From Symmachiella dynata (GTDB lineage Bacteria; Planctomycetota; Planctomycetia; Planctomycetales; Planctomycetaceae): a DNA stretch of 64,000 bases. Positions 1 to 64,000 of the stretch are shown here, piece by piece. The stretch spans positions 3,649,001 to 3,713,000 of the forward strand of contig NZ_CP036276.1 in the NCBI RefSeq assembly GCF_007747995.1. Reading direction: 5' to 3'. Under the pieces are notes generated by a model. That model made no database searches and had not been told where the DNA came from. It saw only the letters and a list, made by a program, of their open reading frames with translations. Position numbers and translations under genes: made by a program. How positions within the stretch are numbered: the stretch's first letter is position 1; each line of letters begins with the position of its first letter.

Positions 1-897
1 ATCTATTTTGGGGTGAAGCAAGGAGTCTTTCCTCCGCTCATCTTTCTCGGCATCGGGGCAATGACCGACTTTTCCACGATGCTTTCCAATCCCAAACTTG
101 TGCTCTTAGGCGCCGCTGCTCAATTTGGCGTGTTTTTAACATTGTTGGGCGCACTCTACTTGGGGTTTACGCCGCAACAATCAGGAGCAATTGGAATTAT
201 TGGAGGGGCGGACGGCCCGACGGCGATTTTCTTGTCCGCCAAACTCGCGCCGGAGTTACTGGGAGCGATCTCGATTGCCGCCTATTCCTACATGGCGCTC
301 GTGCCGGTGATTCAACCGCCCATCATGCGGCTGCTGACGACCTCTAACGAACGCAAGATTCGCATGCAGTCGACACGCGACGTGACGAAGCGAGAGAAAA
401 TCATCTTTCCCATTGTCGCGTTCTTAATCTGTGCATTGCTGGCGCCGGGAGCGATTGTGTTAATCGGCATGTTGTTTTTTGGGAACCTGCTCAAAGAGAG
501 TTGCGTGACCGACCGTCTGGCACAAAGCGCCCGGACGTCGATGATCGATATCGTGACCATCTTGCTCGGATTTTCCGTCGGTGCCAGCACGCAAGCTCAA
601 ACGTTTCTCAAAGGGGAGTCGTTACTGATCTTCGCGTTGGGAGCGACGGCCTTTGGCGTAGCGACCGCTTGTGGGGTGTTATTCGCCAAATTCATGAACC
701 TGTTCTTGCATCATAAAATCAATCCCTTGATCGGTGCTGCGGGGGTCTCGGCTGTGCCCGACTCAGCCCGTGTGGCCCAAATGGTCGGTTTGGAAGAAGG
801 GACCGACAATCACCTGTTGATGCACGCCATGGCGCCCAATGTGGCCGGCGTGCTCGGATCGGCCGTTGCCGCTGGCGTGCTGTGGTCTGTCTTGTGA
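1..897 (+). CDS. Na+-pumping decarboxylase beta subunit (OadB/GcdB family), 5' end outside window
   Basis: The reading frame is open from base 1, so the start lies upstream; 298 codons are visible. The product is a very hydrophobic membrane protein with a motif run typical of the beta subunit of oxaloacetate, methylmalonyl-CoA or glutaconyl-CoA decarboxylases ([14 protein letters not shown] near the visible start, [17 protein letters not shown], and [16 protein letters not shown] at the end). The conserved Asp in GGADGPT is the residue known in this family to couple decarboxylation of carboxybiotin to Na+ export. The biotin/carboxyltransferase subunit follows 85 bases downstream, fitting one operon. 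The substrate cannot be read from the beta subunit. The family call is secure. Confidence 0.92.
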
Positions 898-982
898 GCC
901 GGACCTGGCTTAGCGTCGCCGCTCAATCGGATCGTTTTCGCTCCTCGAATCAAACGTCATTTTAGCTGAAGAGACGAATCAC

Positions 983-2794
983 GTGACTAAAAAAGTCGAC
1001 TTCATGTGTACCGCGTTCCGGGATGGATTTCAGTCCGTCTACGGTGCCCGCGTTTTGACCGAAGATTTCCTGCCCGCGGTGGAAGCCACACGCGACGCCG
1101 GCATCAGCTATTTCGAGGCGGGGGGCGGAGCGCGATTCCAGTCGTTGTATTTTTATTGCAACCAAGACGCCTTCGACATGATGGACCAGTTTCGGGCCGT
1201 GACTGGGCCTGACGCCAATCTGCAGACGTTGGCGCGGGGCGTGAATGTTGTCGGCTTGGAGTCGCAGTCCAGCGACATCATCAAATTGCACGCGGAGTTG
1301 TTCAAAAAGCACGGCATCACCACGATCCGCAATTTCGACGCGCTCAACGATGTGCAAAACCTTGTTTACAGCGGGCAGTGCATTGTCGATGCCGGTTTGA
1401 AGCATCAAATCTGTGTCACGCTCATGGAACTCCCTCCGGGGTGCAGCGGCGCGCATGATGCGGCGTTTTATGCGAATCGTCTACAGCAGATACTAGATGC
1501 TGAAATTCCGTTTGATTCGATTTGTTTCAAAGATGCATCCGGAACAGCGGTACCCTCCAAGGTTCATGAAACGATCAAAGCCGCGCGGAAAATGCTCCCG
1601 CCGGAAACGTACATACATTTCCACACGCACGAAACCGCGGGAATTTCGGTGCAGTCGAACATCGCCGCATTGGACGCCGGCGCCAATGCCATCGACCTGT
1701 CGATGGCCCCTTGCTCCGGGGGGACCTGTCAGCCCGATATTCTGGTGATGTGGCACGCACTCCGCGGTTCAGAGTACACGCTCGATATCGACATCGACAA
1801 GGTGCGCGAGGCTGAAGAGGTCTTCAAGGATTGCATGAGCGATTACTTCCTGCCTCCCGAAGCCACCACGGTCGAACCGCTGATCCCCTGGAGCCCCATG
1901 CCGGGGGGAGCTTTGACCGCCAATACACAAATGATGCGCGACAACGGGATTATCGATAAGTATCCCGATTTGATCAAAGCCATGAGTGACGTTGTCCGCC
2001 GCGGCGGGTTCGGAACATCCGTGACACCCGTGTCGCAGTTCTATGTCCAACAGGCGCTCAATAACGTCATGGGGGAACCGTGGGCGCGCATTGCGCCATC
2101 GTACGGAAAAATGGTGCTGGGTTATCTTGGGAAAACCCCCGTTCCGCCCGATCCTGAGATTGTCAAAATCGCGTCGGAACAACTTGGCTTGGAACCGACC
2201 ACACGTTCGCCGCTCGAGATGAACAATGAGGATCCCGAAAAAGGCATTGCAGTCGCCCAAAAGGTGCTCGAAGCAGAAAAGCTGCCGACCACCGACGAGA
2301 ATATTTTCATTGCTGCGACCTGCGCTGAAAAGGGAATCGCGTATCTGAAAGGAGAGGCGACTGTCGGAGTGCGAAAAGTCGACCCCACGCAGTCCACCGC
2401 AACAGCGGCGGCCGCCACGCCGGGCAAACCTGCTAGTTACAATGTAACTGTGAATGGCGAAACGTTTGCTTTGACCGTCGATGGCAACAACGCCACCGTC
2501 AATGGCCGCTCCTATCAAGTCTCCCTACAAGCATCCGACGCCCCAGCGGCCGCCACTGCGGGAGCACCGGCTGGAGGCGCGCAAGTCGACGTCAATGCCT
2601 CAATGCCGGGCGTGGTGCTCAGGATTCCCGTCCAGGTTGGCGACGCTGTGAACGAAGGGGATGTCCTGGTCGTCTTGGAAGCGATGAAAATGGAGATCAA
2701 CGCGACCGCGCCCTCTGCAGGAACAGTCGCCAGCATCGTCGTTGCCCAAGGGGACCACATCGCCAATGGCCAAAAATTGGCGACGATTTCATAA
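983..2794 (+). CDS. Carboxyltransferase/biotin carrier subunit (OadA or pyruvate carboxylase B type)
   Basis: A 603-residue protein with a GTG start. An HMGL-like TIM-barrel carboxyltransferase domain fills roughly residues 3-290, with a metal-binding Asp in FRDGFQS, a catalytic-type Lys in FKDASG and metal-binding HFHTHETAG. A PYC-like conserved domain follows to about residue 460, then an Ala/Pro-rich linker and a C-terminal biotinyl domain whose EAMKME motif places the biotinylated lysine at about residue 569. The N-terminal motif FRDGFQS departs from the usual LRDAHQS of OadA, so this belongs to a divergent branch. Next to the Na+-pump beta subunit it most likely transfers carboxyl from an acid or acyl-CoA to biotin for membrane decarboxylation. 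Pyruvate, oxaloacetate or an acyl-CoA remain possible substrates. Confidence 0.88.
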   Translation: MTKKVDFMCTAFRDGFQSVYGARVLTEDFLPAVEATRDAGISYFEAGGGARFQSLYFYCNQDAFDMMDQFRAVTGPDANLQTLARGVNVVGLESQSSDIIKLHAELFKKHGITTIRNFDALNDVQNLVYSGQCIVDAGLKHQICVTLMELPPGCSGAHDAAFYANRLQQILDAEIPFDSICFKDASGTAVPSKVHETIKAARKMLPPETYIHFHTHETAGISVQSNIAALDAGANAIDLSMAPCSGGTCQPDILVMWHALRGSEYTLDIDIDKVREAEEVFKDCMSDYFLPPEATTVEPLIPWSPMPGGALTANTQMMRDNGIIDKYPDLIKAMSDVVRRGGFGTSVTPVSQFYVQQALNNVMGEPWARIAPSYGKMVLGYLGKTPVPPDPEIVKIASEQLGLEPTTRSPLEMNNEDPEKGIAVAQKVLEAEKLPTTDENIFIAATCAEKGIAYLKGEATVGVRKVDPTQSTATAAAATPGKPASYNVTVNGETFALTVDGNNATVNGRSYQVSLQASDAPAAATAGAPAGGAQVDVNASMPGVVLRIPVQVGDAVNEGDVLVVLEAMKMEINATAPSAGTVASIVVAQGDHIANGQKLATIS

Positions 2795-3007
2795 CCTCGA
2801 ACGAGCGTTTGGTGGCGTGAAGCTAAATGATAGGTAGGCGCAGGATCACCGAGTGCCGGCGGTTTCAGACGGTCACTAAGGAATTTTCCAGTCCGTAAAG
2901 CTTGGCCCTGCGGGGCTGTGTCGGTTACAGTGAGTGGACGGTCTTTTTTTAGACCTTGGTGATTCTACTGGTCCGCATCTCGGCCCCACGTCCTGGAGTA
3001 TAGTGAC

Positions 3008-5143
3008 ATGCGTTTTCGTCTGTGCATTTTCGTTGCTGCCTTGCTTGTGACTCACCTAGTCGAAATCGGCATCGCTGCTGAGCGCACGGTGACGATTCAT
3101 CGCGATAAATGGGGCGTCCCGCATATCTATGGAGCCACAGCGGCCGAAGGGGCTTATGGACTGGGCTATGCACAGGCCCAAGATCGTTTGAAGGACATTC
3201 ATATCAGCCTGCGGACTGGCTTGGGGACGATGTCTGAAGCGTTTGGGAAAAAGTATCTCGAACAAGACTACATTATGCGGCTGTGCCGCAATGCGGAGTT
3301 GGCCGAGGAATCCTGGAAGACGTTACCGCCGCATCTCAAAGAAATTGCCGAGAATTTCACGGCGGGAGTCCAAGCATATTCCGACGAGCATCCTGAGGCG
3401 GTCCCCGAATTCGCGGTCGAATTAGAACCTTGGAAGATCCAGACAATTGGCCGGGCCATGATTTTGCGGTGGCCATTAGGGACGATTCAGGACGATCTAA
3501 AAAACGGAAAAAAACGTGAGCAGCCCGCCCAGCGTTCCAACCAATGGGCGGTCTCCCCATCGCGCTCAGCGGACAACGTGGCGATTTTGCTGTCCGACCC
3601 GCACCTGACTTGGGAAGGGTTGGCGGTCATGTATGAAGCCCGCGTGCATGCGGGGGACTTGCACATGAACGGTTATTTCTTGATCGGCTCGCCGGTCATG
3701 GGGATCGGACACAACCAGCACGTCGGCTGGGCATTGACGACAGGGGGCCCCGATACGTCGGACGTTTATGAGATGAATGTCCGGGTGAACCCACTGCTGG
3801 AGTACGAATACGACGGCAAGTGGCGCAAATGCGAAACGACCGTTTTTCCGATCGCAGTCAAAGGCCAAACACCCGCCATCCGTCCCGCGGTCTATACACA
3901 CCTCGGCCCATTGATCACCCCGCCGGACCTGAAAACCGGCAAGGCTTTTGTCGGTGCCTCGCCCTATCTTGAGCAGACCGGCCTGTTCGAACAATTTTAT
4001 CGCATGGCGATGTCCAAGAACGTGCAAGAATTTTATGACGCCATCGGCATGTGTGAGTTCAACGAGCAAAACATCATGTTCGCCGACACGAACGGGGACA
4101 TCGGGTATGTCCGTAGCGGAGCGACGCCGATTCGCCCCGATGGCTACGATTGGAATCGGCCTGTGCCGGGCAATACCTCGAAGACCGCTTGGAAAGGCAA
4201 ACATTCCATCGACGATCTGGTGCACATTTTTAATCCGCCGCAAGGCTACATGCAAAACTGCAATATCAGTCCGGAAAACATGATGGTCAATTCACCACTC
4301 AAACCGGGCGATTATAAGGATTACATCTACAACGTATCGTGGGACACGAACAATCCCCGCGGATTACGGACCGTGCAAATGTTGGATGCGGACGATTCGG
4401 TGACCCGTGACGAAGCGATCGCGATCACGATGGATGTGCAGGACTATTTTGCCCCGCAATGGAAACAGGAACTGGAGTTAGCGGTCAGTGCCGCCGGGCA
4501 AGAGAAGATGCAGGACGAGGAATTCGCCAGGGCGGTCAAAGCGATTCTGGCTTGGGATGGCCGGTTCACGGCCGACAAAACGGCAACGTCGCTGTATAAA
4601 TTCTGGCGGATTAAATGTGGTCAAGAAATGAACCTCAAGCCGATGATCGGCGGCGGTCATCTGGGCGAGGAACAACAGGCCCAACTCCTGGAATTGCTGG
4701 CGGAAACGATGGCGGAGTTGAAGTCGAAACATGGACGCTGGGATGTCGCCTGGGGCGAGATTCACAAAGTCGGCCGCGAAGGACAATACTTTCCCGTGGG
4801 AGGCGCGGAATTTCGTTCCGGGCCGAAAGAGGCGAACTTCTCTGAAACGCTGTTTGACGTGAACACACACGAAGACCCCGCCCTGCCCGGCAAGTACGTC
4901 GCCCACAACGGGTCGATGGCGATGATCTTGATGTTCTTTCACAAAGACGGCATCGAATCGCTGACCTGCACGCCGTGGGGCCAAAGCGGCGATCCAACTT
5001 CGCCGCACTTCATGGACCAGGGAGAACACCTGTATTCCAAACGGAAAATGAAGCCGACCTGGTGGGCCGAAGAAGACTTGAAGAAGAATGTCGAATCGAC
5101 CACAGTCCTAAAAATCGCCGCTGCACCCACATCAAATGAGTAG
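3008..5143 (+). CDS. Penicillin acylase family N-terminal nucleophile hydrolase, secreted
   Basis: A 711-residue precursor with an N-terminal signal peptide (hydrophobic residues about 5-23, cleavage near GIAAERT). The IHRDKWGVPHIYG opening is typical of the small chain of penicillin/acyl-homoserine-lactone acylases (family S45). The start of the large chain is seen as QRSNQWAVSP, which makes Ser177 the expected nucleophile after autoproteolytic removal of a spacer. The length suits the family. Known members cleave amide bonds of acylated amines (beta-lactams, quorum signals, lipopeptides). The real substrate is not evident, and neighbours give no pathway. The flanking genes are unrelated, with 213 bases upstream and a convergent gene downstream. 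Confidence 0.88.
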   Translation: MRFRLCIFVAALLVTHLVEIGIAAERTVTIHRDKWGVPHIYGATAAEGAYGLGYAQAQDRLKDIHISLRTGLGTMSEAFGKKYLEQDYIMRLCRNAELAEESWKTLPPHLKEIAENFTAGVQAYSDEHPEAVPEFAVELEPWKIQTIGRAMILRWPLGTIQDDLKNGKKREQPAQRSNQWAVSPSRSADNVAILLSDPHLTWEGLAVMYEARVHAGDLHMNGYFLIGSPVMGIGHNQHVGWALTTGGPDTSDVYEMNVRVNPLLEYEYDGKWRKCETTVFPIAVKGQTPAIRPAVYTHLGPLITPPDLKTGKAFVGASPYLEQTGLFEQFYRMAMSKNVQEFYDAIGMCEFNEQNIMFADTNGDIGYVRSGATPIRPDGYDWNRPVPGNTSKTAWKGKHSIDDLVHIFNPPQGYMQNCNISPENMMVNSPLKPGDYKDYIYNVSWDTNNPRGLRTVQMLDADDSVTRDEAIAITMDVQDYFAPQWKQELELAVSAAGQEKMQDEEFARAVKAILAWDGRFTADKTATSLYKFWRIKCGQEMNLKPMIGGGHLGEEQQAQLLELLAETMAELKSKHGRWDVAWGEIHKVGREGQYFPVGGAEFRSGPKEANFSETLFDVNTHEDPALPGKYVAHNGSMAMILMFFHKDGIESLTCTPWGQSGDPTSPHFMDQGEHLYSKRKMKPTWWAEEDLKKNVESTTVLKIAAAPTSNE

Positions 5144-5230
5144 GTCATGCTGTGCATGACGAAACTCGCAACGGGCACACCTGCACTAAGCAACGTCAAA
5201 CATCGCACACGATACGCTCCAACAACCCAC

Positions 5231-5971
5231 TCAGCGGTTTTGCCCACCGCGACGGCGTTGGCCGAGGTCTTCGTAATACTTACGAACCTCGGGAGCGTAT
5301 TTGGGTAGGTACTCTTCGCTGAAGTTGTTGAGCAACCGATTGCGGATCGCTTCGGGGAGGTGTCCCCAAATGTCTTTGAGCATGCGTTTGCGGGCCGCCT
5401 CGGCGCGGGCTTTTTCCGCTTTTGATTTATCGAACCGTTCCTCGGTTTCTTGGCCGTCTTGGGGACGCCGTTCGGTTTTCTGTTGTTCTTGTTGCTTTTG
5501 TTGTTGGTCTTTTTGCTGCTGGGTTGTGTCTGGTTTTGGTTGTGGTTTTTTGTCGTTCTGGGGCGGCGGCGGTTGGTTGTTGGGATTGGGGGGTGGCGGC
5601 GGGGGCTGATTTTGCAGCAGTTCAATCAGTTGCGTCAAATCGTCGAGCACTTTTTGCTGCAGTTGTTGCGTTTCTTGTCCGGGCTGCCCTGCTTCGATGC
5701 GCTGGCTGACGTCGCGCATCTGATTGACGGCGCGATCCAACACCTCGCCCGGCTGTTGCTGCGCGTCCTCGGGAAGCAGCGACTCCTCTAATTCTTTGTC
5801 AATCGCTTCATCCCGCGGTGACGCTTTGGGTTCTGCATCCTTGGCAGCGGGCTCGGTCACAGCGGGCTCGGTCACGGCGGGCGGCTGTGATTCGGTCTCG
5901 TCTCCGCAAACCGGCAGTCCACTTAATGCCCACGCGAGGTATAGGCCAGCGGTCAGATGGATTCGGTTCAT
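5231..5971 (-). CDS. Secreted Pro/Gln-rich protein of unknown function
   Basis: A 246-residue protein with a signal peptide (hydrophobic residues 4-22) and acidic repeats of the form AVTEPAVTEPA at about 32-45. A low-complexity stretch rich in Pro, Gln and Lys covers about 120-200, and a conserved-looking C terminus (HLPEAIRNRLLNN, EYLPKYAPEVRKYYEDLG) closes the protein. Its ATG overlaps the stop of the giant coiled-coil gene by 4 bases (ATGA), so the two are probably translationally coupled. The C-terminal segment, the only ordered part, resembles tails seen in planctomycetal proteins encoded beside such coiled-coil proteins; that comparison is from memory. It probably works with its neighbour at the envelope. 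No enzymatic motif is visible. Confidence 0.72.
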   Translation of the reverse strand: MNRIHLTAGLYLAWALSGLPVCGDETESQPPAVTEPAVTEPAAKDAEPKASPRDEAIDKELEESLLPEDAQQQPGEVLDRAVNQMRDVSQRIEAGQPGQETQQLQQKVLDDLTQLIELLQNQPPPPPPNPNNQPPPPQNDKKPQPKPDTTQQQKDQQQKQQEQQKTERRPQDGQETEERFDKSKAEKARAEAARKRMLKDIWGHLPEAIRNRLLNNFSEEYLPKYAPEVRKYYEDLGQRRRGGQNR

Positions 5972-8900
5972 TGTTTGAGCTCCAGAACATCTTCTTCGGC
6001 GGCCGGTTCTTCGATGATCGATTCCTCGGTGGCCGGCTCTTCTTCGACTGGCTCTTCTTCGGCCGCTGCTGTGATTTTTGTCAGGTTGCGAGTCAGGTCG
6101 GCCAATTCTGTTTGTTCCAACGCGAGATCCTGCAAGGCTTGTTGATTAGCCGGTGTGATTTCGTCAGCGGCTTCTATTAGCGCTGCCAATTCGATCGTCC
6201 GCTCCCGCAAGTCGCTTTGCATTGACTTGAGAACTTTGAGTTGCGACAACTGCGGAATGCCATCGGTCGGCGGGCCGCCTTGTGCGCCGCCGGGGCCGGG
6301 ACCTTGCTGTTGTGGGTTCTGTTTGTTCTGCGGGGCCTTTTTCTCCGGTTTGAGGGCTTCAACAAGATCGATGAAACGCTGCTTGGCTCGCATCGCGTGA
6401 CGCTGCGTCGTTTCGTCGGCTTGCCGTTCAGATAATCGCACGGCCGCCCGGTCCATGTCGCGCGCCGCTCCTTTGAGGGCTAACGCAAAAACTTCGGCGG
6501 CGGTGAGCGTCTCTCGCAGTTTTTCGGTCTCTGATTGCAATCCACGTTGGACTTCGGTTAAGCCAATCAACGATCGCAATGTGCCTCGCGACCATTTGCC
6601 CTGTTCGGCATAACGGCCTTGCAGCCGTGCGGTTTCGTCGATCACCCCTTGCTGCCGTGGAATCATGGCTCGTAATTCATCGGCGATTTTTTCCAATTGT
6701 TCTTGTGCCAGTTGTTCTTCCGCTTCACGACGCTGTTGGGCCAATTCCCGCTGCGCTTGCTCCATATCATCCAGTGCCTCTTGAGCCTGTTCGGCGGCGG
6801 CGATGGGGTCGTCTTTCTTGAGTTGTTCGGCGGCCTGTTGTTGGCGGTCGGCGGCGCGGGCGGTCGCATCACGGCCCTTTTGAATTTGCAGTCGGCGCAG
6901 ACGCCGCGTCATTTTCTGGGCTTCTTCGCGGAGTTGTTGTTGTTCTTTCGCCAGCTTTTTCAGTTCCTGTTGCCGCTCTTCGGGATCCTGCAGGTCCTGC
7001 GCTTTCTCGATTTTGCGCATCAGTTCTTTTTGACGATCCTTGAGTTCGGCGAGTTTCTTTTCCTCTTGTTTGAGCTTTTTGACCATCTCGGCCGTATCGG
7101 TTTGGCGGCGATTGTGCAGTGTGTCTTGCAAGTCTTGCAATTGTTTCAGCAATTCCCGCTGGTTTTGCATTGCGGCGCCAACGTCGTTTTTCTGGAGTTG
7201 CCGTGCTGCCTCGCGCATGTTGGCGGCGGTGGATTGTTCTTGCATCTGCTCGGCGACTTCCTCAAGCAACTGGGACTCAGTGGAGTCTTGATCCGCTGAC
7301 GACTTTCGCGTTTCCTCGACTTTCGATTTCAATTGATCGAGTCGTTTGGCAGCTTGTCGTTGACGTTCGCCGAGTCGTTGCAGGTCCGTTTGTTCCTGCT
7401 TGGTTAACTCCGCGGGGAGTTTGGTGAGTGTTTGCTTGCCGAGCTTTTCTGCATCCTGATTCAGCTTCTGCTGCGACTCGACCAATTGCTCAAGATCGCC
7501 AGCTAGGTCACGATGCGTGCGCCACTCGGCCATCTCTTTGAGTGCAGCGTTGAGCGACTCCGCAACGATCTGTTGATTCTTCTCCGCTCGCTCCAGCGCC
7601 TGCTGTTGTTCAGCTGTGGCATCTGCAGATTTTTTGGGGGGATCGGTTTGAGCATTGTCGTTGGCGACTTTGCTTTGTTCGCGTTTGCGGACGGCTGTTA
7701 GGTCTTCTTCAATCTGGGGTAGGTTCTCTTGGCCGAGGCGTTTGAGTTCCTCATCCAGCTTGGTCATCCGCCGGGTGGTTTTCGGATCGTCGATGGCATT
7801 GTCACGGATGTCGTTGAGGAGTTGCTGCGCACGTTTCCGCACACCGGTTTCCGCGTCGCTCAGTTTTTGGGCTGCGCGTCGTTGGGTCATTTCCGTTTGC
7901 TGCAATGTATCAACGTCCTGCGGCCGCAATTCGCCTGCTTCATTGAGTTGAATCTGCAGTTGCCGAACTTGCTGGTGAGCGGCGTCTTGTTGTTTTTGGG
8001 CCAGCTCCAAATCGGCCATGATGTCTGCTTGTCGGTCGGCCAACTCCTGCTGTTTCTCTTCGGAAGTGACCACGGTAAAGATCCGCGGCAGACTTTTGCC
8101 GACATGCTCCTCACCCAAGTCAAAGGCATCGGTCGCTTCGGCATGCAGAGTGATGGTGTCGCCCGGTTTGAGATCCATCGTCGATAGGTCGAATTCATAA
8201 GTCGCCGACTGATGTTGGGGCCTGGTGGAGTCGTTGAAAACCGAAACCATCTGCGGCTCCGTTGCTTCGGCATCATCCGCATCCTTGGTTACGGTTTGGG
8301 CACCGGTGTGCATCTGCGGTTGTGTTGCATCAGCATCATCCGGATTTTCGGCGCCGGATTTGGAACCAGTGTGATAGACGAGGCGGATTTCCTTGAGACC
8401 CAAGTCATCCTTGGCGACCATCCGCAACGGAATCTTGGCGACGGCGGTCACACGGAGATTGGTGGTCGGATCCGTGATTTCGATTTCGGGGACACGATCT
8501 TCGATCCCCCGCAGCTCGTAATGCCGGCTTTGTCCGCTGTCATGCCCTTCGCGATCGCGGAAAGCTAACCAATAGATCGAATTGCCTGGTTGCGCAATCG
8601 TAAACTCAGCGCCGAACGTCAGGCCCTCCGGGCCAAGCACGAGGGGTTGCGATTGTTCATAGACGTGCAAATGGGCATCCACCAACGGTTTGTCGGCGCG
8701 GGCTTTGGTGGTCACTGTGGTGCCCAGGAGTCCTTCTACGTGTCCTGTTCCAGCAGGGAGGTCGACACTGGGTTGCCCCAAATACTCCGGCGGCGTCAGC
8801 GTGATTTGCAGATCTTCTAAATTGGGAGGGACAATGGCCTCGATCGTGAACCATGGCATCTCCAGATCATCTCCCGCTTCGACACGGAATTGAATCGGGC

Positions 8901-9723
8901 CTTCCAACACCAACAGACTGGAGACGAAGACGTCGCGGGGTTGATCCTCCCGGTCGGTGATCGATTGGGCACTGAGTTGTTGCGACGTTTCCTGCTTGTC
9001 GGGAAATCGAAAGAAAATCATCCCGTTATCCGGCAGTCCGCCCCGGGCGTTGTCGATGTGGAGGGTCAGGGTTTCACCAATGGCGATGCGTAGCGGTGTC
9101 TCTGGGGAATGGACCGATTCAAAATCGTCTCCCAGAATCCGCAATTGCGTTTGTTTAGGCCAGTTTGTATCCGACAGCGGCAAGACCATCCGCTTGAAGG
9201 CAATCGAGGCATCCGCGCGATTCAAACCGACCAAAACCGCCGTCGCCAAGCAGACCGCAGTTGCCGCCAGCATGATCCGTTTGACGTTGCGCGTTTGGAC
9301 CACTTCGTCGAAGTCGACGTTTTGTAGGTGTTTGCTGGTTTCGTTCACAACCTGCTGTTGCAGTTCGGGGGAACCCAGTGCGGGATCGATGTCGTGATTG
9401 AGGAATTGTACGGTACTGGCCAGACTGTCCTTCAGTTCTGGGTGCAGGCGTTCAATCCGCAGCGCTAAATCGAGATCATTCAATTGGACCAGCAACGGCG
9501 CTATTAACCGACGATAGGCAATATAGGCGGTCGCGGCGACAACCGTTAGGCTGAGAATCAAGCGGACACCGGAGTCGCTGAAGCGAAACAGCCAATCCGC
9601 GATGCCAATGACGGCAATCGAGCCGACAAACACCGTGATCAGCCAGGAGACGCCATTGACGAACAGCGCGCGACGTACGCGTTGCCGTAGTTCGCTGAGT
9701 CGCGTTTCCAGTGGAGTGAACAT
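5968..9723 (-). CDS. Giant coiled-coil membrane protein (1251 aa) of the BatA/VWA cluster
   Basis: The start is placed at the ATG of MFTPLETRLSELRQR, because the frame upstream of it codes for Cys-rich nonsense overlapping the neighbouring gene. Two N-terminal membrane segments lie at about residues 22-42 and 55-75. A large extracytoplasmic beta-rich portion to about residue 560 follows, with Ig-like or DUF4175-like character (phrases such as VPEIEITDPTTNLRV). The rest is a long Gln/Glu/Lys/Arg-rich coiled coil to about residue 1200 and an acidic Glu/Pro tail. The gene reads in series after the VWA protein (43 bases between them) and overlaps the Pro/Gln-rich gene by 4 bases. A structural or scaffolding role at the cell envelope is inferred; no catalytic motif is seen. 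Confidence 0.8.
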   Translation of the reverse strand: MFTPLETRLSELRQRVRRALFVNGVSWLITVFVGSIAVIGIADWLFRFSDSGVRLILSLTVVAATAYIAYRRLIAPLLVQLNDLDLALRIERLHPELKDSLASTVQFLNHDIDPALGSPELQQQVVNETSKHLQNVDFDEVVQTRNVKRIMLAATAVCLATAVLVGLNRADASIAFKRMVLPLSDTNWPKQTQLRILGDDFESVHSPETPLRIAIGETLTLHIDNARGGLPDNGMIFFRFPDKQETSQQLSAQSITDREDQPRDVFVSSLLVLEGPIQFRVEAGDDLEMPWFTIEAIVPPNLEDLQITLTPPEYLGQPSVDLPAGTGHVEGLLGTTVTTKARADKPLVDAHLHVYEQSQPLVLGPEGLTFGAEFTIAQPGNSIYWLAFRDREGHDSGQSRHYELRGIEDRVPEIEITDPTTNLRVTAVAKIPLRMVAKDDLGLKEIRLVYHTGSKSGAENPDDADATQPQMHTGAQTVTKDADDAEATEPQMVSVFNDSTRPQHQSATYEFDLSTMDLKPGDTITLHAEATDAFDLGEEHVGKSLPRIFTVVTSEEKQQELADRQADIMADLELAQKQQDAAHQQVRQLQIQLNEAGELRPQDVDTLQQTEMTQRRAAQKLSDAETGVRKRAQQLLNDIRDNAIDDPKTTRRMTKLDEELKRLGQENLPQIEEDLTAVRKREQSKVANDNAQTDPPKKSADATAEQQQALERAEKNQQIVAESLNAALKEMAEWRTHRDLAGDLEQLVESQQKLNQDAEKLGKQTLTKLPAELTKQEQTDLQRLGERQRQAAKRLDQLKSKVEETRKSSADQDSTESQLLEEVAEQMQEQSTAANMREAARQLQKNDVGAAMQNQRELLKQLQDLQDTLHNRRQTDTAEMVKKLKQEEKKLAELKDRQKELMRKIEKAQDLQDPEERQQELKKLAKEQQQLREEAQKMTRRLRRLQIQKGRDATARAADRQQQAAEQLKKDDPIAAAEQAQEALDDMEQAQRELAQQRREAEEQLAQEQLEKIADELRAMIPRQQGVIDETARLQGRYAEQGKWSRGTLRSLIGLTEVQRGLQSETEKLRETLTAAEVFALALKGAARDMDRAAVRLSERQADETTQRHAMRAKQRFIDLVEALKPEKKAPQNKQNPQQQGPGPGGAQGGPPTDGIPQLSQLKVLKSMQSDLRERTIELAALIEAADEITPANQQALQDLALEQTELADLTRNLTKITAAAEEEPVEEEPATEESIIEEPAAEEDVLELKQ

Positions 9724-9766
9724 CGTACTGTCGTTTCCCTCGCGTAACGTCAAAATCCAACGTTCA

Positions 9767-12160
9767 TCATACCAGTCGCAGCCGTTTCCGCAAAATCCAT
9801 TCCCCGCACAACAAGCCGACAAACAGAGCAAACGTGAGCCAGAAATTCCAAAGTTGTTTGGGAGCTTCGGTTTCCAAAGGAACGGGATTACCGCGCGGAA
9901 CAGCCGCCAAAACGTCGTCGGTTTCCAACAATGTATGGTACGCGCCGCCGGTGATCTTGGCAGCCTGAGTCAATTCGGGGACGTCCATTTTGACGGTACG
10001 CATTTCGCCCATCGGCGAGGTGACGCGAAAATCGACGCTAGGGGGTGCGTTTTCAAACGTGGGTGAGGCAATGAATGCGTGATAGGTCCCTTCAACGGGA
10101 TTCGCGAAGGTCCCTTCAAAAATGGTCGGCGCCTGAGGCAATCGCTTGAGGTCCACCTGTCGCCGGGGCCCTCCGTGCTGTTGCACGACCACTGTCACGG
10201 CGGTCTCTGAGGCGGAAATCAAACGGTCGTCGAGAAAATTCACACGAAACTGAACCGGTGTGCCGCGCATATATTCCTTGCGATCAACCGTCAACTCCGC
10301 ACCACGATCTCGGCCGAGCAATTTGGATCGGCTGAGGTAGCGAATGACCTGGACCCAATACCGGCCAAAATACAAATCCCCCACACGGTACCGCCAACGC
10401 CATGTTTCATCGGTGGCATGAAAAATCACCTTGCCGCCGCCGAAACGGTGCATGGCGATGATGGGGATCTCCTCGTTGCCGGAATCCGTTTGGGGATGCA
10501 CGGCAAATGCGACCGCGCCGCGCTTCAGCCGGACGGACTCGAACGCCCACATGAACGGCGGCAAATCTCTCCAGACCTGTTCGTCGTCGCGTTCGTTATC
10601 GGTCAGACGGAAAATCGATGTTCCTTTGCGGCCATCAAGCGTCACCACGGGTCGAAAGCCGTCGCCGATGAGGGATGGGTTGTCTTTGCGGACCGCGTCG
10701 GAGACTTGTACCGGCAACAGGTCTTCTAGCGGCGTCCCCCGGTAACCGATCGGGTTGTGCTGCGTCCCGGCGATCATCAACAGCCCACCACTTTTTTTGT
10801 TGACGAATTCCTGCAGTTCCTGCTGCGTTCTTTCCGTGAGAAACGCCAAGTCCATGTCGCCAAACAAGATCACATCGTAGGAGAACAGGTCCTCTTCGTT
10901 GACGGGAAAATTTTGCAGGGCGGTCCGATCCTCGTCCGCATACTCCGCATCGGCGTCTTGCAGAACAGTCTTTAATTCGACCGTCTTTTCCCGCTCTAGC
11001 AAGGTTTTCAAAAAGCGGAATTCATAACGCGGCAGGGAATCGGCCAGGAGCACGCGGATTTTTTCTTTGCGAACGCTCACGCCACGGACTTGGCGGTTGT
11101 TCTCGGTGTTGGCCTCTTTGGGAAGCAACTGCACGTCGACCACATATTGAAACTCACCAACTTCGGGCGGCGTGTAGGTCAATTCCAATTTCTGGGTGCG
11201 TTCGTCGGCATCGAGTTTAATCCGCTCGGTCGTCAGCGCGTCTCCGGTCGATTCGTCTCGAAGTGTGACCGACACGGTTTTCCCGGCGTAGCCCCGCGCA
11301 CTCAATGTATATAAAAAGGTGATGGGATCATTGACGAACGCGACGTCGTCAACCTGGACGTCGGTGATTTCCAAGTCGCGAACCGGTTGCGCGTCCCCCA
11401 GTCCCAGCGCGAAAATCGGCACTCCCTTGCGGCGGGCGAAAGTCGCTGCGGCGGAGAGTTTTTCCCCTTCGGTCGTGATGCCGTCGGAGAGCAAAATGAT
11501 GGCCGTGGGTGGCGCGCCGCGCAGATCGTTCAACACCGACCTTAGCCCCTGCCCCAATTGCGTCCGGTCTCCTTCGGCTTCCAAGTCCCGCAATTGCGGT
11601 AGGACTTCGTCGACATCCTCGGGTGTGATGCATTCGGCGACCTTGGTGGCAGCCCCAGCCAATTTATAAATCCGTAATTTATGCCGCTGCAACAAGCGCT
11701 TAAGAAAAGCCCCTTCGTCACGCAGCAAAATCGCTTTACCGACATTCAGCGGCGTGACTTCTTCGTAGTCAGCGGCGTCTAATAGCGTGCGTGCGGTGGA
11801 ACGTAGGTCGTCATCCTGGTACGGGTCCGCCGCCGTCATACTACCGGAGTTGTCCAAAATCACCACGGCATACGGCAAGCCGGTGCGATCGACCGACAGA
11901 AACGCGCTGCTCAGCATGAACAGCAACAGAAAAATAGCGCCCAGCCGCATCGCGACCAACAGCCCCCGCATCCACCGCGAAGCTCCGGTGGCATCGCGGC
12001 GATAAACCAGGATCACCACGGCAACAGCGGCCACAGCGAACAGCAACAACACCCAATCGGGCCAAGGAAAGTCACTACGATATCTCCACGACGTCCCCTG
12101 CCCCGCCCCTGCGGGGGGGATCTCAAGCAGCCATTCCATGGTCTTTTGCAGCGGGGACAT
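9767..12160 (-). CDS. VWA-domain membrane protein with glutamine-amidotransferase-like region
   Basis: A 797-residue protein. Hydrophobic segments at about 33-50 and 65-88 are followed by a von Willebrand A domain with the MIDAS motif DNSGSM (about residue 105) and a second conserved block ILLSDG. An Ig-like segment comes next, then a class I glutamine-amidotransferase-like fold region (VILFGDMDLAFL, GGLLMIAGTQHNPIGYRGTPLEDLLPV) without an obvious catalytic Cys. A C-terminal membrane helix ends in LLCGEWILRKRLRLV. This architecture is familiar in Planctomycetota and Bacteroidota beside MoxR/BatA genes. It is the first gene of a minus-strand operon that includes the coiled-coil and Pro/Gln-rich proteins. 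The likely role is metal-dependent protein interaction at the membrane. Confidence 0.85.
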   Translation of the reverse strand: MSPLQKTMEWLLEIPPAGAGQGTSWRYRSDFPWPDWVLLLFAVAAVAVVILVYRRDATGASRWMRGLLVAMRLGAIFLLLFMLSSAFLSVDRTGLPYAVVILDNSGSMTAADPYQDDDLRSTARTLLDAADYEEVTPLNVGKAILLRDEGAFLKRLLQRHKLRIYKLAGAATKVAECITPEDVDEVLPQLRDLEAEGDRTQLGQGLRSVLNDLRGAPPTAIILLSDGITTEGEKLSAAATFARRKGVPIFALGLGDAQPVRDLEITDVQVDDVAFVNDPITFLYTLSARGYAGKTVSVTLRDESTGDALTTERIKLDADERTQKLELTYTPPEVGEFQYVVDVQLLPKEANTENNRQVRGVSVRKEKIRVLLADSLPRYEFRFLKTLLEREKTVELKTVLQDADAEYADEDRTALQNFPVNEEDLFSYDVILFGDMDLAFLTERTQQELQEFVNKKSGGLLMIAGTQHNPIGYRGTPLEDLLPVQVSDAVRKDNPSLIGDGFRPVVTLDGRKGTSIFRLTDNERDDEQVWRDLPPFMWAFESVRLKRGAVAFAVHPQTDSGNEEIPIIAMHRFGGGKVIFHATDETWRWRYRVGDLYFGRYWVQVIRYLSRSKLLGRDRGAELTVDRKEYMRGTPVQFRVNFLDDRLISASETAVTVVVQQHGGPRRQVDLKRLPQAPTIFEGTFANPVEGTYHAFIASPTFENAPPSVDFRVTSPMGEMRTVKMDVPELTQAAKITGGAYHTLLETDDVLAAVPRGNPVPLETEAPKQLWNFWLTFALFVGLLCGEWILRKRLRLV

Positions 12161-12419
12161 ACGGCGATCGTTCCGTGCGAATGAGTGGGGACGTCCCTGT
12201 ATTTGTATACGAGCAGCCGGTTCGCGGCAATCGCGGGGGGTGGGTTTCCGGATTCTGGGGTGTGGCTCGCTTCGCTGCGGGGTGGTATGCTACAGATCGA
12301 ATATAATTTTATAGCGACGGAGCAGCCGGAGAGAGACGCCGTTCGTTCCAATGCTTCTGTTGATCCCATTCAAGCTCATCATGTCATCCATTCAGTATTT
12401 TAAATAGCTCACCCGCCTC
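12161..12419. promoter_or_regulatory. Divergent intergenic region between VWA and BatA-like genes
   Basis: This 259-base gap separates two divergently transcribed envelope genes and must hold the promoters for both. I see no strong consensus boxes and no ribosome-binding site of unusual form. No small gene is convincing here. Confidence 0.45.
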
Positions 12420-14249
12420 ATGACGTTCGCCAATCCACTCGGCCTGCTCGGCCTCTTGTCCCTGCCTGTGATTCTCGGGATTCACCTCTATCACCGCCGG
12501 TTTCCGCCGTTGGAGATTGCGGGTTTGCATTTGTGGGCTGTGGAGAGTGAAGTGCGATTGGCTGGGCGGCGACGGGATCGGTTGCCGATCACGTTGACGT
12601 TGATTCTGGAATTGTTAGCAGCCCTGTTTTTGACGTTGATCATCAGCCAACCCCGCTTTGGTGAGGTGGACAGCGTCACGCATCTGGTGGCTGTGCTGGA
12701 TGATTCTGCCTCCATGAGCGGTGGTCCGCCGGGGGAAGCGACGTTTCGCGAGCAAGCGATTGGGGAATTGCGGCAGCGGATGGACGAATATGGCAGTGAT
12801 AGCGTAGTGACATTGATTCAATCCGGCGCGCGACCGGTGATGTTGGCCGGTCCCGCTGTGCCGTGGAGTGAAGCCGAGACGCGTCTGTCGCAATGGCAAC
12901 CGCAGGCGACGCGGCACAACTTCGCCCCCGCCTGGGACCTTGCCCAACAAGTCGCCGATCAAACCGGCCAACTGTTATTTTTGACCGATCATGTTCCCAC
13001 CACGGAGACCAATCCCGCTGCGATGGAAATCATCTCCGTCGGTCGCAAATTGGAGAACGTCGCCGTCACGACCGCCGTTTGGGAATTCGATGCGGCGACC
13101 GGGGTGGGTAATGTCCATCTGCGTTTGACCAATTTGGGCGAAGAGGCGGCCGATGCGCAAGTGACAGGGCGGTCGGGGAGCACGCCGATTTTTGAAAAGG
13201 CGATCACGATTCCAGCCGGCGGCAAATCGGCGCTCAATCTCACCGTCCCGGGTGGTGTGGGGAAGCTCAATATTGATGTAACGTCGCCGCGCGACGGGTT
13301 GGTGTTGGACAATCGTGTGCAACTAATCGAACCCCAGGTCCGCACTGTGGGGGTCGCGGTCGAATTGCCCGAAGGCCCCGCACGCGACCTATTTCGCCGC
13401 TCGCTACAGGCGTTGCCCAACGTGGCAGTCGTTTCGGCCGATGCGGCGGATTTGATCGTAACCACCTCCGATCGACTGCCCGCTGCCGAGAGCAATGCTT
13501 GGTGGTTGGGCATTGGTCCGCTCAATCCCAGCGAAGCAGCCCGCAAGGCGGCCAAGAATCTGATTGGGCCCTACGTGATTGAAAAGGAAAACCCTCTGCT
13601 CGACGGGGTCACGCTCGCCGGGGTCATTTGGGCCGGTGTGCAGCCGGTCACGCAAGAAGCGACGCCACTAATCAGCGTGGGCAAGACGCCGCTGCTGGCG
13701 CAACTCGTCGGCACCCGCGCCGCGGCCTATTTGCTCAATATCGACCTCGAGCAATCCAGCCTCAGCGAAAGCCCCGACTGGCCGATTTTAATCAGCAATC
13801 TCATCGAGCTGCGCCGCAGCGACCTGCCCGGCCTGAACCGGTGGAACTACCGACTCGGCGAGGGAGTCCGCTTTCGGCTATACAACGGATTGGTCGACCC
13901 GGCCGGCGAATCCGATCCGAAGCCATTGATGTTAGTGCACGACGGAGGACAACGGACCTTACCCCGCGGGAGTGTGATTGACATCCTCCCTCCCAATACT
14001 GCGGGCGTCTACGAAATTCGTGAAGGTGAGTCGACAGTCGGCCGATTTGCCGTGAACTTTGAAGATGCCGAGGAATCCAACTTAAAACTCCTCTTCCCCG
14101 GCGGCCGCCAACCCGCCCAGCCCAACCCCACGGCGCTGTACCAGATTGATCCTAAATACTCCTGGATCCTGGTCGCAGCAACGTTCTTAACGCTCGTGCT
14201 GTTGCTACTCAATTGGTGGGTCGTGAAATCGCCACGCACTGCCGCGTGA
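12420..14249 (+). CDS. BatA-like protein with VWA-type domain
   Basis: A 609-residue protein. Residues 1-76 match the BatA N-terminal (aerotolerance regulator) domain: FANPLGLLGLLSLPVILGIHLYHRR, given here in part as two helices separated by an Arg-rich cytoplasmic loop. A second helix at about 62-80 precedes a VWA-like domain with LDDSASMSG (about 93-101), a DxSxS-type MIDAS. A CARDB/Ig-like stretch and an amidotransferase-like stretch follow, and the C-terminal membrane helix (SWILVAATFLTLVLLLL) ends the protein. It is divergent from the VWA protein gene and surely belongs to the same functional unit. MoxR ATPase and DUF58 partners, usual for this system, are not in the window. Confidence 0.85.
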   Translation: MTFANPLGLLGLLSLPVILGIHLYHRRFPPLEIAGLHLWAVESEVRLAGRRRDRLPITLTLILELLAALFLTLIISQPRFGEVDSVTHLVAVLDDSASMSGGPPGEATFREQAIGELRQRMDEYGSDSVVTLIQSGARPVMLAGPAVPWSEAETRLSQWQPQATRHNFAPAWDLAQQVADQTGQLLFLTDHVPTTETNPAAMEIISVGRKLENVAVTTAVWEFDAATGVGNVHLRLTNLGEEAADAQVTGRSGSTPIFEKAITIPAGGKSALNLTVPGGVGKLNIDVTSPRDGLVLDNRVQLIEPQVRTVGVAVELPEGPARDLFRRSLQALPNVAVVSADAADLIVTTSDRLPAAESNAWWLGIGPLNPSEAARKAAKNLIGPYVIEKENPLLDGVTLAGVIWAGVQPVTQEATPLISVGKTPLLAQLVGTRAAAYLLNIDLEQSSLSESPDWPILISNLIELRRSDLPGLNRWNYRLGEGVRFRLYNGLVDPAGESDPKPLMLVHDGGQRTLPRGSVIDILPPNTAGVYEIREGESTVGRFAVNFEDAEESNLKLLFPGGRQPAQPNPTALYQIDPKYSWILVAATFLTLVLLLLNWWVVKSPRTAA

Positions 14250-14261
14250 TTGACGATGAAT

Positions 14262-14360
14262 TTAGCCACAGATTGAACACGGATCAAACACAGATCAAAA
14301 AAAGATAAAGGATTGGCTCCTTCAAAATCTGTGTTTGATCTGTGTTCAATCTGTGGCTAA
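14262..14360. repeat. Long inverted repeat element, copy 1 (34-base arms)
   Basis: The left arm 14262-14295 begins TTAGCCACAGATTGAACAC. The right arm 14327-14360 is its reverse complement with one mismatch in 34, around a 31-base centre. A related copy lies at 27530-27647. It lies between the BatA-like gene and the glycosyltransferase operon. The transcript would fold into a long hairpin, so it could act as a terminator or mRNA-stabilising element. Dispersed palindromes starting AGCCACAGATGAACACAG are common in several phyla; this looks like one of that kind. Confidence 0.85.
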
Positions 14361-14501
14361 GAAGTTTTGAGACGACAGTTTCGAAACGTTTTCGTCGGTT
14401 CGCAAAGGCCGTGGGGAAATGGCATTTGACTTGTAAGACGCCGGGAACCGATACGAGTGAAAGCGCGTGGTTTACTCGTTTCGGTTGCAAGGCAGACCCC
14501 G

Positions 14502-16568
14502 ATGGCCGGCACTGCGGAATTGATTGCTCAGGGATTGCAGCGGCATCAAGCCGGTGAGTGGGATGCCGCTGCGCGTTTGTATGCTCAAGCATTGGATGTC
14601 ACGCCCCGCTTTCCAGAGGCTCTGCACCTGCTGGGCGTGTTAGCACATCAGCGCGGGGCGCATGACCAAGCTGTGGCGCATATCCAGCAGGCCATTGCTG
14701 AGAACCCGAGTGAAGCGGCGTATCATAGCAATCTGGGGAGCGCCCAACACGCACTGGGGCAATATGACGCTGCTGTCGATAGTTATGGCGCCGCTTTGCG
14801 ACTGGATCCAGGACGACCCGAGACGCACCACAATCTCGGCAATACCTTCTCCGCCCGCCGGGAGTTTCGAGAGGCAGCGGCCAGCTTTCAATCGGCCATT
14901 GCTCTCGATTCGCAGTACGCCAAGGCATACATGCAACTTGGTCGCGTATCGCAACGTCTCGGGCAGCATGAGGAAGCCGTTACTGCACTGCGACGGGCCA
15001 TTGAACTGGCCCCAGGATTGGTGGCGGCCTATGAGTTGCTCGCGGATTCGTTGCGTCGGTTGGGGCAACGGGACGAGGCGATTGAAGTTTATGAACAATT
15101 CTTGTTGCACGACCCAAACTGCGCGCCAGCCATCTACAACAAGGGTGTCATCGAGCTGGATGACTATCGCTTGATGGCCGCTGGGTTATCATTTGCTCGG
15201 GCCATTGAGCTGGCCCCGGATTTCCCGGAAGCCTACTGCAATCTGGGGATCACATATTTGGCGCAGGGACGTGTGCGGGAGGCGATCGAAAACTTTCGCG
15301 CAGCAGTGCGCATCCGTCCCGAATATGCGATGGCACGCAGCAACCTATTGATGGCGCTGCATTACGACCCGGCGACTGATGAAGAGACCCTGTACGAAGA
15401 ACATTTGCAGTGGTCAGCAGTCCTGGAGCGAGTCGAGACGCCCGTGCTGGCAAACACGCGCGATCCACACCGCCGGTTACGCATCGGCTACGTCTCACCC
15501 GATTTTCGGGAGCATGCGGTTTCGCACTTTTTTGAACCGATCCTCCGCCAGCATTGCCGCGAGGCTGTGCATGTCACTTGTTACGCCGATGTGGCCAAGC
15601 CGGATGCGACGACGACGCAATTACAATCACTGGCCGACAATTGGCGCAACGTGCACGGGTTATCGGACAATGAGTTTGCCGCTCACGTTCGCCGGGATGA
15701 AATCGATCTGCTCATCGATCTTGCCGGACACACCGCCGGCAACCGCATGACCGCCTTCGCTCGTCGCTTGGCGCCGGTACAAGTCAGCTACATCGGCTAC
15801 GGCAGCACCACGGGGCTGACGTGCATGGATTATCGTATTGTCGACCACGTGACAAACCCGGCGGACGAAACCTCCTGGCATACCGAAGAGTTAGCGCGAC
15901 ATCCTCTCGGATTTTCCTGTTACGCCCCACCGCATGATGCGCCGCCGGTGACAGTTCCGCCGTCGATCGAAACGGGACGTGTTACCTTTGGTTGTTTTAA
16001 CAACATTGATAAAATCTCACCGCCGGTTGTGCAGCTGTGGGCGCAGCTGATCAATGCGGTGCCTGGTTCGCGGTTATTCTTAAAGACACGGGCCTTCAAC
16101 GACCCAGGTGTTACCGCAGCTTGGCGCCAAAAATTCGCCGCCGCTGGATTAGCGCCGCAACGTTTGGAGTTATTAGGCCGCAGCCGGACCGTGGCGGAGC
16201 ATCTTGCAGAGTATCGTCATGTCGACATCGCTCTGGACCCGTTTCCCTACACCGGTTCGACGACCACCTGTGAGGCGTTGTGGATGGGAGTGCCGGTCGT
16301 TTCGCTCCGTGGAAACAATTACGTGGGCCGCATGACGGCGAGCCTGCTGGAAACCCTCGGTGCAACGGAGTTGATCGCCGATACGCAGGACGCCTACAAA
16401 GCCATCGCAGTAGGTCTGGCGACAGATGCCCGGTCCCTCTTGTCATATCGAAAAGATTTACGAGGTGCGATGGCTGGTTCGGCGATTTGCAACGCAACGG
16501 CGTATACGCGCGGCTTGGAGGATCTTTACCGTGACATGTGGCAGCGGTGGTGTGGGGAGCAACGATGA
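14502..16568 (+). CDS. TPR-containing SPINDLY/OGT-family glycosyltransferase, copy 1
   Basis: The start is the ATG at 14502, which has AAGGCA 8-13 bases upstream and begins right at the TPR region; a GTG 45 bases earlier is possible. The 688-residue protein has about seven tetratricopeptide repeats (residues about 1-275) followed by a family GT41-like catalytic region. Markers are RIGYVSPDFREHAVSHF, DLAGHTAGNRM, VQVSYIGYGSTTGL and LDPFPYTGSTTTCEALWMG. Members transfer GlcNAc or other sugars from nucleotide donors to Ser/Thr of proteins, or act in bacterial polysaccharide and flagellin glycosylation. It is first of three tandem paralogues and its stop overlaps the next start by 4 bases. Confidence 0.9.
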   Translation: MAGTAELIAQGLQRHQAGEWDAAARLYAQALDVTPRFPEALHLLGVLAHQRGAHDQAVAHIQQAIAENPSEAAYHSNLGSAQHALGQYDAAVDSYGAALRLDPGRPETHHNLGNTFSARREFREAAASFQSAIALDSQYAKAYMQLGRVSQRLGQHEEAVTALRRAIELAPGLVAAYELLADSLRRLGQRDEAIEVYEQFLLHDPNCAPAIYNKGVIELDDYRLMAAGLSFARAIELAPDFPEAYCNLGITYLAQGRVREAIENFRAAVRIRPEYAMARSNLLMALHYDPATDEETLYEEHLQWSAVLERVETPVLANTRDPHRRLRIGYVSPDFREHAVSHFFEPILRQHCREAVHVTCYADVAKPDATTTQLQSLADNWRNVHGLSDNEFAAHVRRDEIDLLIDLAGHTAGNRMTAFARRLAPVQVSYIGYGSTTGLTCMDYRIVDHVTNPADETSWHTEELARHPLGFSCYAPPHDAPPVTVPPSIETGRVTFGCFNNIDKISPPVVQLWAQLINAVPGSRLFLKTRAFNDPGVTAAWRQKFAAAGLAPQRLELLGRSRTVAEHLAEYRHVDIALDPFPYTGSTTTCEALWMGVPVVSLRGNNYVGRMTASLLETLGATELIADTQDAYKAIAVGLATDARSLLSYRKDLRGAMAGSAICNATAYTRGLEDLYRDMWQRWCGEQR

Positions 16569-18451
16569 CAGCAGCCGATGCAGAACTCCAACGCGCAATC
16601 GAGGCGCACCAGTCGGGAGACTTGTCGACAGCAATTCACGGATATCGCTGCGTCATCGAGAATGATTCCTTGCAAGCCGAGGCTTGGCATCTCTTAGGCG
16701 TGGCCCTACATCAACAGGGGGAGCATACCGCTGCGGTGCAGCATATCCGTCGAGCCATTGAACTGTGCGGGACCAACGAGGCCTATTACTGCAACTACGG
16801 CACCGCTCTGTTGGCGGCGGGACAAACGGCGGACGCGTGTCGGCAGTTGGAACGCAGTTTAGAACTGGAACCGGCGCGGGCGGAGTTTCACTTCAATTAT
16901 GCAAACTGCTTGAAGCAATCCGGCCAGTTGGACCGAGCCGTGGCCAGTTATCGACAGGCACTGCAACTTCGACCCGCGTATCCGCAGGCACAAAATAATC
17001 TTGGAAACGCCTTGATGGAGCAAGGATTGCTCGACGAGGCCGCCGGTTGTTTTCGCACTGCATTGGCCTCACAGCCGACATTCGCCGATGCGCACCACAA
17101 CTTGGGAAATACGTTGTTACGCCAGGAGCAGCACGACGAAGCTCAATCGCATTTTGCCGTAGCCGCCAAGTTGGCGCCGCAGCGGCCGGAGTTTTTACAG
17201 AGCTATTTTCTCTCGCTCAGTTATGAAGTCGACGTCAACGCGCAGCAACGTTTTGATCTACATCGGTTGTGGGGTGCGCAGATTGACGGACTGCATCCCG
17301 CGGCAACCGCATTCGCAAATACCGTGATCGCCGAGCGGCGTTTGCAGATTGGATATGTCTCGGCCGATTTTCGGGAACATGCCGTTGCCGATTTTCTGGA
17401 ACCGATTCTGGCAAACCATGATCCTGTGCGGTGTCAGGTCACTTGTTATACCAACGTCGCAACTCCTGACGAGCGTACCGAGCAGTTGCGCGGTTATGGG
17501 GGGCAATGGCGATCGATTGCCGAATTGACCGACGCCCAAGCGGCTGAATTGATTCGTGGTGATGGGATCGACATTCTGGTCGATTTGGGCGGGCATACAG
17601 CGGGGAACCGGTTGGGGATCTTTGCTCGCAAACCCGCTCCCGTACAAGTGACGGGGACTGGTTATGGATGGACAACCGGTTTGCCAAGCATGGATTATCG
17701 ATTGACCGACGCGATCGCCGATCCGCCGGGCGAGTCGCGGCGACACACCGAAGAGTTAGTAAGAATCCCACAAGGCATGCTTTGCTTCCAGCCGCCTACG
17801 ACAGATCCGGACGTCACTCCCCTACCCGGTTCAAATGACGGCACCATCACGTTTGGCGGATTTCACCGTCACGTCAAACTCAACGAGCGAACGATGAAGT
17901 TGTGGGCGCGAATTTTAGTGCGTGTGCCCGGTTCGCGACTGATGCTCAAAGACCGCGCGTTTCGCCATGCGCATGTTATGCAGCGGACTCAGAATCTGTG
18001 TGACGCTTGCGGAATTCCGCGCGAACAAGTCCTTTGGGAGACTGGTTCCGATTCGCGGCGCGATCATCTAGCAATGTACGGCAAGGTCGACATCGCACTT
18101 GATACCTGGCCGTACAACGGTTCCACGACGACGTGTGAGGCACTGTGGATGGGCGTTCCCGTGGTAACGCTCGCCGGCGATTCATATGTTGGCCGCATGT
18201 CGGCCAGTTTATTAATGCAGGTGGGGCTCCTGGAACTCATTGCACAGACCGAGGACGAGTATGTGGATTGCGCCGTCCGTTTGGCCAGCGATATAGCGAC
18301 ATTGCAGCGGCTGCGTGGAGATCTACGTGACGTTATGAGTTCCTCTCCACTCTGTGATGGTCCAGGATACACCCGTGCCTTGGAAGCCTCGTATCGCGAG
18401 ATGTGGCGCCGCTGGTGTGATGCGCGTCATTCGGCCAGGAGGGCGTCATGA
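16565..18451 (+). CDS. TPR-containing SPINDLY/OGT-family glycosyltransferase, copy 2
   Basis: A 628-residue paralogue of its neighbours. The ATG chosen overlaps the upstream TGA (ATGA), which is also the arrangement at the next junction. TPRs fill about residues 5-230. The GT41-like region carries RLQIGYVSADFREHAVADF, DLGGHTAGNRL, VQVTGTGYGWTTGL and LDTWPYNGSTTTCEALWMG. The Asp-Thr-Trp in place of Asp-Pro-Phe and the TGTGYGW loop differ from copies 1 and 3, so the donor or acceptor preference may differ. The tight overlap implies one mRNA and coupled translation. Confidence 0.9.
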   Translation: MTAADAELQRAIEAHQSGDLSTAIHGYRCVIENDSLQAEAWHLLGVALHQQGEHTAAVQHIRRAIELCGTNEAYYCNYGTALLAAGQTADACRQLERSLELEPARAEFHFNYANCLKQSGQLDRAVASYRQALQLRPAYPQAQNNLGNALMEQGLLDEAAGCFRTALASQPTFADAHHNLGNTLLRQEQHDEAQSHFAVAAKLAPQRPEFLQSYFLSLSYEVDVNAQQRFDLHRLWGAQIDGLHPAATAFANTVIAERRLQIGYVSADFREHAVADFLEPILANHDPVRCQVTCYTNVATPDERTEQLRGYGGQWRSIAELTDAQAAELIRGDGIDILVDLGGHTAGNRLGIFARKPAPVQVTGTGYGWTTGLPSMDYRLTDAIADPPGESRRHTEELVRIPQGMLCFQPPTTDPDVTPLPGSNDGTITFGGFHRHVKLNERTMKLWARILVRVPGSRLMLKDRAFRHAHVMQRTQNLCDACGIPREQVLWETGSDSRRDHLAMYGKVDIALDTWPYNGSTTTCEALWMGVPVVTLAGDSYVGRMSASLLMQVGLLELIAQTEDEYVDCAVRLASDIATLQRLRGDLRDVMSSSPLCDGPGYTRALEASYREMWRRWCDARHSARRAS

Positions 18452-20349
18452 CGGTCGGGGAATCATTGGTCAATTCGGCGCTGCGTTTTCACCGCGCGGG
18501 TGAATACCGAATGGCGGAACAGTTCTACACGCAAATCCTCAATGAGACCCCCGCCCCGGCAGTGCATACGAATCTGGGGATTGTGAAACGGGCTTTGGGG
18601 GATTTCGAGGGCGCGATTGCTTGCTATCGCCGGGCCATTGAACTCGATGCGACTTGTTTTGAAGCGCACAACAATTTGGGCAACCTGTTGTGGAAACAAG
18701 GGCGGTTGGCCGAGGCGCTGGGTTCCCTGAAACAGGCAGCGTCGCTCAATCCCACAGCAGTCATGTCCCGTTGCACGCTGGGATTGATTCAGACGGAATT
18801 GGGGGAACTGGACGCAGCGATCGATGAGTTCCAAACCGCGTTGCGGATCGCACCGGAATTCGCGGAGACGCACAATGGCTTAGGCCGAGCCTTGCAGCTC
18901 CGTGGTGAATTCGCCCAAGCCTGTGTGGCCTATCGGCGGGCGATTCAACTCAAACCCGACTTCGCCGCAGCACACGTCAGCCTGGGCAATGCGCTGACTG
19001 CCTTACACCGTTTTGACGAAGCGTGCGAGCACTACCGGACCGCCTTACGGATCAATCCAGCAGAACGGACTGCTCGAGACAATCTGTTGATGGCCATGCA
19101 GTACGATCCAGAGTTTGATGTCGATGAACTCTTCGGTGCGCATTGCGAATTGGCACAGACGATGCAATGCGCGGCACCATCGGTGGTGCAGCATGACAAT
19201 GACCCCGCTCCGCATCGCCGACTACGCATTGGATACGTCTCTCCCGATTTCCGCAAACACTCCGTCGCGTTTTTTATGAAGCCGATTTTGGCGAGACATG
19301 ATCCGTCGGAAGTCGAAATATTTTGTTATGCCCAAGTCGCTCAGCCGGACGAAACCACGCAACGGATGCGAGAATTGGCCGGGAACTGGCGCTCGACCGT
19401 TGGCATGTCCGATGCTGCGGTGGTGGAGTTGATTCGTCGCGACCAGATCGACATCTTGGTCGATCTGGCTGGCCATACGGCCGGTAACCGGCTCGGCGTT
19501 TTTTCCCAGAAGCCGGCGCCGATTCAGGTGAGTTATTTGGGTTATGGAAATACAACCGGTCTAAGCAGTGTGGATTATTGGTTGACCGGCGCGGTTGCGG
19601 ATCCCCCGGGGGAATCGCGGCGGCATACCGAAACTCTGATCCGACTGCAGCGTGGCATTGCCAGTTATGCCCCTCCGACAGTTGCCCCGGACGTTGCTCC
19701 GCCGCCATCGGTTCGCAATGGTTTTTTGACCTTCGGTTCCTTCAACAAGCGGGTCAAAATCAATCCCGCTGTCATTCGATTGTGGTCGCGGGTGTTGGAA
19801 TCGCTGCCGACGTCACGCTTGGTGCTCAAGGACCGCGCCTATGCGTCGCAAGAAATGCGTGAGATCACCCTGGCGGAGTTTTTACGCTGCGGTGTTGAAG
19901 CGGAGCGGATTGATTTGATTCCACGGGCGGAATCGTTGCGCGACCATCTGCAGTTGTATTCGCAGATTGATGTGGCTCTCGATCCGTTCCCCTACGGCGG
20001 CTCGACGACGACATGCGAGGCGCTGTGGATGGGGGTTCCGGTGCTGACGTTACGCGGAAATTGCTACGTCAGCCGAATGACGTCCAGTTTGCTCACGCAA
20101 ATTGGTCTAACCGGGTGCATCGCCGAAACACCGGATGATTTTGTGCGGCGTGCGATTGCTTGGGACGGGCAAGCGGACTGTCTGGCAGAGTTGCGGCGCG
20201 AGTTGCGAACCGTCTGTGCCGATTCTCCACTCTGCGATGCGACCGGTTACACACAGGAACTCGAAGCCGTCTATCGCACGATGTGGCAAACCTGGTGTGC
20301 TCAAAGCTCGTCATTGCGAATTCACGAACGTGCTATCGGCGGCCGCTAG
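18448..20349 (+). CDS. TPR-containing SPINDLY/OGT-family glycosyltransferase, copy 3
   Basis: A 633-residue third paralogue. The ATG overlaps the previous TGA by 4 bases, and a strong AGGAGG site sits just before it inside the upstream gene. About six TPR units (residues 5-225) precede RLRIGYVSPDFRKHSVAFF, DLAGHTAGNRLGVF, IQVSYLGYGNTTGL and LDPFPYGGSTTTCEALWMG. The final codons run into a CTAG shared with the stop codon of the convergent gene. Together the three genes suggest a protein or surface glycosylation locus, but no flagellin, sugar-nucleotide or export gene is next to them to name the acceptor. Confidence 0.9.
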   Translation: MTVGESLVNSALRFHRAGEYRMAEQFYTQILNETPAPAVHTNLGIVKRALGDFEGAIACYRRAIELDATCFEAHNNLGNLLWKQGRLAEALGSLKQAASLNPTAVMSRCTLGLIQTELGELDAAIDEFQTALRIAPEFAETHNGLGRALQLRGEFAQACVAYRRAIQLKPDFAAAHVSLGNALTALHRFDEACEHYRTALRINPAERTARDNLLMAMQYDPEFDVDELFGAHCELAQTMQCAAPSVVQHDNDPAPHRRLRIGYVSPDFRKHSVAFFMKPILARHDPSEVEIFCYAQVAQPDETTQRMRELAGNWRSTVGMSDAAVVELIRRDQIDILVDLAGHTAGNRLGVFSQKPAPIQVSYLGYGNTTGLSSVDYWLTGAVADPPGESRRHTETLIRLQRGIASYAPPTVAPDVAPPPSVRNGFLTFGSFNKRVKINPAVIRLWSRVLESLPTSRLVLKDRAYASQEMREITLAEFLRCGVEAERIDLIPRAESLRDHLQLYSQIDVALDPFPYGGSTTTCEALWMGVPVLTLRGNCYVSRMTSSLLTQIGLTGCIAETPDDFVRRAIAWDGQADCLAELRRELRTVCADSPLCDATGYTQELEAVYRTMWQTWCAQSSSLRIHERAIGGR

Positions 20350-20355
20350 GCGGCC
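20341..20355. terminator. Hairpin across shared convergent stop codons
   Basis: GGCCGC-TAG-GCGGCC forms a perfect 6-bp GC stem whose loop is the TAG stop of the plus-strand gene; the overlapping CTA is the minus-strand stop. No T-run follows, so termination activity is only a guess. Confidence 0.35.
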
Positions 20356-21251
20356 ACTCCTGGTGCCGAGTCGTCGCGTTTCGATGAACCCGCTGCCGCT
20401 GGTCCGGTCGCTGTTTGGCTGTGGACTGCCTGTTCGATGCGGAGGATCTGCTCATTCAATGCTGTGAACTGGATGTCGACGGTGGAGGTCGTTTGTTCGA
20501 TGCCTCCGGAGACAATCGTGACGATTCCCAAAAACAGCAGCATTTGGCCGGCGGTCAGCACCAGCCATCCCATCGGAGCATAATGGGGCTTGTCCCCAAA
20601 AAATCCCCACAGTACAAACGTCGAGCCAATGGTCAAACTCAATACGCCGATGTAGGCCAGAATCTGCCCCAACACCATTAACGACCCACCACCCCGCTTG
20701 GCTGCCGGCTTGGGGGGAAGTTCTGGTTGGCGTGCGGCGGGTTGTTTTGTCTCGACGTTTTTTTTGTTGGAGCTCACTGGAGACGGATTTTTATCTTGTG
20801 GCTGAGATGGTGTTGCTTTGGCAATTGTCGCTGGAGGCAGTTCCTTGGTGGGCGGTGTCTTTTCGGACTCCGGTTCCTCAGGGGCGACGGGCCGCTTGGT
20901 GGGTGTCGAAGCTGTCAATTCATCCGTGGTCAGCGGCAGCGTCCGCGCCATGGCGAACTGCCCATCGAGGTCCTCGCTGACCGCAGGATCAGTAATATTG
21001 CCCAAATAGTCGACGGGCGACGCCGAGGTCTTAGGGTTGGAATCCTTGTCCAATACGGGGCCGTAGGGATCCAGAATCTCATCGCTGGCCCAACGTGCCA
21101 ATAATTCCTGCGGGTCCTTTGGCATAGATTTTACCTCGGCGGGCTGTGATCGTGTCGTCGTGATTTCGTTCCCACAAGCGGCGCAGATCACGCGTTTGTG
21201 ATCCGCCGACGCTTGGCCGGAGACGTTGGCCTGGCAATGTCCGCACCACAT
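20346..21251 (-). CDS. Zinc-ribbon membrane protein of unknown function
   Basis: A 301-residue protein. The N terminus has two Cys pairs (CGHC at 3-6 and CAAC at 23-26), a zinc-ribbon pattern. A long disordered Pro/Glu/Lys/Thr-rich stretch (about 100-185) follows, then two membrane helices (about 195-222 and 230-252), and a short coiled-coil tail (TVDIQFTALNEQILRIEQAVH). It ends tail to tail with the third glycosyltransferase, sharing a CTAG. Proteins with this zinc-ribbon, linker and two-helix layout are common and uncharacterised in Planctomycetota. A sensing or scaffolding role at the membrane is possible; nothing in the sequence gives a specific function. Confidence 0.75.
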   Translation of the reverse strand: MWCGHCQANVSGQASADHKRVICAACGNEITTTRSQPAEVKSMPKDPQELLARWASDEILDPYGPVLDKDSNPKTSASPVDYLGNITDPAVSEDLDGQFAMARTLPLTTDELTASTPTKRPVAPEEPESEKTPPTKELPPATIAKATPSQPQDKNPSPVSSNKKNVETKQPAARQPELPPKPAAKRGGGSLMVLGQILAYIGVLSLTIGSTFVLWGFFGDKPHYAPMGWLVLTAGQMLLFLGIVTIVSGGIEQTTSTVDIQFTALNEQILRIEQAVHSQTATGPAAAGSSKRDDSAPGVAA

Positions 21252-21866
21252 CCTTGTGATTCCGATTCAACAAACGATTGCGAATTGTGGACCCAGTAGA
21301 CAATCTGCCGGACGCTGGCAGGCGGGTTTTAGAATGGTGAGTTTCCAGGATATCCTTGATATGACATCCGCTCCTGGATTAACGGCGGATTATCTATAGA
21401 CTGCCAATCAACGCAAGACCGGTTCGCGGCTTCAATGCTTCAGGACGATTCAGTAGTTAAGATTGGGGGCATCGGTAGACCGTCGTTGATGTCTCTCGCA
21501 ACATTGTTCCGAGGAGTGGATTGAGCATCTCTATGGCCTGTTTCTTAGCTGAACTTCCCTCCAAACTCGACTCCGTCCCCTTGCGGGCGGTCTCTGAAAC
21601 CGCTAATCTCCTATCCCAAATGGGCGTCGATCCGTTGAGAAGGTTGACGGTCGCCGCTCATGTTTTGCCTCGACCCAATATGCTTCGAAGCGTCGCTGCA
21701 ACTTGATAATAGCTCGTCAGTTACATCAGGTCTTGCGTGGCGGTTTGCACGTGTCTCCCGTCATAGTGATGGTGGTTGTGACCACGCGCCCAGGGCCAGG
21801 GTATTGCGACTGCCATAATGTTTGTCTCAAAAGTGACGTGTCCGTAGCGACGAATGATTCCGCCCC
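21252..21866. other. Intergenic region without a convincing gene
   Basis: The 615 bases between divergent genes contain only short open frames without ribosome-binding sites or recognisable domains. They should hold the promoters of the zinc-ribbon gene and of the KAS gene. I see no structured RNA or strong repeat. Confidence 0.5.
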
Positions 21867-23120
21867 ATGTCCTCAGCAAATCACAGAAACGATCGGATCG
21901 TGATCACCGGGATCGGCCTGACCGCTCCGAATGGAAACGATCTCGAAGAATACCGGGCAAATTTGCTCAACGGGGTTTCTGGCGTCGTTCCGTATGAAAC
22001 ACGCTACGTCGGCGAAGTCCTAGCAGGCGTCTGCCAATTTGACGAAACGCGTTACCAGCGCCGCAAAGAAGTCCGTCGCGGTACACGAGCAGGGTCTGTT
22101 TCGATTTATTGTGCTCAGGAGGCGATCGCCAAAAGCGGTTTGGACTGGGAGACGGTGCCCAAGGATCGCGTGGGCGTGTATATCGGCATTACGGAGCACG
22201 GCAACGTCGAAACGGAAAACGAGATCCACGAGATTTCGCAGTTCGACTACGACACCAAATTTTGGTCCCACCACCACAATCCACGGACCGTAGCCAATAA
22301 CCCCGCCGGCGAAGTCGCGCTGAGCATGGGGATTACTGGCCCGCACTACACAATTGGCGCCGCCTGTGCAGCGGGGAACGCCGGATTCATTCAGGGACTG
22401 CAGATGCTGCGGTTGGGGGAAGTCGATCTGGCCATTGCCGGCGGCTCCTCGGAAAGCATTCACACATTCGGAATTTTCGCCAGTTTTGCCAGCCAAGGCG
22501 CTTTGGCCAAGCATGAGGACCCCACGAAGGCTTCGCGACCGTTTGACATGGATCGAAACGGCATCGTGGTCTCCGAAGGAGGCTGCCTCTGCACGCTGGA
22601 ACGCCTACCTGACGCCCTGGCTCGCGGCGCGACGATTTACGGCGAAATCGTGGGCTATGCGATGAATACCGATGCCACCGACTTTGTGCTACCCAACGCC
22701 ACGCGACAAGCAGAGTGCATTCACTTGGCGCTTTCCCGCGCGGGGCTTGGTCCGGGCGATATCGACATTGTCAGCAGTCATGCCACGGCGACCGAACAAG
22801 GCGATATCGAGGAATGCAAAGCTCTCTCGGCGGTATTTGGTGATTTTCCCGATGTGGCAATCAACAATACCAAGAGTTTTATCGGGCATGCCATGGGGGC
22901 GGCTGGGGCTTTGGAGCTGGCGGGAAATCTGCCTGCCTTTCAGGACGGCATCGCCCACGCTACAATCAACGTCGACAATTTGGACCCGAAATGCGGGTTG
23001 CCGCAAATTGTCGCCAATACACCGCGTCAACTCGACAAAGTGGATGTGATTTTGAATAACTCCTTCGGCATGCTGGGCATCAATTCGGTGTTGATCGTGA
23101 AACGGTATCAAGCGGGTTAG
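21867..23120 (+). CDS. Beta-ketoacyl-ACP synthase (FabF/KAS II type)
   Basis: A 417-residue condensing enzyme with the full Cys-His-His set: Cys167 in IGAACAAGNAG, His305 in SSHATATEQGD and His341 in KSFIGHAMGAAGALEL. It extends acyl chains by decarboxylative Claisen condensation with malonyl-ACP. HATAT instead of the usual HGTGT marks a branch away from housekeeping FabF. An acyl carrier protein and an FAD-dependent CrtI-like oxidoreductase follow on the same strand, so this is more likely a dedicated lipid or polyene module than general fatty-acid synthesis. The ATG at 21867 is chosen because the conserved IVITGIGLTAPNG starts ten residues later. Confidence 0.92.
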   Translation: MSSANHRNDRIVITGIGLTAPNGNDLEEYRANLLNGVSGVVPYETRYVGEVLAGVCQFDETRYQRRKEVRRGTRAGSVSIYCAQEAIAKSGLDWETVPKDRVGVYIGITEHGNVETENEIHEISQFDYDTKFWSHHHNPRTVANNPAGEVALSMGITGPHYTIGAACAAGNAGFIQGLQMLRLGEVDLAIAGGSSESIHTFGIFASFASQGALAKHEDPTKASRPFDMDRNGIVVSEGGCLCTLERLPDALARGATIYGEIVGYAMNTDATDFVLPNATRQAECIHLALSRAGLGPGDIDIVSSHATATEQGDIEECKALSAVFGDFPDVAINNTKSFIGHAMGAAGALELAGNLPAFQDGIAHATINVDNLDPKCGLPQIVANTPRQLDKVDVILNNSFGMLGINSVLIVKRYQAG

Positions 23121-23207
23121 AGAGAAGGTCCCTTGCGAAGACCTCGGTCCCGTGACCACAGGCGCGTGCCAAAACGACACGACATAATAGGAATTTGGAG
23201 CTGTTGA

Positions 23208-23471
23208 ATGAATCCGGAAGAAATCAGGCAAGCGATCCTGGAAATCTTAACCCGTATCGTGCCTGACGAGGACCTGTCGGAATTGGACGATTCTGTTTCG
23301 TTTCGCGAACAAATCGAACTCGACAGCATGGACTTTCTCGACATCGTGATGGAATTGCGCAAACAATACCGCGTGCAAATTCCCGAGGACGACTACATTC
23401 ATCTCGACACGATGGACGGTACGGTCAATTACCTCACCCCGTTGATGCGCGATATTCAAAGCCCCGCGTAA
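23208..23471 (+). CDS. Acyl carrier protein
   Basis: An 87-residue acidic four-helix protein with the phosphopantetheine site ELDSMDFLDIV (Ser40). It carries the growing acyl chain for the adjacent condensing enzyme. It is 87 bases downstream of the KAS gene. The DSM in place of the common DSL is a normal variant. Its sequence differs enough from housekeeping AcpP (low overall acidity in helix 2, IPEDDYIHLDTM) to be a pathway-specific carrier. Confidence 0.9.
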   Translation: MNPEEIRQAILEILTRIVPDEDLSELDDSVSFREQIELDSMDFLDIVMELRKQYRVQIPEDDYIHLDTMDGTVNYLTPLMRDIQSPA

Positions 23472-23492
23472 CGAAATCGATTCACACAAATA

Positions 23493-23565
23493 GGGTGCCA
23501 CGGGCGGAATGTCTGTCTGTCAGGTCCTTGGAAAAAGACTGCTGGTCCAGCCAGCAGTGGCACCC
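23493..23565. repeat. Nested inverted repeat with GGGTGCCAC ends
   Basis: GGGTGCCAC at 23493-23501 is matched by GTGGCACCC at 23557-23565. Inside the right half CTGCTGG-TCCAG-CCAGCAG forms a perfect 7-bp hairpin (23539-23557). It sits between the ACP and oxidoreductase genes. Repeats with GGGTGCCACTGCTGG-like ends recur in planctomycete genomes as I recall them, so this is probably a dispersed palindromic element; only one copy is seen here. Confidence 0.65.
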
Positions 23566-23630
23566 GTCGATGTGAATTTCGTTGAATCTCTCAAGCCATT
23601 TCTCTTTGTGAAATCGTTGCTGAAATTGCC

Positions 23631-25013
23631 GTGCATTACGATACCGTCATCATCGGAGCCGGCATGTCCGGGCTGGCGGCGGGAATCCGGCTGGCTTATT
23701 ACGGGCAGAGCGTGTGCGTGCTCGAACGGCACACCACGATCGGCGGGCTGAATTCGTTTTATCGGTTGCGCAACCGCAACTACGACGTCGGCATGCATGC
23801 GGTGACAAATTTCGCGCCGCCGGGCAGCAAGGTTGGACCGTTAAGCCGCGTCTTGCGGCAACTTCGCTTTCGCTGGGATGACTTCGACCTCCGCCCGCAG
23901 GTCGAATCGCTCGTTGCTTTCGGGGAGACCCGGCTGCGATTTTCCAACGAACTGCAGTTGTTCGTCGATCAAGTCGCCGATGCCTTTCCCGCACAAATTG
24001 ACGGCTTTCAAAAACTGCTCCAGCGGATCGATGCACACGACGATTTGCCGCTCGACCAACAGCACCTCTCCGCCCGGCAGGTGATGGGCGAATCGATCAC
24101 CGATCCGCAATTGATCGACATGATCCTGTGCCCCATCATGTTTTACGGCAGTGCCAGTCCGCGGGACATGGACTTCCATCAATTCGTGATCATGTTCAAA
24201 AGCATTTTCCACGAAGGTTTTTGCCGCCCGCTACAAGGCATCCGACCAATTCTGAAAGCGCTGGTGCGAAAGTACAAATCGCAGGGAGGCGAATTGAAAC
24301 TGCGCGCGGGCGTAGCGTCAATTCAACTGGATGGCGAGCGCGCGGTGGGGGTCGTCTTGGATGACGGCACGGAAATCACGGCCGACAAGGTTCTCTCCTC
24401 AGCCGGTTATGTGGAGACGATGAACCTCTGCGCCGGCCAGCAACAGATCCTCACTCCCGAGGATCCGGGAAATGTGACGTTCGTCGAAGGTCAAATGATC
24501 ATCGAAGAACAACCGGCCGATTTGGGGCATACGGAAACGATCATCTTTTATTGCGATTCCGAGCGGTTCCATTATGAGAGCCCCGATACGCCCTGCGATT
24601 TGCGGAGCGGGATTATCTGCTGCCCGAACAACTTCCAATACGACGAACCGCTTCCCGAAGGGATTATCCGCCTGACGGGGCTGGCGAATGGGGACTACTG
24701 GATGTCGCTGCCCGAAGACGAGTACCGGCAGCAAAAAGAACAGTGGTTTGACCGCATGGTCGCCGCCGCCGCGAAGTACATCCCGGATTACCGCGGCAAG
24801 GCGTTGGATACCGATGTCTTCACGCCCAAAACCATCAAGCACTTCACCGGTCACGTGAACGGTTGCGTCTATGGTGCTCCGCAAAAACGCCTCGACGGCA
24901 CGACGCATCTTGAGAATCTGTATCTGTGCGGCACAGATCAAGGGTACCTGGGAATCGTGGGCTCGATGTTCTCGGGAATCACGATCGCGAATCTGCACTT
25001 GCTTAATCGTTGA
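23631..25013 (+). CDS. FAD-dependent oxidoreductase, phytoene desaturase/CrtI-like
   Basis: A 460-residue protein with a GTG start just before the dinucleotide-binding fold VIIGAGMSGLAAGIRLAYYG and the ERHTTIGGLNSFY segment typical of the CrtI/amine-oxidase superfamily. The C-terminal FAD-contact motif is LYLCGTDQGYLGIVGSMFSG. Known relatives desaturate or saturate polyenes and prenyl chains, and related enzymes occur in ladderane and aryl-polyene-like clusters. Location after KAS and ACP suggests action on an ACP-bound or free acyl chain. Direction of the redox reaction cannot be told. The ORF has no membrane helix other than the N-terminal Rossmann strand. Confidence 0.85.
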   Translation: MHYDTVIIGAGMSGLAAGIRLAYYGQSVCVLERHTTIGGLNSFYRLRNRNYDVGMHAVTNFAPPGSKVGPLSRVLRQLRFRWDDFDLRPQVESLVAFGETRLRFSNELQLFVDQVADAFPAQIDGFQKLLQRIDAHDDLPLDQQHLSARQVMGESITDPQLIDMILCPIMFYGSASPRDMDFHQFVIMFKSIFHEGFCRPLQGIRPILKALVRKYKSQGGELKLRAGVASIQLDGERAVGVVLDDGTEITADKVLSSAGYVETMNLCAGQQQILTPEDPGNVTFVEGQMIIEEQPADLGHTETIIFYCDSERFHYESPDTPCDLRSGIICCPNNFQYDEPLPEGIIRLTGLANGDYWMSLPEDEYRQQKEQWFDRMVAAAAKYIPDYRGKALDTDVFTPKTIKHFTGHVNGCVYGAPQKRLDGTTHLENLYLCGTDQGYLGIVGSMFSGITIANLHLLNR

Positions 25014-25061
25014 TGATGAGCGGTCAACGTATAGGCCTATCAGGATGGCTGCTGCCTGCAA

Positions 25062-25736
25062 TCAGCCCGTAATCAGGCGAAACAGCATTGTGAAGCAACC
25101 AAGTAGCGCGGTGATGCCCAGAACGCCACCGATGTTAAGCAATGGTGCTTGAGCAAACGGGGTTCTCAGCCAGCGTTGCATGAAATTCGTCAGCTGGGGC
25201 ATGAGGACCCATTGCAACAGGCTGACGCTCAAAATGTTGCCGAGCAATATCGTAACCGCCAACCCCAAGCCGGAAAACCACGGATTGATAAAGGCCGAAG
25301 TGAGCATCACGGTCGGGTACAATGCCAACAGCACAACCATGACCATCTTCCACCCTGGCAGTTGGCCGCTGGCAGCATCATCGTCATCAAGTCGTGCGAA
25401 CCATGCGCCGAAACCGGTTGGCATTTTTTTAACCGAGAATTCACCGATCTCTTCACTAATCTTCGCTGCCTGGACACTTCTTTCTGAGGATTCATACCAG
25501 CGATCCAAGCTGTCCTGATCGGCAAAGGTCATCATGGCGACCCACTGATCGGAGTTGGTATCGGCAGGCGGATAAACCTGTGTCTTCACGTAACCAGGCG
25601 CCTGTTTGGCGACAAGCGTGATCTCCTCTTGCAGTTCCACAAACCGGTCTGTCAACTGCGGCGGAACCTGATGCACGATCACCATCGAGGCTTCGGCAGG
25701 CCGCACGTCGATGTCGGAAGTACAGACAGTACTCAT
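25062..25736 (-). CDS. Antibiotic-biosynthesis-monooxygenase-domain membrane protein
   Basis: The start is set at the ATG of MSTVCTSD, 13 bases after the guanine deaminase stop, with AGAAAG upstream; an in-frame ATG 27 bases earlier would overlap the upstream gene. Residues about 15-100 look like an ABM (dimeric alpha-beta barrel) domain (PPQLTDRFVELQEEI, GYVKTQVYPP, WVAMMTFADQDSLDRWYES). Three membrane helices fill the C-terminal half. Such two-part proteins are usually annotated from the ABM domain alone and no substrate is known. Operon position after guanine deaminase may be incidental. Confidence 0.75.
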   Translation of the reverse strand: MSTVCTSDIDVRPAEASMVIVHQVPPQLTDRFVELQEEITLVAKQAPGYVKTQVYPPADTNSDQWVAMMTFADQDSLDRWYESSERSVQAAKISEEIGEFSVKKMPTGFGAWFARLDDDDAASGQLPGWKMVMVVLLALYPTVMLTSAFINPWFSGLGLAVTILLGNILSVSLLQWVLMPQLTNFMQRWLRTPFAQAPLLNIGGVLGITALLGCFTMLFRLITG

Positions 25737-25749
25737 GGCTGGGTTCTTT

Positions 25750-27249
25750 CTACAGTTTCGCACTCGCGGGCGAGTGTTGTGGATTCACGAAAGTCTCTTG
25801 GGGCGCCGCCAGCGGGAGCGGGTATGCTGCTTCTCGCGCTGTGTCTGTTGATTCCTTGCGATAGGCGCATTGGCCGGCGATCCAGGTTTCGGCCACGGAA
25901 CGATCGTCGCTCAGTGCCATGATACCAAATAGAAGTTCGGCAGCCTCATCAATCGTGGCGGGACTACCAGTTTTTGTGGTGAGCGACTGACGCCAGCTGA
26001 TGGCTTGCTGACCCGCCGTCCAGTCCAAGGCGACGAAATCGGCCTCTTTGCCTGGTTGGAAATTCCCGAGTAGATCATCAAGGTAAAGCGCCCGAGCTCC
26101 CCCTAATGTGGCCAGATAAAAGGCCCGATAAGGATTCAGCTTGTTGCGTTCGGCTTCGGCAAGGTCCTGCTGGAGCGGATTGACAGAACCATCGAGCATC
26201 GTGTTATTGCAGAGTCCGACTTTGTAAGCTTCGTCGAGCACCCGAATCAGACTGAATGCATTGCCTGCTCCCATATCGCTGCCGAGCGCCAACCGCACCG
26301 GGTGTTCCGGATCCAAGGCCCGGCCCAGTCGAAACAGACCGCTCCCCAAGAATAGATTCGACATGGGACAGAAGGCCAAGGCGGCTCCTGCTTGGGAGAA
26401 CCGACGGAATTCGTCATTCGACAACCAGATACCATGACCGGCCGTAAACTTGGCTCCCAGCAATCCATGTTTCTCGTGCACCGCTGTGTAATCCGAGCAT
26501 TCAGGGAACTCCGTTCGAGCGGCACGGACTTCGGTGGGATTCTCACTGATGTGCGTGTTGATCCAACAGTCCTCGTGCTCGCGCTTCAATTGAGCGGCGT
26601 AGGTCAACATCTCTTCGGTGCAGCCTACGGCAAATCGCGGGGTGATGGCGTATAGATTTCGACCGCAGCGGTGGTACTGCTCGATCAAACGTTTGCTCTC
26701 GCGATAAAAGTCATCGGCGGAGATCAACGTGTCCGGGGGAGCAAACTTATCAATGCCCGTCAGCCCGGCGATCACACGCATCTGTCGTCGCGCAGCTTCT
26801 TCAAAAAATGCCTCTGTCGAGACGGGGCTACTGGTGGTGAAAGCTTGGCAGGTGGTCGTTCCGCCGGCCAGCAATGCGTTAAAAAAGTGCTCTGCCGCCT
26901 CTTCAGCGTAATCGCGATCAGCGTATTTTTCCTCTTCGGGAAAAATCGAAGTTTGTAGCCAATCGAGCAACTGCGCTCCGTGGGCTCCCAAGACGCGCGT
27001 CTGGGGGAAGTGAATATGCCCGTCGATGAACCCGGGGAGGATCATCCGGTCACGGATATGAGTTAGCGGCACGCCGGAATATTTCTCGGCCAAATCAGCA
27101 TAGGGGCCAAAATCGCGGATAATACCGTCTTCAATCACCAGCAGACCGTCCCGTTCAAATCGAGCGGCAGCACGATCATTCCCCAAATGCTTCCAGGGAT
27201 CGTCGATGAAGTCGAAGAAACAGCCGCGGATTGCTGTATAAGAATTCAT
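25750..27249 (-). CDS. guaD: Guanine deaminase
   Basis: A 499-residue amidohydrolase. Metal ligands appear in order: HIH in PGFIDGHIHFPQ (about residue 76), His in CWINTHISENPTEV, His in FTAGHGIWLS and Asp in LALGSDMGAG. The FPQTRVLGAHGAQLLDWL segment and the position of the NTH motif are specific for guanine deaminase, which hydrolyses guanine to xanthine plus ammonia in purine catabolism. The length is slightly above the usual 430-450 through a longer N terminus and a C-terminal tail after about residue 480. The monooxygenase-domain gene follows in the same direction. Confidence 0.9.
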   Translation of the reverse strand: MNSYTAIRGCFFDFIDDPWKHLGNDRAAARFERDGLLVIEDGIIRDFGPYADLAEKYSGVPLTHIRDRMILPGFIDGHIHFPQTRVLGAHGAQLLDWLQTSIFPEEEKYADRDYAEEAAEHFFNALLAGGTTTCQAFTTSSPVSTEAFFEEAARRQMRVIAGLTGIDKFAPPDTLISADDFYRESKRLIEQYHRCGRNLYAITPRFAVGCTEEMLTYAAQLKREHEDCWINTHISENPTEVRAARTEFPECSDYTAVHEKHGLLGAKFTAGHGIWLSNDEFRRFSQAGAALAFCPMSNLFLGSGLFRLGRALDPEHPVRLALGSDMGAGNAFSLIRVLDEAYKVGLCNNTMLDGSVNPLQQDLAEAERNKLNPYRAFYLATLGGARALYLDDLLGNFQPGKEADFVALDWTAGQQAISWRQSLTTKTGSPATIDEAAELLFGIMALSDDRSVAETWIAGQCAYRKESTDTAREAAYPLPLAAPQETFVNPQHSPASAKL

Positions 27250-27795
27250 GGGGAACTGCTCCTGGGGATCGGCGGGTCTCTGAAAACAATGGTGATAATT
27301 GCAGGTCGACCGGCAGTGACCGGAGTCCGGGCTGATTTGAGTTCGATCGACTTTCGACTACGAAAGTGTCAAACCTTTGCTTATCACTCCGCCCGCGTCC
27401 AATCCAAGCGCTCCAAACGTGTTAGAGAGTTACATTCACGTATCGTCTGTGCGGTTTTCTCGGGATTGAAATTGTCAAATGGAACGGTATTTCCAGTTGT
27501 GACAGCAAACGAGGTTCTGGAACTAATTCTTAGCCACGGATGAACACAGATTAAACACGGATCAGAAATAAAAGAAACTCGCTCTCATTATCGGGGGGGG
27601 GAACAAGCCATTTATCCGTGTTTAATCTGTGTTCCATCTGTGGCTTATTGAACCTTCCGGTTTTTGCCGGAGAACATCACGAGATTGCGTGTTAGTCGCG
27701 ATAACTCAGACAGCCTTGTAAATGCTTCGCTGGGCGTGTAAACCTGTGCACGGGCCTCTCGATTTTGGGGGGCGGACATGTATTAAGGCGGTGAA
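27250..27795. other. Intergenic region carrying inverted repeat copy 2
   Basis: 546 bases between divergent guaD and the pseudouridine synthase gene. Apart from the inverted repeat at 27530-27647 I see no gene; the short frames lack ribosome-binding sites. Promoters for both flanking genes are expected near the ends. Confidence 0.5.
27530..27647. repeat. Long inverted repeat element, copy 2
   Basis: Left arm 27530-27562 (TTAGCCACGGATGAACACAG...) pairs with right arm 27614-27647 with a few mismatches and one bulge, around a centre containing a G-run. Arms are clearly homologous to the copy at 14262-14360, but the centres differ, as expected for a dispersed palindromic family with selection on the arms or transposition of the whole element followed by drift. 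Confidence 0.82.
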
Positions 27796-28776
27796 ATGGC
27801 CTCTCCTCGGCGTAAAACTCGGACACAACGGACGACTCCCACGTTGAAAACGCCGCAAGGCGACGACTCATTGGTACGGCTGCAGAAGGTGTTGGCCTCG
27901 GCCGGATTTGGGTCGCGGCGGCATTGTGAGGAGTTTATCCAAAGCGGCCGCGTGACCGTGGACGGGAAAACCGTGGTCGAATTGGGCCTGCGGGTTGACC
28001 CGGCCAAGCAAAAGATCCAACTCGACGGCGAAACCGTGAACGTCGAGAAAAAGGTGTACTATGTGCTGAACAAACCGACGGGGTTTTTGTGCACACATAG
28101 CGATCCTGCGGGACGGCGGCGGGTGATCGATTTGTTCCCCAAAGCTAAGCAACGTCTGTTTACGGTTGGCCGTTTGGACGAAAACAGCGAAGGGCTGATT
28201 TTGGTGACCAATGACGGCGAATTCGCAAATCGCTTGGCGCATCCGCGGTATCGTGTCTCTCGCGTCTATGAAGTCCAGGTCGCTGGAATCCCGACGCCCG
28301 ATATTTTGCGACAAATGCGGGAAGGCCTGCGATTCTCCGAGGGATATTTTCGCGTGGACCGGGCACGCCGCGTGCGGGTCAAAGGCAAGACGGCGGTGCT
28401 GCAATTGACGCTCAACCAAGGGCGCAATCGGGAAATTCGCCGATTGTTGGCGCGGCTGGGTCACAAGGTGATGAAATTGCGGCGGATCCAGTTTGGCCCG
28501 ATCAAGCTGGGCAAAGTCAATTTGGGCGAACACCGGACGTTGACGCCGCACGAGGTCAAACAACTCGAAGCTTTGCTGGAAACAAAACGTGAGATCCGCA
28601 GCGGTCGGCCACCGCGCAAAAATGCCGCCCCAGCCAAGGGCAAACGGACTGCTCCAGCAAAAAGCAAAAGCGCAGCTCCGGCAAAAGGGAAACGCTCCTC
28701 CCCCGTGAAAGGGAAAGCCGCTGCGGCTGCGAAAAAACGTCCTCAACAAAAGGCTACGAAAAGTCGACGCCGATGA
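27796..28776 (+). CDS. 23S rRNA pseudouridine synthase, RluB/RsuA family
   Basis: A 326-residue protein. An S4 RNA-binding domain (VRLQKVLASAGFGSRRHCEEFI, in part) at about 27-75 is followed by a pseudouridine synthase domain with catalytic Asp in GRLDENSEGLIL (about residue 118). An Ala/Lys/Pro-rich basic tail of about 60 residues (repeats of AAPAKGK) ends it. Family members convert a specific uridine of the large-subunit rRNA to pseudouridine. Which position is modified cannot be assigned. The tail is unusual for the family in Proteobacteria and probably binds nucleic acid non-specifically. The stop overlaps the next start (ATGA). Confidence 0.9.
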   Translation: MASPRRKTRTQRTTPTLKTPQGDDSLVRLQKVLASAGFGSRRHCEEFIQSGRVTVDGKTVVELGLRVDPAKQKIQLDGETVNVEKKVYYVLNKPTGFLCTHSDPAGRRRVIDLFPKAKQRLFTVGRLDENSEGLILVTNDGEFANRLAHPRYRVSRVYEVQVAGIPTPDILRQMREGLRFSEGYFRVDRARRVRVKGKTAVLQLTLNQGRNREIRRLLARLGHKVMKLRRIQFGPIKLGKVNLGEHRTLTPHEVKQLEALLETKREIRSGRPPRKNAAPAKGKRTAPAKSKSAAPAKGKRSSPVKGKAAAAAKKRPQQKATKSRRR

Positions 28777-29657
28777 TCGAACAAGCGCCTGACAATCTGC
28801 TACCCGGAATGATTCCGACCGCCGCCCAAGAAACGGCAACGGTCGTCGAGCAACGGGAATTGGCCCGTGACACGTATCTGGTACGCATTGCCGCTCCCGA
28901 ATTAGCGGCACAGATTCTGCCGGGACAGTTTTTGATGATCCGCGCACTGCAAACCAGCGACCCATTATTGGGACGACCGTTTGCGGTGTATGACACGTAT
29001 CTCGACGCGGCCGGTCGTCCGGCGGGTATCGATGTGGTGTACGCGGTGATCGGCAAGATGACAGGGCTGATGAGCCGTTGGACCGCAGGTGAACAGCTGC
29101 AGGTCTGGGGACCGCTAGGTAACGGATTTCCGTTGCCCGCAGAGGGCCGATTGATGATGGTTGCCGGCGGAATCGGCCAGACACCGTTTTTGGCTGTCGG
29201 GCAAGAAGCACTAGGCCAAAAAACCTACGGCCAACCGTTACGGCAACCAGAACAATTGCCGTCGGCGGTCACGCTGTGTTACGGCGCGCGTTCAGCTGAA
29301 TACTTAGCTGGGCTTGAGGATTTCCAGCGGGCCGGCATCGAGGTGCGGGTGGCGACCGATGATGGCTCGCAGGGACATCACGGTTTTGTCACGGACTTGT
29401 TGAAGCAAGCCTTGGACGGAGACGATCCGCCGACGGTGGTCTATTGTTGCGGCCCGGAACCGATGATGCATGCGGTCAGTGAAATCATCGCCGCTGCCGG
29501 TGTGCGTGGGTTCGTTTCGCTCGAATCGCCCATGGCGTGCGGTTTCGGAGCCTGCTTTAGTTGCGTGACCCGCGTGCGAATGGATGACGGCGAGTGGGAC
29601 TACCGCCGCACCTGCGTCGAAGGCCCCGTCTTCCCGGCCGACCGCATCGTGTTTTAG
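28773..29657 (+). CDS. pyrK: Dihydroorotate dehydrogenase electron-transfer subunit (PyrK-like)
   Basis: A 294-residue iron-sulfur flavoprotein. The FAD-binding region has RPFAVYD (about residue 69) and the NAD-binding region GGIGQTPF. The C-terminal [2Fe-2S] motif is seen as CGFGACFSCVTRV plus a later RRTCVEGPVF, four Cys in the pattern C-x4-C-x2-C-x(n)-C. PyrK passes electrons from the dihydroorotate dehydrogenase PyrDB to NAD+ in pyrimidine synthesis. The pyrD partner is not in this window. Its ATG overlaps the stop of the pseudouridine synthase gene, so it is co-translated with an RNA-modifying enzyme, an uncommon pairing. Confidence 0.85.
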   Translation: MIEQAPDNLLPGMIPTAAQETATVVEQRELARDTYLVRIAAPELAAQILPGQFLMIRALQTSDPLLGRPFAVYDTYLDAAGRPAGIDVVYAVIGKMTGLMSRWTAGEQLQVWGPLGNGFPLPAEGRLMMVAGGIGQTPFLAVGQEALGQKTYGQPLRQPEQLPSAVTLCYGARSAEYLAGLEDFQRAGIEVRVATDDGSQGHHGFVTDLLKQALDGDDPPTVVYCCGPEPMMHAVSEIIAAAGVRGFVSLESPMACGFGACFSCVTRVRMDDGEWDYRRTCVEGPVFPADRIVF

Positions 29658-29744
29658 GAAGCGATTGGTCCAGAGGTGTTGGCCGGATGTTCGTTGTTCG
29701 AGAAAGAAAAAAGTGCGTTGCGACGCGCACTTAGAAAGAAAGGC

Positions 29745-29911
29745 CTCGCGCAGAGACGCCAAGTCGCAAAGAGTTTTCTTCTGAGCGGAATGTATTACAC
29801 ATCGTTTTATGGCGATGCGGCTTGGCTAGAATCTGATGTTTCTGGTTTTAGTAAGCGCGGGTTTTCAAGATTATTTCTTTTTTACTTTGCGGCTCCGCGT
29901 CTTTGCGCGAG
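29745..29911. repeat. Imperfect inverted repeat, CTCGCGCAGAGACGC type
   Basis: Left arm 29745-29771 (CTCGCGCAGAGACGCCAAG...) is matched at 23 of 27 positions by the reverse complement of 29885-29911, separated by 113 bases. The right arm is followed by a T8 run. It fills most of the 319-base gap between pyrK and the convergent peptidase gene. Related repeats built from CGCAGAGACGCAAAG units are widespread; it may serve as a terminator for pyrK. Confidence 0.75.
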
Positions 29912-29976
29912 TTTTTTTTGAATGGCTCATCCCTCGTGCAGCGTAGAAAGGTGCGTCGCAAAGCACGCTACGAAGA

Positions 29977-31089
29977 TCAGTCGAGATAATCTTTGAGTTT
30001 GACGTGGACGAATGGTCGCTTGTAGGCGTCTTCGTCTTTTTCGGCGTAGGCAACCCAGAATTCCAAGGCGGTGGCGTCGTAGACGACGTCGAGGACGTTG
30101 GCCCCTTTGATGGGAATTTTGCAGGCCAGGTCAATCATCTCTTGCGAGCCGATGTTTCCATACGCCTTTTTCAATGGCTGGAATGCGCCGCGACCTTCGT
30201 CTTGGTAGACGATGTCTTTAAAAACGTTTGGTGCCAATTCGTCGGTGGCATCGTTGTCTTCCCAGATGACCAGATTCGGCGCGTGGGCCAACATTTTCAC
30301 CGCGCGACCGTTTTTGCCGTCGCCCACAACGTAGTGATATTTCTTGGTGCGTTTGGCGTTCTTGAAAATATCGACCGCCTCATCCAGTCCGTTCGCATCG
30401 TACAGGACATTGCGAAACAGTGTTGTGAAATGGACACCATTGAAGTCAAAGGGATAGTCGCTGGAGGGTGAGTCGCCCATTTCCGAGAGTACGATTCCCG
30501 CAGCATTCATGCCGGTGTTGGAACCAATGCAGCCGGCGAACGTGATGTTGACGTGCGGAATCCCCTCGTCGGGAATGTAGACAACGATCAACGGAAATTC
30601 TTGAGCACGCAGCCCCATTTCCCAGTCCAGGTTGCGTGTCTGGTACAGGTGCCCATCCTTGGTTGCTTTACCCCAAGCGGAAATGCTGCTGCAGGAGTAG
30701 TCGGCGATCATCGGAATCGCGTGCGCCCGTTGCAGTAGTTTCAACGAGAGTCCGCTGCCTGCGGCCAGCCCTTTGAGTTCTTCTTGGAACCGCGGGTCGG
30801 TATGTTTGGCGCTGGCGGCCCAGGCTTCGTCCAGTGCGCGGTCAGTAAAACGATCCGAGTCAGCAGCCTGAATACTCTTGAGGATGTGAGAGATGAATTC
30901 CGTGGCTTGCGGCTTGATCAATTCGCCTTGCTGGCGCCCCATTTCATACGGCGTGCCTTTGACAACCAGCACCGGGATTTTGTCCTTGCCGCTGCCGACG
31001 GAGGTCAGTTTCCCATCGGCGTGGGCCGCTGCCGTTAAGGCGAGACTAATAATCGTGACAAGTGCGACCGCAAATAAACGAGAATTCAT
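29977..31089 (-). CDS. C45-family peptidase/acyltransferase-like Ntn hydrolase, secreted
   Basis: A 370-residue protein with a signal peptide (residues 1-24, cleavage near AHADG). GTPYEMGRQQGELIKP at 45-60 is the typical approach to the nucleophile, which is Cys133 in YSCSSISAWG, followed by HLYQTRNLDWEMG. This is the acyl-coenzyme A:6-aminopenicillanic acid acyltransferase superfamily, whose members self-cleave before the Cys and act on amide bonds. The natural substrate is unknown for nearly all bacterial members. The gene is downstream of, and in the same direction as, the sialidase-like gene. Confidence 0.85.
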   Translation of the reverse strand: MNSRLFAVALVTIISLALTAAAHADGKLTSVGSGKDKIPVLVVKGTPYEMGRQQGELIKPQATEFISHILKSIQAADSDRFTDRALDEAWAASAKHTDPRFQEELKGLAAGSGLSLKLLQRAHAIPMIADYSCSSISAWGKATKDGHLYQTRNLDWEMGLRAQEFPLIVVYIPDEGIPHVNITFAGCIGSNTGMNAAGIVLSEMGDSPSSDYPFDFNGVHFTTLFRNVLYDANGLDEAVDIFKNAKRTKKYHYVVGDGKNGRAVKMLAHAPNLVIWEDNDATDELAPNVFKDIVYQDEGRGAFQPLKKAYGNIGSQEMIDLACKIPIKGANVLDVVYDATALEFWVAYAEKDEDAYKRPFVHVKLKDYLD

Positions 31090-31188
31090 AAGCCTCAGGC
31101 CCCTTGTTAAAACGTGGGTAGAAATACCCTGGAATTGAACCTCTGCCGATTATAACACGCCACAGCAAGATCGTGGCGATTTGGTGAC

Positions 31189-31226
31189 AAAAAATGGGGC
31201 AGGCTCCCCTGCTCTGCAGGAGAGCC
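31189..31226 (-). terminator. Probable terminator after the sialidase-like gene
   Basis: On the minus strand a 9-bp stem with one mismatch (arms 31217-31225 and 31203-31211, 5-base loop) is followed, after a short GC stretch, by six T residues (31194-31189). It lies 13 bases past the stop of the sialidase-like gene. The distance to the T-run is longer than ideal. Confidence 0.5.
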
Positions 31227-31238
31227 CACATGATTTCT

Positions 31239-32396
31239 TTACGGCTTCGCTTTTTTCATGCCGCCGGAAGCTTTGCTCACCACTTGCCGTAATTTTACGT
31301 CTTTAGAAACAGGTTTGCCTGCGGCAACGTCTTCTTCGCGGAAGGTGGCCATCAGGATATTTCGGTCGCCAGTGCGGCTGAAGTCGTAAATGATGCGGAT
31401 CAGGCCATCGGGAGTTTGTTGGCCATCCGGGTAGGAAACACCCGCACGCTCGTCGAGGAGAAAGCCGTTGCTCCAACTCTTACCGTCGTCGGTGGAGAGA
31501 AAAGCCATTAAATGGGAGCGACCAGTCGGTTTGTCGATCGGTCCATGTTTGACCAACAACAAGTTCCCGGAATTCAGCCGCGAGATGAAAAATCGTGCAC
31601 TGGGATGAGCGAGGGTTGAGGGGGTTAATTCGGGCCAAGTCTTACCGCCATCGGTTGAGACGCTTTCGCCAATCCCGTATCGCGTCCGGACCAACAGCCA
31701 AAGCGATCCATCCTTCCGCTCAACAAACATATGTTCGTCAAATGCACGAACTTTGGGAGGAACGTTACACGCACCGCGAATGGACCAGGTTTTCCCATGG
31801 TCATCGGAGACCACCATCTTGGCGCTGTTGTCGGTTTTTCGCCATGTTGAGGCGGGCAGGACCCAGTCGCCCGATGCCAACACGGTGGGTTTGCACATCA
31901 TAACGCCATCGGTCACGCGGACAGGTTTTTTCCAGGTGGGTTGGGCGGATTCCGGTTCATCGGTCTCCAGAAACCACACGCCGGCGACCGTGCCGTCGTG
32001 ACCGATCGATTGTGCCCAAGCAAGCCGCAGTTTGCCATCGGGAGCCATCCACAGTTCGGGATCAAACGTGCGTACGGGACCCTCTTCATCGGGATCAACG
32101 ACCAAGACTTCCTTCCAGGTCGCACCTTGATCACTACTCGTGCTCAGCACAACGTAGTTGTTCGCATCTTCACCCGGCGTCTTACTCGCATACCACGTCG
32201 CCCACAAGCGACCACCGGGAGTGACAGCCATGCTGGGAATGCCTTGAAACGCCCGGTTGGTAGCCGCATGCAGCGGTTTTGGGGGACCGACATATTCAGC
32301 CGGCGCTTTGAAGTCCGGGTCTTTAGCGAGAACCGAAGTCGCTAATAACGGGATGGCTGCAAAAAGAAAGAACTGCTTGATCCAATCGATACGCAT
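31239..32396 (-). CDS. Secreted sialidase-fold (BNR/Asp-box) protein
   Basis: A 385-residue protein with a signal peptide (residues 1-24). Four Asp-box motifs are visible: SSDQGATW, SDDHGKTW, STDGGKTW and STDDGKSW, spaced as in a six-bladed sialidase propeller. Members either remove sialic acid from glycans or are non-catalytic lectin-like propellers; planctomycetes encode many next to sulfatases. The exact glycan is unknown and I could not verify the arginine triad. The start at 32396 is followed directly by the signal sequence, so it is well supported. Confidence 0.85.
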   Translation of the reverse strand: MRIDWIKQFFLFAAIPLLATSVLAKDPDFKAPAEYVGPPKPLHAATNRAFQGIPSMAVTPGGRLWATWYASKTPGEDANNYVVLSTSSDQGATWKEVLVVDPDEEGPVRTFDPELWMAPDGKLRLAWAQSIGHDGTVAGVWFLETDEPESAQPTWKKPVRVTDGVMMCKPTVLASGDWVLPASTWRKTDNSAKMVVSDDHGKTWSIRGACNVPPKVRAFDEHMFVERKDGSLWLLVRTRYGIGESVSTDGGKTWPELTPSTLAHPSARFFISRLNSGNLLLVKHGPIDKPTGRSHLMAFLSTDDGKSWSNGFLLDERAGVSYPDGQQTPDGLIRIIYDFSRTGDRNILMATFREEDVAAGKPVSKDVKLRQVVSKASGGMKKAKP

Positions 32397-32669
32397 ATTT
32401 TTGTAGTCCTGTCACGATGAGTTTCTTCAGATTGATCGACCGGGCTGCGCCGTGTCGTATGATTAAGATTATGACACGCAGCACAACTGGCGTCCATCGC
32501 TCGGCGTGTACACAGATCGATTTCGGCAGGGCTGAACATGCGGACTGCATGCTGGGTGTGCCTGGATCTGCCCTCCCTCTTGCACAACACCCGGCAGACA
32601 TGATTCAATTCCGCTGGATGCTTTGGATGTATTACTGTCATTCCTTATTTCCTCAGGAACGGATTCTTC

Positions 32670-33512
32670 GTGAGCCAATTCACTGCCCCCACCATTTTGA
32701 TGTGCCCGCCGGACTTCTACGGGATCGAATACGAGATTAATCCTTGGATGAGCCGCAGTCGTGCCAGTGATTCCAAGCTGGCGCAGCAGCAGTGGCATGC
32801 GCTGCGTGATCTGTTGGAGAACGTGGGTGCCGAAATCCGTCTGATGCCCCCCGCGCGGGGCTTGCCCGATTTGGTCTTCACGGCCAATGCGGGGTTGGTC
32901 TGGAACAATACCGTTTTCCTCTCGAAATTTCGCCACGAAGCGCGGCAAGGGGAAACACCATTGGACGAGGCTTGGTTTCAATCTATCGGCTTCGAGACGG
33001 TCTCGATGACCGGGGAGTGGTCATTTGAAGGGGCCGGTGACGCACTTTTTTGTGGGCAAACATTGTTTGCCGGATATCTCATCCGGAGTGATGCTGCGGC
33101 GATGCAATGGTTGGCGAGCCAGATTGGTTGCCGCGTGATACCGCTGCAATTGGTGGACGAGCACTATTATCACCTCGATACCTGTTTTTGTCCGCTCAGC
33201 GCCGACGAAGCCATCTATTATCCACCAGCATTTGATGAATACGCTCAGGCGGCAATCTCAGCACATGTCGAGAACTTGATTCCGGTCAGCGAGTCCGAAG
33301 CGGCACGATTTGCGTGCAATGCCGTGGTCATCGGTCGCAAAGTGGTTTTGAACACCGGTTGTCCAGAATTAGAGCGAGAATTGCAGGACCGGGGTTATGA
33401 GCCGCATCACACAGAACTGGGCGAATTCATCAAGGCCGGAGGCAGCGCCAAGTGCCTCACTCTCCGCCTGGATGGCGAAGACGCAGCAATTTGGCCTGGT
33501 GTGGAGGAGTGA
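32670..33512 (+). CDS. Amidinotransferase/dimethylarginine dimethylaminohydrolase family protein
   Basis: A 280-residue guanidine-modifying-enzyme-fold protein. GTG start with AGGAACGG upstream. Substrate-binding Asp in LPDLVFTANAGLVW (about 68-81), catalytic His in YYHLDTCFCPL (about 170) and catalytic Cys262 in GGSAKCLTLRL are all in place. Reactions of the family include hydrolysis of methylarginines to citrulline, arginine deimination and amidino transfer. The short length without a large insertion favours a DDAH- or citrullinase-type hydrolase over a glycine amidinotransferase. No partner gene in the neighbourhood narrows the substrate. Confidence 0.82.
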   Translation: MSQFTAPTILMCPPDFYGIEYEINPWMSRSRASDSKLAQQQWHALRDLLENVGAEIRLMPPARGLPDLVFTANAGLVWNNTVFLSKFRHEARQGETPLDEAWFQSIGFETVSMTGEWSFEGAGDALFCGQTLFAGYLIRSDAAAMQWLASQIGCRVIPLQLVDEHYYHLDTCFCPLSADEAIYYPPAFDEYAQAAISAHVENLIPVSESEAARFACNAVVIGRKVVLNTGCPELERELQDRGYEPHHTELGEFIKAGGSAKCLTLRLDGEDAAIWPGVEE

Positions 33513-33863
33513 AAGGAAGCTGGCCTTGGTCTCGGGTAATTTTTGGAGTGGGATGTGGAAAAGCGAGAATTCTCCAGTCGTTACGACGCGCAGATTTCGA
33601 CGTGGGAATTGAGGTGGAATGCGAAAAACGCTTGACAGGTGAATCGAGAACCGGGATGATCGAGTAGAACTGATCGACCGGTTCCTTTTGCAAGACGCCC
33701 CAGGAGCGCGGTTTTCGTGAATCGGGGCGCTTATGTTTTGTGGCTGGGACCGATGATTTGTGTTGCCTCGGAGGTATCGGGGGCGAAGTTGTGTGATACT
33801 TTCCGTTGCAGCCAAAATGGCGTTCTCCGGGCGTTTTTAATGAATTCATGAGGAATGATGCAG
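33513..33863. other. Intergenic region with a weak hairpin
   Basis: No gene is convincing here. A GAACCGG/CCGGTTC inverted pair (33648-33654 and 33678-33684) with four T residues shortly after could end the amidinotransferase transcript, but the stem is short and the loop long. The last bases hold GAGGA, the ribosome-binding site of the STAS gene. Confidence 0.4.
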
Positions 33864-34220
33864 ATGGCAACTGGACAACGTAGAATCGTCGTCGAAGAAA
33901 TCGGCGAGGTCACCGTCGCGAGCTTCACAGACAAGAAGATTCTCGACGAGGCCAATATCCAGGTGATCGGCGATCAATTGTTCAATTTGGTCGACGATGA
34001 CGGGCGATCACGCATCGTGCTCGACTTCACCAACGTCGAATACCTCTCAAGTGCTGCGTTGGGGAAATTGATTACCTTGGACAAGAAGGTCAAAGCAGCC
34101 CGCGGCCATTTGCGACTTTGCTGCATCCGACCGGAAATTCTGGAAGTCTTCGAGATTACGCGTCTCAACAAACTGTTTGATATTCGCGATACGCAGGATG
34201 ACGCGTTAGCGGGATTATAA
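33864..34220 (+). CDS. STAS-domain anti-sigma-factor antagonist
   Basis: A 118-residue SpoIIAA-like protein. Three ATGs lie close together (33855, 33858, 33864); the last has the best spacing to GAGGA. The STAS fold shows RIVLDFTNVEYLSSAALGKLITL, here in part, with the phosphorylatable Ser in YLSSAALG. When unphosphorylated such proteins bind and neutralise an anti-sigma kinase. A HATPase partner gene is 140 bases downstream on the same strand, so the pair probably forms a partner-switching module. No sigma factor or PP2C phosphatase is adjacent. Confidence 0.88.
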   Translation: MATGQRRIVVEEIGEVTVASFTDKKILDEANIQVIGDQLFNLVDDDGRSRIVLDFTNVEYLSSAALGKLITLDKKVKAARGHLRLCCIRPEILEVFEITRLNKLFDIRDTQDDALAGL

Positions 34221-34360
34221 CGGCACCTAGCATGCCGGTTTCCCATTCTCACCGGGGGCTGCTTTCAGGGAAAAACTGCGTTTGACCCCATCTTAAGCAT
34301 CCTGTTACACTGTCGCGACTGTGCCGATGTCGGCAATTTCACCTGAGCATCTCCTAGACC

Positions 34361-34810
34361 ATGTCCTCCACAAACGACATGTCGCGTGCCGAAGAATTTT
34401 TGTTCAATATTCCCAGTGAGACTGCCGCTGGATTGAAGGTTCAAGAAACCATCATCCAGAAGTTGCAGGAGCGCGGATTCTCTGAACGTGACATCTTTGG
34501 CGTCCGATTGGCGTTGGAAGAAGCATTGGTCAACGCCATCAAACACGGCAATCGCTCGGATCTCTCAAAACAGGTCCGCGTCGAAGGCTGGGTCGACTCG
34601 TCGATGCTCCGCGTAGAAATCGAAGACGAAGGCCCAGGTTTTCAGGTGAACGACGTGCCTGATCCAACAGCAGACGAAAACCTAGAACGCCCCAGCGGCC
34701 GTGGTATCATGCTGATGCAGGCGTTTATGAGCAAGATTGAATACAACGAACAAGGCAATTGTGTGATCCTAGAAAAGGCCCGAGAAGCAGCCGCTGGCGA
34801 CCCCGCTTAA
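34361..34810 (+). CDS. Anti-sigma regulatory factor, RsbW-like serine kinase
   Basis: A 149-residue HATPase_c protein. The N-box is ALEEALVNAIKHGN, the G1 box EDEGPGFQ and the G2 box GRGIMLMQAFMSK, the full Bergerat ATP-binding set for the RsbW/SpoIIAB family. It would phosphorylate the STAS protein encoded just upstream and sequester a sigma factor encoded elsewhere. The genes are spaced, not overlapping, so a separate promoter is possible. Confidence 0.88.
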   Translation: MSSTNDMSRAEEFLFNIPSETAAGLKVQETIIQKLQERGFSERDIFGVRLALEEALVNAIKHGNRSDLSKQVRVEGWVDSSMLRVEIEDEGPGFQVNDVPDPTADENLERPSGRGIMLMQAFMSKIEYNEQGNCVILEKAREAAAGDPA

Positions 34811-35012
34811 GCAGCGCCGCTATCGACCAGCACTGCAAACAGGCTGCTGACTTCGAGCCACGAAGCGTCTCAAATCCCCCGCCCAGACATCGAACGGGCA
34901 GATTTGAACGAAATCCCACAAAATCACTCGCACCACACTTGATTCCCGCGATAAGATTCACTACCAGTATGATCTAAATTAAGTCTTGGCAACACACGCG
35001 GTTGCCAGATAC

Positions 35013-35085
35013 TCCCCGATAGCTCAATCGGTAGAGCGAGCGGCTGTTAACCGCTAGGTTCTAGGTTCAAGTCCTAGTCGGGGAG
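35013..35085 (+). tRNA. tRNA-Asn (GTT)
   Basis: A 73-nt cloverleaf. Acceptor TCCCCGA pairs with TCGGGGA, discriminator G. The D arm is AGCTC...GAGC, the anticodon GTT is at 35046-35048, and the T arm TTCAAGT is flanked by complementary CTAGG/CCTAG. CCA is not encoded. It stands between the anti-sigma pair and the copper island. Confidence 0.97.
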
Positions 35086-35132
35086 CTAATATTTCGGAAG
35101 CGAACTTTCGCTCCCGTTTGGTTTACACGAAA

Positions 35133-35162
35133 CGCCGAGCGCGAGAGTGCCCGGCGTTTTTT
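35133..35162 (+). terminator. Intrinsic terminator after tRNA-Asn
   Basis: CGCCGAGC and GCCCGGCG form an 8-bp GC stem with one mismatch and an 8-base loop (35133-35156), followed directly by six T residues. Confidence 0.75.
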
Positions 35163-35571
35163 CGTGGGCGTGGTGAAACTCGCGTAATTATGGGCGTTTA
35201 CGGCAACGCCACGCCAGTCGCCGCCTTGCTCTACCAACTCTCTGGTTCGAAGCCGAGACACGGGGTGCCGTGCCGAAATGTCATTTTTCGCCACGGGTGC
35301 TCGGTCCGAACGGCAACGAACTCTCTTTGTCTCTGGTTAATAGGGGCTGTAGGTTAACGGGACTTTTCGGTACGGGGGGCCGTGGGAGAAGGGTTCAAGT
35401 TTTGGTCAACCAAAATTGGTCAATTCTAGAAAGTGCTAGTATCTTGGAAATTCATTGAACCTCAGCTTGTCAACAAGTTGAAGGCAAATGCTTTTTGTCT
35501 ACACGGCACTAAAGGATCGACTCAGAAATATCGACAAGCACGTCAGAGCCAGATCCTTCGCACGTTTCACC
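35163..35571. other. Intergenic junction between tRNA-Asn and the copper island
   Basis: No gene is seen. Scattered tRNA-like words occur: GCTCTACCAACT (35228-35239, D arm in reverse) beside GGTTCGAAGCC (35244-35254, T arm), and GGGTTCAAGT at 35391-35400. None forms a cloverleaf. Such debris fits repeated integration next to a tRNA, but chance is not excluded. Confidence 0.35.
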
Positions 35572-38500
35572 TCAACTCTCTTTACCCTTCCAGTGCGGGT
35601 CATCCATGCCGAGATTCAATTTCAACTCTTTGATGGCAGAAAAGACCACGGGAACGACGAATAGAGTTAGCAGTTCGACGGTCATGCCACCGATCACCGG
35701 CCAGGCCATGGCTTTGGCAACGTCTGATCCTCGGCCTGTGGAAAGAACTACTGGTAGCAATGCGATGATGGTGGTGAATGTGGTCATCAGACAAGGGCGA
35801 ATTCGTCTTAATCCGGCTTCGACTGCGGCTTCTCGGATGTCTTGAACCGTGGAGAGCCGTTTTCGGGTGAAGACTTGATCGAGATAGGTGGCCATTACGA
35901 CGCCGTCATCGACGGCGATTCCGAACAGGGCAATGAATCCAACCCAGACCGCCGTGTTGATTTCGATTGAGTTAAACGCCAAAAAGATCATTCCGCCTGC
36001 AAACGCAACGGGTATCCCAGAAAAGACAGCCAGGGCAATTGGGATTTGGCGGAATTGCAAATAGATGATGAACAAGTTGGTCAGAATCACCAACGGCACG
36101 ACCCACAGCAGTCGGTTGTTGGCTTCGATTTGGTTTTGAAATGATCCCACCGCCTTCAATGCGTATCCGGCAGGCAAAGTCAATGTTTCGTCTTGCTGGG
36201 CAGCAAGCAGTTGAGACTCGACAGCGTTGACTGTCTCCAGATCCCCAACCATGTCCGATGGTGAGAATGAGACGTGGGCGACGAGACGGGCATCTTCGCT
36301 ATTGATCACGCCCGGTCCCCACGTTGTTTTCATCTCCGTGAGCATCGAGAGCGGGATGACTTCCCCGGAATTTGTGACGACCGGCAAGCGGTTCAAACCA
36401 TCGATTTGCTCTCGCAGATTTCGTTCGTAGCGAATCCGAATAGGGTATCGTTCTCGGCCTTCCACAGTCTTGGTAATGTTTGAACCGCCGAGTGCCGTTT
36501 CGATCACCTCATTTACCATCGACGTAGACATGCCATATCGTGCGGCTGTTTCTCGATTGACTTTGAATTCCACATAGGGCTTTCCCAACACAATGTCTGG
36601 ATTGACGGTGGCAGCGTTCACCTGGGGGATTGTTTTCAGTAAATCGGAGACGGCAATTGATGCTTTTGCCAAGCCATCTAAGCTATCGCCATAGATGCGA
36701 ATGGCCATTGAGGCTTTGATGCCACTTTGCAACATGACAACTCGCCCTTCAATGGGTTGAAGGGGGGAAGCAGGCGTGACTCCCGGCAGTGTGGCGATGG
36801 CGTTGATTTGATCCCAGATGTCCTTCGATTTCACACCGTCTCGCCATTCACTCTCCGGTTTGAGCATCACATAAGTCTCGATCATGGCCGCAGGAGCCGG
36901 GTCGAGAGCCGACTCAATGCGACCGATCTTGCCTAGCACATTTTTGACTTCAGGGATTTCTCTGATCAACGTGTCTTGGGTTTGCAACACTTCCATGGCT
37001 TGAGAAAAACTCGCTGCGGGGTAGAGCGTCGGCATGTAAAACCAACTCCCTTCATCGAGAGCGATCCAGGCATCCGACTCCAATCCGGTGAAGATGTGCT
37101 TTGCCTTCGCATACCCGGGGACATCGTTGAGTCTCGTTCCAATAGCGCTGGAGAAATCTTCAAAGGGTTTCAAGATCGTTGGTAGGCCCAACCACGCTCC
37201 CAGACCGAGCACGACTAGCAGAGTCGGCAAACAGAAGAACAATCCTTTTCGAGCCAAAAAGAATCGTAAAGTCGGTTCGTACAAAAAGTGGATCAATCGG
37301 CTGACTGGGTTCTTCTCGACGGGGCGGAGTCGCTCGCCCAACATCCATAAACATCCAAGCGTAGCGATAACGAACGTCAACAATGCGAGTAGAAAAACAT
37401 TCATCGAAAGTAGATCAGCCAACCGGGAACCCGCAGTTGCTGCGAATAGTCCACTGATCAATCCGCAGCCTAAGGAGAAAACTATGCGGTTGCGCAGCTT
37501 TATCCGGTTTGACGTGAGAAATAATCGGCAGAGCAGCGGAACAATTGTGACGGCCACAATCAAGGCCGCGACGATAGAGAAGGTTTTGGTCCAAGCTAAT
37601 GGGGCGAACAGTTTGTAGTCCCGTCCGGTTAGCATGAAGACTGGGAGAAAACTGACAACAGTTGTGGCAACCGCTGTGACAACGGCGGGGGCCACCTCGG
37701 TGGCGGCTTGGTTGATGACATCAATCCGTTGTGTTTCGCCTCCCGGTTGCCCAGCCGCTTCCCATTCAGCGAGTTGGTCATAAATTGTTTCCGAGACCAC
37801 GATTCCCATATCGACCATCGTCCCGATGGCAATGGCAATCCCGGCCAGCGACATGATATTGGCGTCGATGCCAAACAGACTCATGGCTGCAAATGCCATG
37901 AGCACGGCAATCGGCAACGTGACTGCCACGACGATGCTGGCTCGTAGGTGTAGCAGGAACAAGAGGATGACGACTGCTGTGATGATCACTTCTTCCGTCA
38001 GCGCCGTCGTCAATGTGGCAATCGTCTCGTCGATCAATCCGGTGCGATCGTAAATAATGCGAACCTTGACCCCTTTAAGGCTCGGTTCGATCTGTTCTAT
38101 CTTTGCTTTGACTCGATCAATCACCGCCCGTGGATTTTCACCAAACCGCATGACGACCACACCGCCTACGGCTTCGCTGCCATTGAGGTCGATGGCTCCT
38201 CGGCGAAATTCCGGTCCCAATTGAACATTGCCCAAATCCCGTATGCGAAGCGGCACACCGCCACGGGTGCGGACAACCGTCTCTTCGATGTCGGCGATGG
38301 CCTGAGATGTATCCTGTTCGGCTCCGATGAACCCCCGTCCTCGAATGATAAACTCCATGCCACCCGATTCGACCGTCTTGGCTCCCACGTCGATGTTGGA
38401 CTTGCGAATAGCCTGGATTAGTTGGTCGAGAGGAATTTCATGGAATCGGAGTTTGTTCGGATCGACTTCGATTTGGTATTGCCGCACATACCCGCCGACG

Positions 38501-39033
38501 CTGGCGACCTCGCTGACGCCGGGGACCGCTTGCAACTCGTATTTCACGACAAAATCTTGCAAGCTGCGCAGGTCCGCCAAGTTCATCGCCGACGACGGTT
38601 CTAATACGTAATAGAGCACCTGTCCCAACCCTGTCGCATCCGGTCCCAAAGTTGGAACGACTCCTTCAGGAAGCACGGCAGCCGCTGTGCCAAGCTGTTC
38701 GGCAACACGAGAGCGTGCCCAATAGAAATCCGTGCTGTCCTTGAAGGTGACCTGTACGAAGCTATAACCGAACAGGCTTTTGCCACGCACTGATTGAGCC
38801 TCGGGGACAGCGAGCATGGAAACCGAAAGCGGATAGGTCACCTGATCTTCGACATCCTTCGGGGACCGACCCGGCCAAGCCGTGAAGACGATGACTTGGT
38901 TCTCCCCCACGTTGGGGATGGCATCGATGGGAATGTGTTGTGCACTATACCAACCCGCACCAATGACCACGGCAGCAAGGACAGCCATGATCAAAGGTTC
39001 TCGCACACAAAACGCAATGAGAACACGAAGCAT
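35572..39033 (-). CDS. cusA: CusA/CzcA-family heavy-metal RND efflux pump
   Basis: A 1153-residue inner-membrane pump. It begins with the classic first helix (VREPLIMAVLAAVVIG), then DAIPNVGENQVIVFTAWPG and, later, RND helices with LAGIAIAIGTMVDMGIVVSE and GFIALFGIAVDDGVVMATYLDQ. Length is about 100 residues above typical CusA, the extra falling in the region after helix 6 (FSLGCGLISGLF to PVEKNP). The HME subfamily exports Cu(I)/Ag(I) or divalent metals; the CusB metal motifs and the multicopper oxidase next door favour copper/silver. The gene starts 3 bases after the CusB stop, so the two are co-translated. It is the last gene of the minus-strand operon. Confidence 0.93.
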   Translation of the reverse strand: MLRVLIAFCVREPLIMAVLAAVVIGAGWYSAQHIPIDAIPNVGENQVIVFTAWPGRSPKDVEDQVTYPLSVSMLAVPEAQSVRGKSLFGYSFVQVTFKDSTDFYWARSRVAEQLGTAAAVLPEGVVPTLGPDATGLGQVLYYVLEPSSAMNLADLRSLQDFVVKYELQAVPGVSEVASVGGYVRQYQIEVDPNKLRFHEIPLDQLIQAIRKSNIDVGAKTVESGGMEFIIRGRGFIGAEQDTSQAIADIEETVVRTRGGVPLRIRDLGNVQLGPEFRRGAIDLNGSEAVGGVVVMRFGENPRAVIDRVKAKIEQIEPSLKGVKVRIIYDRTGLIDETIATLTTALTEEVIITAVVILLFLLHLRASIVVAVTLPIAVLMAFAAMSLFGIDANIMSLAGIAIAIGTMVDMGIVVSETIYDQLAEWEAAGQPGGETQRIDVINQAATEVAPAVVTAVATTVVSFLPVFMLTGRDYKLFAPLAWTKTFSIVAALIVAVTIVPLLCRLFLTSNRIKLRNRIVFSLGCGLISGLFAATAGSRLADLLSMNVFLLALLTFVIATLGCLWMLGERLRPVEKNPVSRLIHFLYEPTLRFFLARKGLFFCLPTLLVVLGLGAWLGLPTILKPFEDFSSAIGTRLNDVPGYAKAKHIFTGLESDAWIALDEGSWFYMPTLYPAASFSQAMEVLQTQDTLIREIPEVKNVLGKIGRIESALDPAPAAMIETYVMLKPESEWRDGVKSKDIWDQINAIATLPGVTPASPLQPIEGRVVMLQSGIKASMAIRIYGDSLDGLAKASIAVSDLLKTIPQVNAATVNPDIVLGKPYVEFKVNRETAARYGMSTSMVNEVIETALGGSNITKTVEGRERYPIRIRYERNLREQIDGLNRLPVVTNSGEVIPLSMLTEMKTTWGPGVINSEDARLVAHVSFSPSDMVGDLETVNAVESQLLAAQQDETLTLPAGYALKAVGSFQNQIEANNRLLWVVPLVILTNLFIIYLQFRQIPIALAVFSGIPVAFAGGMIFLAFNSIEINTAVWVGFIALFGIAVDDGVVMATYLDQVFTRKRLSTVQDIREAAVEAGLRRIRPCLMTTFTTIIALLPVVLSTGRGSDVAKAMAWPVIGGMTVELLTLFVVPVVFSAIKELKLNLGMDDPHWKGKES

Positions 39034-39036
39034 GAG

Positions 39037-41127
39037 TTATTCTCCTTCGTGCTTGTGAGTGGTGTGATTTGGATTGTCTCCTGCCGCTTTGTCGTCCGAC
39101 GCTTCTGTTGCATCTGCAGCAATCGTATGCACCAGTTCGCCGCAAGTGAGCATCTGACTGCCGAAGTAGGGATTGATCAGCTTGTCATCAGCTTGAAGCC
39201 AATCCCCAGCCCCACCAGGCACCATCGGGCAGAAAAAGTGACGGAAAGGTTCTGTGGATTTGGCTCCCCGGTAGGTTGTGGCTAATGTGACCATCACAGC
39301 GCTGATTGCTTTGAATTTCTTCCGACCCTTCTCAAGTGAGAGGTGATGCAGATGTTCAGAGTCGGCTGCCACTTCCTGTAATTGCTTCCGGGCAGGCTTA
39401 GAAATTTCTTCGGCCTCAGCAACTTCTGCTGCCAGTTGATGAAGTTGCGTAGCAAGCTCTGCGGACGGCTGATTATCATTAGCGAAGGATTTCTGGATGG
39501 CAAAATAGGCTCGATAAAGCTGTTCGAGCTTGTCCCCCATCTCGTCGGGAATTCGTTGAACATGAATGGATGCAAACGAAAGCGGATGATTATCGGATTG
39601 CTCAGTTCCTTTCTTTGGCGTATACCGAGTCGGATCGATCAGGCTCGGTTTCCCCGCAAGTTGCATCTGTGAGTCGATGAGGAAATTCCCTGAAGTGGCG
39701 ACCTGTTCACCGACCTCTACACCGGAAAGTATCACTGCTTTGTCTCTCAGGATCGGGCCCAAAGCAACTTTACGAAGCTCAAAGCGTCCCGGTTCGGTCT
39801 CGATGTAAACCACACTGTGTTCCCCTGCCATCAAAACCGCTGAACGGGGAACATACAGTGAATCAGGCTGCGTGACAGGCGCATCCGTATACCCAAAGCG
39901 GGATGTGGGGACAAGTTTCATTCCGCAGATAGGACAGTCCCCAGGCTGATCCCGAATCACCTGCGGATGCATGGGGCTGATCCATTTCCCAGCCAATTCT
40001 GAGTCATAAATCTCGCCTTGCGGTCCAATGGGGATCGTGATGACGGCCCGTGCGTAGTCCCCCGGACGCAGCCGACCCTCGTCATTCTTGAATTCGACCC
40101 GCACCCCGACGGTGCGTTTAGCGACATTCACCGTCGGATCAATGAACGCCACACGTCCTTCGAGTTTTTGACCGGGAAGCGATTGCAACTCGGCCTGCAC
40201 ACGCTGTCCAAATCGAATGCGGCTTGCGTCTTCTGGATAAAGTTCCAACATCAACCACACCGTCGTCAAATTAGCGATCCGGTAAATCGGTTCTCCGGCC
40301 TTAATATACTTGCCTTCCTCGGCCAGTTTTTGCGTAACCGTTCCACCAATAGGAGCATAAATCGTAAGCCGGGATTGCGGTTTTCCGCTCGTCTCCAGTT
40401 GCTTGACCTGTTCTTCCGTCATGCCCAGTTCAATGAGCTTTTGCCGAGAATTCTCCACAAGTTTTTCTTGCACTTGTCGAACCGAAGCCAGTGCGCCTCC
40501 GGTCATTTTTTCAAGGGCCTTTCCTGACTCGACATACTCGACTTGAGCGGCGAACAGTTGCGGGCTGTAGAGCACTGCCAGGTGGTCTCCTTGATTGACC
40601 TCTACACCGGTATAGTCGGCAAACAGGCGTTCCAAGCGACCATCGATGTATGCGGCGATGGTCGCTTGTCGACTTTCGTCGATCTGAATGGCTCCAATGG
40701 TTTCGATCGACGTACTAACCGGTTCCTGTTTGACTTCCGCCGTTTGAATATTCGCCAATCGTCGCTGAGCGGGGTCGATGTTGACGGCAAATTCATCAAT
40801 GTTGGCCCCAACAGCGGCAGCCTTTACCAGTTCCATACCACAGATCGGGCAGCGTCCCGGTACTGGTTGTCGGATTTGGGGGTGCATTGGGCATGTGAAT
40901 ACCTGCTCACCATCGCTTGCTTGTGAAAGGCCAGCAGATCCACCGTCTGGCTGGAGCCATCCGGCCTTTTGGGCCAAGCCAATTACAAAAATGAGCAGGA
41001 CTCCTGCTACAAAAAACAGCCCCACCGGTAGCAATCTCATGACCCACCAATAGAATGGTCGTGAATGCAGCGGAGCCAAGTGGGGGTGATCTGAAGCGGA
41101 AGCTTTACTGGGGGGCGTAACAGCCAT
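39037..41127 (-). CDS. cusB: CusB-like periplasmic adaptor with two heavy-metal-binding motifs
   Basis: The start is set at the ATG of MAVTPPSKA; the frame extends 23 codons further upstream but with no support. The 696-residue protein has a membrane anchor (about 27-52), a metal-binding motif CPMHPQ...CPICGM (about 79-98), the membrane-fusion-protein barrel-sandwich and hairpin (about 110-360), a second motif SPMHPQ...CPICGM (about 384-403), and a C-terminal DUF3347-like helical domain. The double Met/Cys/His motif fits Cu(I)/Ag(I) capture and hand-off to CusA. The carboxyl end is His-rich (NPNHTTHKHE). Confidence 0.92.
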   Translation of the reverse strand: MAVTPPSKASASDHPHLAPLHSRPFYWWVMRLLPVGLFFVAGVLLIFVIGLAQKAGWLQPDGGSAGLSQASDGEQVFTCPMHPQIRQPVPGRCPICGMELVKAAAVGANIDEFAVNIDPAQRRLANIQTAEVKQEPVSTSIETIGAIQIDESRQATIAAYIDGRLERLFADYTGVEVNQGDHLAVLYSPQLFAAQVEYVESGKALEKMTGGALASVRQVQEKLVENSRQKLIELGMTEEQVKQLETSGKPQSRLTIYAPIGGTVTQKLAEEGKYIKAGEPIYRIANLTTVWLMLELYPEDASRIRFGQRVQAELQSLPGQKLEGRVAFIDPTVNVAKRTVGVRVEFKNDEGRLRPGDYARAVITIPIGPQGEIYDSELAGKWISPMHPQVIRDQPGDCPICGMKLVPTSRFGYTDAPVTQPDSLYVPRSAVLMAGEHSVVYIETEPGRFELRKVALGPILRDKAVILSGVEVGEQVATSGNFLIDSQMQLAGKPSLIDPTRYTPKKGTEQSDNHPLSFASIHVQRIPDEMGDKLEQLYRAYFAIQKSFANDNQPSAELATQLHQLAAEVAEAEEISKPARKQLQEVAADSEHLHHLSLEKGRKKFKAISAVMVTLATTYRGAKSTEPFRHFFCPMVPGGAGDWLQADDKLINPYFGSQMLTCGELVHTIAADATEASDDKAAGDNPNHTTHKHEGE

Positions 41128-41364
41128 CAATCTTAACCTCGCCAACGGAAGAGGGAATCGAGGTTCTGGGAAAGAGAGCGGCTGGCCAAAGACCATGCAC
41201 TTGCGTTTGGACCGTGCCTGTGCACAATCCCGACCAACCGCTCAACGAATCACGGTTGCGGACAAGCACGGTGGTCAATGCGCAAACTGCCATGTCATTT
41301 TTTACAAAGCAGCAGCGGCAGAACAGAAGACCCACGCCCATCCGCAATCTCAACTGTGCGGACG

Positions 41365-41886
41365 TTAGGTCAGCCAGATGCAATAGACCTTTTGCGCAAA
41401 GGCCGTATTGCTAGCTAGCGGAGGTGGGAGTTCACCGAAGTGATGGGCGCTCGCCGACAGAAACGGCGAATTGGACCAAACATCGGCTAGCGAAGCCCAC
41501 TGTAGATTCTCGATTTGAGTTAACCGAGCCTCGTGTTGGGGCAGAGCAGGTTGCCGGTGGCTCATACGGCAACGACACGAAGCGTTTTCCCCTTCGGGAC
41601 TTGTTCGTGTGGAAGCCTGATGGCAACAAGTAGCAGGGGGCACGGTCGCATGCCGTGGGTGTTCGAGACCCGATTGGTTTCGTGAAGTACAGCAGCAAGC
41701 CGTATTCGAGGTCGTCCTTTGAATTGCGTCGCCCGTATCGCAGACGCAGCCGAACGCTGATGCCGATGAGACCGTTTGCAGCAAAATCATTGCTGTTGTG
41801 GTCAACACCGTTATTGTTCGACAAAATAATCGCACTTGGAAACCTCGGTCAAAATGAGTTCGACTGGTGGTAAGTCTAATCAGCAT
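41365..41886 (-). CDS. Cys-rich exported protein of the copper island
   Basis: A 173-residue protein. A hydrophobic segment (about 22-46) resembles a signal peptide or anchor and is followed by a cluster of Cys (CVCDTGDA, ACCCTS, TCCHQA, CRCRMSH), then a proline-rich tail. The ATG overlaps the stop of the decayed TolC reading frame. No known domain is recognised. Cysteine clusters and position between efflux genes suggest periplasmic metal binding or sensing, which is inference. It is probably real since codon pattern and signal sequence are coherent, but the boundaries are less certain. Confidence 0.55.
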   Translation of the reverse strand: MLIRLTTSRTHFDRGFQVRLFCRTITVLTTTAMILLQTVSSASAFGCVCDTGDAIQRTTSNTACCCTSRNQSGLEHPRHATVPPATCCHQASTRTSPEGENASCRCRMSHRQPALPQHEARLTQIENLQWASLADVWSNSPFLSASAHHFGELPPPLASNTAFAQKVYCIWLT

Positions 41887-42056
41887 TCCCGAAGTTGGCT
41901 AGGCGAAATGGTATTATCAGATGGTCTAGGAGGCACGGCTACACCCGAACCCGGAAAATCTTGTCTTGCTGTCCGGAGAATCTGGGCGATCATGTCGTCA
42001 ATGCACTGGTCGCATCCGAGTTCAAAAGTCAACAAGTTGCGGTGAAATCTAGCTAC
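41880..42056 (-). pseudogene. C-terminal remnant of a TolC/CusC-type outer-membrane factor
   Basis: Translated on the minus strand the frame reads HRNLLTFELG (from about 42047), then MIAQILRTARQDF, and VAVPPRPSD near the end. It lines up with YRNLLTLELG, VAQIRRAAGQDL and VAVVPPSPSE at the C terminus of the intact TolC protein at 45859-47322. Only about 55 codons remain; the rest of the gene is missing, and homology begins within a few bases of the multicopper oxidase stop codon. It has no start codon. The frame ends in a TGA that overlaps the start of the Cys-rich gene. A deletion or insertion joined the two here. Confidence 0.75.
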
Positions 42057-43543
42057 TCATGGCTTCCATGCGTTTCTGACTGAGGTGAAGGCTGATAGGT
42101 TTCCGGATCGCCGAAGCGGCGGACGATTTCATCGAAGATTTCGCCTTTTGGGATATCCTCGTCCGTTTCCATGACACGATGGTATAAGTCGGCCGGCAAT
42201 ACCCGCATGGCCGTCATTAAGCCGGCCATCGACATGGGGACAGGCGCACGCATCCCCTTCATTTCTCGTGCGGCCCATATGGTTTTCATCGACTCCATCG
42301 ACATGTGCATCCCTTGCATTTTCTGCGGGTAACCTGGTGGTTCTTCACCGAGAGCCGTCTTCGAGACGACCGCTTGCGGGACGGAATCGAGATTTGCCAA
42401 ATAACGATCCACGGAGGCCCCTTTACGAATTCGGGGGCCGACCTGTTCAACCATGTGGTTCATCATGTGATGCACCATATGGCAGTGAAACATCCAGTCG
42501 CCGGGATTATTAGCGATGAATTCGAAATCGGAGGCCTGAGCCACGGCGATTAGCTCGGTGTTACGCGGAATCCAAGCCGACTTGGGAGCCCGCGCCCCTT
42601 CGTGACCGGTCAGCCAAAACGTGTGCCCGTGCATATGGATCGGATGATGCTGCATGGGACTGAAATTGAGCAACCGCACACGGACACGTTCGCCGTGCTT
42701 GCATACCAGCGGCGGAAAGTAAGGTCCGCTGCGGCCATTGATCGTGTGCCAGTTCCAATCCATCTTCATCGAATCAGCGACCGTTTGGTTCGGTGCAATG
42801 AAGAAATTTTGAAACAGCAAACCAAAGTCGCGATCAACGGGCGGGTCGTAGGTCTTGCGGGGATGGACAATCACCCAGCCTACCATGCCGAATGCTTCCT
42901 GCATTGCGACGTGTGTATGGTAAAAATAAGTCCCCTCCTCGTGGACGTCGAATTCGTAAACAAACTGCTTGCCAGGGGGAATAGGATTTTGCGTCATCGT
43001 ATCGGCACCGTCATATTGCACCGGCATTTCGAAGCCGTGCAAATGCACCGTTACAATTTCCGGTAATTCGTTCGTGACGATGATGCGAATGCGATCGCCC
43101 TGGTTGATTTCGATGGTGGGGCCCGGCATCGAACCGTTGAAACCCCAGACATTCATCCAATAGCCCGGCAGAAACTCCCGCTGTACCGGTTGCGGCACGA
43201 GGTGAAATTCCTTCACGCCATTTTTCATTACATACGGCAACTTGGGGATCTGCGGAGCGTCAAACGGCGCGGGACCTTCGTCCAGCGTGCGAAATCCAGG
43301 GACTTGCTTCCCGAGATAGTAGGGGCTTTCCGGATCGTTGCCCCGACTAGGTTTGTATCGGGAAAATCCGTCATACTCCGCTTGGACGTGCGCTGGGTGC
43401 GAAGGTGCGGAATCGGTTGGCGGAGTTGACGGCGGTCCTTCCAGCGACTCCGCAGCGGAAGCACCAACGCCAGTTGCCAAAATCCCCGCGGCAGTGAGCG
43501 AACCGGTTTTCAAGAATTGGCGACGATTGTTTTCGGCGGACAT
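42053..43543 (-). CDS. Tat-exported multicopper oxidase
   Basis: The start is the ATG of MSAENNRRQFLKTG, giving a 496-residue precursor with a twin-arginine signal. The four copper-ligand blocks appear in order: HLHGFE (about 167-172), HTHVAMQ (about 209-215), HPIHMHGH (about 300-307) and HCHMVHHM (about 353-360). The last block lacks the common HCHxxxHxxxGM spacing and continues HMMNHM, so methionines and extra histidines may bind Cu(I). The C-terminal third (GMHMSMESMKTIW, PVPMSMAGLMTAM) is Met-rich, typical of cuproxidases that oxidise Cu(I) in the periplasm. It lies in the copper operon between two TolC genes. Confidence 0.92.
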   Translation of the reverse strand: MSAENNRRQFLKTGSLTAAGILATGVGASAAESLEGPPSTPPTDSAPSHPAHVQAEYDGFSRYKPSRGNDPESPYYLGKQVPGFRTLDEGPAPFDAPQIPKLPYVMKNGVKEFHLVPQPVQREFLPGYWMNVWGFNGSMPGPTIEINQGDRIRIIVTNELPEIVTVHLHGFEMPVQYDGADTMTQNPIPPGKQFVYEFDVHEEGTYFYHTHVAMQEAFGMVGWVIVHPRKTYDPPVDRDFGLLFQNFFIAPNQTVADSMKMDWNWHTINGRSGPYFPPLVCKHGERVRVRLLNFSPMQHHPIHMHGHTFWLTGHEGARAPKSAWIPRNTELIAVAQASDFEFIANNPGDWMFHCHMVHHMMNHMVEQVGPRIRKGASVDRYLANLDSVPQAVVSKTALGEEPPGYPQKMQGMHMSMESMKTIWAAREMKGMRAPVPMSMAGLMTAMRVLPADLYHRVMETDEDIPKGEIFDEIVRRFGDPETYQPSPQSETHGSHE

Positions 43544-43625
43544 AGTCTTGCCAACTTTAAATAGAAATCGAATGATCAAGAAACTTGAAATACGTCATTC
43601 ACAACGGAATGTATTTCACTTTAAC

Positions 43626-45173
43626 TTAGCGTGGCTTGGCAACCGAATCGATGTGACCGGGGGGAATCGGCGTCGGGGGAGTTTGCAGTCCGCCATGCAG
43701 CAAATACCCAATGATCAACACCTCCGATTCACGCCAAGCGGTGAGGTGTTGGACGTACTGCGACTTCAATTTGAAGTATTCCTCTTGCGTTTTCAGGACT
43801 TCCGGCCACGCGATTCGGTCCTCGTCGTAGCTGCGGAGTTGCAATTCATAGGCGGCGGCGGCTTCAGGCACTATGATCTCTGCGTAGTTCGTCGCATGCT
43901 GCAGTGCGTTCAGATAGTCGCGATAAGTATGCGCCAAGTCCTGCTGGAGCAACAGTTCCACCCTACGGACTTCTCCTTGTTGCCGGGAATAATCAGCTTC
44001 CGCTTGGCGAATCGTTCCCTGATTCCAGTCGAAAATTGGTACGTCGATCCCGATTCGGGCGGTCGCGACAGTATCGGGACTCTCATAATTATGTCCAACG
44101 CCCCCTTCGAACACGATATCAGGAATTGGTTGAACGGTTTCGCGGCGTACGGTTATACGATCAGATTCAAGCTTCTGCCGGGCAGCTTGGATTTGCGGCG
44201 ACTCTGTCAGCAAACGCAGCCGAACCTCTTGATAGTCAATCGGAGTTAAGTCGCCTTCGATGCCAGTCGCCATCGGCGTCAACGGCAGGTTGGTCCCCAC
44301 CAGCGCCGCTAACGTCTCAAAAGACTGATGATAATCATTCTCGCGCTGCAACAATACCAGTCGCGATTGTTGCAACGATACATTCGCCATGTGGACATCC
44401 ACGCGCGAGGCTTGGCCAACGTTATACTGTTCGCGGGTTGTGAGCACTTTGTCTTCCGCAATTTTCAGCAGTTCGCGGTGGATCTGGACCAATTCATAGT
44501 TTCCACGCGTGCGGAAGTAGTGGGAACGGACGTCATTGAGCACCCGGTATTGCTGTTGCAAGGCATGCCATTCCGCTGCCCGTGTCATTGCCAAATACTT
44601 CGCGCGGCTTAAGTCAAGTTTGCGACCGGTCACAATCCGTTGCTGAACCGTGCCACCCACAAATTCTCCCGCCGTGCCTGCGACGCCGATCTGCTCTTGT
44701 ACGTAACTCAGTCGCGGGTTCGGCCACAGACCGGCCTGGATGGCCTTGCCCAGTTCTCCTTGTATCTGTGCTTGCGCCTGCAGCAGTGTCGGGTTGTTCT
44801 GGCAAGCCAACGCTTCTAGCAAGTCTAGCGTCAACGGTTCGCCGACAGCATCCAGATCCTTATTGATCTTGATGGCTTCCGGGGCGTCGGGTGTTGCCGG
44901 CGGAGGAAGAAACGTGCTTCCCGCCAGCTTTTCGGCCGGTGTGGGCGTGGAAGTTTGCCCAGCTGACTCTTGGCCAGAGACGCGCAGAACATGCGTCACG
45001 TCATCAGCCAATAGTTCGTCCGCGAGTGTGGTTTCCTCGCCCTGTTGAACGACACTGACAGTCGGCTCAATGTGAGCATCCGAGCGACGCGCTGTTGTCT
45101 CCGCGCTCGCGCAGCCGATGATCATGAGCATCAGAGCAAGCATACACGATGGTTTTAATATTTCTGCGTCCAT
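43626..45173 (-). CDS. TolC-family outer-membrane lipoprotein, copy 1 (CusC-like)
   Basis: A 515-residue protein with a lipoprotein signal (LMIIGCASAE, acylated Cys at about residue 21). Two outer-membrane-efflux repeats follow, with long alpha-hairpins (for example NPTLLQAQAQIQGELGKA and QQYRVLNDVRSHYFRTRG) and PIFDWNQGTIRQAEAD in the second. It would form the outer-membrane channel for CusBA. Eighty-two bases separate it from the oxidase. Compared with copy 2 the sequences are clearly different, so the two are not a recent duplication. Confidence 0.9.
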   Translation of the reverse strand: MDAEILKPSCMLALMLMIIGCASAETTARRSDAHIEPTVSVVQQGEETTLADELLADDVTHVLRVSGQESAGQTSTPTPAEKLAGSTFLPPPATPDAPEAIKINKDLDAVGEPLTLDLLEALACQNNPTLLQAQAQIQGELGKAIQAGLWPNPRLSYVQEQIGVAGTAGEFVGGTVQQRIVTGRKLDLSRAKYLAMTRAAEWHALQQQYRVLNDVRSHYFRTRGNYELVQIHRELLKIAEDKVLTTREQYNVGQASRVDVHMANVSLQQSRLVLLQRENDYHQSFETLAALVGTNLPLTPMATGIEGDLTPIDYQEVRLRLLTESPQIQAARQKLESDRITVRRETVQPIPDIVFEGGVGHNYESPDTVATARIGIDVPIFDWNQGTIRQAEADYSRQQGEVRRVELLLQQDLAHTYRDYLNALQHATNYAEIIVPEAAAAYELQLRSYDEDRIAWPEVLKTQEEYFKLKSQYVQHLTAWRESEVLIIGYLLHGGLQTPPTPIPPGHIDSVAKPR

Positions 45174-45231
45174 ACCGCAAAATTCCTTTTCCGCGGGTTG
45201 CTTCGCTTGTTCGTGGACCGATCAGGACCGC

Positions 45232-45594
45232 TTATCGTCTGCCCCGGATGATCCATGTTCGCGAGAAGCGAATGGCGTGGTCCCCACAGCATCCGTTGGG
45301 GCAGTCATTCATTTTGTTAAAACAATTGTCGCTGTGCGCATCCGTACCGTAATACAGAAAGCCGCCACCATGACAACAATGCGGCGGACAAGGTCGCGGC
45401 CCACTACACCGCAGGCAATCCAAGGGAGGCAAGGCTTTGCGCGTCGTTCCGCCAATGGCAAAGGGAGAGTTGACGGCCATCGAATGAGTGTAAGGCCCGG
45501 AAGAATACATTTCAGCAGCCTGGCACAGTCCTGGCGCACAGAGGCATAATGTAATCGATAGCAGCGCAGTATTTTTGGAAATCATTTGAGACAA
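45232..45594 (-). CDS. Small Cys-rich secreted protein
   Basis: A 120-residue protein. A signal peptide (LLSITLCLCAPGLCQA, cleavage near QAAEM) precedes a mature part with many Cys, His and Met (LDCLRCSG, PCPPHCCHGGG, CFNKMNDCPNGCCGDH). No known domain is recognised. It stands between the two TolC genes with the same orientation, so a periplasmic copper-binding role is plausible but inferred. A second in-frame ATG lies 4 codons downstream and would keep the signal sequence intact. Confidence 0.65.
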   Translation of the reverse strand: MSQMISKNTALLSITLCLCAPGLCQAAEMYSSGPYTHSMAVNSPFAIGGTTRKALPPLDCLRCSGPRPCPPHCCHGGGFLYYGTDAHSDNCFNKMNDCPNGCCGDHAIRFSRTWIIRGRR

Positions 45595-45858
45595 GCCTCT
45601 TTAAAATTTTTGCGACGATAGAATACGAATCGCCAATTTCAATTCATCACGAACTCTAATCGGCGTTGCACCCATAATGCCTTCGCTCGACGGCCAGGTG
45701 TGATATGCACGCCATTGAACGATTTCATCCAACCCTCGCGTCATTGCTCAGCATTAGTCAGACAGGCCATGTAGCTCGCACCTTATAAGCCTCGAATTTG
45801 TTGAGTTCGACCTTGAGTCAGTCTCAAAAGGCAAACCATATCTATTAATTTGAAAAGG

Positions 45859-47322
45859 TCATTCCGATGGCGATGGAGGAACTACAGCAACCGTAATCGG
45901 AAGATCTTGTCCGGCCGCCCGGCGAATTTGGGCAACCGAGATGGCCAGATCACCGATCGCCTGGTGGTATCCGAGTTCTAACGTGAGCAGGTTGCGGTAA
46001 TCTTGCACTACGCGATCAAACTCAACGGTTCCGTTGGAATAGGATTCTTGATCGGTCTGGAGTGTTTGACGGGCCTGGGGCAAAATCGTTTCTTGATAGA
46101 GCACAGCTGTTTCGTCGGCTCTGCGAGCTTCGGTCAGCAAATCCACGATCAAGGCGTCATAGCGGTCAAATAACGCCTGCAGCGAATCGTGCGACGCAAA
46201 GTGCTTCCAGGTCGCCTCATCTTGCAGGGAGCTGTATTTCTCGTTGTTGATGGGAATGCTCATGTGCACACCCAAAGACCACGGATTTTCACCAACATTG
46301 ACAAACGGTGAGATCGGGCGATTATCGTCGGTCGGGAAATAATTGGCCGACAATGTCACCGAAGGGCGACGACTCAAGCGGGCGACCTCAATACCCCAGC
46401 GAGTCGCCTGCGTTCGCAGTTGTGCTGCCTGGAAATCGGGTTGCGACTCCAGGGCAACTTGATAGAGCTCGCCGGCCGTCCATTGCGGGGATTGAACGGG
46501 GATGGTCTCGGGAACGGAAATTCGCGTCTCCGCCTCCTGGGTCACTAAACGATTCACTTCCGCTTCGACGGCTGTCCGCTGCCGATGATAGGTCAAGAGT
46601 CGTTCTTCCAAGCGACTTAATTCCAAAGTGCCCAGTAGCACGTCTCCCTGTGACGCGGTTCCTGTGGCCACCTTAGCATTGGCGATATCGATCAGCGATT
46701 CCAGCAGTTGTTGGTTGGCATTCGTTGTTTCAATCTGCTTGTCGATGACATAGAGCCGATACCATCCGGTCCGAACACCGGCAAGCACTCTCAATCGTTC
46801 GGCCCGATAGTCCGCACTAATCGCCATCGCTTCAAAACAAGCGCGTTGCTCCTCAGCAGAAAGTTTGCTGAGCCAAGGGATCGTCTGGTTGACGGTGATG
46901 TTTGCCCGCTGCGAACCGGCAGCCGTTTCAATTGGTTCTATGAATACGTTTGCCCCGACATTCGGATCGGGAAGTTCATCGACATATCGTGAGCGGGACG
47001 AGGCCGCTAAATACTCACGATACAAACGGACCAAGTTCGGATTCTGATTGAGCGCCGTCTGTTCCAACTCTTCCAACGAAGAAATCTGGAATGGCTGAAG
47101 CGGGGATTCAAAGACACTTTCGGTCTCTATCCCAAGCTGGGCATCGTCAAACGAGGCCTGCAGGACCTCATCGTCGTTGCTCAAATTCTCAGACGCAGGC
47201 TTCACGGTAGCGGCGCCTGCAACCGAATCCAGTTTAGGGGAGCGATTCGCGGCGCAGCCTGCTGCACTGAGAATTGAGAGAACGTAAGCGAACCTGATCA
47301 GATTCGACCGGGGATGAATCAT
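45859..47322 (-). CDS. TolC-family outer-membrane lipoprotein, copy 2
   Basis: A 487-residue protein with a lipoprotein signal (LSILSAAGCAANRSP, Cys at about residue 23). Two efflux repeats are present (NPNLVRLYREYLAAS; VGENPWSLGVHMSIPIN; QDYRNLLTLELGYHQAIGDL). The C terminus ends in the proline-rich VPPSPSE that is mirrored by the decayed fragment at 41880-42056. It is the first gene of the minus-strand island as visible, so its upstream region should carry the metal-responsive promoter. No regulator gene (CueR, CusRS, CopY) is seen in the window. Confidence 0.9.
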   Translation of the reverse strand: MIHPRSNLIRFAYVLSILSAAGCAANRSPKLDSVAGAATVKPASENLSNDDEVLQASFDDAQLGIETESVFESPLQPFQISSLEELEQTALNQNPNLVRLYREYLAASSRSRYVDELPDPNVGANVFIEPIETAAGSQRANITVNQTIPWLSKLSAEEQRACFEAMAISADYRAERLRVLAGVRTGWYRLYVIDKQIETTNANQQLLESLIDIANAKVATGTASQGDVLLGTLELSRLEERLLTYHRQRTAVEAEVNRLVTQEAETRISVPETIPVQSPQWTAGELYQVALESQPDFQAAQLRTQATRWGIEVARLSRRPSVTLSANYFPTDDNRPISPFVNVGENPWSLGVHMSIPINNEKYSSLQDEATWKHFASHDSLQALFDRYDALIVDLLTEARRADETAVLYQETILPQARQTLQTDQESYSNGTVEFDRVVQDYRNLLTLELGYHQAIGDLAISVAQIRRAAGQDLPITVAVVPPSPSE

Positions 47323-48058
47323 CGTCCTTGACCTTCACCATACATGCCGTAGCGGGCCCATCTGAAAACTCCTTGCCCAGGGAGCTATCGCGACAGGAGT
47401 CAAAAAAAAACGGCACGGTCCAAAAAGGACATCGTCGATAGCGAACGCCTAGCTGTCGGTATCACAACTATTATAGCGGGTTTTCATATCGGCCGGTTGC
47501 GAATATGTCGGTCATGCGGGTTGTTTCGCGAATCGACAATGTGGCAACAGTTGTGAGATGCTGGGGGGAGTGGCTAGGAGTGAGGCGAGTACGCCGCCGT
47601 TCCTTGTACTTCGTAGGGAAGCCTCGGCGACGCTGGCGGCGATTCTCGTAGTACGCTTGGCCGTGATGGCATAAGGCCGAGCGGTTAAAATATATTGAAG
47701 GAGTAAAGTCGAATGGCGTAAGCAGGTTCAATTGAATCGGGTTTTTTCAAACTGACTACGAGACGATTGTTCCCGATATCATTCTGAAGCACAATTCATC
47801 GAAGTCAGGTGCTTAGCGCGGCCGAAAAGCGCAAGCTTTGAAAACACGAGTAACGGGAAATTCGGGCGGCGCGTTCGTACTATCGTATTAGTCCGCCGAG
47901 CCGTTAGGAGCGAACGGTCTAATTGAGCATATCGTGTTGTTCTCTGGCGGTGCGAGGACAATCAATACGGCAGGTTTAGCAACGCTGGAGAGTGACTAAC
48001 TCATCTCGTCAATCAATGTGCTATTATTCTGTAATATTTGTTTGCGGTAGAAGACGCC
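47323..48058. other. Intergenic region between copper island and recombinase operon
   Basis: No convincing gene. A minus-strand frame of about 86 codons (47471-47731) is basic and lacks a ribosome-binding site or known motif. The stretch must contain the copper promoter at its left end and, to its right, one possible border of the integrated element. I see no clear direct repeat that would mark attL. Confidence 0.4.
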
Positions 48059-48451
48059 CTACACCGCGATTTTCTTCCACTTCCGCCGCTGTTTACGCCA
48101 ATCGGCTACCGCCACGATCGCCCGCAGGTCGCGCTCGGTCAGCGTGTCCTTTCCCTGCTCCACCGGCGGCAGGAACAGCAACTCCTCCTGGATGTCTGGT
48201 GCCAGATTGAGCAAATTCATGATCTGCGTGACTCGTGCCCGGCTGACATGCCCAAGCGTCGCCAGTTCCGCCTGGTTGGCCACGACGCCGTCGTTGAGAA
48301 GACCTTCGAAGCGAACGGCCAGGGCCATTAACTTGGCCACACGGGGCAAACGTCGCGGAGCTGGGGGTGGCTCTACGCCCGTGCGCAATTGCTTTTTGCT
48401 CCTCTGCCCACGTCCGAAATGGACTTTCGATTTGATCGTGACTCCGCTCAT
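48059..48451 (-). CDS. Small HTH protein of the recombinase operon
   Basis: A 130-residue basic protein. The segment NQAELATLGHVSRARVTQIMNLLNL (in part, about 58-82) forms a helix-turn-helix resembling ParB/KorB-type HTHs. Its ATG overlaps the recombinase stop by 4 bases. Small HTH proteins follow recombinase genes in several DUF2924-recombinase loci; this one may act as a directionality factor or regulator, which is inference. Confidence 0.8.
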   Translation of the reverse strand: MSGVTIKSKVHFGRGQRSKKQLRTGVEPPPAPRRLPRVAKLMALAVRFEGLLNDGVVANQAELATLGHVSRARVTQIMNLLNLAPDIQEELLFLPPVEQGKDTLTERDLRAIVAVADWRKQRRKWKKIAV

Positions 48452-50004
48452 ACCGCGACCTCCTCAAATTCAAGTTCCTCGGCCACCGCGTTGAAGCCAG
48501 TCGGGCGGAACGTGACCGAAACGGTCCCCGCGTCGCCGTCGTAGTCTACCCGCTCAATGAGCAGTTCCAGGACGCGTGCCTGTTCCCTTAGGCTGAGCGC
48601 TTCCCACACCGCCTCGAACTGCTGCAGCGAATCAGCCACGTCCCGTTCGGTGACCGCTTCGCGGCGTAATCTGTCAGACTCGACACGGATTTCGGTTAGA
48701 CGTTGTTCGGCAGTCCGCATGCGATCCAACAAGTCGACCTGCCGGTCGGTGCTACGAGAATTATCCGGCGCCGTGACGAGGGAACGCATCTCAGCATTGG
48801 CATTTTTCAGGTCCTGCTCGATACCGGTTCGTTCGGTTTCCAGTTTGTCGAGCGATGCTTGCACCTGTTCGCGGAGTTGGTCGAGCGTGGCGGCGATGAG
48901 ATCGGGCTCGTTCGCGACCTGCCGTACTTGGTCAATGACGAAACGCTCGATTTCGCCGGCGGGAATCGACTTCGACGGGCAATTGTCCCAGCCCCGTTTC
49001 TGGGCATTTCCGCAGACATAGTAGCGATAGCGTTTTTTGCCGCCTTTGGTCGTGTGCGAAGGGATCATCCGGCAACCGCACGGCACACAATGCACTAGGC
49101 CTTTTAGCAACGATCCAAATTGATTGCGCACGTGTTTGCCGCCCGTGCGGTGGTTCAACCGCAATAGACGCTGGACTTGCTCGAACACTTCAGTATCGAT
49201 GATCCCCTCATGCTCCCCTTCGTAGATTTCGTCCTTGTAGCGGACCTTGCCAATGTAGGCGACGTTCGTCAGCAGACTATGTAGTGTGTTCTTGTTGAAG
49301 GCCCGTCCACCACGTTGCTTGCCCTTCTTGGTCGTCCATTGCTTGGTGGACCACTGGTGGCGATCCAATTCGGCGATGGTGGCGAGGAGCGATTGCTGTT
49401 CGAGGTAGGATTCGAAGATCGTGCGGACGCGGGCCGCTTCTCGATGATTGACCACTAATCTGGAAACGCTGCGATCGATGTCGTAGCCGAGGATTGGCGC
49501 GCCGCCAACGTATTTCCCTTTACGGCGTGCTGCGGCCATTTTATCGCGCGTCCGTTCGCCGATGATCTCGCGTTCAAATTGCGCGAAGGACAATAGGATG
49601 TTGAGCGTTAAACGGCCCATGGAACTGGTCGTATTGAATTGTTGCGTCACCGAGACAAACGAAACGCCATGTTTGTCGAACGTTTCCATGATGCGGGAGA
49701 AATCAAGCAGGCTCCGGCTGAGACGGTCGACCTTATAGACGACGACACAATCGACCTGCCCGTTTTCAATATCGTCCATTAGTCGACGCAAGGCTGGCCG
49801 TTCGACGTTCCCGCCTGTGAACCCGCCATCGTCATACCGGGTTGGCAGGCACTCCCAGCCTTCGCCTTTCTGGCTCGCAATGAGCGCCTCGGCAGATTCC
49901 CGCTGCGCGTCCAGCGAATTGAAATCCTGGTCGAGACCCTCTTCGGTCGATTTTCTGCTGTATATGGCACAGCGGATTGTGCCATTGCGTTCCGAATTCT
50001 TCAT
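48448..50004 (-). CDS. Large serine recombinase
   Basis: The start is the ATG of MKNSERNGTIRC, overlapping the DUF2924 stop (ATGA); upstream codons in the same frame are noise. The 518-residue protein has a resolvase domain with catalytic Ser19 in YSRKSTEEG, then DFNSLDAQRESAE, VYKVDRLSRSLLDFSRIME (in part) and ERTRDKMAAARRKG. The recombinase domain (PILGYDIDRSV) and a zinc-beta-ribbon with CVPCGCRM and later CGN...NCPSKSI follow, and a C-terminal coiled coil ends it. Such enzymes integrate phages and conjugative elements at att sites without a tRNA requirement. The att site cannot be identified from one side. Confidence 0.93.
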   Translation of the reverse strand: MKNSERNGTIRCAIYSRKSTEEGLDQDFNSLDAQRESAEALIASQKGEGWECLPTRYDDGGFTGGNVERPALRRLMDDIENGQVDCVVVYKVDRLSRSLLDFSRIMETFDKHGVSFVSVTQQFNTTSSMGRLTLNILLSFAQFEREIIGERTRDKMAAARRKGKYVGGAPILGYDIDRSVSRLVVNHREAARVRTIFESYLEQQSLLATIAELDRHQWSTKQWTTKKGKQRGGRAFNKNTLHSLLTNVAYIGKVRYKDEIYEGEHEGIIDTEVFEQVQRLLRLNHRTGGKHVRNQFGSLLKGLVHCVPCGCRMIPSHTTKGGKKRYRYYVCGNAQKRGWDNCPSKSIPAGEIERFVIDQVRQVANEPDLIAATLDQLREQVQASLDKLETERTGIEQDLKNANAEMRSLVTAPDNSRSTDRQVDLLDRMRTAEQRLTEIRVESDRLRREAVTERDVADSLQQFEAVWEALSLREQARVLELLIERVDYDGDAGTVSVTFRPTGFNAVAEELEFEEVAV

Positions 50005-50501
50005 TTGCGGGCCCCCGTTCCGTTCAGACGGAAGAACAGAAACCCATTCGTGTGCGAGCCGGTGATCGCCTTGGCGACCGCGGAAAGGGAGGCATAGATT
50101 TCGCCCTCGAAGTCGAAGCCCGTCGGGAGTACGGTGACCTGCACGGTCGCTCCCTTGTATTCGCGAGTCAGAATCGTGCCCGGCATGGGGATGCGTTTGT
50201 CGTGCGTCGTCGTGATCTTGCCATGGACTTTGCGGCCACGAACTGTGGGTGCCGGTTTCGTCCTCGGCGGCGCTTTCATCCGCAGGTCCGCGTCGTTGGC
50301 AATTTCCAACGCCCGCCGACGTGCTCGTTCGGACAGATCCCCTTCCACATTGGCCTGCAACCGCCAAGCGATCCGCTTGATCAACCATTGTTTGTGATTG
50401 GAGCGGCATTCCTCCTGGAATACGTCTTCGTAGCGTTCCCGCAATTCCCGGACAGTCATCTGCTGCAATTTGGAAACTTCCTTGCCGATATTCAACGCCA
50501 T
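50001..50501 (-). CDS. DUF2924 protein
   Basis: A 166-residue basic protein. The start is the ATG of MALNIGKEV, preceded by AAGGAGA at ideal spacing. The N-terminal half has LQQMTVRELRERYEDVF and KQWLIKRIAWRLQ, and the C-terminal half has RKVHGKITTTHDKR and PGTILTREYKGATVQVTV, with GEIYASLSAVAKAITG. This is the DUF2924 family, usually encoded directly upstream of a serine recombinase in phages and integrative elements. Its role is unknown; DNA binding in support of the recombinase is often supposed. It overlaps the recombinase start. Confidence 0.88.
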   Translation of the reverse strand: MALNIGKEVSKLQQMTVRELRERYEDVFQEECRSNHKQWLIKRIAWRLQANVEGDLSERARRRALEIANDADLRMKAPPRTKPAPTVRGRKVHGKITTTHDKRIPMPGTILTREYKGATVQVTVLPTGFDFEGEIYASLSAVAKAITGSHTNGFLFFRLNGTGARK

Positions 50502-50527
50502 CCCGTTATCTCCTTCTCTCAAGTAGT

Positions 50528-50830
50528 TCAGCCGCCCGTTGCGACTCTCGAAACCGTTAACCCGTGGTCACCACTGAGCCTCGTTTCGCCGGGATGTGCA
50601 AGGCATGTTGCGACGGTTTCGACAGATTCTGGTTTCGGCAATGCTGGACTGGCTCGGAGGCGCAGAATTGCGGTAGCGAACATTCGGGCTAATTCACGTT
50701 CGCGGTTTTCGGCTGGCATCTCTCTTGGGTCGATATTTGTTGGCACAGAAATCTCACTTTCAATAGGCAAGCGATGTTCAACTACATAGAAATTACTCCC
50801 GTAAATGCGATACTGGCGGGTTAACAACAA
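50528..50830 (-). CDS. Small hypothetical protein heading the recombinase operon
   Basis: A 100-residue protein of mixed composition without recognised domain. It ends 26 bases before DUF2924 and reads in the same direction. The N-terminal part (RQYRIYGSNFYVVEHRL) looks folded, and NRERELARMFATAILRLR is a likely helix. It is divergent from the 458-aa protein gene, so the 75-base gap between them holds both promoters. Confidence 0.5.
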   Translation of the reverse strand: MLLTRQYRIYGSNFYVVEHRLPIESEISVPTNIDPREMPAENRERELARMFATAILRLRASPALPKPESVETVATCLAHPGETRLSGDHGLTVSRVATGG

Positions 50831-50905
50831 GATATTTGTTTACGCATAGCGGATCGGCAAGCATCAACTGCCGTCGAATTCGCATGCGTGGTTGGGAGGA
50901 TGACG

Positions 50906-52282
50906 ATGAGCGATGAGACTCCACCGCTGTTGGAGGAGGACTATGATGCGGCGCGCGAGGTGGCCAATAAAACCGCCGCAGCGCTGGAGAAGGAACCTAC
51001 CGCGAAACTTATCGAGCTGTTCGCGAAGGAACGGGCGCGGCTAGGGGCGTACCAGTTTGATTTGGTGAATGGTCTTAAACCACCTCGCCACGTGTATGAC
51101 CAACTCGTGCTTGAGATTCGATTAGGTACGCTCGATAAGGACGAATTTGACTCCCGAATTAGGGACGCCGAGTCTTTGCCGCTTAGCTTGGAGATGGTTG
51201 CCGCGTATTTCGACGAGCTCGACGCAAAAGTCTCTTGGTACAGTCGGCTTCTGCAGTTGGCTCATGAGCCGACTGCGGACGGGAACGAACATGATCGGCA
51301 ATTGCGAGCGGATCGGTTCACCTTTGAGATTGGCCGAAAAGTGAGCCTTCCGGGACGGCAAATCCAGTTGGTCCACGAACTGGTCGAGGAGTTACGGATC
51401 GAACAACGTTTGGGGCTGGCCCAGCTTGGAATTCACACAGCACCCTCAGCCAGCGGCCTCGTTCTCAACGTTACGAACCTCGCGGCGAATTCCTGGCGAG
51501 CCCATGCAGAAATTGCTCGCCGCAGTCAAACGAGTCACAAATACGCGTACGCCATAACTGCGTCAGAGTTGTTCGTGAGCCAGACGATTCCAGATCTACC
51601 ACGGCCCGGAGATCTCCAAGCACTTCTGCATCAGGAATTAGCACTGTCGCGAAGTAAAATGAAGAATCAGGATAGCACCGGCAACAAGAGAGTGGAGATT
51701 ATTAACAATGTAAGCGTCGAGCCGCATTTTCACGTTTCAAACGGGATTAATGTTGAGCTTGAAGCGACTGCGGAAGTGGATTCCTCGCCAGAGAAAACGG
51801 GTGGCAAGAAACCTCAGACGGTAAATGAGCAGCGACCACGTTCGACTAGCCCACCGAAACTGAAGAATTGGGCGGTGGGAATTGAGCACGGCAATCGCTG
51901 GTGGCTATTTCACAGAAAGAACGGGGGCTGGCAGCAGCGCGGGCTTGTCGCTATTCCGGGCGGCAACGCCGCGGCATTGATGGAACAATTGGCTGAGGGG
52001 GGAGGCGCGATGTCCAAAGCTGAGGCCAGACAGCGAATTCGTCCAAATTATGTCGGCGAGGACCGTGACAAATTGTCCAGGGCTATTACCGAAGCCCTGA
52101 AGAAAGCTCGACAGGCGATTCGAAAGGCAATTGCGAAGTCAGCCCAATGCGAATATCAAGAGGTCTCCAGTCCAATACCGCATGATCATTCAGGGTGGCG
52201 GGCCGTGATCGAAATTGGATTCGCAACACTTGATGTCGATCGGAATACGCTAATCTTCCAGCTCAAAGAGGACATGCATTGA
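50906..52282 (+). CDS. Unknown 458-residue protein, first gene of the plus-strand element module
   Basis: The start is the ATG at 50906 (MSDETPPLLEED), six bases after GGGAGGA; upstream in-frame GTG and ATG would overlap that site. An acidic helical N-terminal half (to about 230) has a likely coiled-coil region. A linker rich in Lys/Pro (about 290-320) precedes a C-terminal domain with GIEHGNRWWLFHRKNGGW and a basic helix (SRAITEALKKARQAIRKAI). No known domain is recognised. As the leader of the module divergent from the recombinase operon it might regulate the element, but nothing proves it. Confidence 0.7.
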   Translation: MSDETPPLLEEDYDAAREVANKTAAALEKEPTAKLIELFAKERARLGAYQFDLVNGLKPPRHVYDQLVLEIRLGTLDKDEFDSRIRDAESLPLSLEMVAAYFDELDAKVSWYSRLLQLAHEPTADGNEHDRQLRADRFTFEIGRKVSLPGRQIQLVHELVEELRIEQRLGLAQLGIHTAPSASGLVLNVTNLAANSWRAHAEIARRSQTSHKYAYAITASELFVSQTIPDLPRPGDLQALLHQELALSRSKMKNQDSTGNKRVEIINNVSVEPHFHVSNGINVELEATAEVDSSPEKTGGKKPQTVNEQRPRSTSPPKLKNWAVGIEHGNRWWLFHRKNGGWQQRGLVAIPGGNAAALMEQLAEGGGAMSKAEARQRIRPNYVGEDRDKLSRAITEALKKARQAIRKAIAKSAQCEYQEVSSPIPHDHSGWRAVIEIGFATLDVDRNTLIFQLKEDMH

Positions 52283-52290
52283 GAACCTGC

Positions 52291-52318
52291 GAGCCACCTG
52301 GTTTGAGCCAGGTGGCTC
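52291..52318. repeat. Perfect 11-bp hairpin with GAGCCACC motif
   Basis: GAGCCACCTGG (52291-52301) and its exact reverse complement (52308-52318) enclose a 6-base loop, just after the unknown 458-residue protein gene. No T-run follows. The same word recurs as GTGGCTCG at 52331 and twice as GAGCCACC at 52436-52443 and 52447-52454, before the sigma-like gene. This could be a cluster of operator sites. Confidence 0.6.
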
Positions 52319-52517
52319 GACACGGTCCATGTGGCTCGACTGCCTCGATTTTCCAGAAAATCTTCAAGTCGTAAGGTTAAGGCTATTTGAGAGTTGCGGT
52401 CCGACTGAAGAAACGACAGTCCAAAACCCCCGGGCGAGCCACCTTCGAGCCACCCACTTCCAGGCGAAGCGGCTGTGCGACAGCCGCGCGTTACGCACGC
52501 GAAGCCTGGAGTATGTC

Positions 52518-53081
52518 ATGGACGTCCCCTATCCTCCGCCAAATCGGGGGAAAACTGTATCTCCACCGGGAGTGGATCTCGATTTCGAATTTGAACGCGG
52601 ATTTGCACGCCAGCTCATTCACAACGCAGTGGCGCGCGCGGCCTACCGACTCGATTTGGAGGCGACGGCCCGCGAAGATCTTGCACAGGCGATTGCTTAC
52701 GAGTTGATTCGGCGTTCGCGCTGGTTTGATGCCGGTCGTGGTTCTTGGCGCGCCTTCTGCGTGACTATTGTCACGCGTTGTTTAAAGTCGGAAATCGATA
52801 AGTACTGCCGAAAAGCGCGCACATCTCCGGTCAGCTCGGTCGAGAGCGACGAGGAATTATCGAGTTGTCGATCGTTCGTCGACTTGCTCGATCTGCAGTT
52901 CGATGTACACGATTTGCTCGACCGGCTGCCTCTCGAGGAGCGGCGACTCGTGGAACCACTGCTGGATGTGTCTGTGGCAGAGGCGGCGCGTCAACTTGAT
53001 CTACCGCGCAGTACCTATCGGGATCGGCTGCGAAAGATCCGGAGTCAGCGGGCTGATCCGTCGCTGCGAGAATATCTCTAG
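52518..53081 (+). CDS. Sigma-70-like factor of the element
   Basis: A 187-residue protein; the ATG of MDVPYPPPN is chosen since the frame upstream is not protein-like. A helical region 2-like part (EDLAQAIAYELIRRSRWFDAGRGSWRAF, in part) is followed by a region 4 HTH (LPLEERRLVEPLLDVSVAEAARQLDLPRSTYRDRLRKI, in part). It is short and divergent, like sigma factors of phages and integrative elements that direct late or excision genes. The GAGCCACC cluster upstream may be an operator or its promoter. Confidence 0.7.
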   Translation: MDVPYPPPNRGKTVSPPGVDLDFEFERGFARQLIHNAVARAAYRLDLEATAREDLAQAIAYELIRRSRWFDAGRGSWRAFCVTIVTRCLKSEIDKYCRKARTSPVSSVESDEELSSCRSFVDLLDLQFDVHDLLDRLPLEERRLVEPLLDVSVAEAARQLDLPRSTYRDRLRKIRSQRADPSLREYL

Positions 53082-53190
53082 ATAAGAAACCCGCGCGAAG
53101 TTTTCCGCCAGTTTGCTGCGAGCGTGGGTAATTTAACTACAGGGGCGCATATCCCGGTTCCTCTCTTCAGTTTCAATCAGTGAGAATCCA

Positions 53191-53496
53191 ATGTCAGCGA
53201 ATAAACACCGTTTTGAGTTCAATGCCGCGACTGACATGGCGGATGTGGATGCCGCCCTGTTACTTGCGTTGTGGGGGGCCGAAAGCCTCCATGGTGAATC
53301 CAACGTCCGAATCGACGCGCAATACTTTTTGGACGAAGGGCGTCGCCTCTGCATAATCGACACCTCGAATTCCGCCGGACGTGACTTCAGTCGGCTATTT
53401 CACGGGTATTTATGCCGTGAACTCGGAAAAGATGCATTCACCGTATCACGGGTGGAAAACGCCGACCCAGCACCGCAATTTGCGGCTTCCGTCTGA
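53191..53496 (+). CDS. Small hypothetical protein upstream of the primase gene
   Basis: A 101-residue protein without known domain. It ends 12 bases before the primase start, so both are likely in one transcript. The segment VRIDAQYFLDEGRRLCIIDTSNSAG suggests a compact alpha/beta fold, given here in part. No metal or catalytic motif is obvious. Confidence 0.6.
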   Translation: MSANKHRFEFNAATDMADVDAALLLALWGAESLHGESNVRIDAQYFLDEGRRLCIIDTSNSAGRDFSRLFHGYLCRELGKDAFTVSRVENADPAPQFAASV

Positions 53497-53508
53497 TCGG
53501 GGGGCGAT

Positions 53509-54594
53509 GTGGCTGATCATCGCGACAACTGGATGCGTGTTTCGCACGGTGATCCCTGCCCCGTTTGCGGCAAACCGGACAACTGTTCGGTTTCCAATGA
53601 CCGGAAAGTGGTGTGGTGCGGCCGCGTTTCCGACGGCGCCTTGCGGACCAATGCCGGTGGGCAATATCTACACCGCTTGGATGACGATCCGTATGACCGG
53701 AATCCGCCACCTCCGGTGCGTATACGGCCATCGACTCGTTCGACTTCGCCGACACAAGACTGGCCCGCGCTGGCGGAGCGGTTTGCCAATGGTGCTGAAG
53801 AACATCGTCAGCGGTTGGCCGGCGAATTGGGCGTTTCCGCTACGGCACTTGCTGCCCTCGGCGTCGGTTGGAACGTTGAACGTTTCTGTTGGACTTTCCC
53901 TGAACGGGATGCGAGCGGTCAAATTATTGGGATCGCCACGCGGCGACGGGACGGCTCGAAAATCCGCATGAAAGGCGGGCGTACGGGGCTGACGTACGCG
54001 GCCGACTGGGATGCGGGTGACGGTCCGATTCTGTTGGTGGAAGGCGGAAGCGACACTGCATCGCTCTTGACGATTGGCCTTAGCACCGTGGGTCGGCCGT
54101 CCAATTGTGGTGGTGTGGATCATCTGGCTGGCATGTTGTCCGAGGTTGATCACAACCGTGAGATCATTGTCATCGGAGAACGGGACGAGAAACCAGATGG
54201 CAAATGGCCGGGCCGCGACGGAGCGGTTCGCACTGCCAAACGTCTCGCCGAAGAACTCGAACGGCCAATCGCCTGGGCGCTGCCGCCCGATAACGCCAAA
54301 GACGCCCGTGGTTGGCTCAATGTGATGCCGGAACTTCCCACCGATCGATTGGCGGACCTATTCGTTTCCGGTTTGGAGACGACTGTCATCAGTCCACCAA
54401 TCGTCATCCGGCCGCCGAAACCGACCGGACCTACGGTGGCGGTCGACGATTGGCGCGGTCAGATGCTGCAAGTCCGAATCCGCTCGCTCGATTGTCCGGG
54501 CGTGTACATTGACGCCAGTACAACCGGAGCGGGAAAGTCTCACGTCGATCTGGCCGTCATTCTCTGGGCGTTGCGACGGAGGAACGCCGTATGA
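53509..54594 (+). CDS. Zn-ribbon/Toprim primase ending in a helicase Walker A motif
   Basis: A 361-residue protein; ATG start 12 bases after the preceding gene. A zinc-ribbon with four Cys (17, 20, 26, 37) is followed by a Toprim domain with Glu178 in LLVEGGSD and an acidic loop GERDEKPDG (about 223-231). A linker rich in Pro follows, then a C-terminal segment that looks like the first part of a helicase: DASTTGAGKSHVDLAV, a Walker A motif at 337-344. The next gene begins in an overlapping ATGA and carries helicase motif Ia onward. Replication priming of the element is the likely role. Confidence 0.8.
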   Translation: MADHRDNWMRVSHGDPCPVCGKPDNCSVSNDRKVVWCGRVSDGALRTNAGGQYLHRLDDDPYDRNPPPPVRIRPSTRSTSPTQDWPALAERFANGAEEHRQRLAGELGVSATALAALGVGWNVERFCWTFPERDASGQIIGIATRRRDGSKIRMKGGRTGLTYAADWDAGDGPILLVEGGSDTASLLTIGLSTVGRPSNCGGVDHLAGMLSEVDHNREIIVIGERDEKPDGKWPGRDGAVRTAKRLAEELERPIAWALPPDNAKDARGWLNVMPELPTDRLADLFVSGLETTVISPPIVIRPPKPTGPTVAVDDWRGQMLQVRIRSLDCPGVYIDASTTGAGKSHVDLAVILWALRRRNAV

Positions 54595-56378
54595 GGTCGC
54601 TACTTATTTATCCAACCCACGAAAATTGTGACGAGGTGCGTGAGCAACACGAGGGAAACGGCATCATTGCCGCCTGCTATCCATCACGTATTACTGAGGA
54701 CACGGGCGAGCGCCCACAGAATTGCTGGAACGACAACGCCAACATTGCCGAGGGGATGGGCCTATCGGTCGTCAAGGCCGTCTGCCCGGCATGCGAGTTT
54801 CGCAAAAAATGCCGCGAGTCGGGTTATTTGGGCCAGTTATCTACGGTGGCAGATGCCCACGTGGCAATTGCGACGCACAAGCGAGCCGAATACACCGGCC
54901 TCGCGGAATTATCGCAAAGCCGTGAGTACCTTTCGATTCATGAAGATGCAATCAGCTTGCTGAGGCCGCCGGCCGAGATCAGTCTCAGTGACATCATTCA
55001 GGCACGGCTGTTGGTTCAAGACTACATACTCAATGATCCGGCATCCCTCAATTGGTTTGGCGATGCGACCCGTGTCGACGACGAGGGCAATCGGTACCAG
55101 GATGAGGAACTGGCCATCCGCCGGGAACGCCAATACGTGTTTTTTCGGCTGATGTCAGGTCTTTTAGAGCATTTATTCCGGGCTATTGAAGCTGCCGACC
55201 AGACGGATGAATGGTCGCCTCCGGAGACAGCCAGAGTTCCCGCCGGTTTTGAGCGCACTCTTTTCTTTAGCATCCGCCGCGCGAAAATCGATTTCCAGGA
55301 TCAGCCATGGCGGTTCTTGCTGACGGCCGCTGCGGGCAAACTCCATTTGGCGGCAATCATTGTTGAGCGGCGATTTCACAAGGGGGGCGGACAGGGGAAT
55401 GCGTATCTGAAGAAGTCGGTCGTCGGCGTGATCGATAATCCGCCGCCGATAAATTGCGTGGTATGGATCAATGACGCTACGGCCGACACCGAACATGTCG
55501 AAGCGATCGTTGGCCACACGGTTCACCAAGCCACACCGGACGGACGCATCGAGCTCCGCAAGAAGGCGGTGCAAATCCCGCGCGACATTACCCGGCGGAC
55601 CTCCGCCAAGACCGTTCGCGGCCTGATTCGCGGAGTGATGGCCGACCGACCGCAGTTCCGCCGCATTGGCATCATTGGCCACAGTACACACATGTCGGTC
55701 CTGAAGAAGTTGGGGGCCGGTTTCGATGAGCGGATTGTCAAAACCAGTTATTTCGGCAGCGGCGAGGAAAGATCCTCAAACGACTGGCACCACAAGTGTG
55801 ATCTGATCATCGTTGCCGGCACGCCGCGGATTCCGCCTGCAGCGATTGCCAAACATCTCGTGCAAATCGGCGAAATGAGCGCCGCAACCTGCGAACCGGA
55901 ATGGGGTGTTATCTACTGGCACGGCGAGACCGAGTCGCATGAACCCACGAAAGTGAATTCGCGCGGCTACAAGAATGAGGCGTGGCGACGCGCCCACCAA
56001 GATCTCGTCCGCGCTCAGATCGTGCAGGCCACCGGTCGGGGCCGCGGCATCCTGGAGACCGGGTGCGAAGTCCTCGTCCTCTCCGATGAGGAGTGTGGTC
56101 TGCCCCTTTCGGATTCCGGAGTCGAAATCCTCAACGATGCCAGTGTTGCGATATTGAACGCGCTCAGTGAATTAACGACGGAAAATCCTAATAAGTATAT
56201 ATTAGGAAAACCCGTCGTTAGCACCGGTCAGCTTGCCAAGACGACAAGCCTGTCCCGTTCGCGCTGCCGGGATTTGCTTCGTGACCTCGAACGCCGCGGG
56301 CTCGTTCAAAAGATTGGCGAACGCTCCGGTTGGCGTCTTGTGTTGAGTTCCGCCGAGGAGGCAGCGCCATGTGCTTAA
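54591..56378 (+). CDS. XPD/DinG-like iron-sulfur helicase lacking its own Walker A
   Basis: A 595-residue protein; the ATG overlaps the primase TGA (ATGA, a -1 step). Residues 4-12 (LLIYPTHEN) correspond to helicase motif Ia. Cys45, Cys65, Cys68 and Cys74 form a C-x19-C-x2-C-x5-C pattern as in XPD/DinG [4Fe-4S] clusters, followed by VADAHVAIATHKRA, the usual companion of that cluster. HEDA at about 117-120 stands where DEAH is expected. Later GERSSNDWH, IVAGTPRIP and AQIVQATGRGRG match motifs of the second helicase half (Q-x2-GR-x-R, motif VI). A winged-helix domain (QLAKTTSLSRSRCRDLLRDLERRG, in part) ends it. No Walker A is in this ORF. Confidence 0.78.
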   Translation: MRSLLIYPTHENCDEVREQHEGNGIIAACYPSRITEDTGERPQNCWNDNANIAEGMGLSVVKAVCPACEFRKKCRESGYLGQLSTVADAHVAIATHKRAEYTGLAELSQSREYLSIHEDAISLLRPPAEISLSDIIQARLLVQDYILNDPASLNWFGDATRVDDEGNRYQDEELAIRRERQYVFFRLMSGLLEHLFRAIEAADQTDEWSPPETARVPAGFERTLFFSIRRAKIDFQDQPWRFLLTAAAGKLHLAAIIVERRFHKGGGQGNAYLKKSVVGVIDNPPPINCVVWINDATADTEHVEAIVGHTVHQATPDGRIELRKKAVQIPRDITRRTSAKTVRGLIRGVMADRPQFRRIGIIGHSTHMSVLKKLGAGFDERIVKTSYFGSGEERSSNDWHHKCDLIIVAGTPRIPPAAIAKHLVQIGEMSAATCEPEWGVIYWHGETESHEPTKVNSRGYKNEAWRRAHQDLVRAQIVQATGRGRGILETGCEVLVLSDEECGLPLSDSGVEILNDASVAILNALSELTTENPNKYILGKPVVSTGQLAKTTSLSRSRCRDLLRDLERRGLVQKIGERSGWRLVLSSAEEAAPCA

Positions 56379-56521
56379 ACCCGTCGGTGAACTCGCATTC
56401 CGCAAATGCCGTTGTTCGGTTGGCTACTACCCATCGGCTCCTGGCGGGCCGGGGCTCGAAAGGCCATAGGTACTTCCGGGCCATCCTGGAAAGGTCCCCC
56501 CCGCGAAAACAGTCGCGCTAG
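56369..56521 (+). CDS. Small 50-residue protein after the helicase gene
   Basis: The ATG at 56369 is in the last codons of the helicase gene and has a strong GAGGAGG seven bases upstream, so it is a good candidate for coupled translation. The product (MCLNPSVNSHSANAVV at its start) is basic and has no recognised domain. It may be a regulator or a spurious frame; the ribosome-binding site is the only positive evidence. Confidence 0.4.
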   Translation: MCLNPSVNSHSANAVVRLATTHRLLAGRGSKGHRYFRAILERSPPRKQSR

Positions 56522-56602
56522 TAATGACAGTTTGTTTTGGTTGTCCGAATCACCTTAACCCCTTGGCATGACACATGATGCTGACTGAAACATGGAAGGC
56601 CA

Positions 56603-58183
56603 ATGATGAAATCCGCGACAGGCATGACGGAACGAAAACGAAAGTCGCAGCGTGTGCGGCAGGCGATCATGGAGCATTGGCGGTCACTGAGCGATCGCGA
56701 GATTGCTCTTGGGCTGCAGGTCAGCAACAGGACTGTCTCCCAACATCGGAAACGACTGGAAGATGAGGGGCGGATTCTTCCCCGGTCCGAAAGTACACAG
56801 GCTGTCGGGGCATGCCAGTTCGAGGTGTGTACTTCCGCGATTTCGCCGGCCCCGCTCAACGACCAGCTCTACGATCCGGTCGATGAATCCGAACCATCAT
56901 TCTGTGCGCTGGTTGAGAACATCCGCGAAAATGGAATCTTGGAACCAATCGTGGCCAGCGGCGATGGCTACATCCTCTCGGGGCATCGTCGCCACGCGGC
57001 GGCACGATGTGTGGGGTTGGAACGCATTCCGGTCCGCATCCGGCACGACGTGTCGTACGTCGGCGACCGGGATGAGTTTCTACGGTTGCTCGCAAGCTAC
57101 AACCGCCAGCGGGTTAAGACGACTGCCGAACAGGTGCGTGAGGAGGTCGCGTTGATGTCAGAGCGTTCCTGTTCGCGGGTTCGCCGGTTTCGGCGCGATT
57201 CGGCAGTTGTCGACGGCAATTGCACGGTTGCACTTCGAAAACGCAAACGCCGGTCGGCGATTCGGGACAAGATGGCACTGCGGGAGGCAATCATAAAGGT
57301 CGTCCAAGACGAGCAACGCAATTGGCCGTTGAGCGATCGGTCTGTGTTTTATCGGTTGCTCAATATCCCTGGGCTGGTCCGCAACGACCGCACGCGCGTA
57401 CCCTTCGCCAATACTCCTGCCGCTTATGACGACGTGACCAATATGCTCACCCGGCTACGCCTGGACGGCTCGGTGCAGTTTGAGGCGATCTCCGACGAAA
57501 CGCGGCCGGTCGTGGTGTGGGACACACATCGCGCCGCAGGGGATTTCGTCCGCCGGGAATGCGATCAGTTCCTCACCGGCTATTGGCGCGATCTGTTGCA
57601 AAGTCAGCCGAATTGGATCGAACTCCTGGTCGAGAAGAACACGGTCGCCAGCCAACTCCGCAGCGTCGCTGGCAAATACACGCTCCCCATGACCAGCGGT
57701 CGCGGCTATTCGTCACTGCCGCCGCGAAAGGAAATGGTCGACCGGTTCAAGTGCAGCGGCCGCGAACACCTCGTGGTGATCGTCGTCAGCGACTTCGATC
57801 CGGAAGGGGAAGACATTCCCGCCAGCTTTGGGATTTCGCTGCGCGATGACTTCGATGTTTCTGCCGACAGATTACGGATCGTCAAGGCCGCGCTCACCGC
57901 CGAACAAGTCCGATCGATGGATCTGCACGAAGGGCAGCTCTCGAAGGAGACCTCGTCGCGGTATCGGCGATTTGTCGAGGTTCATGGCGACCGGGCTTGG
58001 GAATTGGAATCGCTCACCGCAGACCAACTACGGGAGATTGTGGAGGCCGCCATCCGCGGCGTCCTCGACCTCGACGCCTTCGAAGCGGAGGTGGAGCGTG
58101 AGCAGCAGGAACAATGCGAGCTGACTACGAAACGTCGACGATTGCGGGAAACGCTTATCGATGACATCGACGACCTCGATTGA
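56603..58183 (+). CDS. HTH-ParB-Spo11/TopoVI-A-like fusion protein
   Basis: A 526-residue protein with two adjacent ATGs (56603, 56606) after GGAAGG. Three regions are seen. Residues about 28-56 form an HTH (SLSDREIALGLQVSNRTVS). Residues about 95-175 form a ParB N-terminal domain (ILEPIVASGDGYILSGHRRHAAA, in part). Residues about 220-500 look like the catalytic part of topoisomerase VI subunit A/Spo11: SDRSVFYRLLN with Tyr250 in the 5Y-CAP position, then a Toprim with Glu344 in LLVEKN and Asp397/Asp399 in SDFDPEG, the DxDPxG of the family, then AWELESLTADQL. It would bind DNA through ParB/HTH and cut or relax it through Tyr250. A TopoVI-B (GHKL) partner is not seen. Confidence 0.72.
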   Translation: MMKSATGMTERKRKSQRVRQAIMEHWRSLSDREIALGLQVSNRTVSQHRKRLEDEGRILPRSESTQAVGACQFEVCTSAISPAPLNDQLYDPVDESEPSFCALVENIRENGILEPIVASGDGYILSGHRRHAAARCVGLERIPVRIRHDVSYVGDRDEFLRLLASYNRQRVKTTAEQVREEVALMSERSCSRVRRFRRDSAVVDGNCTVALRKRKRRSAIRDKMALREAIIKVVQDEQRNWPLSDRSVFYRLLNIPGLVRNDRTRVPFANTPAAYDDVTNMLTRLRLDGSVQFEAISDETRPVVVWDTHRAAGDFVRRECDQFLTGYWRDLLQSQPNWIELLVEKNTVASQLRSVAGKYTLPMTSGRGYSSLPPRKEMVDRFKCSGREHLVVIVVSDFDPEGEDIPASFGISLRDDFDVSADRLRIVKAALTAEQVRSMDLHEGQLSKETSSRYRRFVEVHGDRAWELESLTADQLREIVEAAIRGVLDLDAFEAEVEREQQEQCELTTKRRRLRETLIDDIDDLD

Positions 58184-58217
58184 GGTCACTTGAATTTTCA
58201 AATCTAAGGAGCCCTTC

Positions 58218-59447
58218 GTGATGAAGATTGAACAATGGCCCATTGCACGCGTGAATCCGTACCCGAACAATCCGCGGTGCAACGATCAGGCAATCGATGC
58301 GGTGGCAAAATCGATCGAGGAATTCGGATTTCGTCAGCCGGTCGTGGTGGATCAAGAAGGCGTAATCATTGTTGGGCACACAAGACACAAAGCAGCATTG
58401 AAACTCAACTTTAAGAAAATCCCCGTCCACGTGGCCAAAGAACTGTCGCCGGCGCAGGTGCGGGCATACAGGCTTGCAGACAACAAAACCAATGAGTTGG
58501 CCGAGTGGGATTACAACTTGTTGCCGATTGAACTTTCGGAATTGGAGCAGAGTGGTTTTGATCTGGGGCTGATTGGATTTGATGCGGACGAACTATCCAA
58601 ACTGCTTTCCCCCGATGGCAAAGAAGGGCTGACCGATCCGGATGACGCTCCCGCGCCACCCGATGAAGCGATCACGCAACTGGGCGACCTGTGGATACTT
58701 GGTGAGCATCGCTTGCTGTGTGGTGATTCCACATCTTCGGAAGACACGCTGCGTGTGATGAATGGCGAGAAAGCCGCACTCGTCGCGACTGATCCACCCT
58801 ATCTCGTCGATTACACTGGAGCGAGACCGAATGAGTCCGGAAAAGACTGGTCAGAAACTTATCGAGAGATTGACATCAGCGACGCGGAAGGCTTCTTCAC
58901 GCAGTTGTTCACATGCATTCTCGAAGTGGTGGCCCCGAAAGCAGCGATCTACTGTTGGCACGCTCACAAGCGGTGCGGTGTGATCCAACGTATTTGGGAT
59001 CAACTGGGCATCCTCGACCATCAACAGATTGTGTGGGTTAAGCCGACGGCGGTCTTCGGCCGCGTCTATTGGCACTTCCGTCACGAGCCGTGCATGATGG
59101 GTTGGGTCCAGGGCAGCCAGCCGGAGCACGATGGCCGTCATGAGGTCGATTCGGTCTGGAATGTCGACTGGGAAGGTAAGGCCCGCATTGTGGGGAATAA
59201 ACACCCGACCCAGAAACCAGTCGAGCTTTTCGCACGCCCGATTCGGAAGCACACACGCACCGGAGATGTCTGTTTCGAGCCGTTCAGTGGCTCGGGAACA
59301 CAAATCCTGGCAGCCGAACAATTAGGCCGCCGCTGTTTCGCTATCGAGATCGCTCCGACATTCGTGGATGTTGCCGTCCAGCGTTGGGAGCAGTTCACCG
59401 GGAAGAAGGCGGAGCGGGTCTCGGCCGTGCAGGAGGCAACGGCATGA
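58218..59447 (+). CDS. ParB-domain DNA methyltransferase
   Basis: A 409-residue protein. Residues 1-90 form a ParB-like domain (PYPNNPRCNDQAIDAVAKSI, in part; VVGHTRHKAA written IVGHTRHKAA here). The methyltransferase part has the catalytic DPPY at 192-195 in TDPPYLVDY and, near the C terminus, the SAM-binding FEPFSGSG at 353-360, the order of the beta-class N6-adenine or N4-cytosine enzymes. ParB-methylase fusions are common in phages and integrative elements, where they protect element DNA or act with partition. It is 34 bases after the ParB-TopoVI-A-like gene and followed by an overlapping gene. No restriction enzyme is adjacent. Confidence 0.9.
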   Translation: MMKIEQWPIARVNPYPNNPRCNDQAIDAVAKSIEEFGFRQPVVVDQEGVIIVGHTRHKAALKLNFKKIPVHVAKELSPAQVRAYRLADNKTNELAEWDYNLLPIELSELEQSGFDLGLIGFDADELSKLLSPDGKEGLTDPDDAPAPPDEAITQLGDLWILGEHRLLCGDSTSSEDTLRVMNGEKAALVATDPPYLVDYTGARPNESGKDWSETYREIDISDAEGFFTQLFTCILEVVAPKAAIYCWHAHKRCGVIQRIWDQLGILDHQQIVWVKPTAVFGRVYWHFRHEPCMMGWVQGSQPEHDGRHEVDSVWNVDWEGKARIVGNKHPTQKPVELFARPIRKHTRTGDVCFEPFSGSGTQILAAEQLGRRCFAIEIAPTFVDVAVQRWEQFTGKKAERVSAVQEATA

Positions 59448-59815
59448 TCTATTTGGCCAGCCCCTATTCACACACCGACGCCATCGTCCGCGAGCGCCGG
59501 TTCCGTGCAGCCTGTCGTGTTGCGGCGCGTTTGATACGCTCCGGTGTGGTCGTGTTCTCGCCGGTCGCGCACGGGCATGCGATCTCTCTCTACGGAGTGC
59601 CGACGGATTGGCAGTTTTGGGAGCCACATGACCGACGGTTCTTGGAACAGTGCCATGAGGTCGTTGTGCTCATGCTTGACGGTTGGCAAGAGAGCGTTGG
59701 CGTGCAGGCTGAAATCCAAATCGCAGACGAACTGGGCAAGCCAGTACGGTATCTGGCACCGGCGGGAAACGGGGCGACGACGTTGGCCCACGTCGCCGAG
59801 GAGGCGGAGCGTTGA
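59444..59815 (+). CDS. DUF1937 family protein
   Basis: A 123-residue protein. The ATG overlaps the methyltransferase TGA and has AGGAGG seven bases upstream. The start MIYLASPYSHTDAIV and the later FSPVAHGHAISLY are typical of DUF1937, related to nucleoside 2-deoxyribosyltransferases. QESVGVQAEIQIADELGKPV gives the conserved Glu near the C terminus. Members are frequent in phages, possibly for nucleotide salvage or base modification. The function is not established. Confidence 0.85.
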   Translation: MIYLASPYSHTDAIVRERRFRAACRVAARLIRSGVVVFSPVAHGHAISLYGVPTDWQFWEPHDRRFLEQCHEVVVLMLDGWQESVGVQAEIQIADELGKPVRYLAPAGNGATTLAHVAEEAER

Positions 59816-59892
59816 ACAAACCTACCCCCAACAAGAAAACGCCCCGACGTTGGCAACGTGGGGCGTTTGTCGCGGACTGGGCCGGGAACCCG

Positions 59893-60252
59893 CTACTTAT
59901 TGAGCGTGAACTGGCCCCGATCCGCCTTCACGAACCGCGATTCCTTGCCCTTCGTTTGGATCTCGCGAATGATGGCCGCGTACAGCGTGGCGTGCGGGGT
60001 TTTTCCGCCGGGGCTGGTCCAATACCCCTTCGCCGCCATCCGCTCGATCATCGTTTTGGCGTTGAGCGACTCTTTCGATTCGCCGAGAACCTTGGCTGCG
60101 GCGTCGAGGGCGCTCATTCTCTTGTCGCCCGAATTGGCCGTCTTCTTCTTGGCAGCGGGCTTCTTCTTGGTTGTTGTTTTGGCGGGCGCCTTCTTCGCCG
60201 TTGCCGATTTGCGGGAGGTCGTCTTCTTTGTCGTGGTTTTCTTCGTTGCCAT
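59893..60252 (-). CDS. Lys-rich HARE-HTH protein (histone-H1-like tail)
   Basis: The start is the ATG of MATKKTTTKK, not the longer frame upstream, which overlaps plus-strand coding sequence. Residues 1-45 are almost all Lys, Thr, Ala and Pro, like histone H1 or HU-extension tails. Residues about 47-119 form a HARE-HTH (HB1/ASXL) winged-helix domain: SALDAAAKVL, LNAKTMIERMAAKGYW, ATLYAAIIREIQ and FVKADRGQFTL. It stands alone on the minus strand inside the plus-strand module. DNA compaction or silencing is a plausible role. Proteins of this layout occur throughout Planctomycetota. Confidence 0.82.
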   Translation of the reverse strand: MATKKTTTKKTTSRKSATAKKAPAKTTTKKKPAAKKKTANSGDKRMSALDAAAKVLGESKESLNAKTMIERMAAKGYWTSPGGKTPHATLYAAIIREIQTKGKESRFVKADRGQFTLNK

Positions 60253-60395
60253 CGTAATTCGCCTTTCGTGAATCGAGGTTTCGGAATGCCCGGCGGCCAC
60301 CGCGGCCGCTGCGAGCAGGACATCAGTTACCTCACCCTTGCGGACACATCCAGCGCTGTTTGGCAAGATTCTCCAGAATTCCGAAAGGTGGTCTG

Positions 60396-60614
60396 ATGGC
60401 AGAAAAACACCCCGAATCGATGAATCCGAACGCCCTGCCAATCGATGTGGCGGCACAGCTCTTGAGCAAGGCCGGTGGACGCGTCGTCAGCGAAGAAACA
60501 CTTCGCTCCGACATCGATGCCGGAGCGCCAACGAACCCCGATGGCACGATTAATCTCGTGCACTATGCCGCTTGGAACGTGCAACAAATAGCAGGGATGA
60601 CCGATGGCAATTGA
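60396..60614 (+). CDS. Small HTH-like protein upstream of terminase (small-terminase candidate)
   Basis: The start is the ATG of MAEKHPESM after GAAAGGTGG. The 72-residue protein aligns over its length with the first 60 residues of the terminase: LPIDVAAQLLSKAGG...VSEETLRSDIDAGAP...NLVHYAAWNV against LRPSELVRLMNST...INERQLYRHRSRAGF...DLLRYVAWLV. Its last 11 bases overlap the terminase start. It is probably a DNA-binding component, perhaps a small terminase subunit, with a duplicated domain; both ideas are inference. Confidence 0.6.
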   Translation: MAEKHPESMNPNALPIDVAAQLLSKAGGRVVSEETLRSDIDAGAPTNPDGTINLVHYAAWNVQQIAGMTDGN

Positions 60615-62886
60615 CCCGCGCAACTTGCGGCCGTCCGAACTTGTGCGGCTGATGAACTCCACGCCGTTGGGTGAGGTGATCAACGAACGGCAGTTGTATC
60701 GCCATCGTTCGCGCGCGGGGTTTCGGATTGGCGATGGGAAATCGGTGGACCTACTGCGGTATGTCGCTTGGCTCGTCATCGAGCGGCACACTCCCAAGCC
60801 GGAAACCAATGGCGATCCGTACGAAACGCTCAAAGATCGGGCGCGGGCCCGCAACGCGGCTCTTTCTCTCGCCGGCCGGGACATCGGCGAAATGCCGGCT
60901 GTCATCGATCCGTCCAGAAAGGCAAAAGCGGAAACCGATTTCTGTTTTTTCTGCGAAGCCTACTTCCCGTTGACGTTCTACTTAGAGTGGTCCGCCGATC
61001 ATCAAAAGGTGATGGCCAAAATCGAACAGGCCGTATTACACGGCGGACTGTTTGCCATGGCCATGCCTCGCGGTTCGGGTAAAACGACGATTTGTGAATG
61101 CGCCTGCATCTGGGCCGTGCTGTTCGGGCACCGCGAGTTCGTCTGCCTCATCGGATCGGACGAGGGCCATGCGATGGACATGCTTGACTCAATCAAAATG
61201 GAACTTGATGGGAACGATTTGTTATTGGCCGATTTCCCTGAAGTCGTGTTCCCGATCCAGAGCCTGGAGGGGATCGCCAACCGCTGCAGCGGTCAGCTCT
61301 ACAACGGCGAGCGGACACACATCGGCTGGACGGCGAAGGAGGTCGTGCTGCCCACAATTCCGAACTCAAAAGCAAGCGGTGCGATCATCAAGGTGGGCGG
61401 GATCACCGGACGGATTCGCGGGATGAAGTTCAAACGACCCGACGGGCACACGGTGCGTCCATCGCTCGTTGTGTTGGACGACCCGCAGACGGACGAGTCG
61501 GCCCGTAGTCTTTCACAATGTGCGAATCGCGAAAGCATTCTGGCGGGAGCCGTGTTGGGTTTGGCGGGCCCCGGCAAAAAGATCTCCGGCATCATGCCCT
61601 GCACGGTGATTCGGCCGGGCGATATGGCCGACAACATCCTCGACCGGGACAAACATCCCGAGTGGAATGGCGAGCGTACGCGGATGGTCTATTCGTTTCC
61701 CTCGAACGAAAACCTCTGGGCGCGGTATGCAGAGATACGGGCCGAAGGACTGCGCAACGGAGATGGCGGCAAGGCGGCGACGGACTTTTACAGAACTCAT
61801 CGTGCCGAGATGGACGCTGGCGCGATCGTGGCGTGGCCCGAGCGCTACAATCCTGACGAATTGTCGGCCGTTCAGCACGCGATGAACCTCAAATTGCAGG
61901 ACGAGGCGGCGTTCTTCGCGGAGTATCAGAACGAGCCACTGCCCGAGGAGAAAATCGATGACGATCTGCTCACGCCGGACCAAGTCGCCACGAAAACCAA
62001 CGGCATGCGTCGCGGCGAGATTCCGCTGGCTTGTAACCACCTCACCATGTTCATCGACGTGCAGCAGAAGCTGTTGTTTTATCTCGTGGCCGCCTGGGAG
62101 GACGATTTCACCGGCTACGTGGTCGACTACGGCAGTTATCCGGACCAGAAACGGCAATACTACACATTGCGGGACGCGCGGCAGACACTGGCGGCGGTAG
62201 CAGAGGGGACCGGACTGGAAGGTTCCATCTACGCCGGCCTCGAAGCCCTGACCGGCGATCTCCTCACCCGCGAATGGCGTCGGGACGACGGAGCGGCAAT
62301 GCGGATTGAGCGCTGTTTAATCGATGCCAACTGGGGGCACTCCACCGACGTCGTCTATCAATTCTGCCGGCAGAGTTCTCATTCCACGATATTGACGCCC
62401 TCGCACGGCCGGTTTGTCGGCGCATCGACCATTCCCTTCTCAGAGTACAAGCGCAAACAGGGAGAACGCGTGGGATTGAACTGGCGGATTCCCAACGTTC
62501 GTGGCAAGCGAGCCGTGCGGCATGTGGTCTTCGATACGAACTGGTGGAAATCGTTCGTACACGCGCGGCTGGCTGTTGCCATGGGCGACCGCGGCTGCTT
62601 GTCGCTGTTCGGCTCGAAAGCCGAGACGCACCGGTTGTTCGCGGAGCACGTCACCGCCGAATACTTCGTCAAAACAGAAGGACGTGGCCGCAAAGTCGAT
62701 GAATGGAAAATGCGTCCCGAGCAATCGGACAATCACTGGTTGGATTGCCTGGTTGGAAGCGCGGTGGCGGCCTCGATTCAGGGGGCAGTCTTGTTCGGGA
62801 CCGGTGCTTCATCGCCCAAGGAAAAAAAGCGGCTCAAGCTTTCGGAGTTGCAGCGGAGCAAGTGGCAGGTGGTGGGACGGGACTAG
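60604..62886 (+). CDS. Phage-type terminase large subunit
   Basis: A 760-residue protein. An HTH-like N-terminal domain (about 5-60), Walker A MPRGSGKTT at 154-162, the Walker B LVVLDDPQTDES at 288-299 and C-terminal nuclease-like acidic residues (FIDVQQK; DANWGHSTD; NHWLDCLVG) are visible. The order and length fit GpA-like DNA-packaging terminases. It should pump element DNA into capsids, but no portal, protease or capsid gene follows within 1.1 kb. The next gene is a papain-like peptidase. The element may therefore be a satellite, a remnant, or have its capsid genes beyond the window. Confidence 0.88.
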   Translation: MAIDPRNLRPSELVRLMNSTPLGEVINERQLYRHRSRAGFRIGDGKSVDLLRYVAWLVIERHTPKPETNGDPYETLKDRARARNAALSLAGRDIGEMPAVIDPSRKAKAETDFCFFCEAYFPLTFYLEWSADHQKVMAKIEQAVLHGGLFAMAMPRGSGKTTICECACIWAVLFGHREFVCLIGSDEGHAMDMLDSIKMELDGNDLLLADFPEVVFPIQSLEGIANRCSGQLYNGERTHIGWTAKEVVLPTIPNSKASGAIIKVGGITGRIRGMKFKRPDGHTVRPSLVVLDDPQTDESARSLSQCANRESILAGAVLGLAGPGKKISGIMPCTVIRPGDMADNILDRDKHPEWNGERTRMVYSFPSNENLWARYAEIRAEGLRNGDGGKAATDFYRTHRAEMDAGAIVAWPERYNPDELSAVQHAMNLKLQDEAAFFAEYQNEPLPEEKIDDDLLTPDQVATKTNGMRRGEIPLACNHLTMFIDVQQKLLFYLVAAWEDDFTGYVVDYGSYPDQKRQYYTLRDARQTLAAVAEGTGLEGSIYAGLEALTGDLLTREWRRDDGAAMRIERCLIDANWGHSTDVVYQFCRQSSHSTILTPSHGRFVGASTIPFSEYKRKQGERVGLNWRIPNVRGKRAVRHVVFDTNWWKSFVHARLAVAMGDRGCLSLFGSKAETHRLFAEHVTAEYFVKTEGRGRKVDEWKMRPEQSDNHWLDCLVGSAVAASIQGAVLFGTGASSPKEKKRLKLSELQRSKWQVVGRD

Positions 62887-63530
62887 GAGAATGACGCACT
62901 TCGAGCTAACGAATTACCGTGTTGTGGCGCCCAGCACTCTTATCTCCACTTTGGACAACACCGACTCTCGGTTATAGTAGTGATCAGGCTTGGTCTTGCC
63001 GTCCAAAATCGCGTATTTTCCGAACATAGTATGCTATGGAGAGCCATACGTGTTTGATACGTGCGCAAACAATTTATTTTGGGGCGCGGCGTCTCATCAA
63101 TAAAAGTCAGGGCATGGGGCGTAAATCGCGAGAACAACGTGAAAGTGTGATTTTGTTTTCGAGGGGTATTGCGAAATGGCACAGAGTTCAATTTGAAGGA
63201 AATTGGCTGGCGACATATTCACCGTGAATAATGTGAAGCGTGGGGTTTGTCACTAATCCAGTGTTTTCTGAGCCTGATGGCTCGAACGGCGACAGTTGGC
63301 GTTCATGGGGAATACCCCAGATCCTTCGGAATGCACGAAAAAAGCTTTGTGTCGACACCATCTCGCGCTGTAAAATAAGAGCGTAGCTCCACTGGCAATT
63401 TGCGACCACCGCTTGGCAAGAGCTTGAGGACGTTTCGGGGAGGGATAAAGCAACCTTCGCAGGTTCCCCGCGTGTTTGCTGGCATGGATTGCACCACATC
63501 AATGCACTCGAATAAATGTGAGCAACAGCA
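62887..63530. other. Intergenic region after terminase without a convincing gene
   Basis: This 644-base stretch has lower coding quality on both strands. A 63-codon plus-strand frame (63036-63227) and a 116-codon minus-strand frame (63188-63538) lack support. It may hold the terminator of the terminase operon, the promoter of the peptidase gene, or an element border; no hairpin with T-run or att-like repeat stands out. Confidence 0.4.
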
Positions 63531-64000
63531 ATGCCCAAACGACGAGCCCAACGTCAACGCAAGAAAACCCCAAGCAAAACTCCCAAAACTACCCGTCCCG
63601 AGGCGAAAAATCGTCGGCAGCCGCCTCCGAGAAGAACAGCGGCCGATCGTCTGGGGCGTCGATTTGACGCAGTTCCGGACCGTATCGACATACGTGATTG
63701 GGTGTATCGCCCACACCTTTCGAGCCTTCCCGATGTGCTAATTAACTGCGACAGTGTGCCGGGCATTCTCGATCAAGGCAACGAAGGCGCATGCACGGGG
63801 TTTGCCTTGGCGGCAGTCATCAATTTTTTGTTGATGCGCAGAAACCGCCGGCGATTCGTCAGCTGTCGCATGCTTTACGAGATGGCTCGTCGCTACGACG
63901 AATGGCCTGGAGAACAATACGAAGGCTCGTCCGCACGAGGGGCAATGAAAGGCTGGGTTTCACACGGGGTCTGTTCGTCAGATTCATGGCCAGATGACCT
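63531..64000 (+). CDS. C1-family (papain-like) cysteine peptidase, 3' end outside window
   Basis: The frame from the ATG at 63531 is open to the last base (about 156 codons). A very basic N terminus (MPKRRAQRQRKKTPSK) is followed at about residues 79-92 by the papain active-site region ILDQGNEGACTGFALAA, with DQGN and Cys in the canonical relation DQGxxGACxGFA, then SCRMLYEMARRYDEWPGE and EGSSARGAMKGW, typical of C1-like bacterial peptidases. Its His and Asn lie beyond the window. Such peptidases in planctomycetes often carry C-terminal partner domains, so the full gene may be longer. It follows the terminase in the same direction and may be element cargo. Confidence 0.8.
   Translation, partial: MPKRRAQRQRKKTPSKTPKTTRPEAKNRRQPPPRRTAADRLGRRFDAVPDRIDIRDWVYRPHLSSLPDVLINCDSVPGILDQGNEGACTGFALAAVINFLLMRRNRRRFVSCRMLYEMARRYDEWPGEQYEGSSARGAMKGWVSHGVCSSDSWPDD

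Follow-up and report, generated by a model that had tools for sequence, protein, structure and literature searches.

A gene of Symmachiella dynata encodes, in a single chain, a ParB-type NTP-binding fold followed by a topoisomerase Mini-A module, which is Topo VI-A/Spo11-like, as shown here by computation. It lies in the window, which refers to the whole 64,000-nucleotide stretch analyzed (Table 1). A ParB and Topo VI-A/Spo11-like architecture had been proposed in a preliminary description, and the ParB_N match, the Mini-A homology and the catalytic residues are all present. Tyr250 (in SVFYRLL), Glu344 (LLVEKN) and D397-F-D399-P-E-G402 were found at the positions given there.

Table 1 Features of the fusion gene and its neighbors in the window
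Feature	Position	Strand	Remark
Large serine recombinase, probably the element's integrase	48448..50409	-	Resolvase, Recombinase and Zn_ribbon_recom matches
Primase-like gene, replication module	53509..54594	+	phrog_239 DNA primase/helicase, 8.8e-5
Gene with a C-terminal winged helix; overlaps the primase-like gene	54591..56378	+	HTH_24 1.5e-4, below cut-off
HTH-ParB-Mini-A fusion gene	56603..58183	+	526 aa; among 47 aligned full-length fusions
N-terminal helix-turn-helix (HTH), residues 10-58	56630..56776	+	Minority of the family has it
ParB NTP-binding fold, residues 69-187	56807..57163	+	
Connector, residues 188-219	57164..57259	+	Model confidence lower here
Mini-A N-terminal winged-helix/5Y-CAP-like part, residues 220-300	57260..57502	+	
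Tyr250 codon, predicted nucleophile	57350..57352	+	Y in 47/47; aligned with NP1 Mini-A Tyr47
Toprim fold, residues 331-486	57593..58060	+	Structural matches of models
Glu344 codon, Toprim catalytic acid	57632..57634	+	E in 47/47
D397-F-D399-P-E-G402 metal-binding motif	57791..57808	+	D397, D399 and G402 in 47/47
ParB_N-DNA methyltransferase (N6_N4_Mtase), next gene	58218..59447	+	Family matches
DUF1937/nucleoside 2-deoxyribosyltransferase-like gene	59384..59815	+	Family matches
Phage terminase large subunit, gpA type	60604..62886	+	PF20454 5e-25; phrog_38 3.3e-33

Conservation in the fusion family

Alignment-based scans yielded 61 loci, 54 in genome contigs and 7 in viral contigs, of which 41 were counted as uninterrupted full fusions in one open reading frame (ORF). 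The other 20 were left out as partial, lying at contig ends, having in-frame stops or frame breaks, holding Mini-A alone (L107-L109, for instance) or ParB only, or being joined otherwise (L092 and L093). With the window copy and five copies from genomes G000 and G001 added, and an interrupted copy of G002 (L047/L089) excluded, the set holds 47 distinct fused sequences with a median pairwise identity of 41%. A second alignment set of fused rows, A2, has 42 rows from loci usable for folding.

Invariant in all 47 fusions are N86, Y90, G127, R130, A133, L163, N167, R170, K172 and E180 in the ParB half, and R246, Y250, L253, R286, D298, T300, R301, Q335, E344, K345, T347, P362, R367, G368, D397, D399, G402, G462 and E467 in the Mini-A half. 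Tyr250 and Tyr90 are the sole invariant tyrosines. The conservation expected of the catalytic residues was thus found in full, with P400 kept in 45 of the 47. Arg170 and Arg246 are 75-82 residues apart in every fusion, and exactly 77 in 27 of them.

In six gene pairs, dN/dS was 0.06-0.16 for ParB and 0.04-0.10 for Mini-A where computable, and looser elsewhere (0.11-0.39 for the HTH, 0-0.65 for the linker). In the tested pairs, computation shows purifying selection on both halves, with key residues kept. A chance match to the catalytic motifs was ruled out, since the residues are invariant in the 47 fusions and in the columns of a 13-protein Mini-A alignment (below), and dN/dS reports purifying selection.

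Assignment of the C-terminal module

Residues 269-507 match phrog_6247 'DNA topoisomerase' of PHROGs at 1.8e-32. With the fusion as tblastn query, 64 phage records were matched, none spanning 80% of the query, and the 40 matches listed of these 64 all lie inside residues 204-504. Of 15 plasmid records that were also matched, one was hit over ParB alone and the other 14 over the Mini-A half. The tblastn matches include Pseudomonas phage NP1 and, among the plasmids, a gene with the annotation Topo Mini-A. NP1 Mini-A is the example in a figure of a review (PMC7614492), and the family was named by Takahashi et al. 2020, according to citing passages in PMC8185306, PMC11302465 and PMC7614492.

Tyr250, Glu344 and D397/D399/P400/G402 align with Tyr47, Glu127 and D180/D182/P183/G185 of NP1 Mini-A, and these six columns are invariant in the alignment of 13 proteins, 10 of which are unfused. 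The catalytic residues predicted in the preliminary description are therefore shared by the fused family and its Mini-A relatives. Judged from the phage and plasmid matches and the invariant catalytic columns, the C-terminal module is the known family Mini-A.

Sequence similarity to Topo VI-A is near the detection limit and covers part of the Toprim only. The best match of a profile of the 13 rows is M. jannaschii Topo VI-A (1d3y, E 0.012), whose TDGDPYG was aligned with DfDPsG. A phmmer search of PDB sequences, with 16 rows up to E 10, put ParB/Spo0J on top and did not match Topo VI. The Mini-A half of the window protein has no Pfam match at E up to 1, so that TP6A_N (PF04406) is absent from the match list up to that value; TP6A_N has no match in the genome and appears weakly in 2 of the 13 aligned rows (best 0.053). 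A Toprim Pfam match was obtained in only 1 of 42 scanned members (0.0066).

In the full-length structure model, the alignment with 1d3y covers residues 220-487, and Spo11 structures are also among the matches. In a model of Mini-A only, the 1d3y alignment lacks residues 220-300, the part bearing the tyrosine; Topo VI and Spo11 were the best Foldseek rows, yet weak (E 2.0e-3 and 6.1e-3). Among the best 50 rows of a BFVD search, those with names were mostly ParB-type and many had no name. The Topo VI-A/Spo11 fold proposed for residues 215-500 hence stands in its Toprim part, while for its Tyr-bearing part the full-length model and the Mini-A alignment are supportive but the Mini-A-only model is not.

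JetD/MksG of Wadjet also has a Toprim fold, and fold scores alone would be compatible with a ParB-guided nuclease of that kind, which would destroy competitor or host DNA with the ParB clamp standing in for the SMC loop extruder. However, the CAP-equivalent domain of MksG lacks a tyrosine candidate, according to the accessible part of PMC10123090, whereas Tyr250 is found in 47 of 47 fusions, and in the full model Topo VI-A was aligned over 216 residues versus 123-126 for JetD/MksG. PADLOC yields nothing beyond a match of the ParB region to a methyltransferase model, and the recurring neighbors are largely replication and integration genes. Such a nuclease is less likely, mainly on the tyrosine, and we consider it improbable. 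Among nine neighboring proteins scanned for the window copy, no SMC-type gene was seen.

The preliminary description had also compared the module to A subunits that occur without a B subunit. This agrees with the scans: GHKL was matched neither in the fusion protein itself by family scans nor in the nine neighboring proteins, and no Topo VI-B is above the cut-off genome-wide, as all seven TIGR01052 matches are below it and none adjoins the fusion gene.

The ParB half as a candidate nucleotide switch

Pfam ParB_N matches residues 99-148 just above its gathering score (27.0 versus 26.3 bits, E 4.7e-6), and many ParB families are among the PHROGs matches. The window protein has the ParB_N fold with its GxxR P motif, carrying Box I (G111..P115), Box II (G127-H-R-R130-x-x-A133) and Box III (N167-x-Q-R170-x-K172). 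In the Box I loop, G111, E114 and P115 are kept in 46, 38 and 44 of the 47 fusions, respectively. The canonical Glu of Box II is replaced by His (GERR to GHRR), H128 being present in 46. The canonical Box III motif is ENxQR. Its N and R are kept in all 47 and its Q (Q169) in 44, and the Glu position is occupied by Y, H, F, C or A.

HTH families matched residues 15-58 only below the cut-off (HTH_24, E 0.006; HTH_23, E 0.0078), and the structure model has three helices at residues 10-55 with pLDDT of about 95. HTH_23 was matched in 5 of the 42 scanned members, and 14 of the 47 rows have residues over at least 40 columns of this N-terminal HTH. PF17762, called the ParB HTH domain in a figure legend of PMC12704722, is absent both from the Pfam matches of the window protein and from the list of 18 families obtained for the 42 members. 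A canonical ParB (ParABS) partition protein was rejected as a candidate, as TIGR00180 scores 24.1 bits against a cut-off of 58.45, PF17762 is unmatched, and Mini-A follows the NTP fold.

The ParB part had been taken for a site-specific DNA reader in the preliminary description. This view was not supported, as the conserved part is an NTP-binding fold, PF17762 is unmatched, and the HTH is missing in most members. To judge from the sequence, a nucleotide switch or clamp fits the ParB half better. In ParB, CTP binding shuts a clamp on DNA, as described in the accessible text of PMC12704722, a 2025 survey of ParB-fold fusions; its section 9 states that NTP specificity of ParB folds is not reliably predicted even by AlphaFold3.

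The ParB fold could instead be a non-switching accessory, that is, a scaffold or a DNA or protein docking part on an ordinary Mini-A topoisomerase, comparable to that of the neighboring ParB-methyltransferase. ParB_N is a common phage add-on, the next gene included, and many ParB-fold proteins bind no NTP. Replacement of the Glu in both Box II and Box III would suit this role, as would L093 (below), where a methyltransferase is attached to the same HTH-ParB part. On the other hand, all 47 fusions retain key positions of the NTP-contact boxes, including N and R of Box III, a box often absent or divergent in orphan ParB according to the accessible text of the 2025 survey, and the spacing to the Mini-A half is near-constant. 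We regard a mere accessory as quite unlikely.

Distribution and origin of the fusion

The genome has three full-length fusion copies (100, 94 and 57% identical), and full or near-full fusions are present in G000, G001, G002 and G017 among 59 genomes searched, its own included. As labeled, and with the caveat of MAG binning, the 41 fusion loci are 33 from Planctomycetota, 4 from Verrucomicrobiota, 1 from Victivallales, 1 from Deltaproteobacteria and 2 from viral contigs. Among 392 Planctomycetota genomes, at least 4 have full fusions (at least 6 places) and at least 11 have Mini-A alone better than 1e-29, one with an in-frame stop, these being lower bounds with at most 4 candidates scored per genome. 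The ParB-Mini-A fusion is a sparse trait. At E up to 1e-5, no full fusion covering at least 80% of either of two fused queries was found in 50,697 phage records or in 72,556 plasmid records.

A maximum-likelihood tree of Mini-A modules was made with 69 rows, comprising the 47, 3 more fused and 19 unfused; L120, whose ORF is split, and L132, which duplicates L107, were excluded. On this tree, taken as unrooted, the 50 fused and 19 unfused modules split on one branch, with support of 100/100 and in 100% of 200 bootstrap trees. This one-branch split is consistent with a single fusion event, although it cannot rule out other fusions, as the fused rows were collected with fused queries. A stand-alone ParB beside an unfused Mini-A, as a precursor, was not seen when 24 loci were scanned with a ParB profile at E up to 1e-4. 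These loci comprised 10 unfused and 3 fused ones newly added, 4 unfused ones from the earlier set, L107, L108 and 5 from phages or plasmids. The profile matched three fusion genes and three ParB-methyltransferases (L055, L134 and L143).

The top unfused scorers against the Mini-A profile of the fused family were L131, L133 and L107 (208-220 bits). All three are Planctomycetota Mini-A; L131 and L133 share one family, and L107 is labeled Brocadiaceae.

The window copy and its 94% sister are mosaic. Their upstream genes, HTH and ParB mostly have 84-100% DNA identity, which drops from about 57600 into the methyltransferase gene.

Several loci are joined in other ways. L093:953-2284 is one ORF without Mini-A, in which an HTH-ParB part (71.5% identical to window residues 10-181) precedes a ParB-type methyltransferase part 55% identical to that of the window. 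L093 would indicate that the ParB part is exchangeable between partners by a swap, unless it is a deletion or assembly product. In a 993-residue ORF (L092:9014-11995), ParB and Mini-A run into a part matching primase-type phage families, possibly representing an additional fusion or else a frame error. Interrupted or fragmentary fusion copies in related genomes (L047 in G002, L051 in G029, and L099) fit the expectation for mobile elements in decay.

Between two elements of the same genome, the ParB-methyltransferase genes (window 58218-59447 and L040:11611-12936) have 44-66% DNA identity per 200-base bin versus 69-100% in most of the surrounding stretch, as if this gene were swapped as a cassette, although the low bins may partly be alignment across an insertion.

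Gene neighborhood

Genes in the window are ordered as serine recombinase, sigma-like, primase-like with its overlapping partner, fusion, ParB-methyltransferase, deoxyribosyltransferase-like and terminase. The overlapping partner has no helicase family match and is helicase-like by eye only. The mobile-element context suggested earlier is borne out by the terminase and recombinase near the fusion gene, and we infer that the element is a prophage or phage-derived.

Neighbors were clustered within 8 kb of 50 fusion loci, each cluster being named from one representative. Integrase-like clusters are near 10, 5 and 4 of the 50, a PrimPol-like cluster near 9 (seven overlapping or starting within 120 bases downstream), the ParB-methyltransferase cluster near 8 (window included), serine recombinase near 7, and a primase-helicase-like cluster near 4. 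An unrecognized protein of 242-469 aa, which gave no family match in two members tested, is near 7, mostly directly downstream of the fusion. Further tested neighbors are primase-like at L058, L082, L042 and weakly L096, and helicase-like at L077 and L078; in one batch of ten, five were neither (four unmatched, one integrase). Computation shows that many copies have mobile-element primases, integrases or recombinases nearby.

At several loci, such as L062:3420-4607 and L102:11316-12569, the fusion gene overlaps or directly adjoins the gene that follows, which is PrimPol-like in certain elements and unrecognized in others. Elsewhere in the window, a 1287-codon minus-strand ORF (5968-9831) encodes a protein judged by eye to be Gln/Glu/Lys-rich and coiled-coil, and coincides with a very strong AT skew (-0.44 for 6001-8000).

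The fusion might serve as a targeted break-maker. HTH and ParB would act as loaders, and Spo11-like breaks at or near a specific element site (origin or recombination) would initiate replication or recombination, no strand passage being involved. The integrase-type genes found close to several fusions, the N-terminal HTH in the window clade, the Spo11 structures among the matches and a genome with no B subunit above the cut-off all accord with it. However, the HTH is missing from most of the family, and several elements encode a primase, so that a priming break is not needed. We hold targeted breakage to be possible but somewhat unlikely.

Discussion

We favor a mechanism, at a probability of roughly 0.4, in which a ParB-type NTP switch gates the Mini-A cleavage dimer and replaces the missing GHKL subunit. 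Topo VI-A works as a dimer and makes 5'-phosphotyrosyl breaks. The fusion would be a replication or maintenance protein of a mobile element. Its ParB domain would bind NTP and dimerize or close on DNA, perhaps loaded by the extra N-terminal HTH in window-type members. Closure would assemble a cleavage dimer from two Mini-A modules. In this dimer, Tyr250 would attack the DNA backbone while the Toprim acids hold metal, giving a 5'-phosphotyrosyl break (chemistry also described in the accessible part of PMC10123090), with resealing as the normal outcome. In this scheme the ParB fold would serve as a nucleotide-dependent gate, playing the role of the GHKL B subunit in Topo VI, and the purpose would be to relax or decatenate element DNA during replication. 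The Box II Glu-to-His change, the many ParB-fold proteins without NTP binding, and the unfused Mini-A that manage alone speak against such a gate.

A bolder extension is that the fusion represents a new type IIB-like topoisomerase class, with ParB closure on CTP or another NTP, instead of GHKL, coupled to the Mini-A double-strand gate. A nucleotide switch with no relation to GHKL would then power or time strand passage. We think this unlikely.

Mini-A (NP1 gp49; archaeal plasmid P-7H_11) is homologous to the C-terminal half, with the same order of Tyr, Glu and DxDPxG. It is a phage- and plasmid-encoded chain without a B part, and the fusion likewise has no B part and a mobile-element context. 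Unfused Mini-A has about 280-400 aa, whereas the fusion has about 200 residues of (HTH-)ParB ahead of Mini-A. With Topo VI A/Spo11, the fusion shares the Toprim fold, a span reaching the CAP region in the full model and, by eye, the residue order; it differs in having no TP6A_N match. Topo VIII has B and A parts in one chain. The fusion resembles it, as far as accessible descriptions go, in tying an A-type module to a nucleotide-binding part in mobile elements, but its N-terminal nucleotide domain is ParB-type, not GHKL. The ParB fold, with Boxes I-III largely kept, is shared with the ParB/Noc/KorB CTPases and the fusions of PMC12704722; unlike those CTPases, the fusion has no ParB HTH match and reads GHRR for GERR, and its partner, Mini-A, goes unmentioned in the main text of PMC12704722.

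As the preliminary description suspected, the fusion seems little described: no account of it was recognized in the full-text literature, mostly non-subscription, the founding Mini-A paper being outside this search. In the main text of PMC12704722, topoisomerase, Spo11 and Toprim do not occur. That survey listed ParB fusion partners by Pfam-A, so it could have missed Mini-A, as this half of the window protein has no Pfam match. The accessible text of PMC5512222 treats Toprim primases and DdrB-like ParB, with no occurrence of Spo11, and a literature search on planctomycete phages gave nothing related. No archaeal Mini-A was characterized as of a 2021 review, in its accessible part, and no account of what controls Mini-A DNA cutting was found in the literature searched.

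The fusion offers a single-chain handle for asking what controls partnerless relatives of Topo VI-A/Spo11. If the ParB-gated mechanism is true, it would connect the study of ParB-fold switches beyond partition with the separate field that asks how Spo11-type break control arose.
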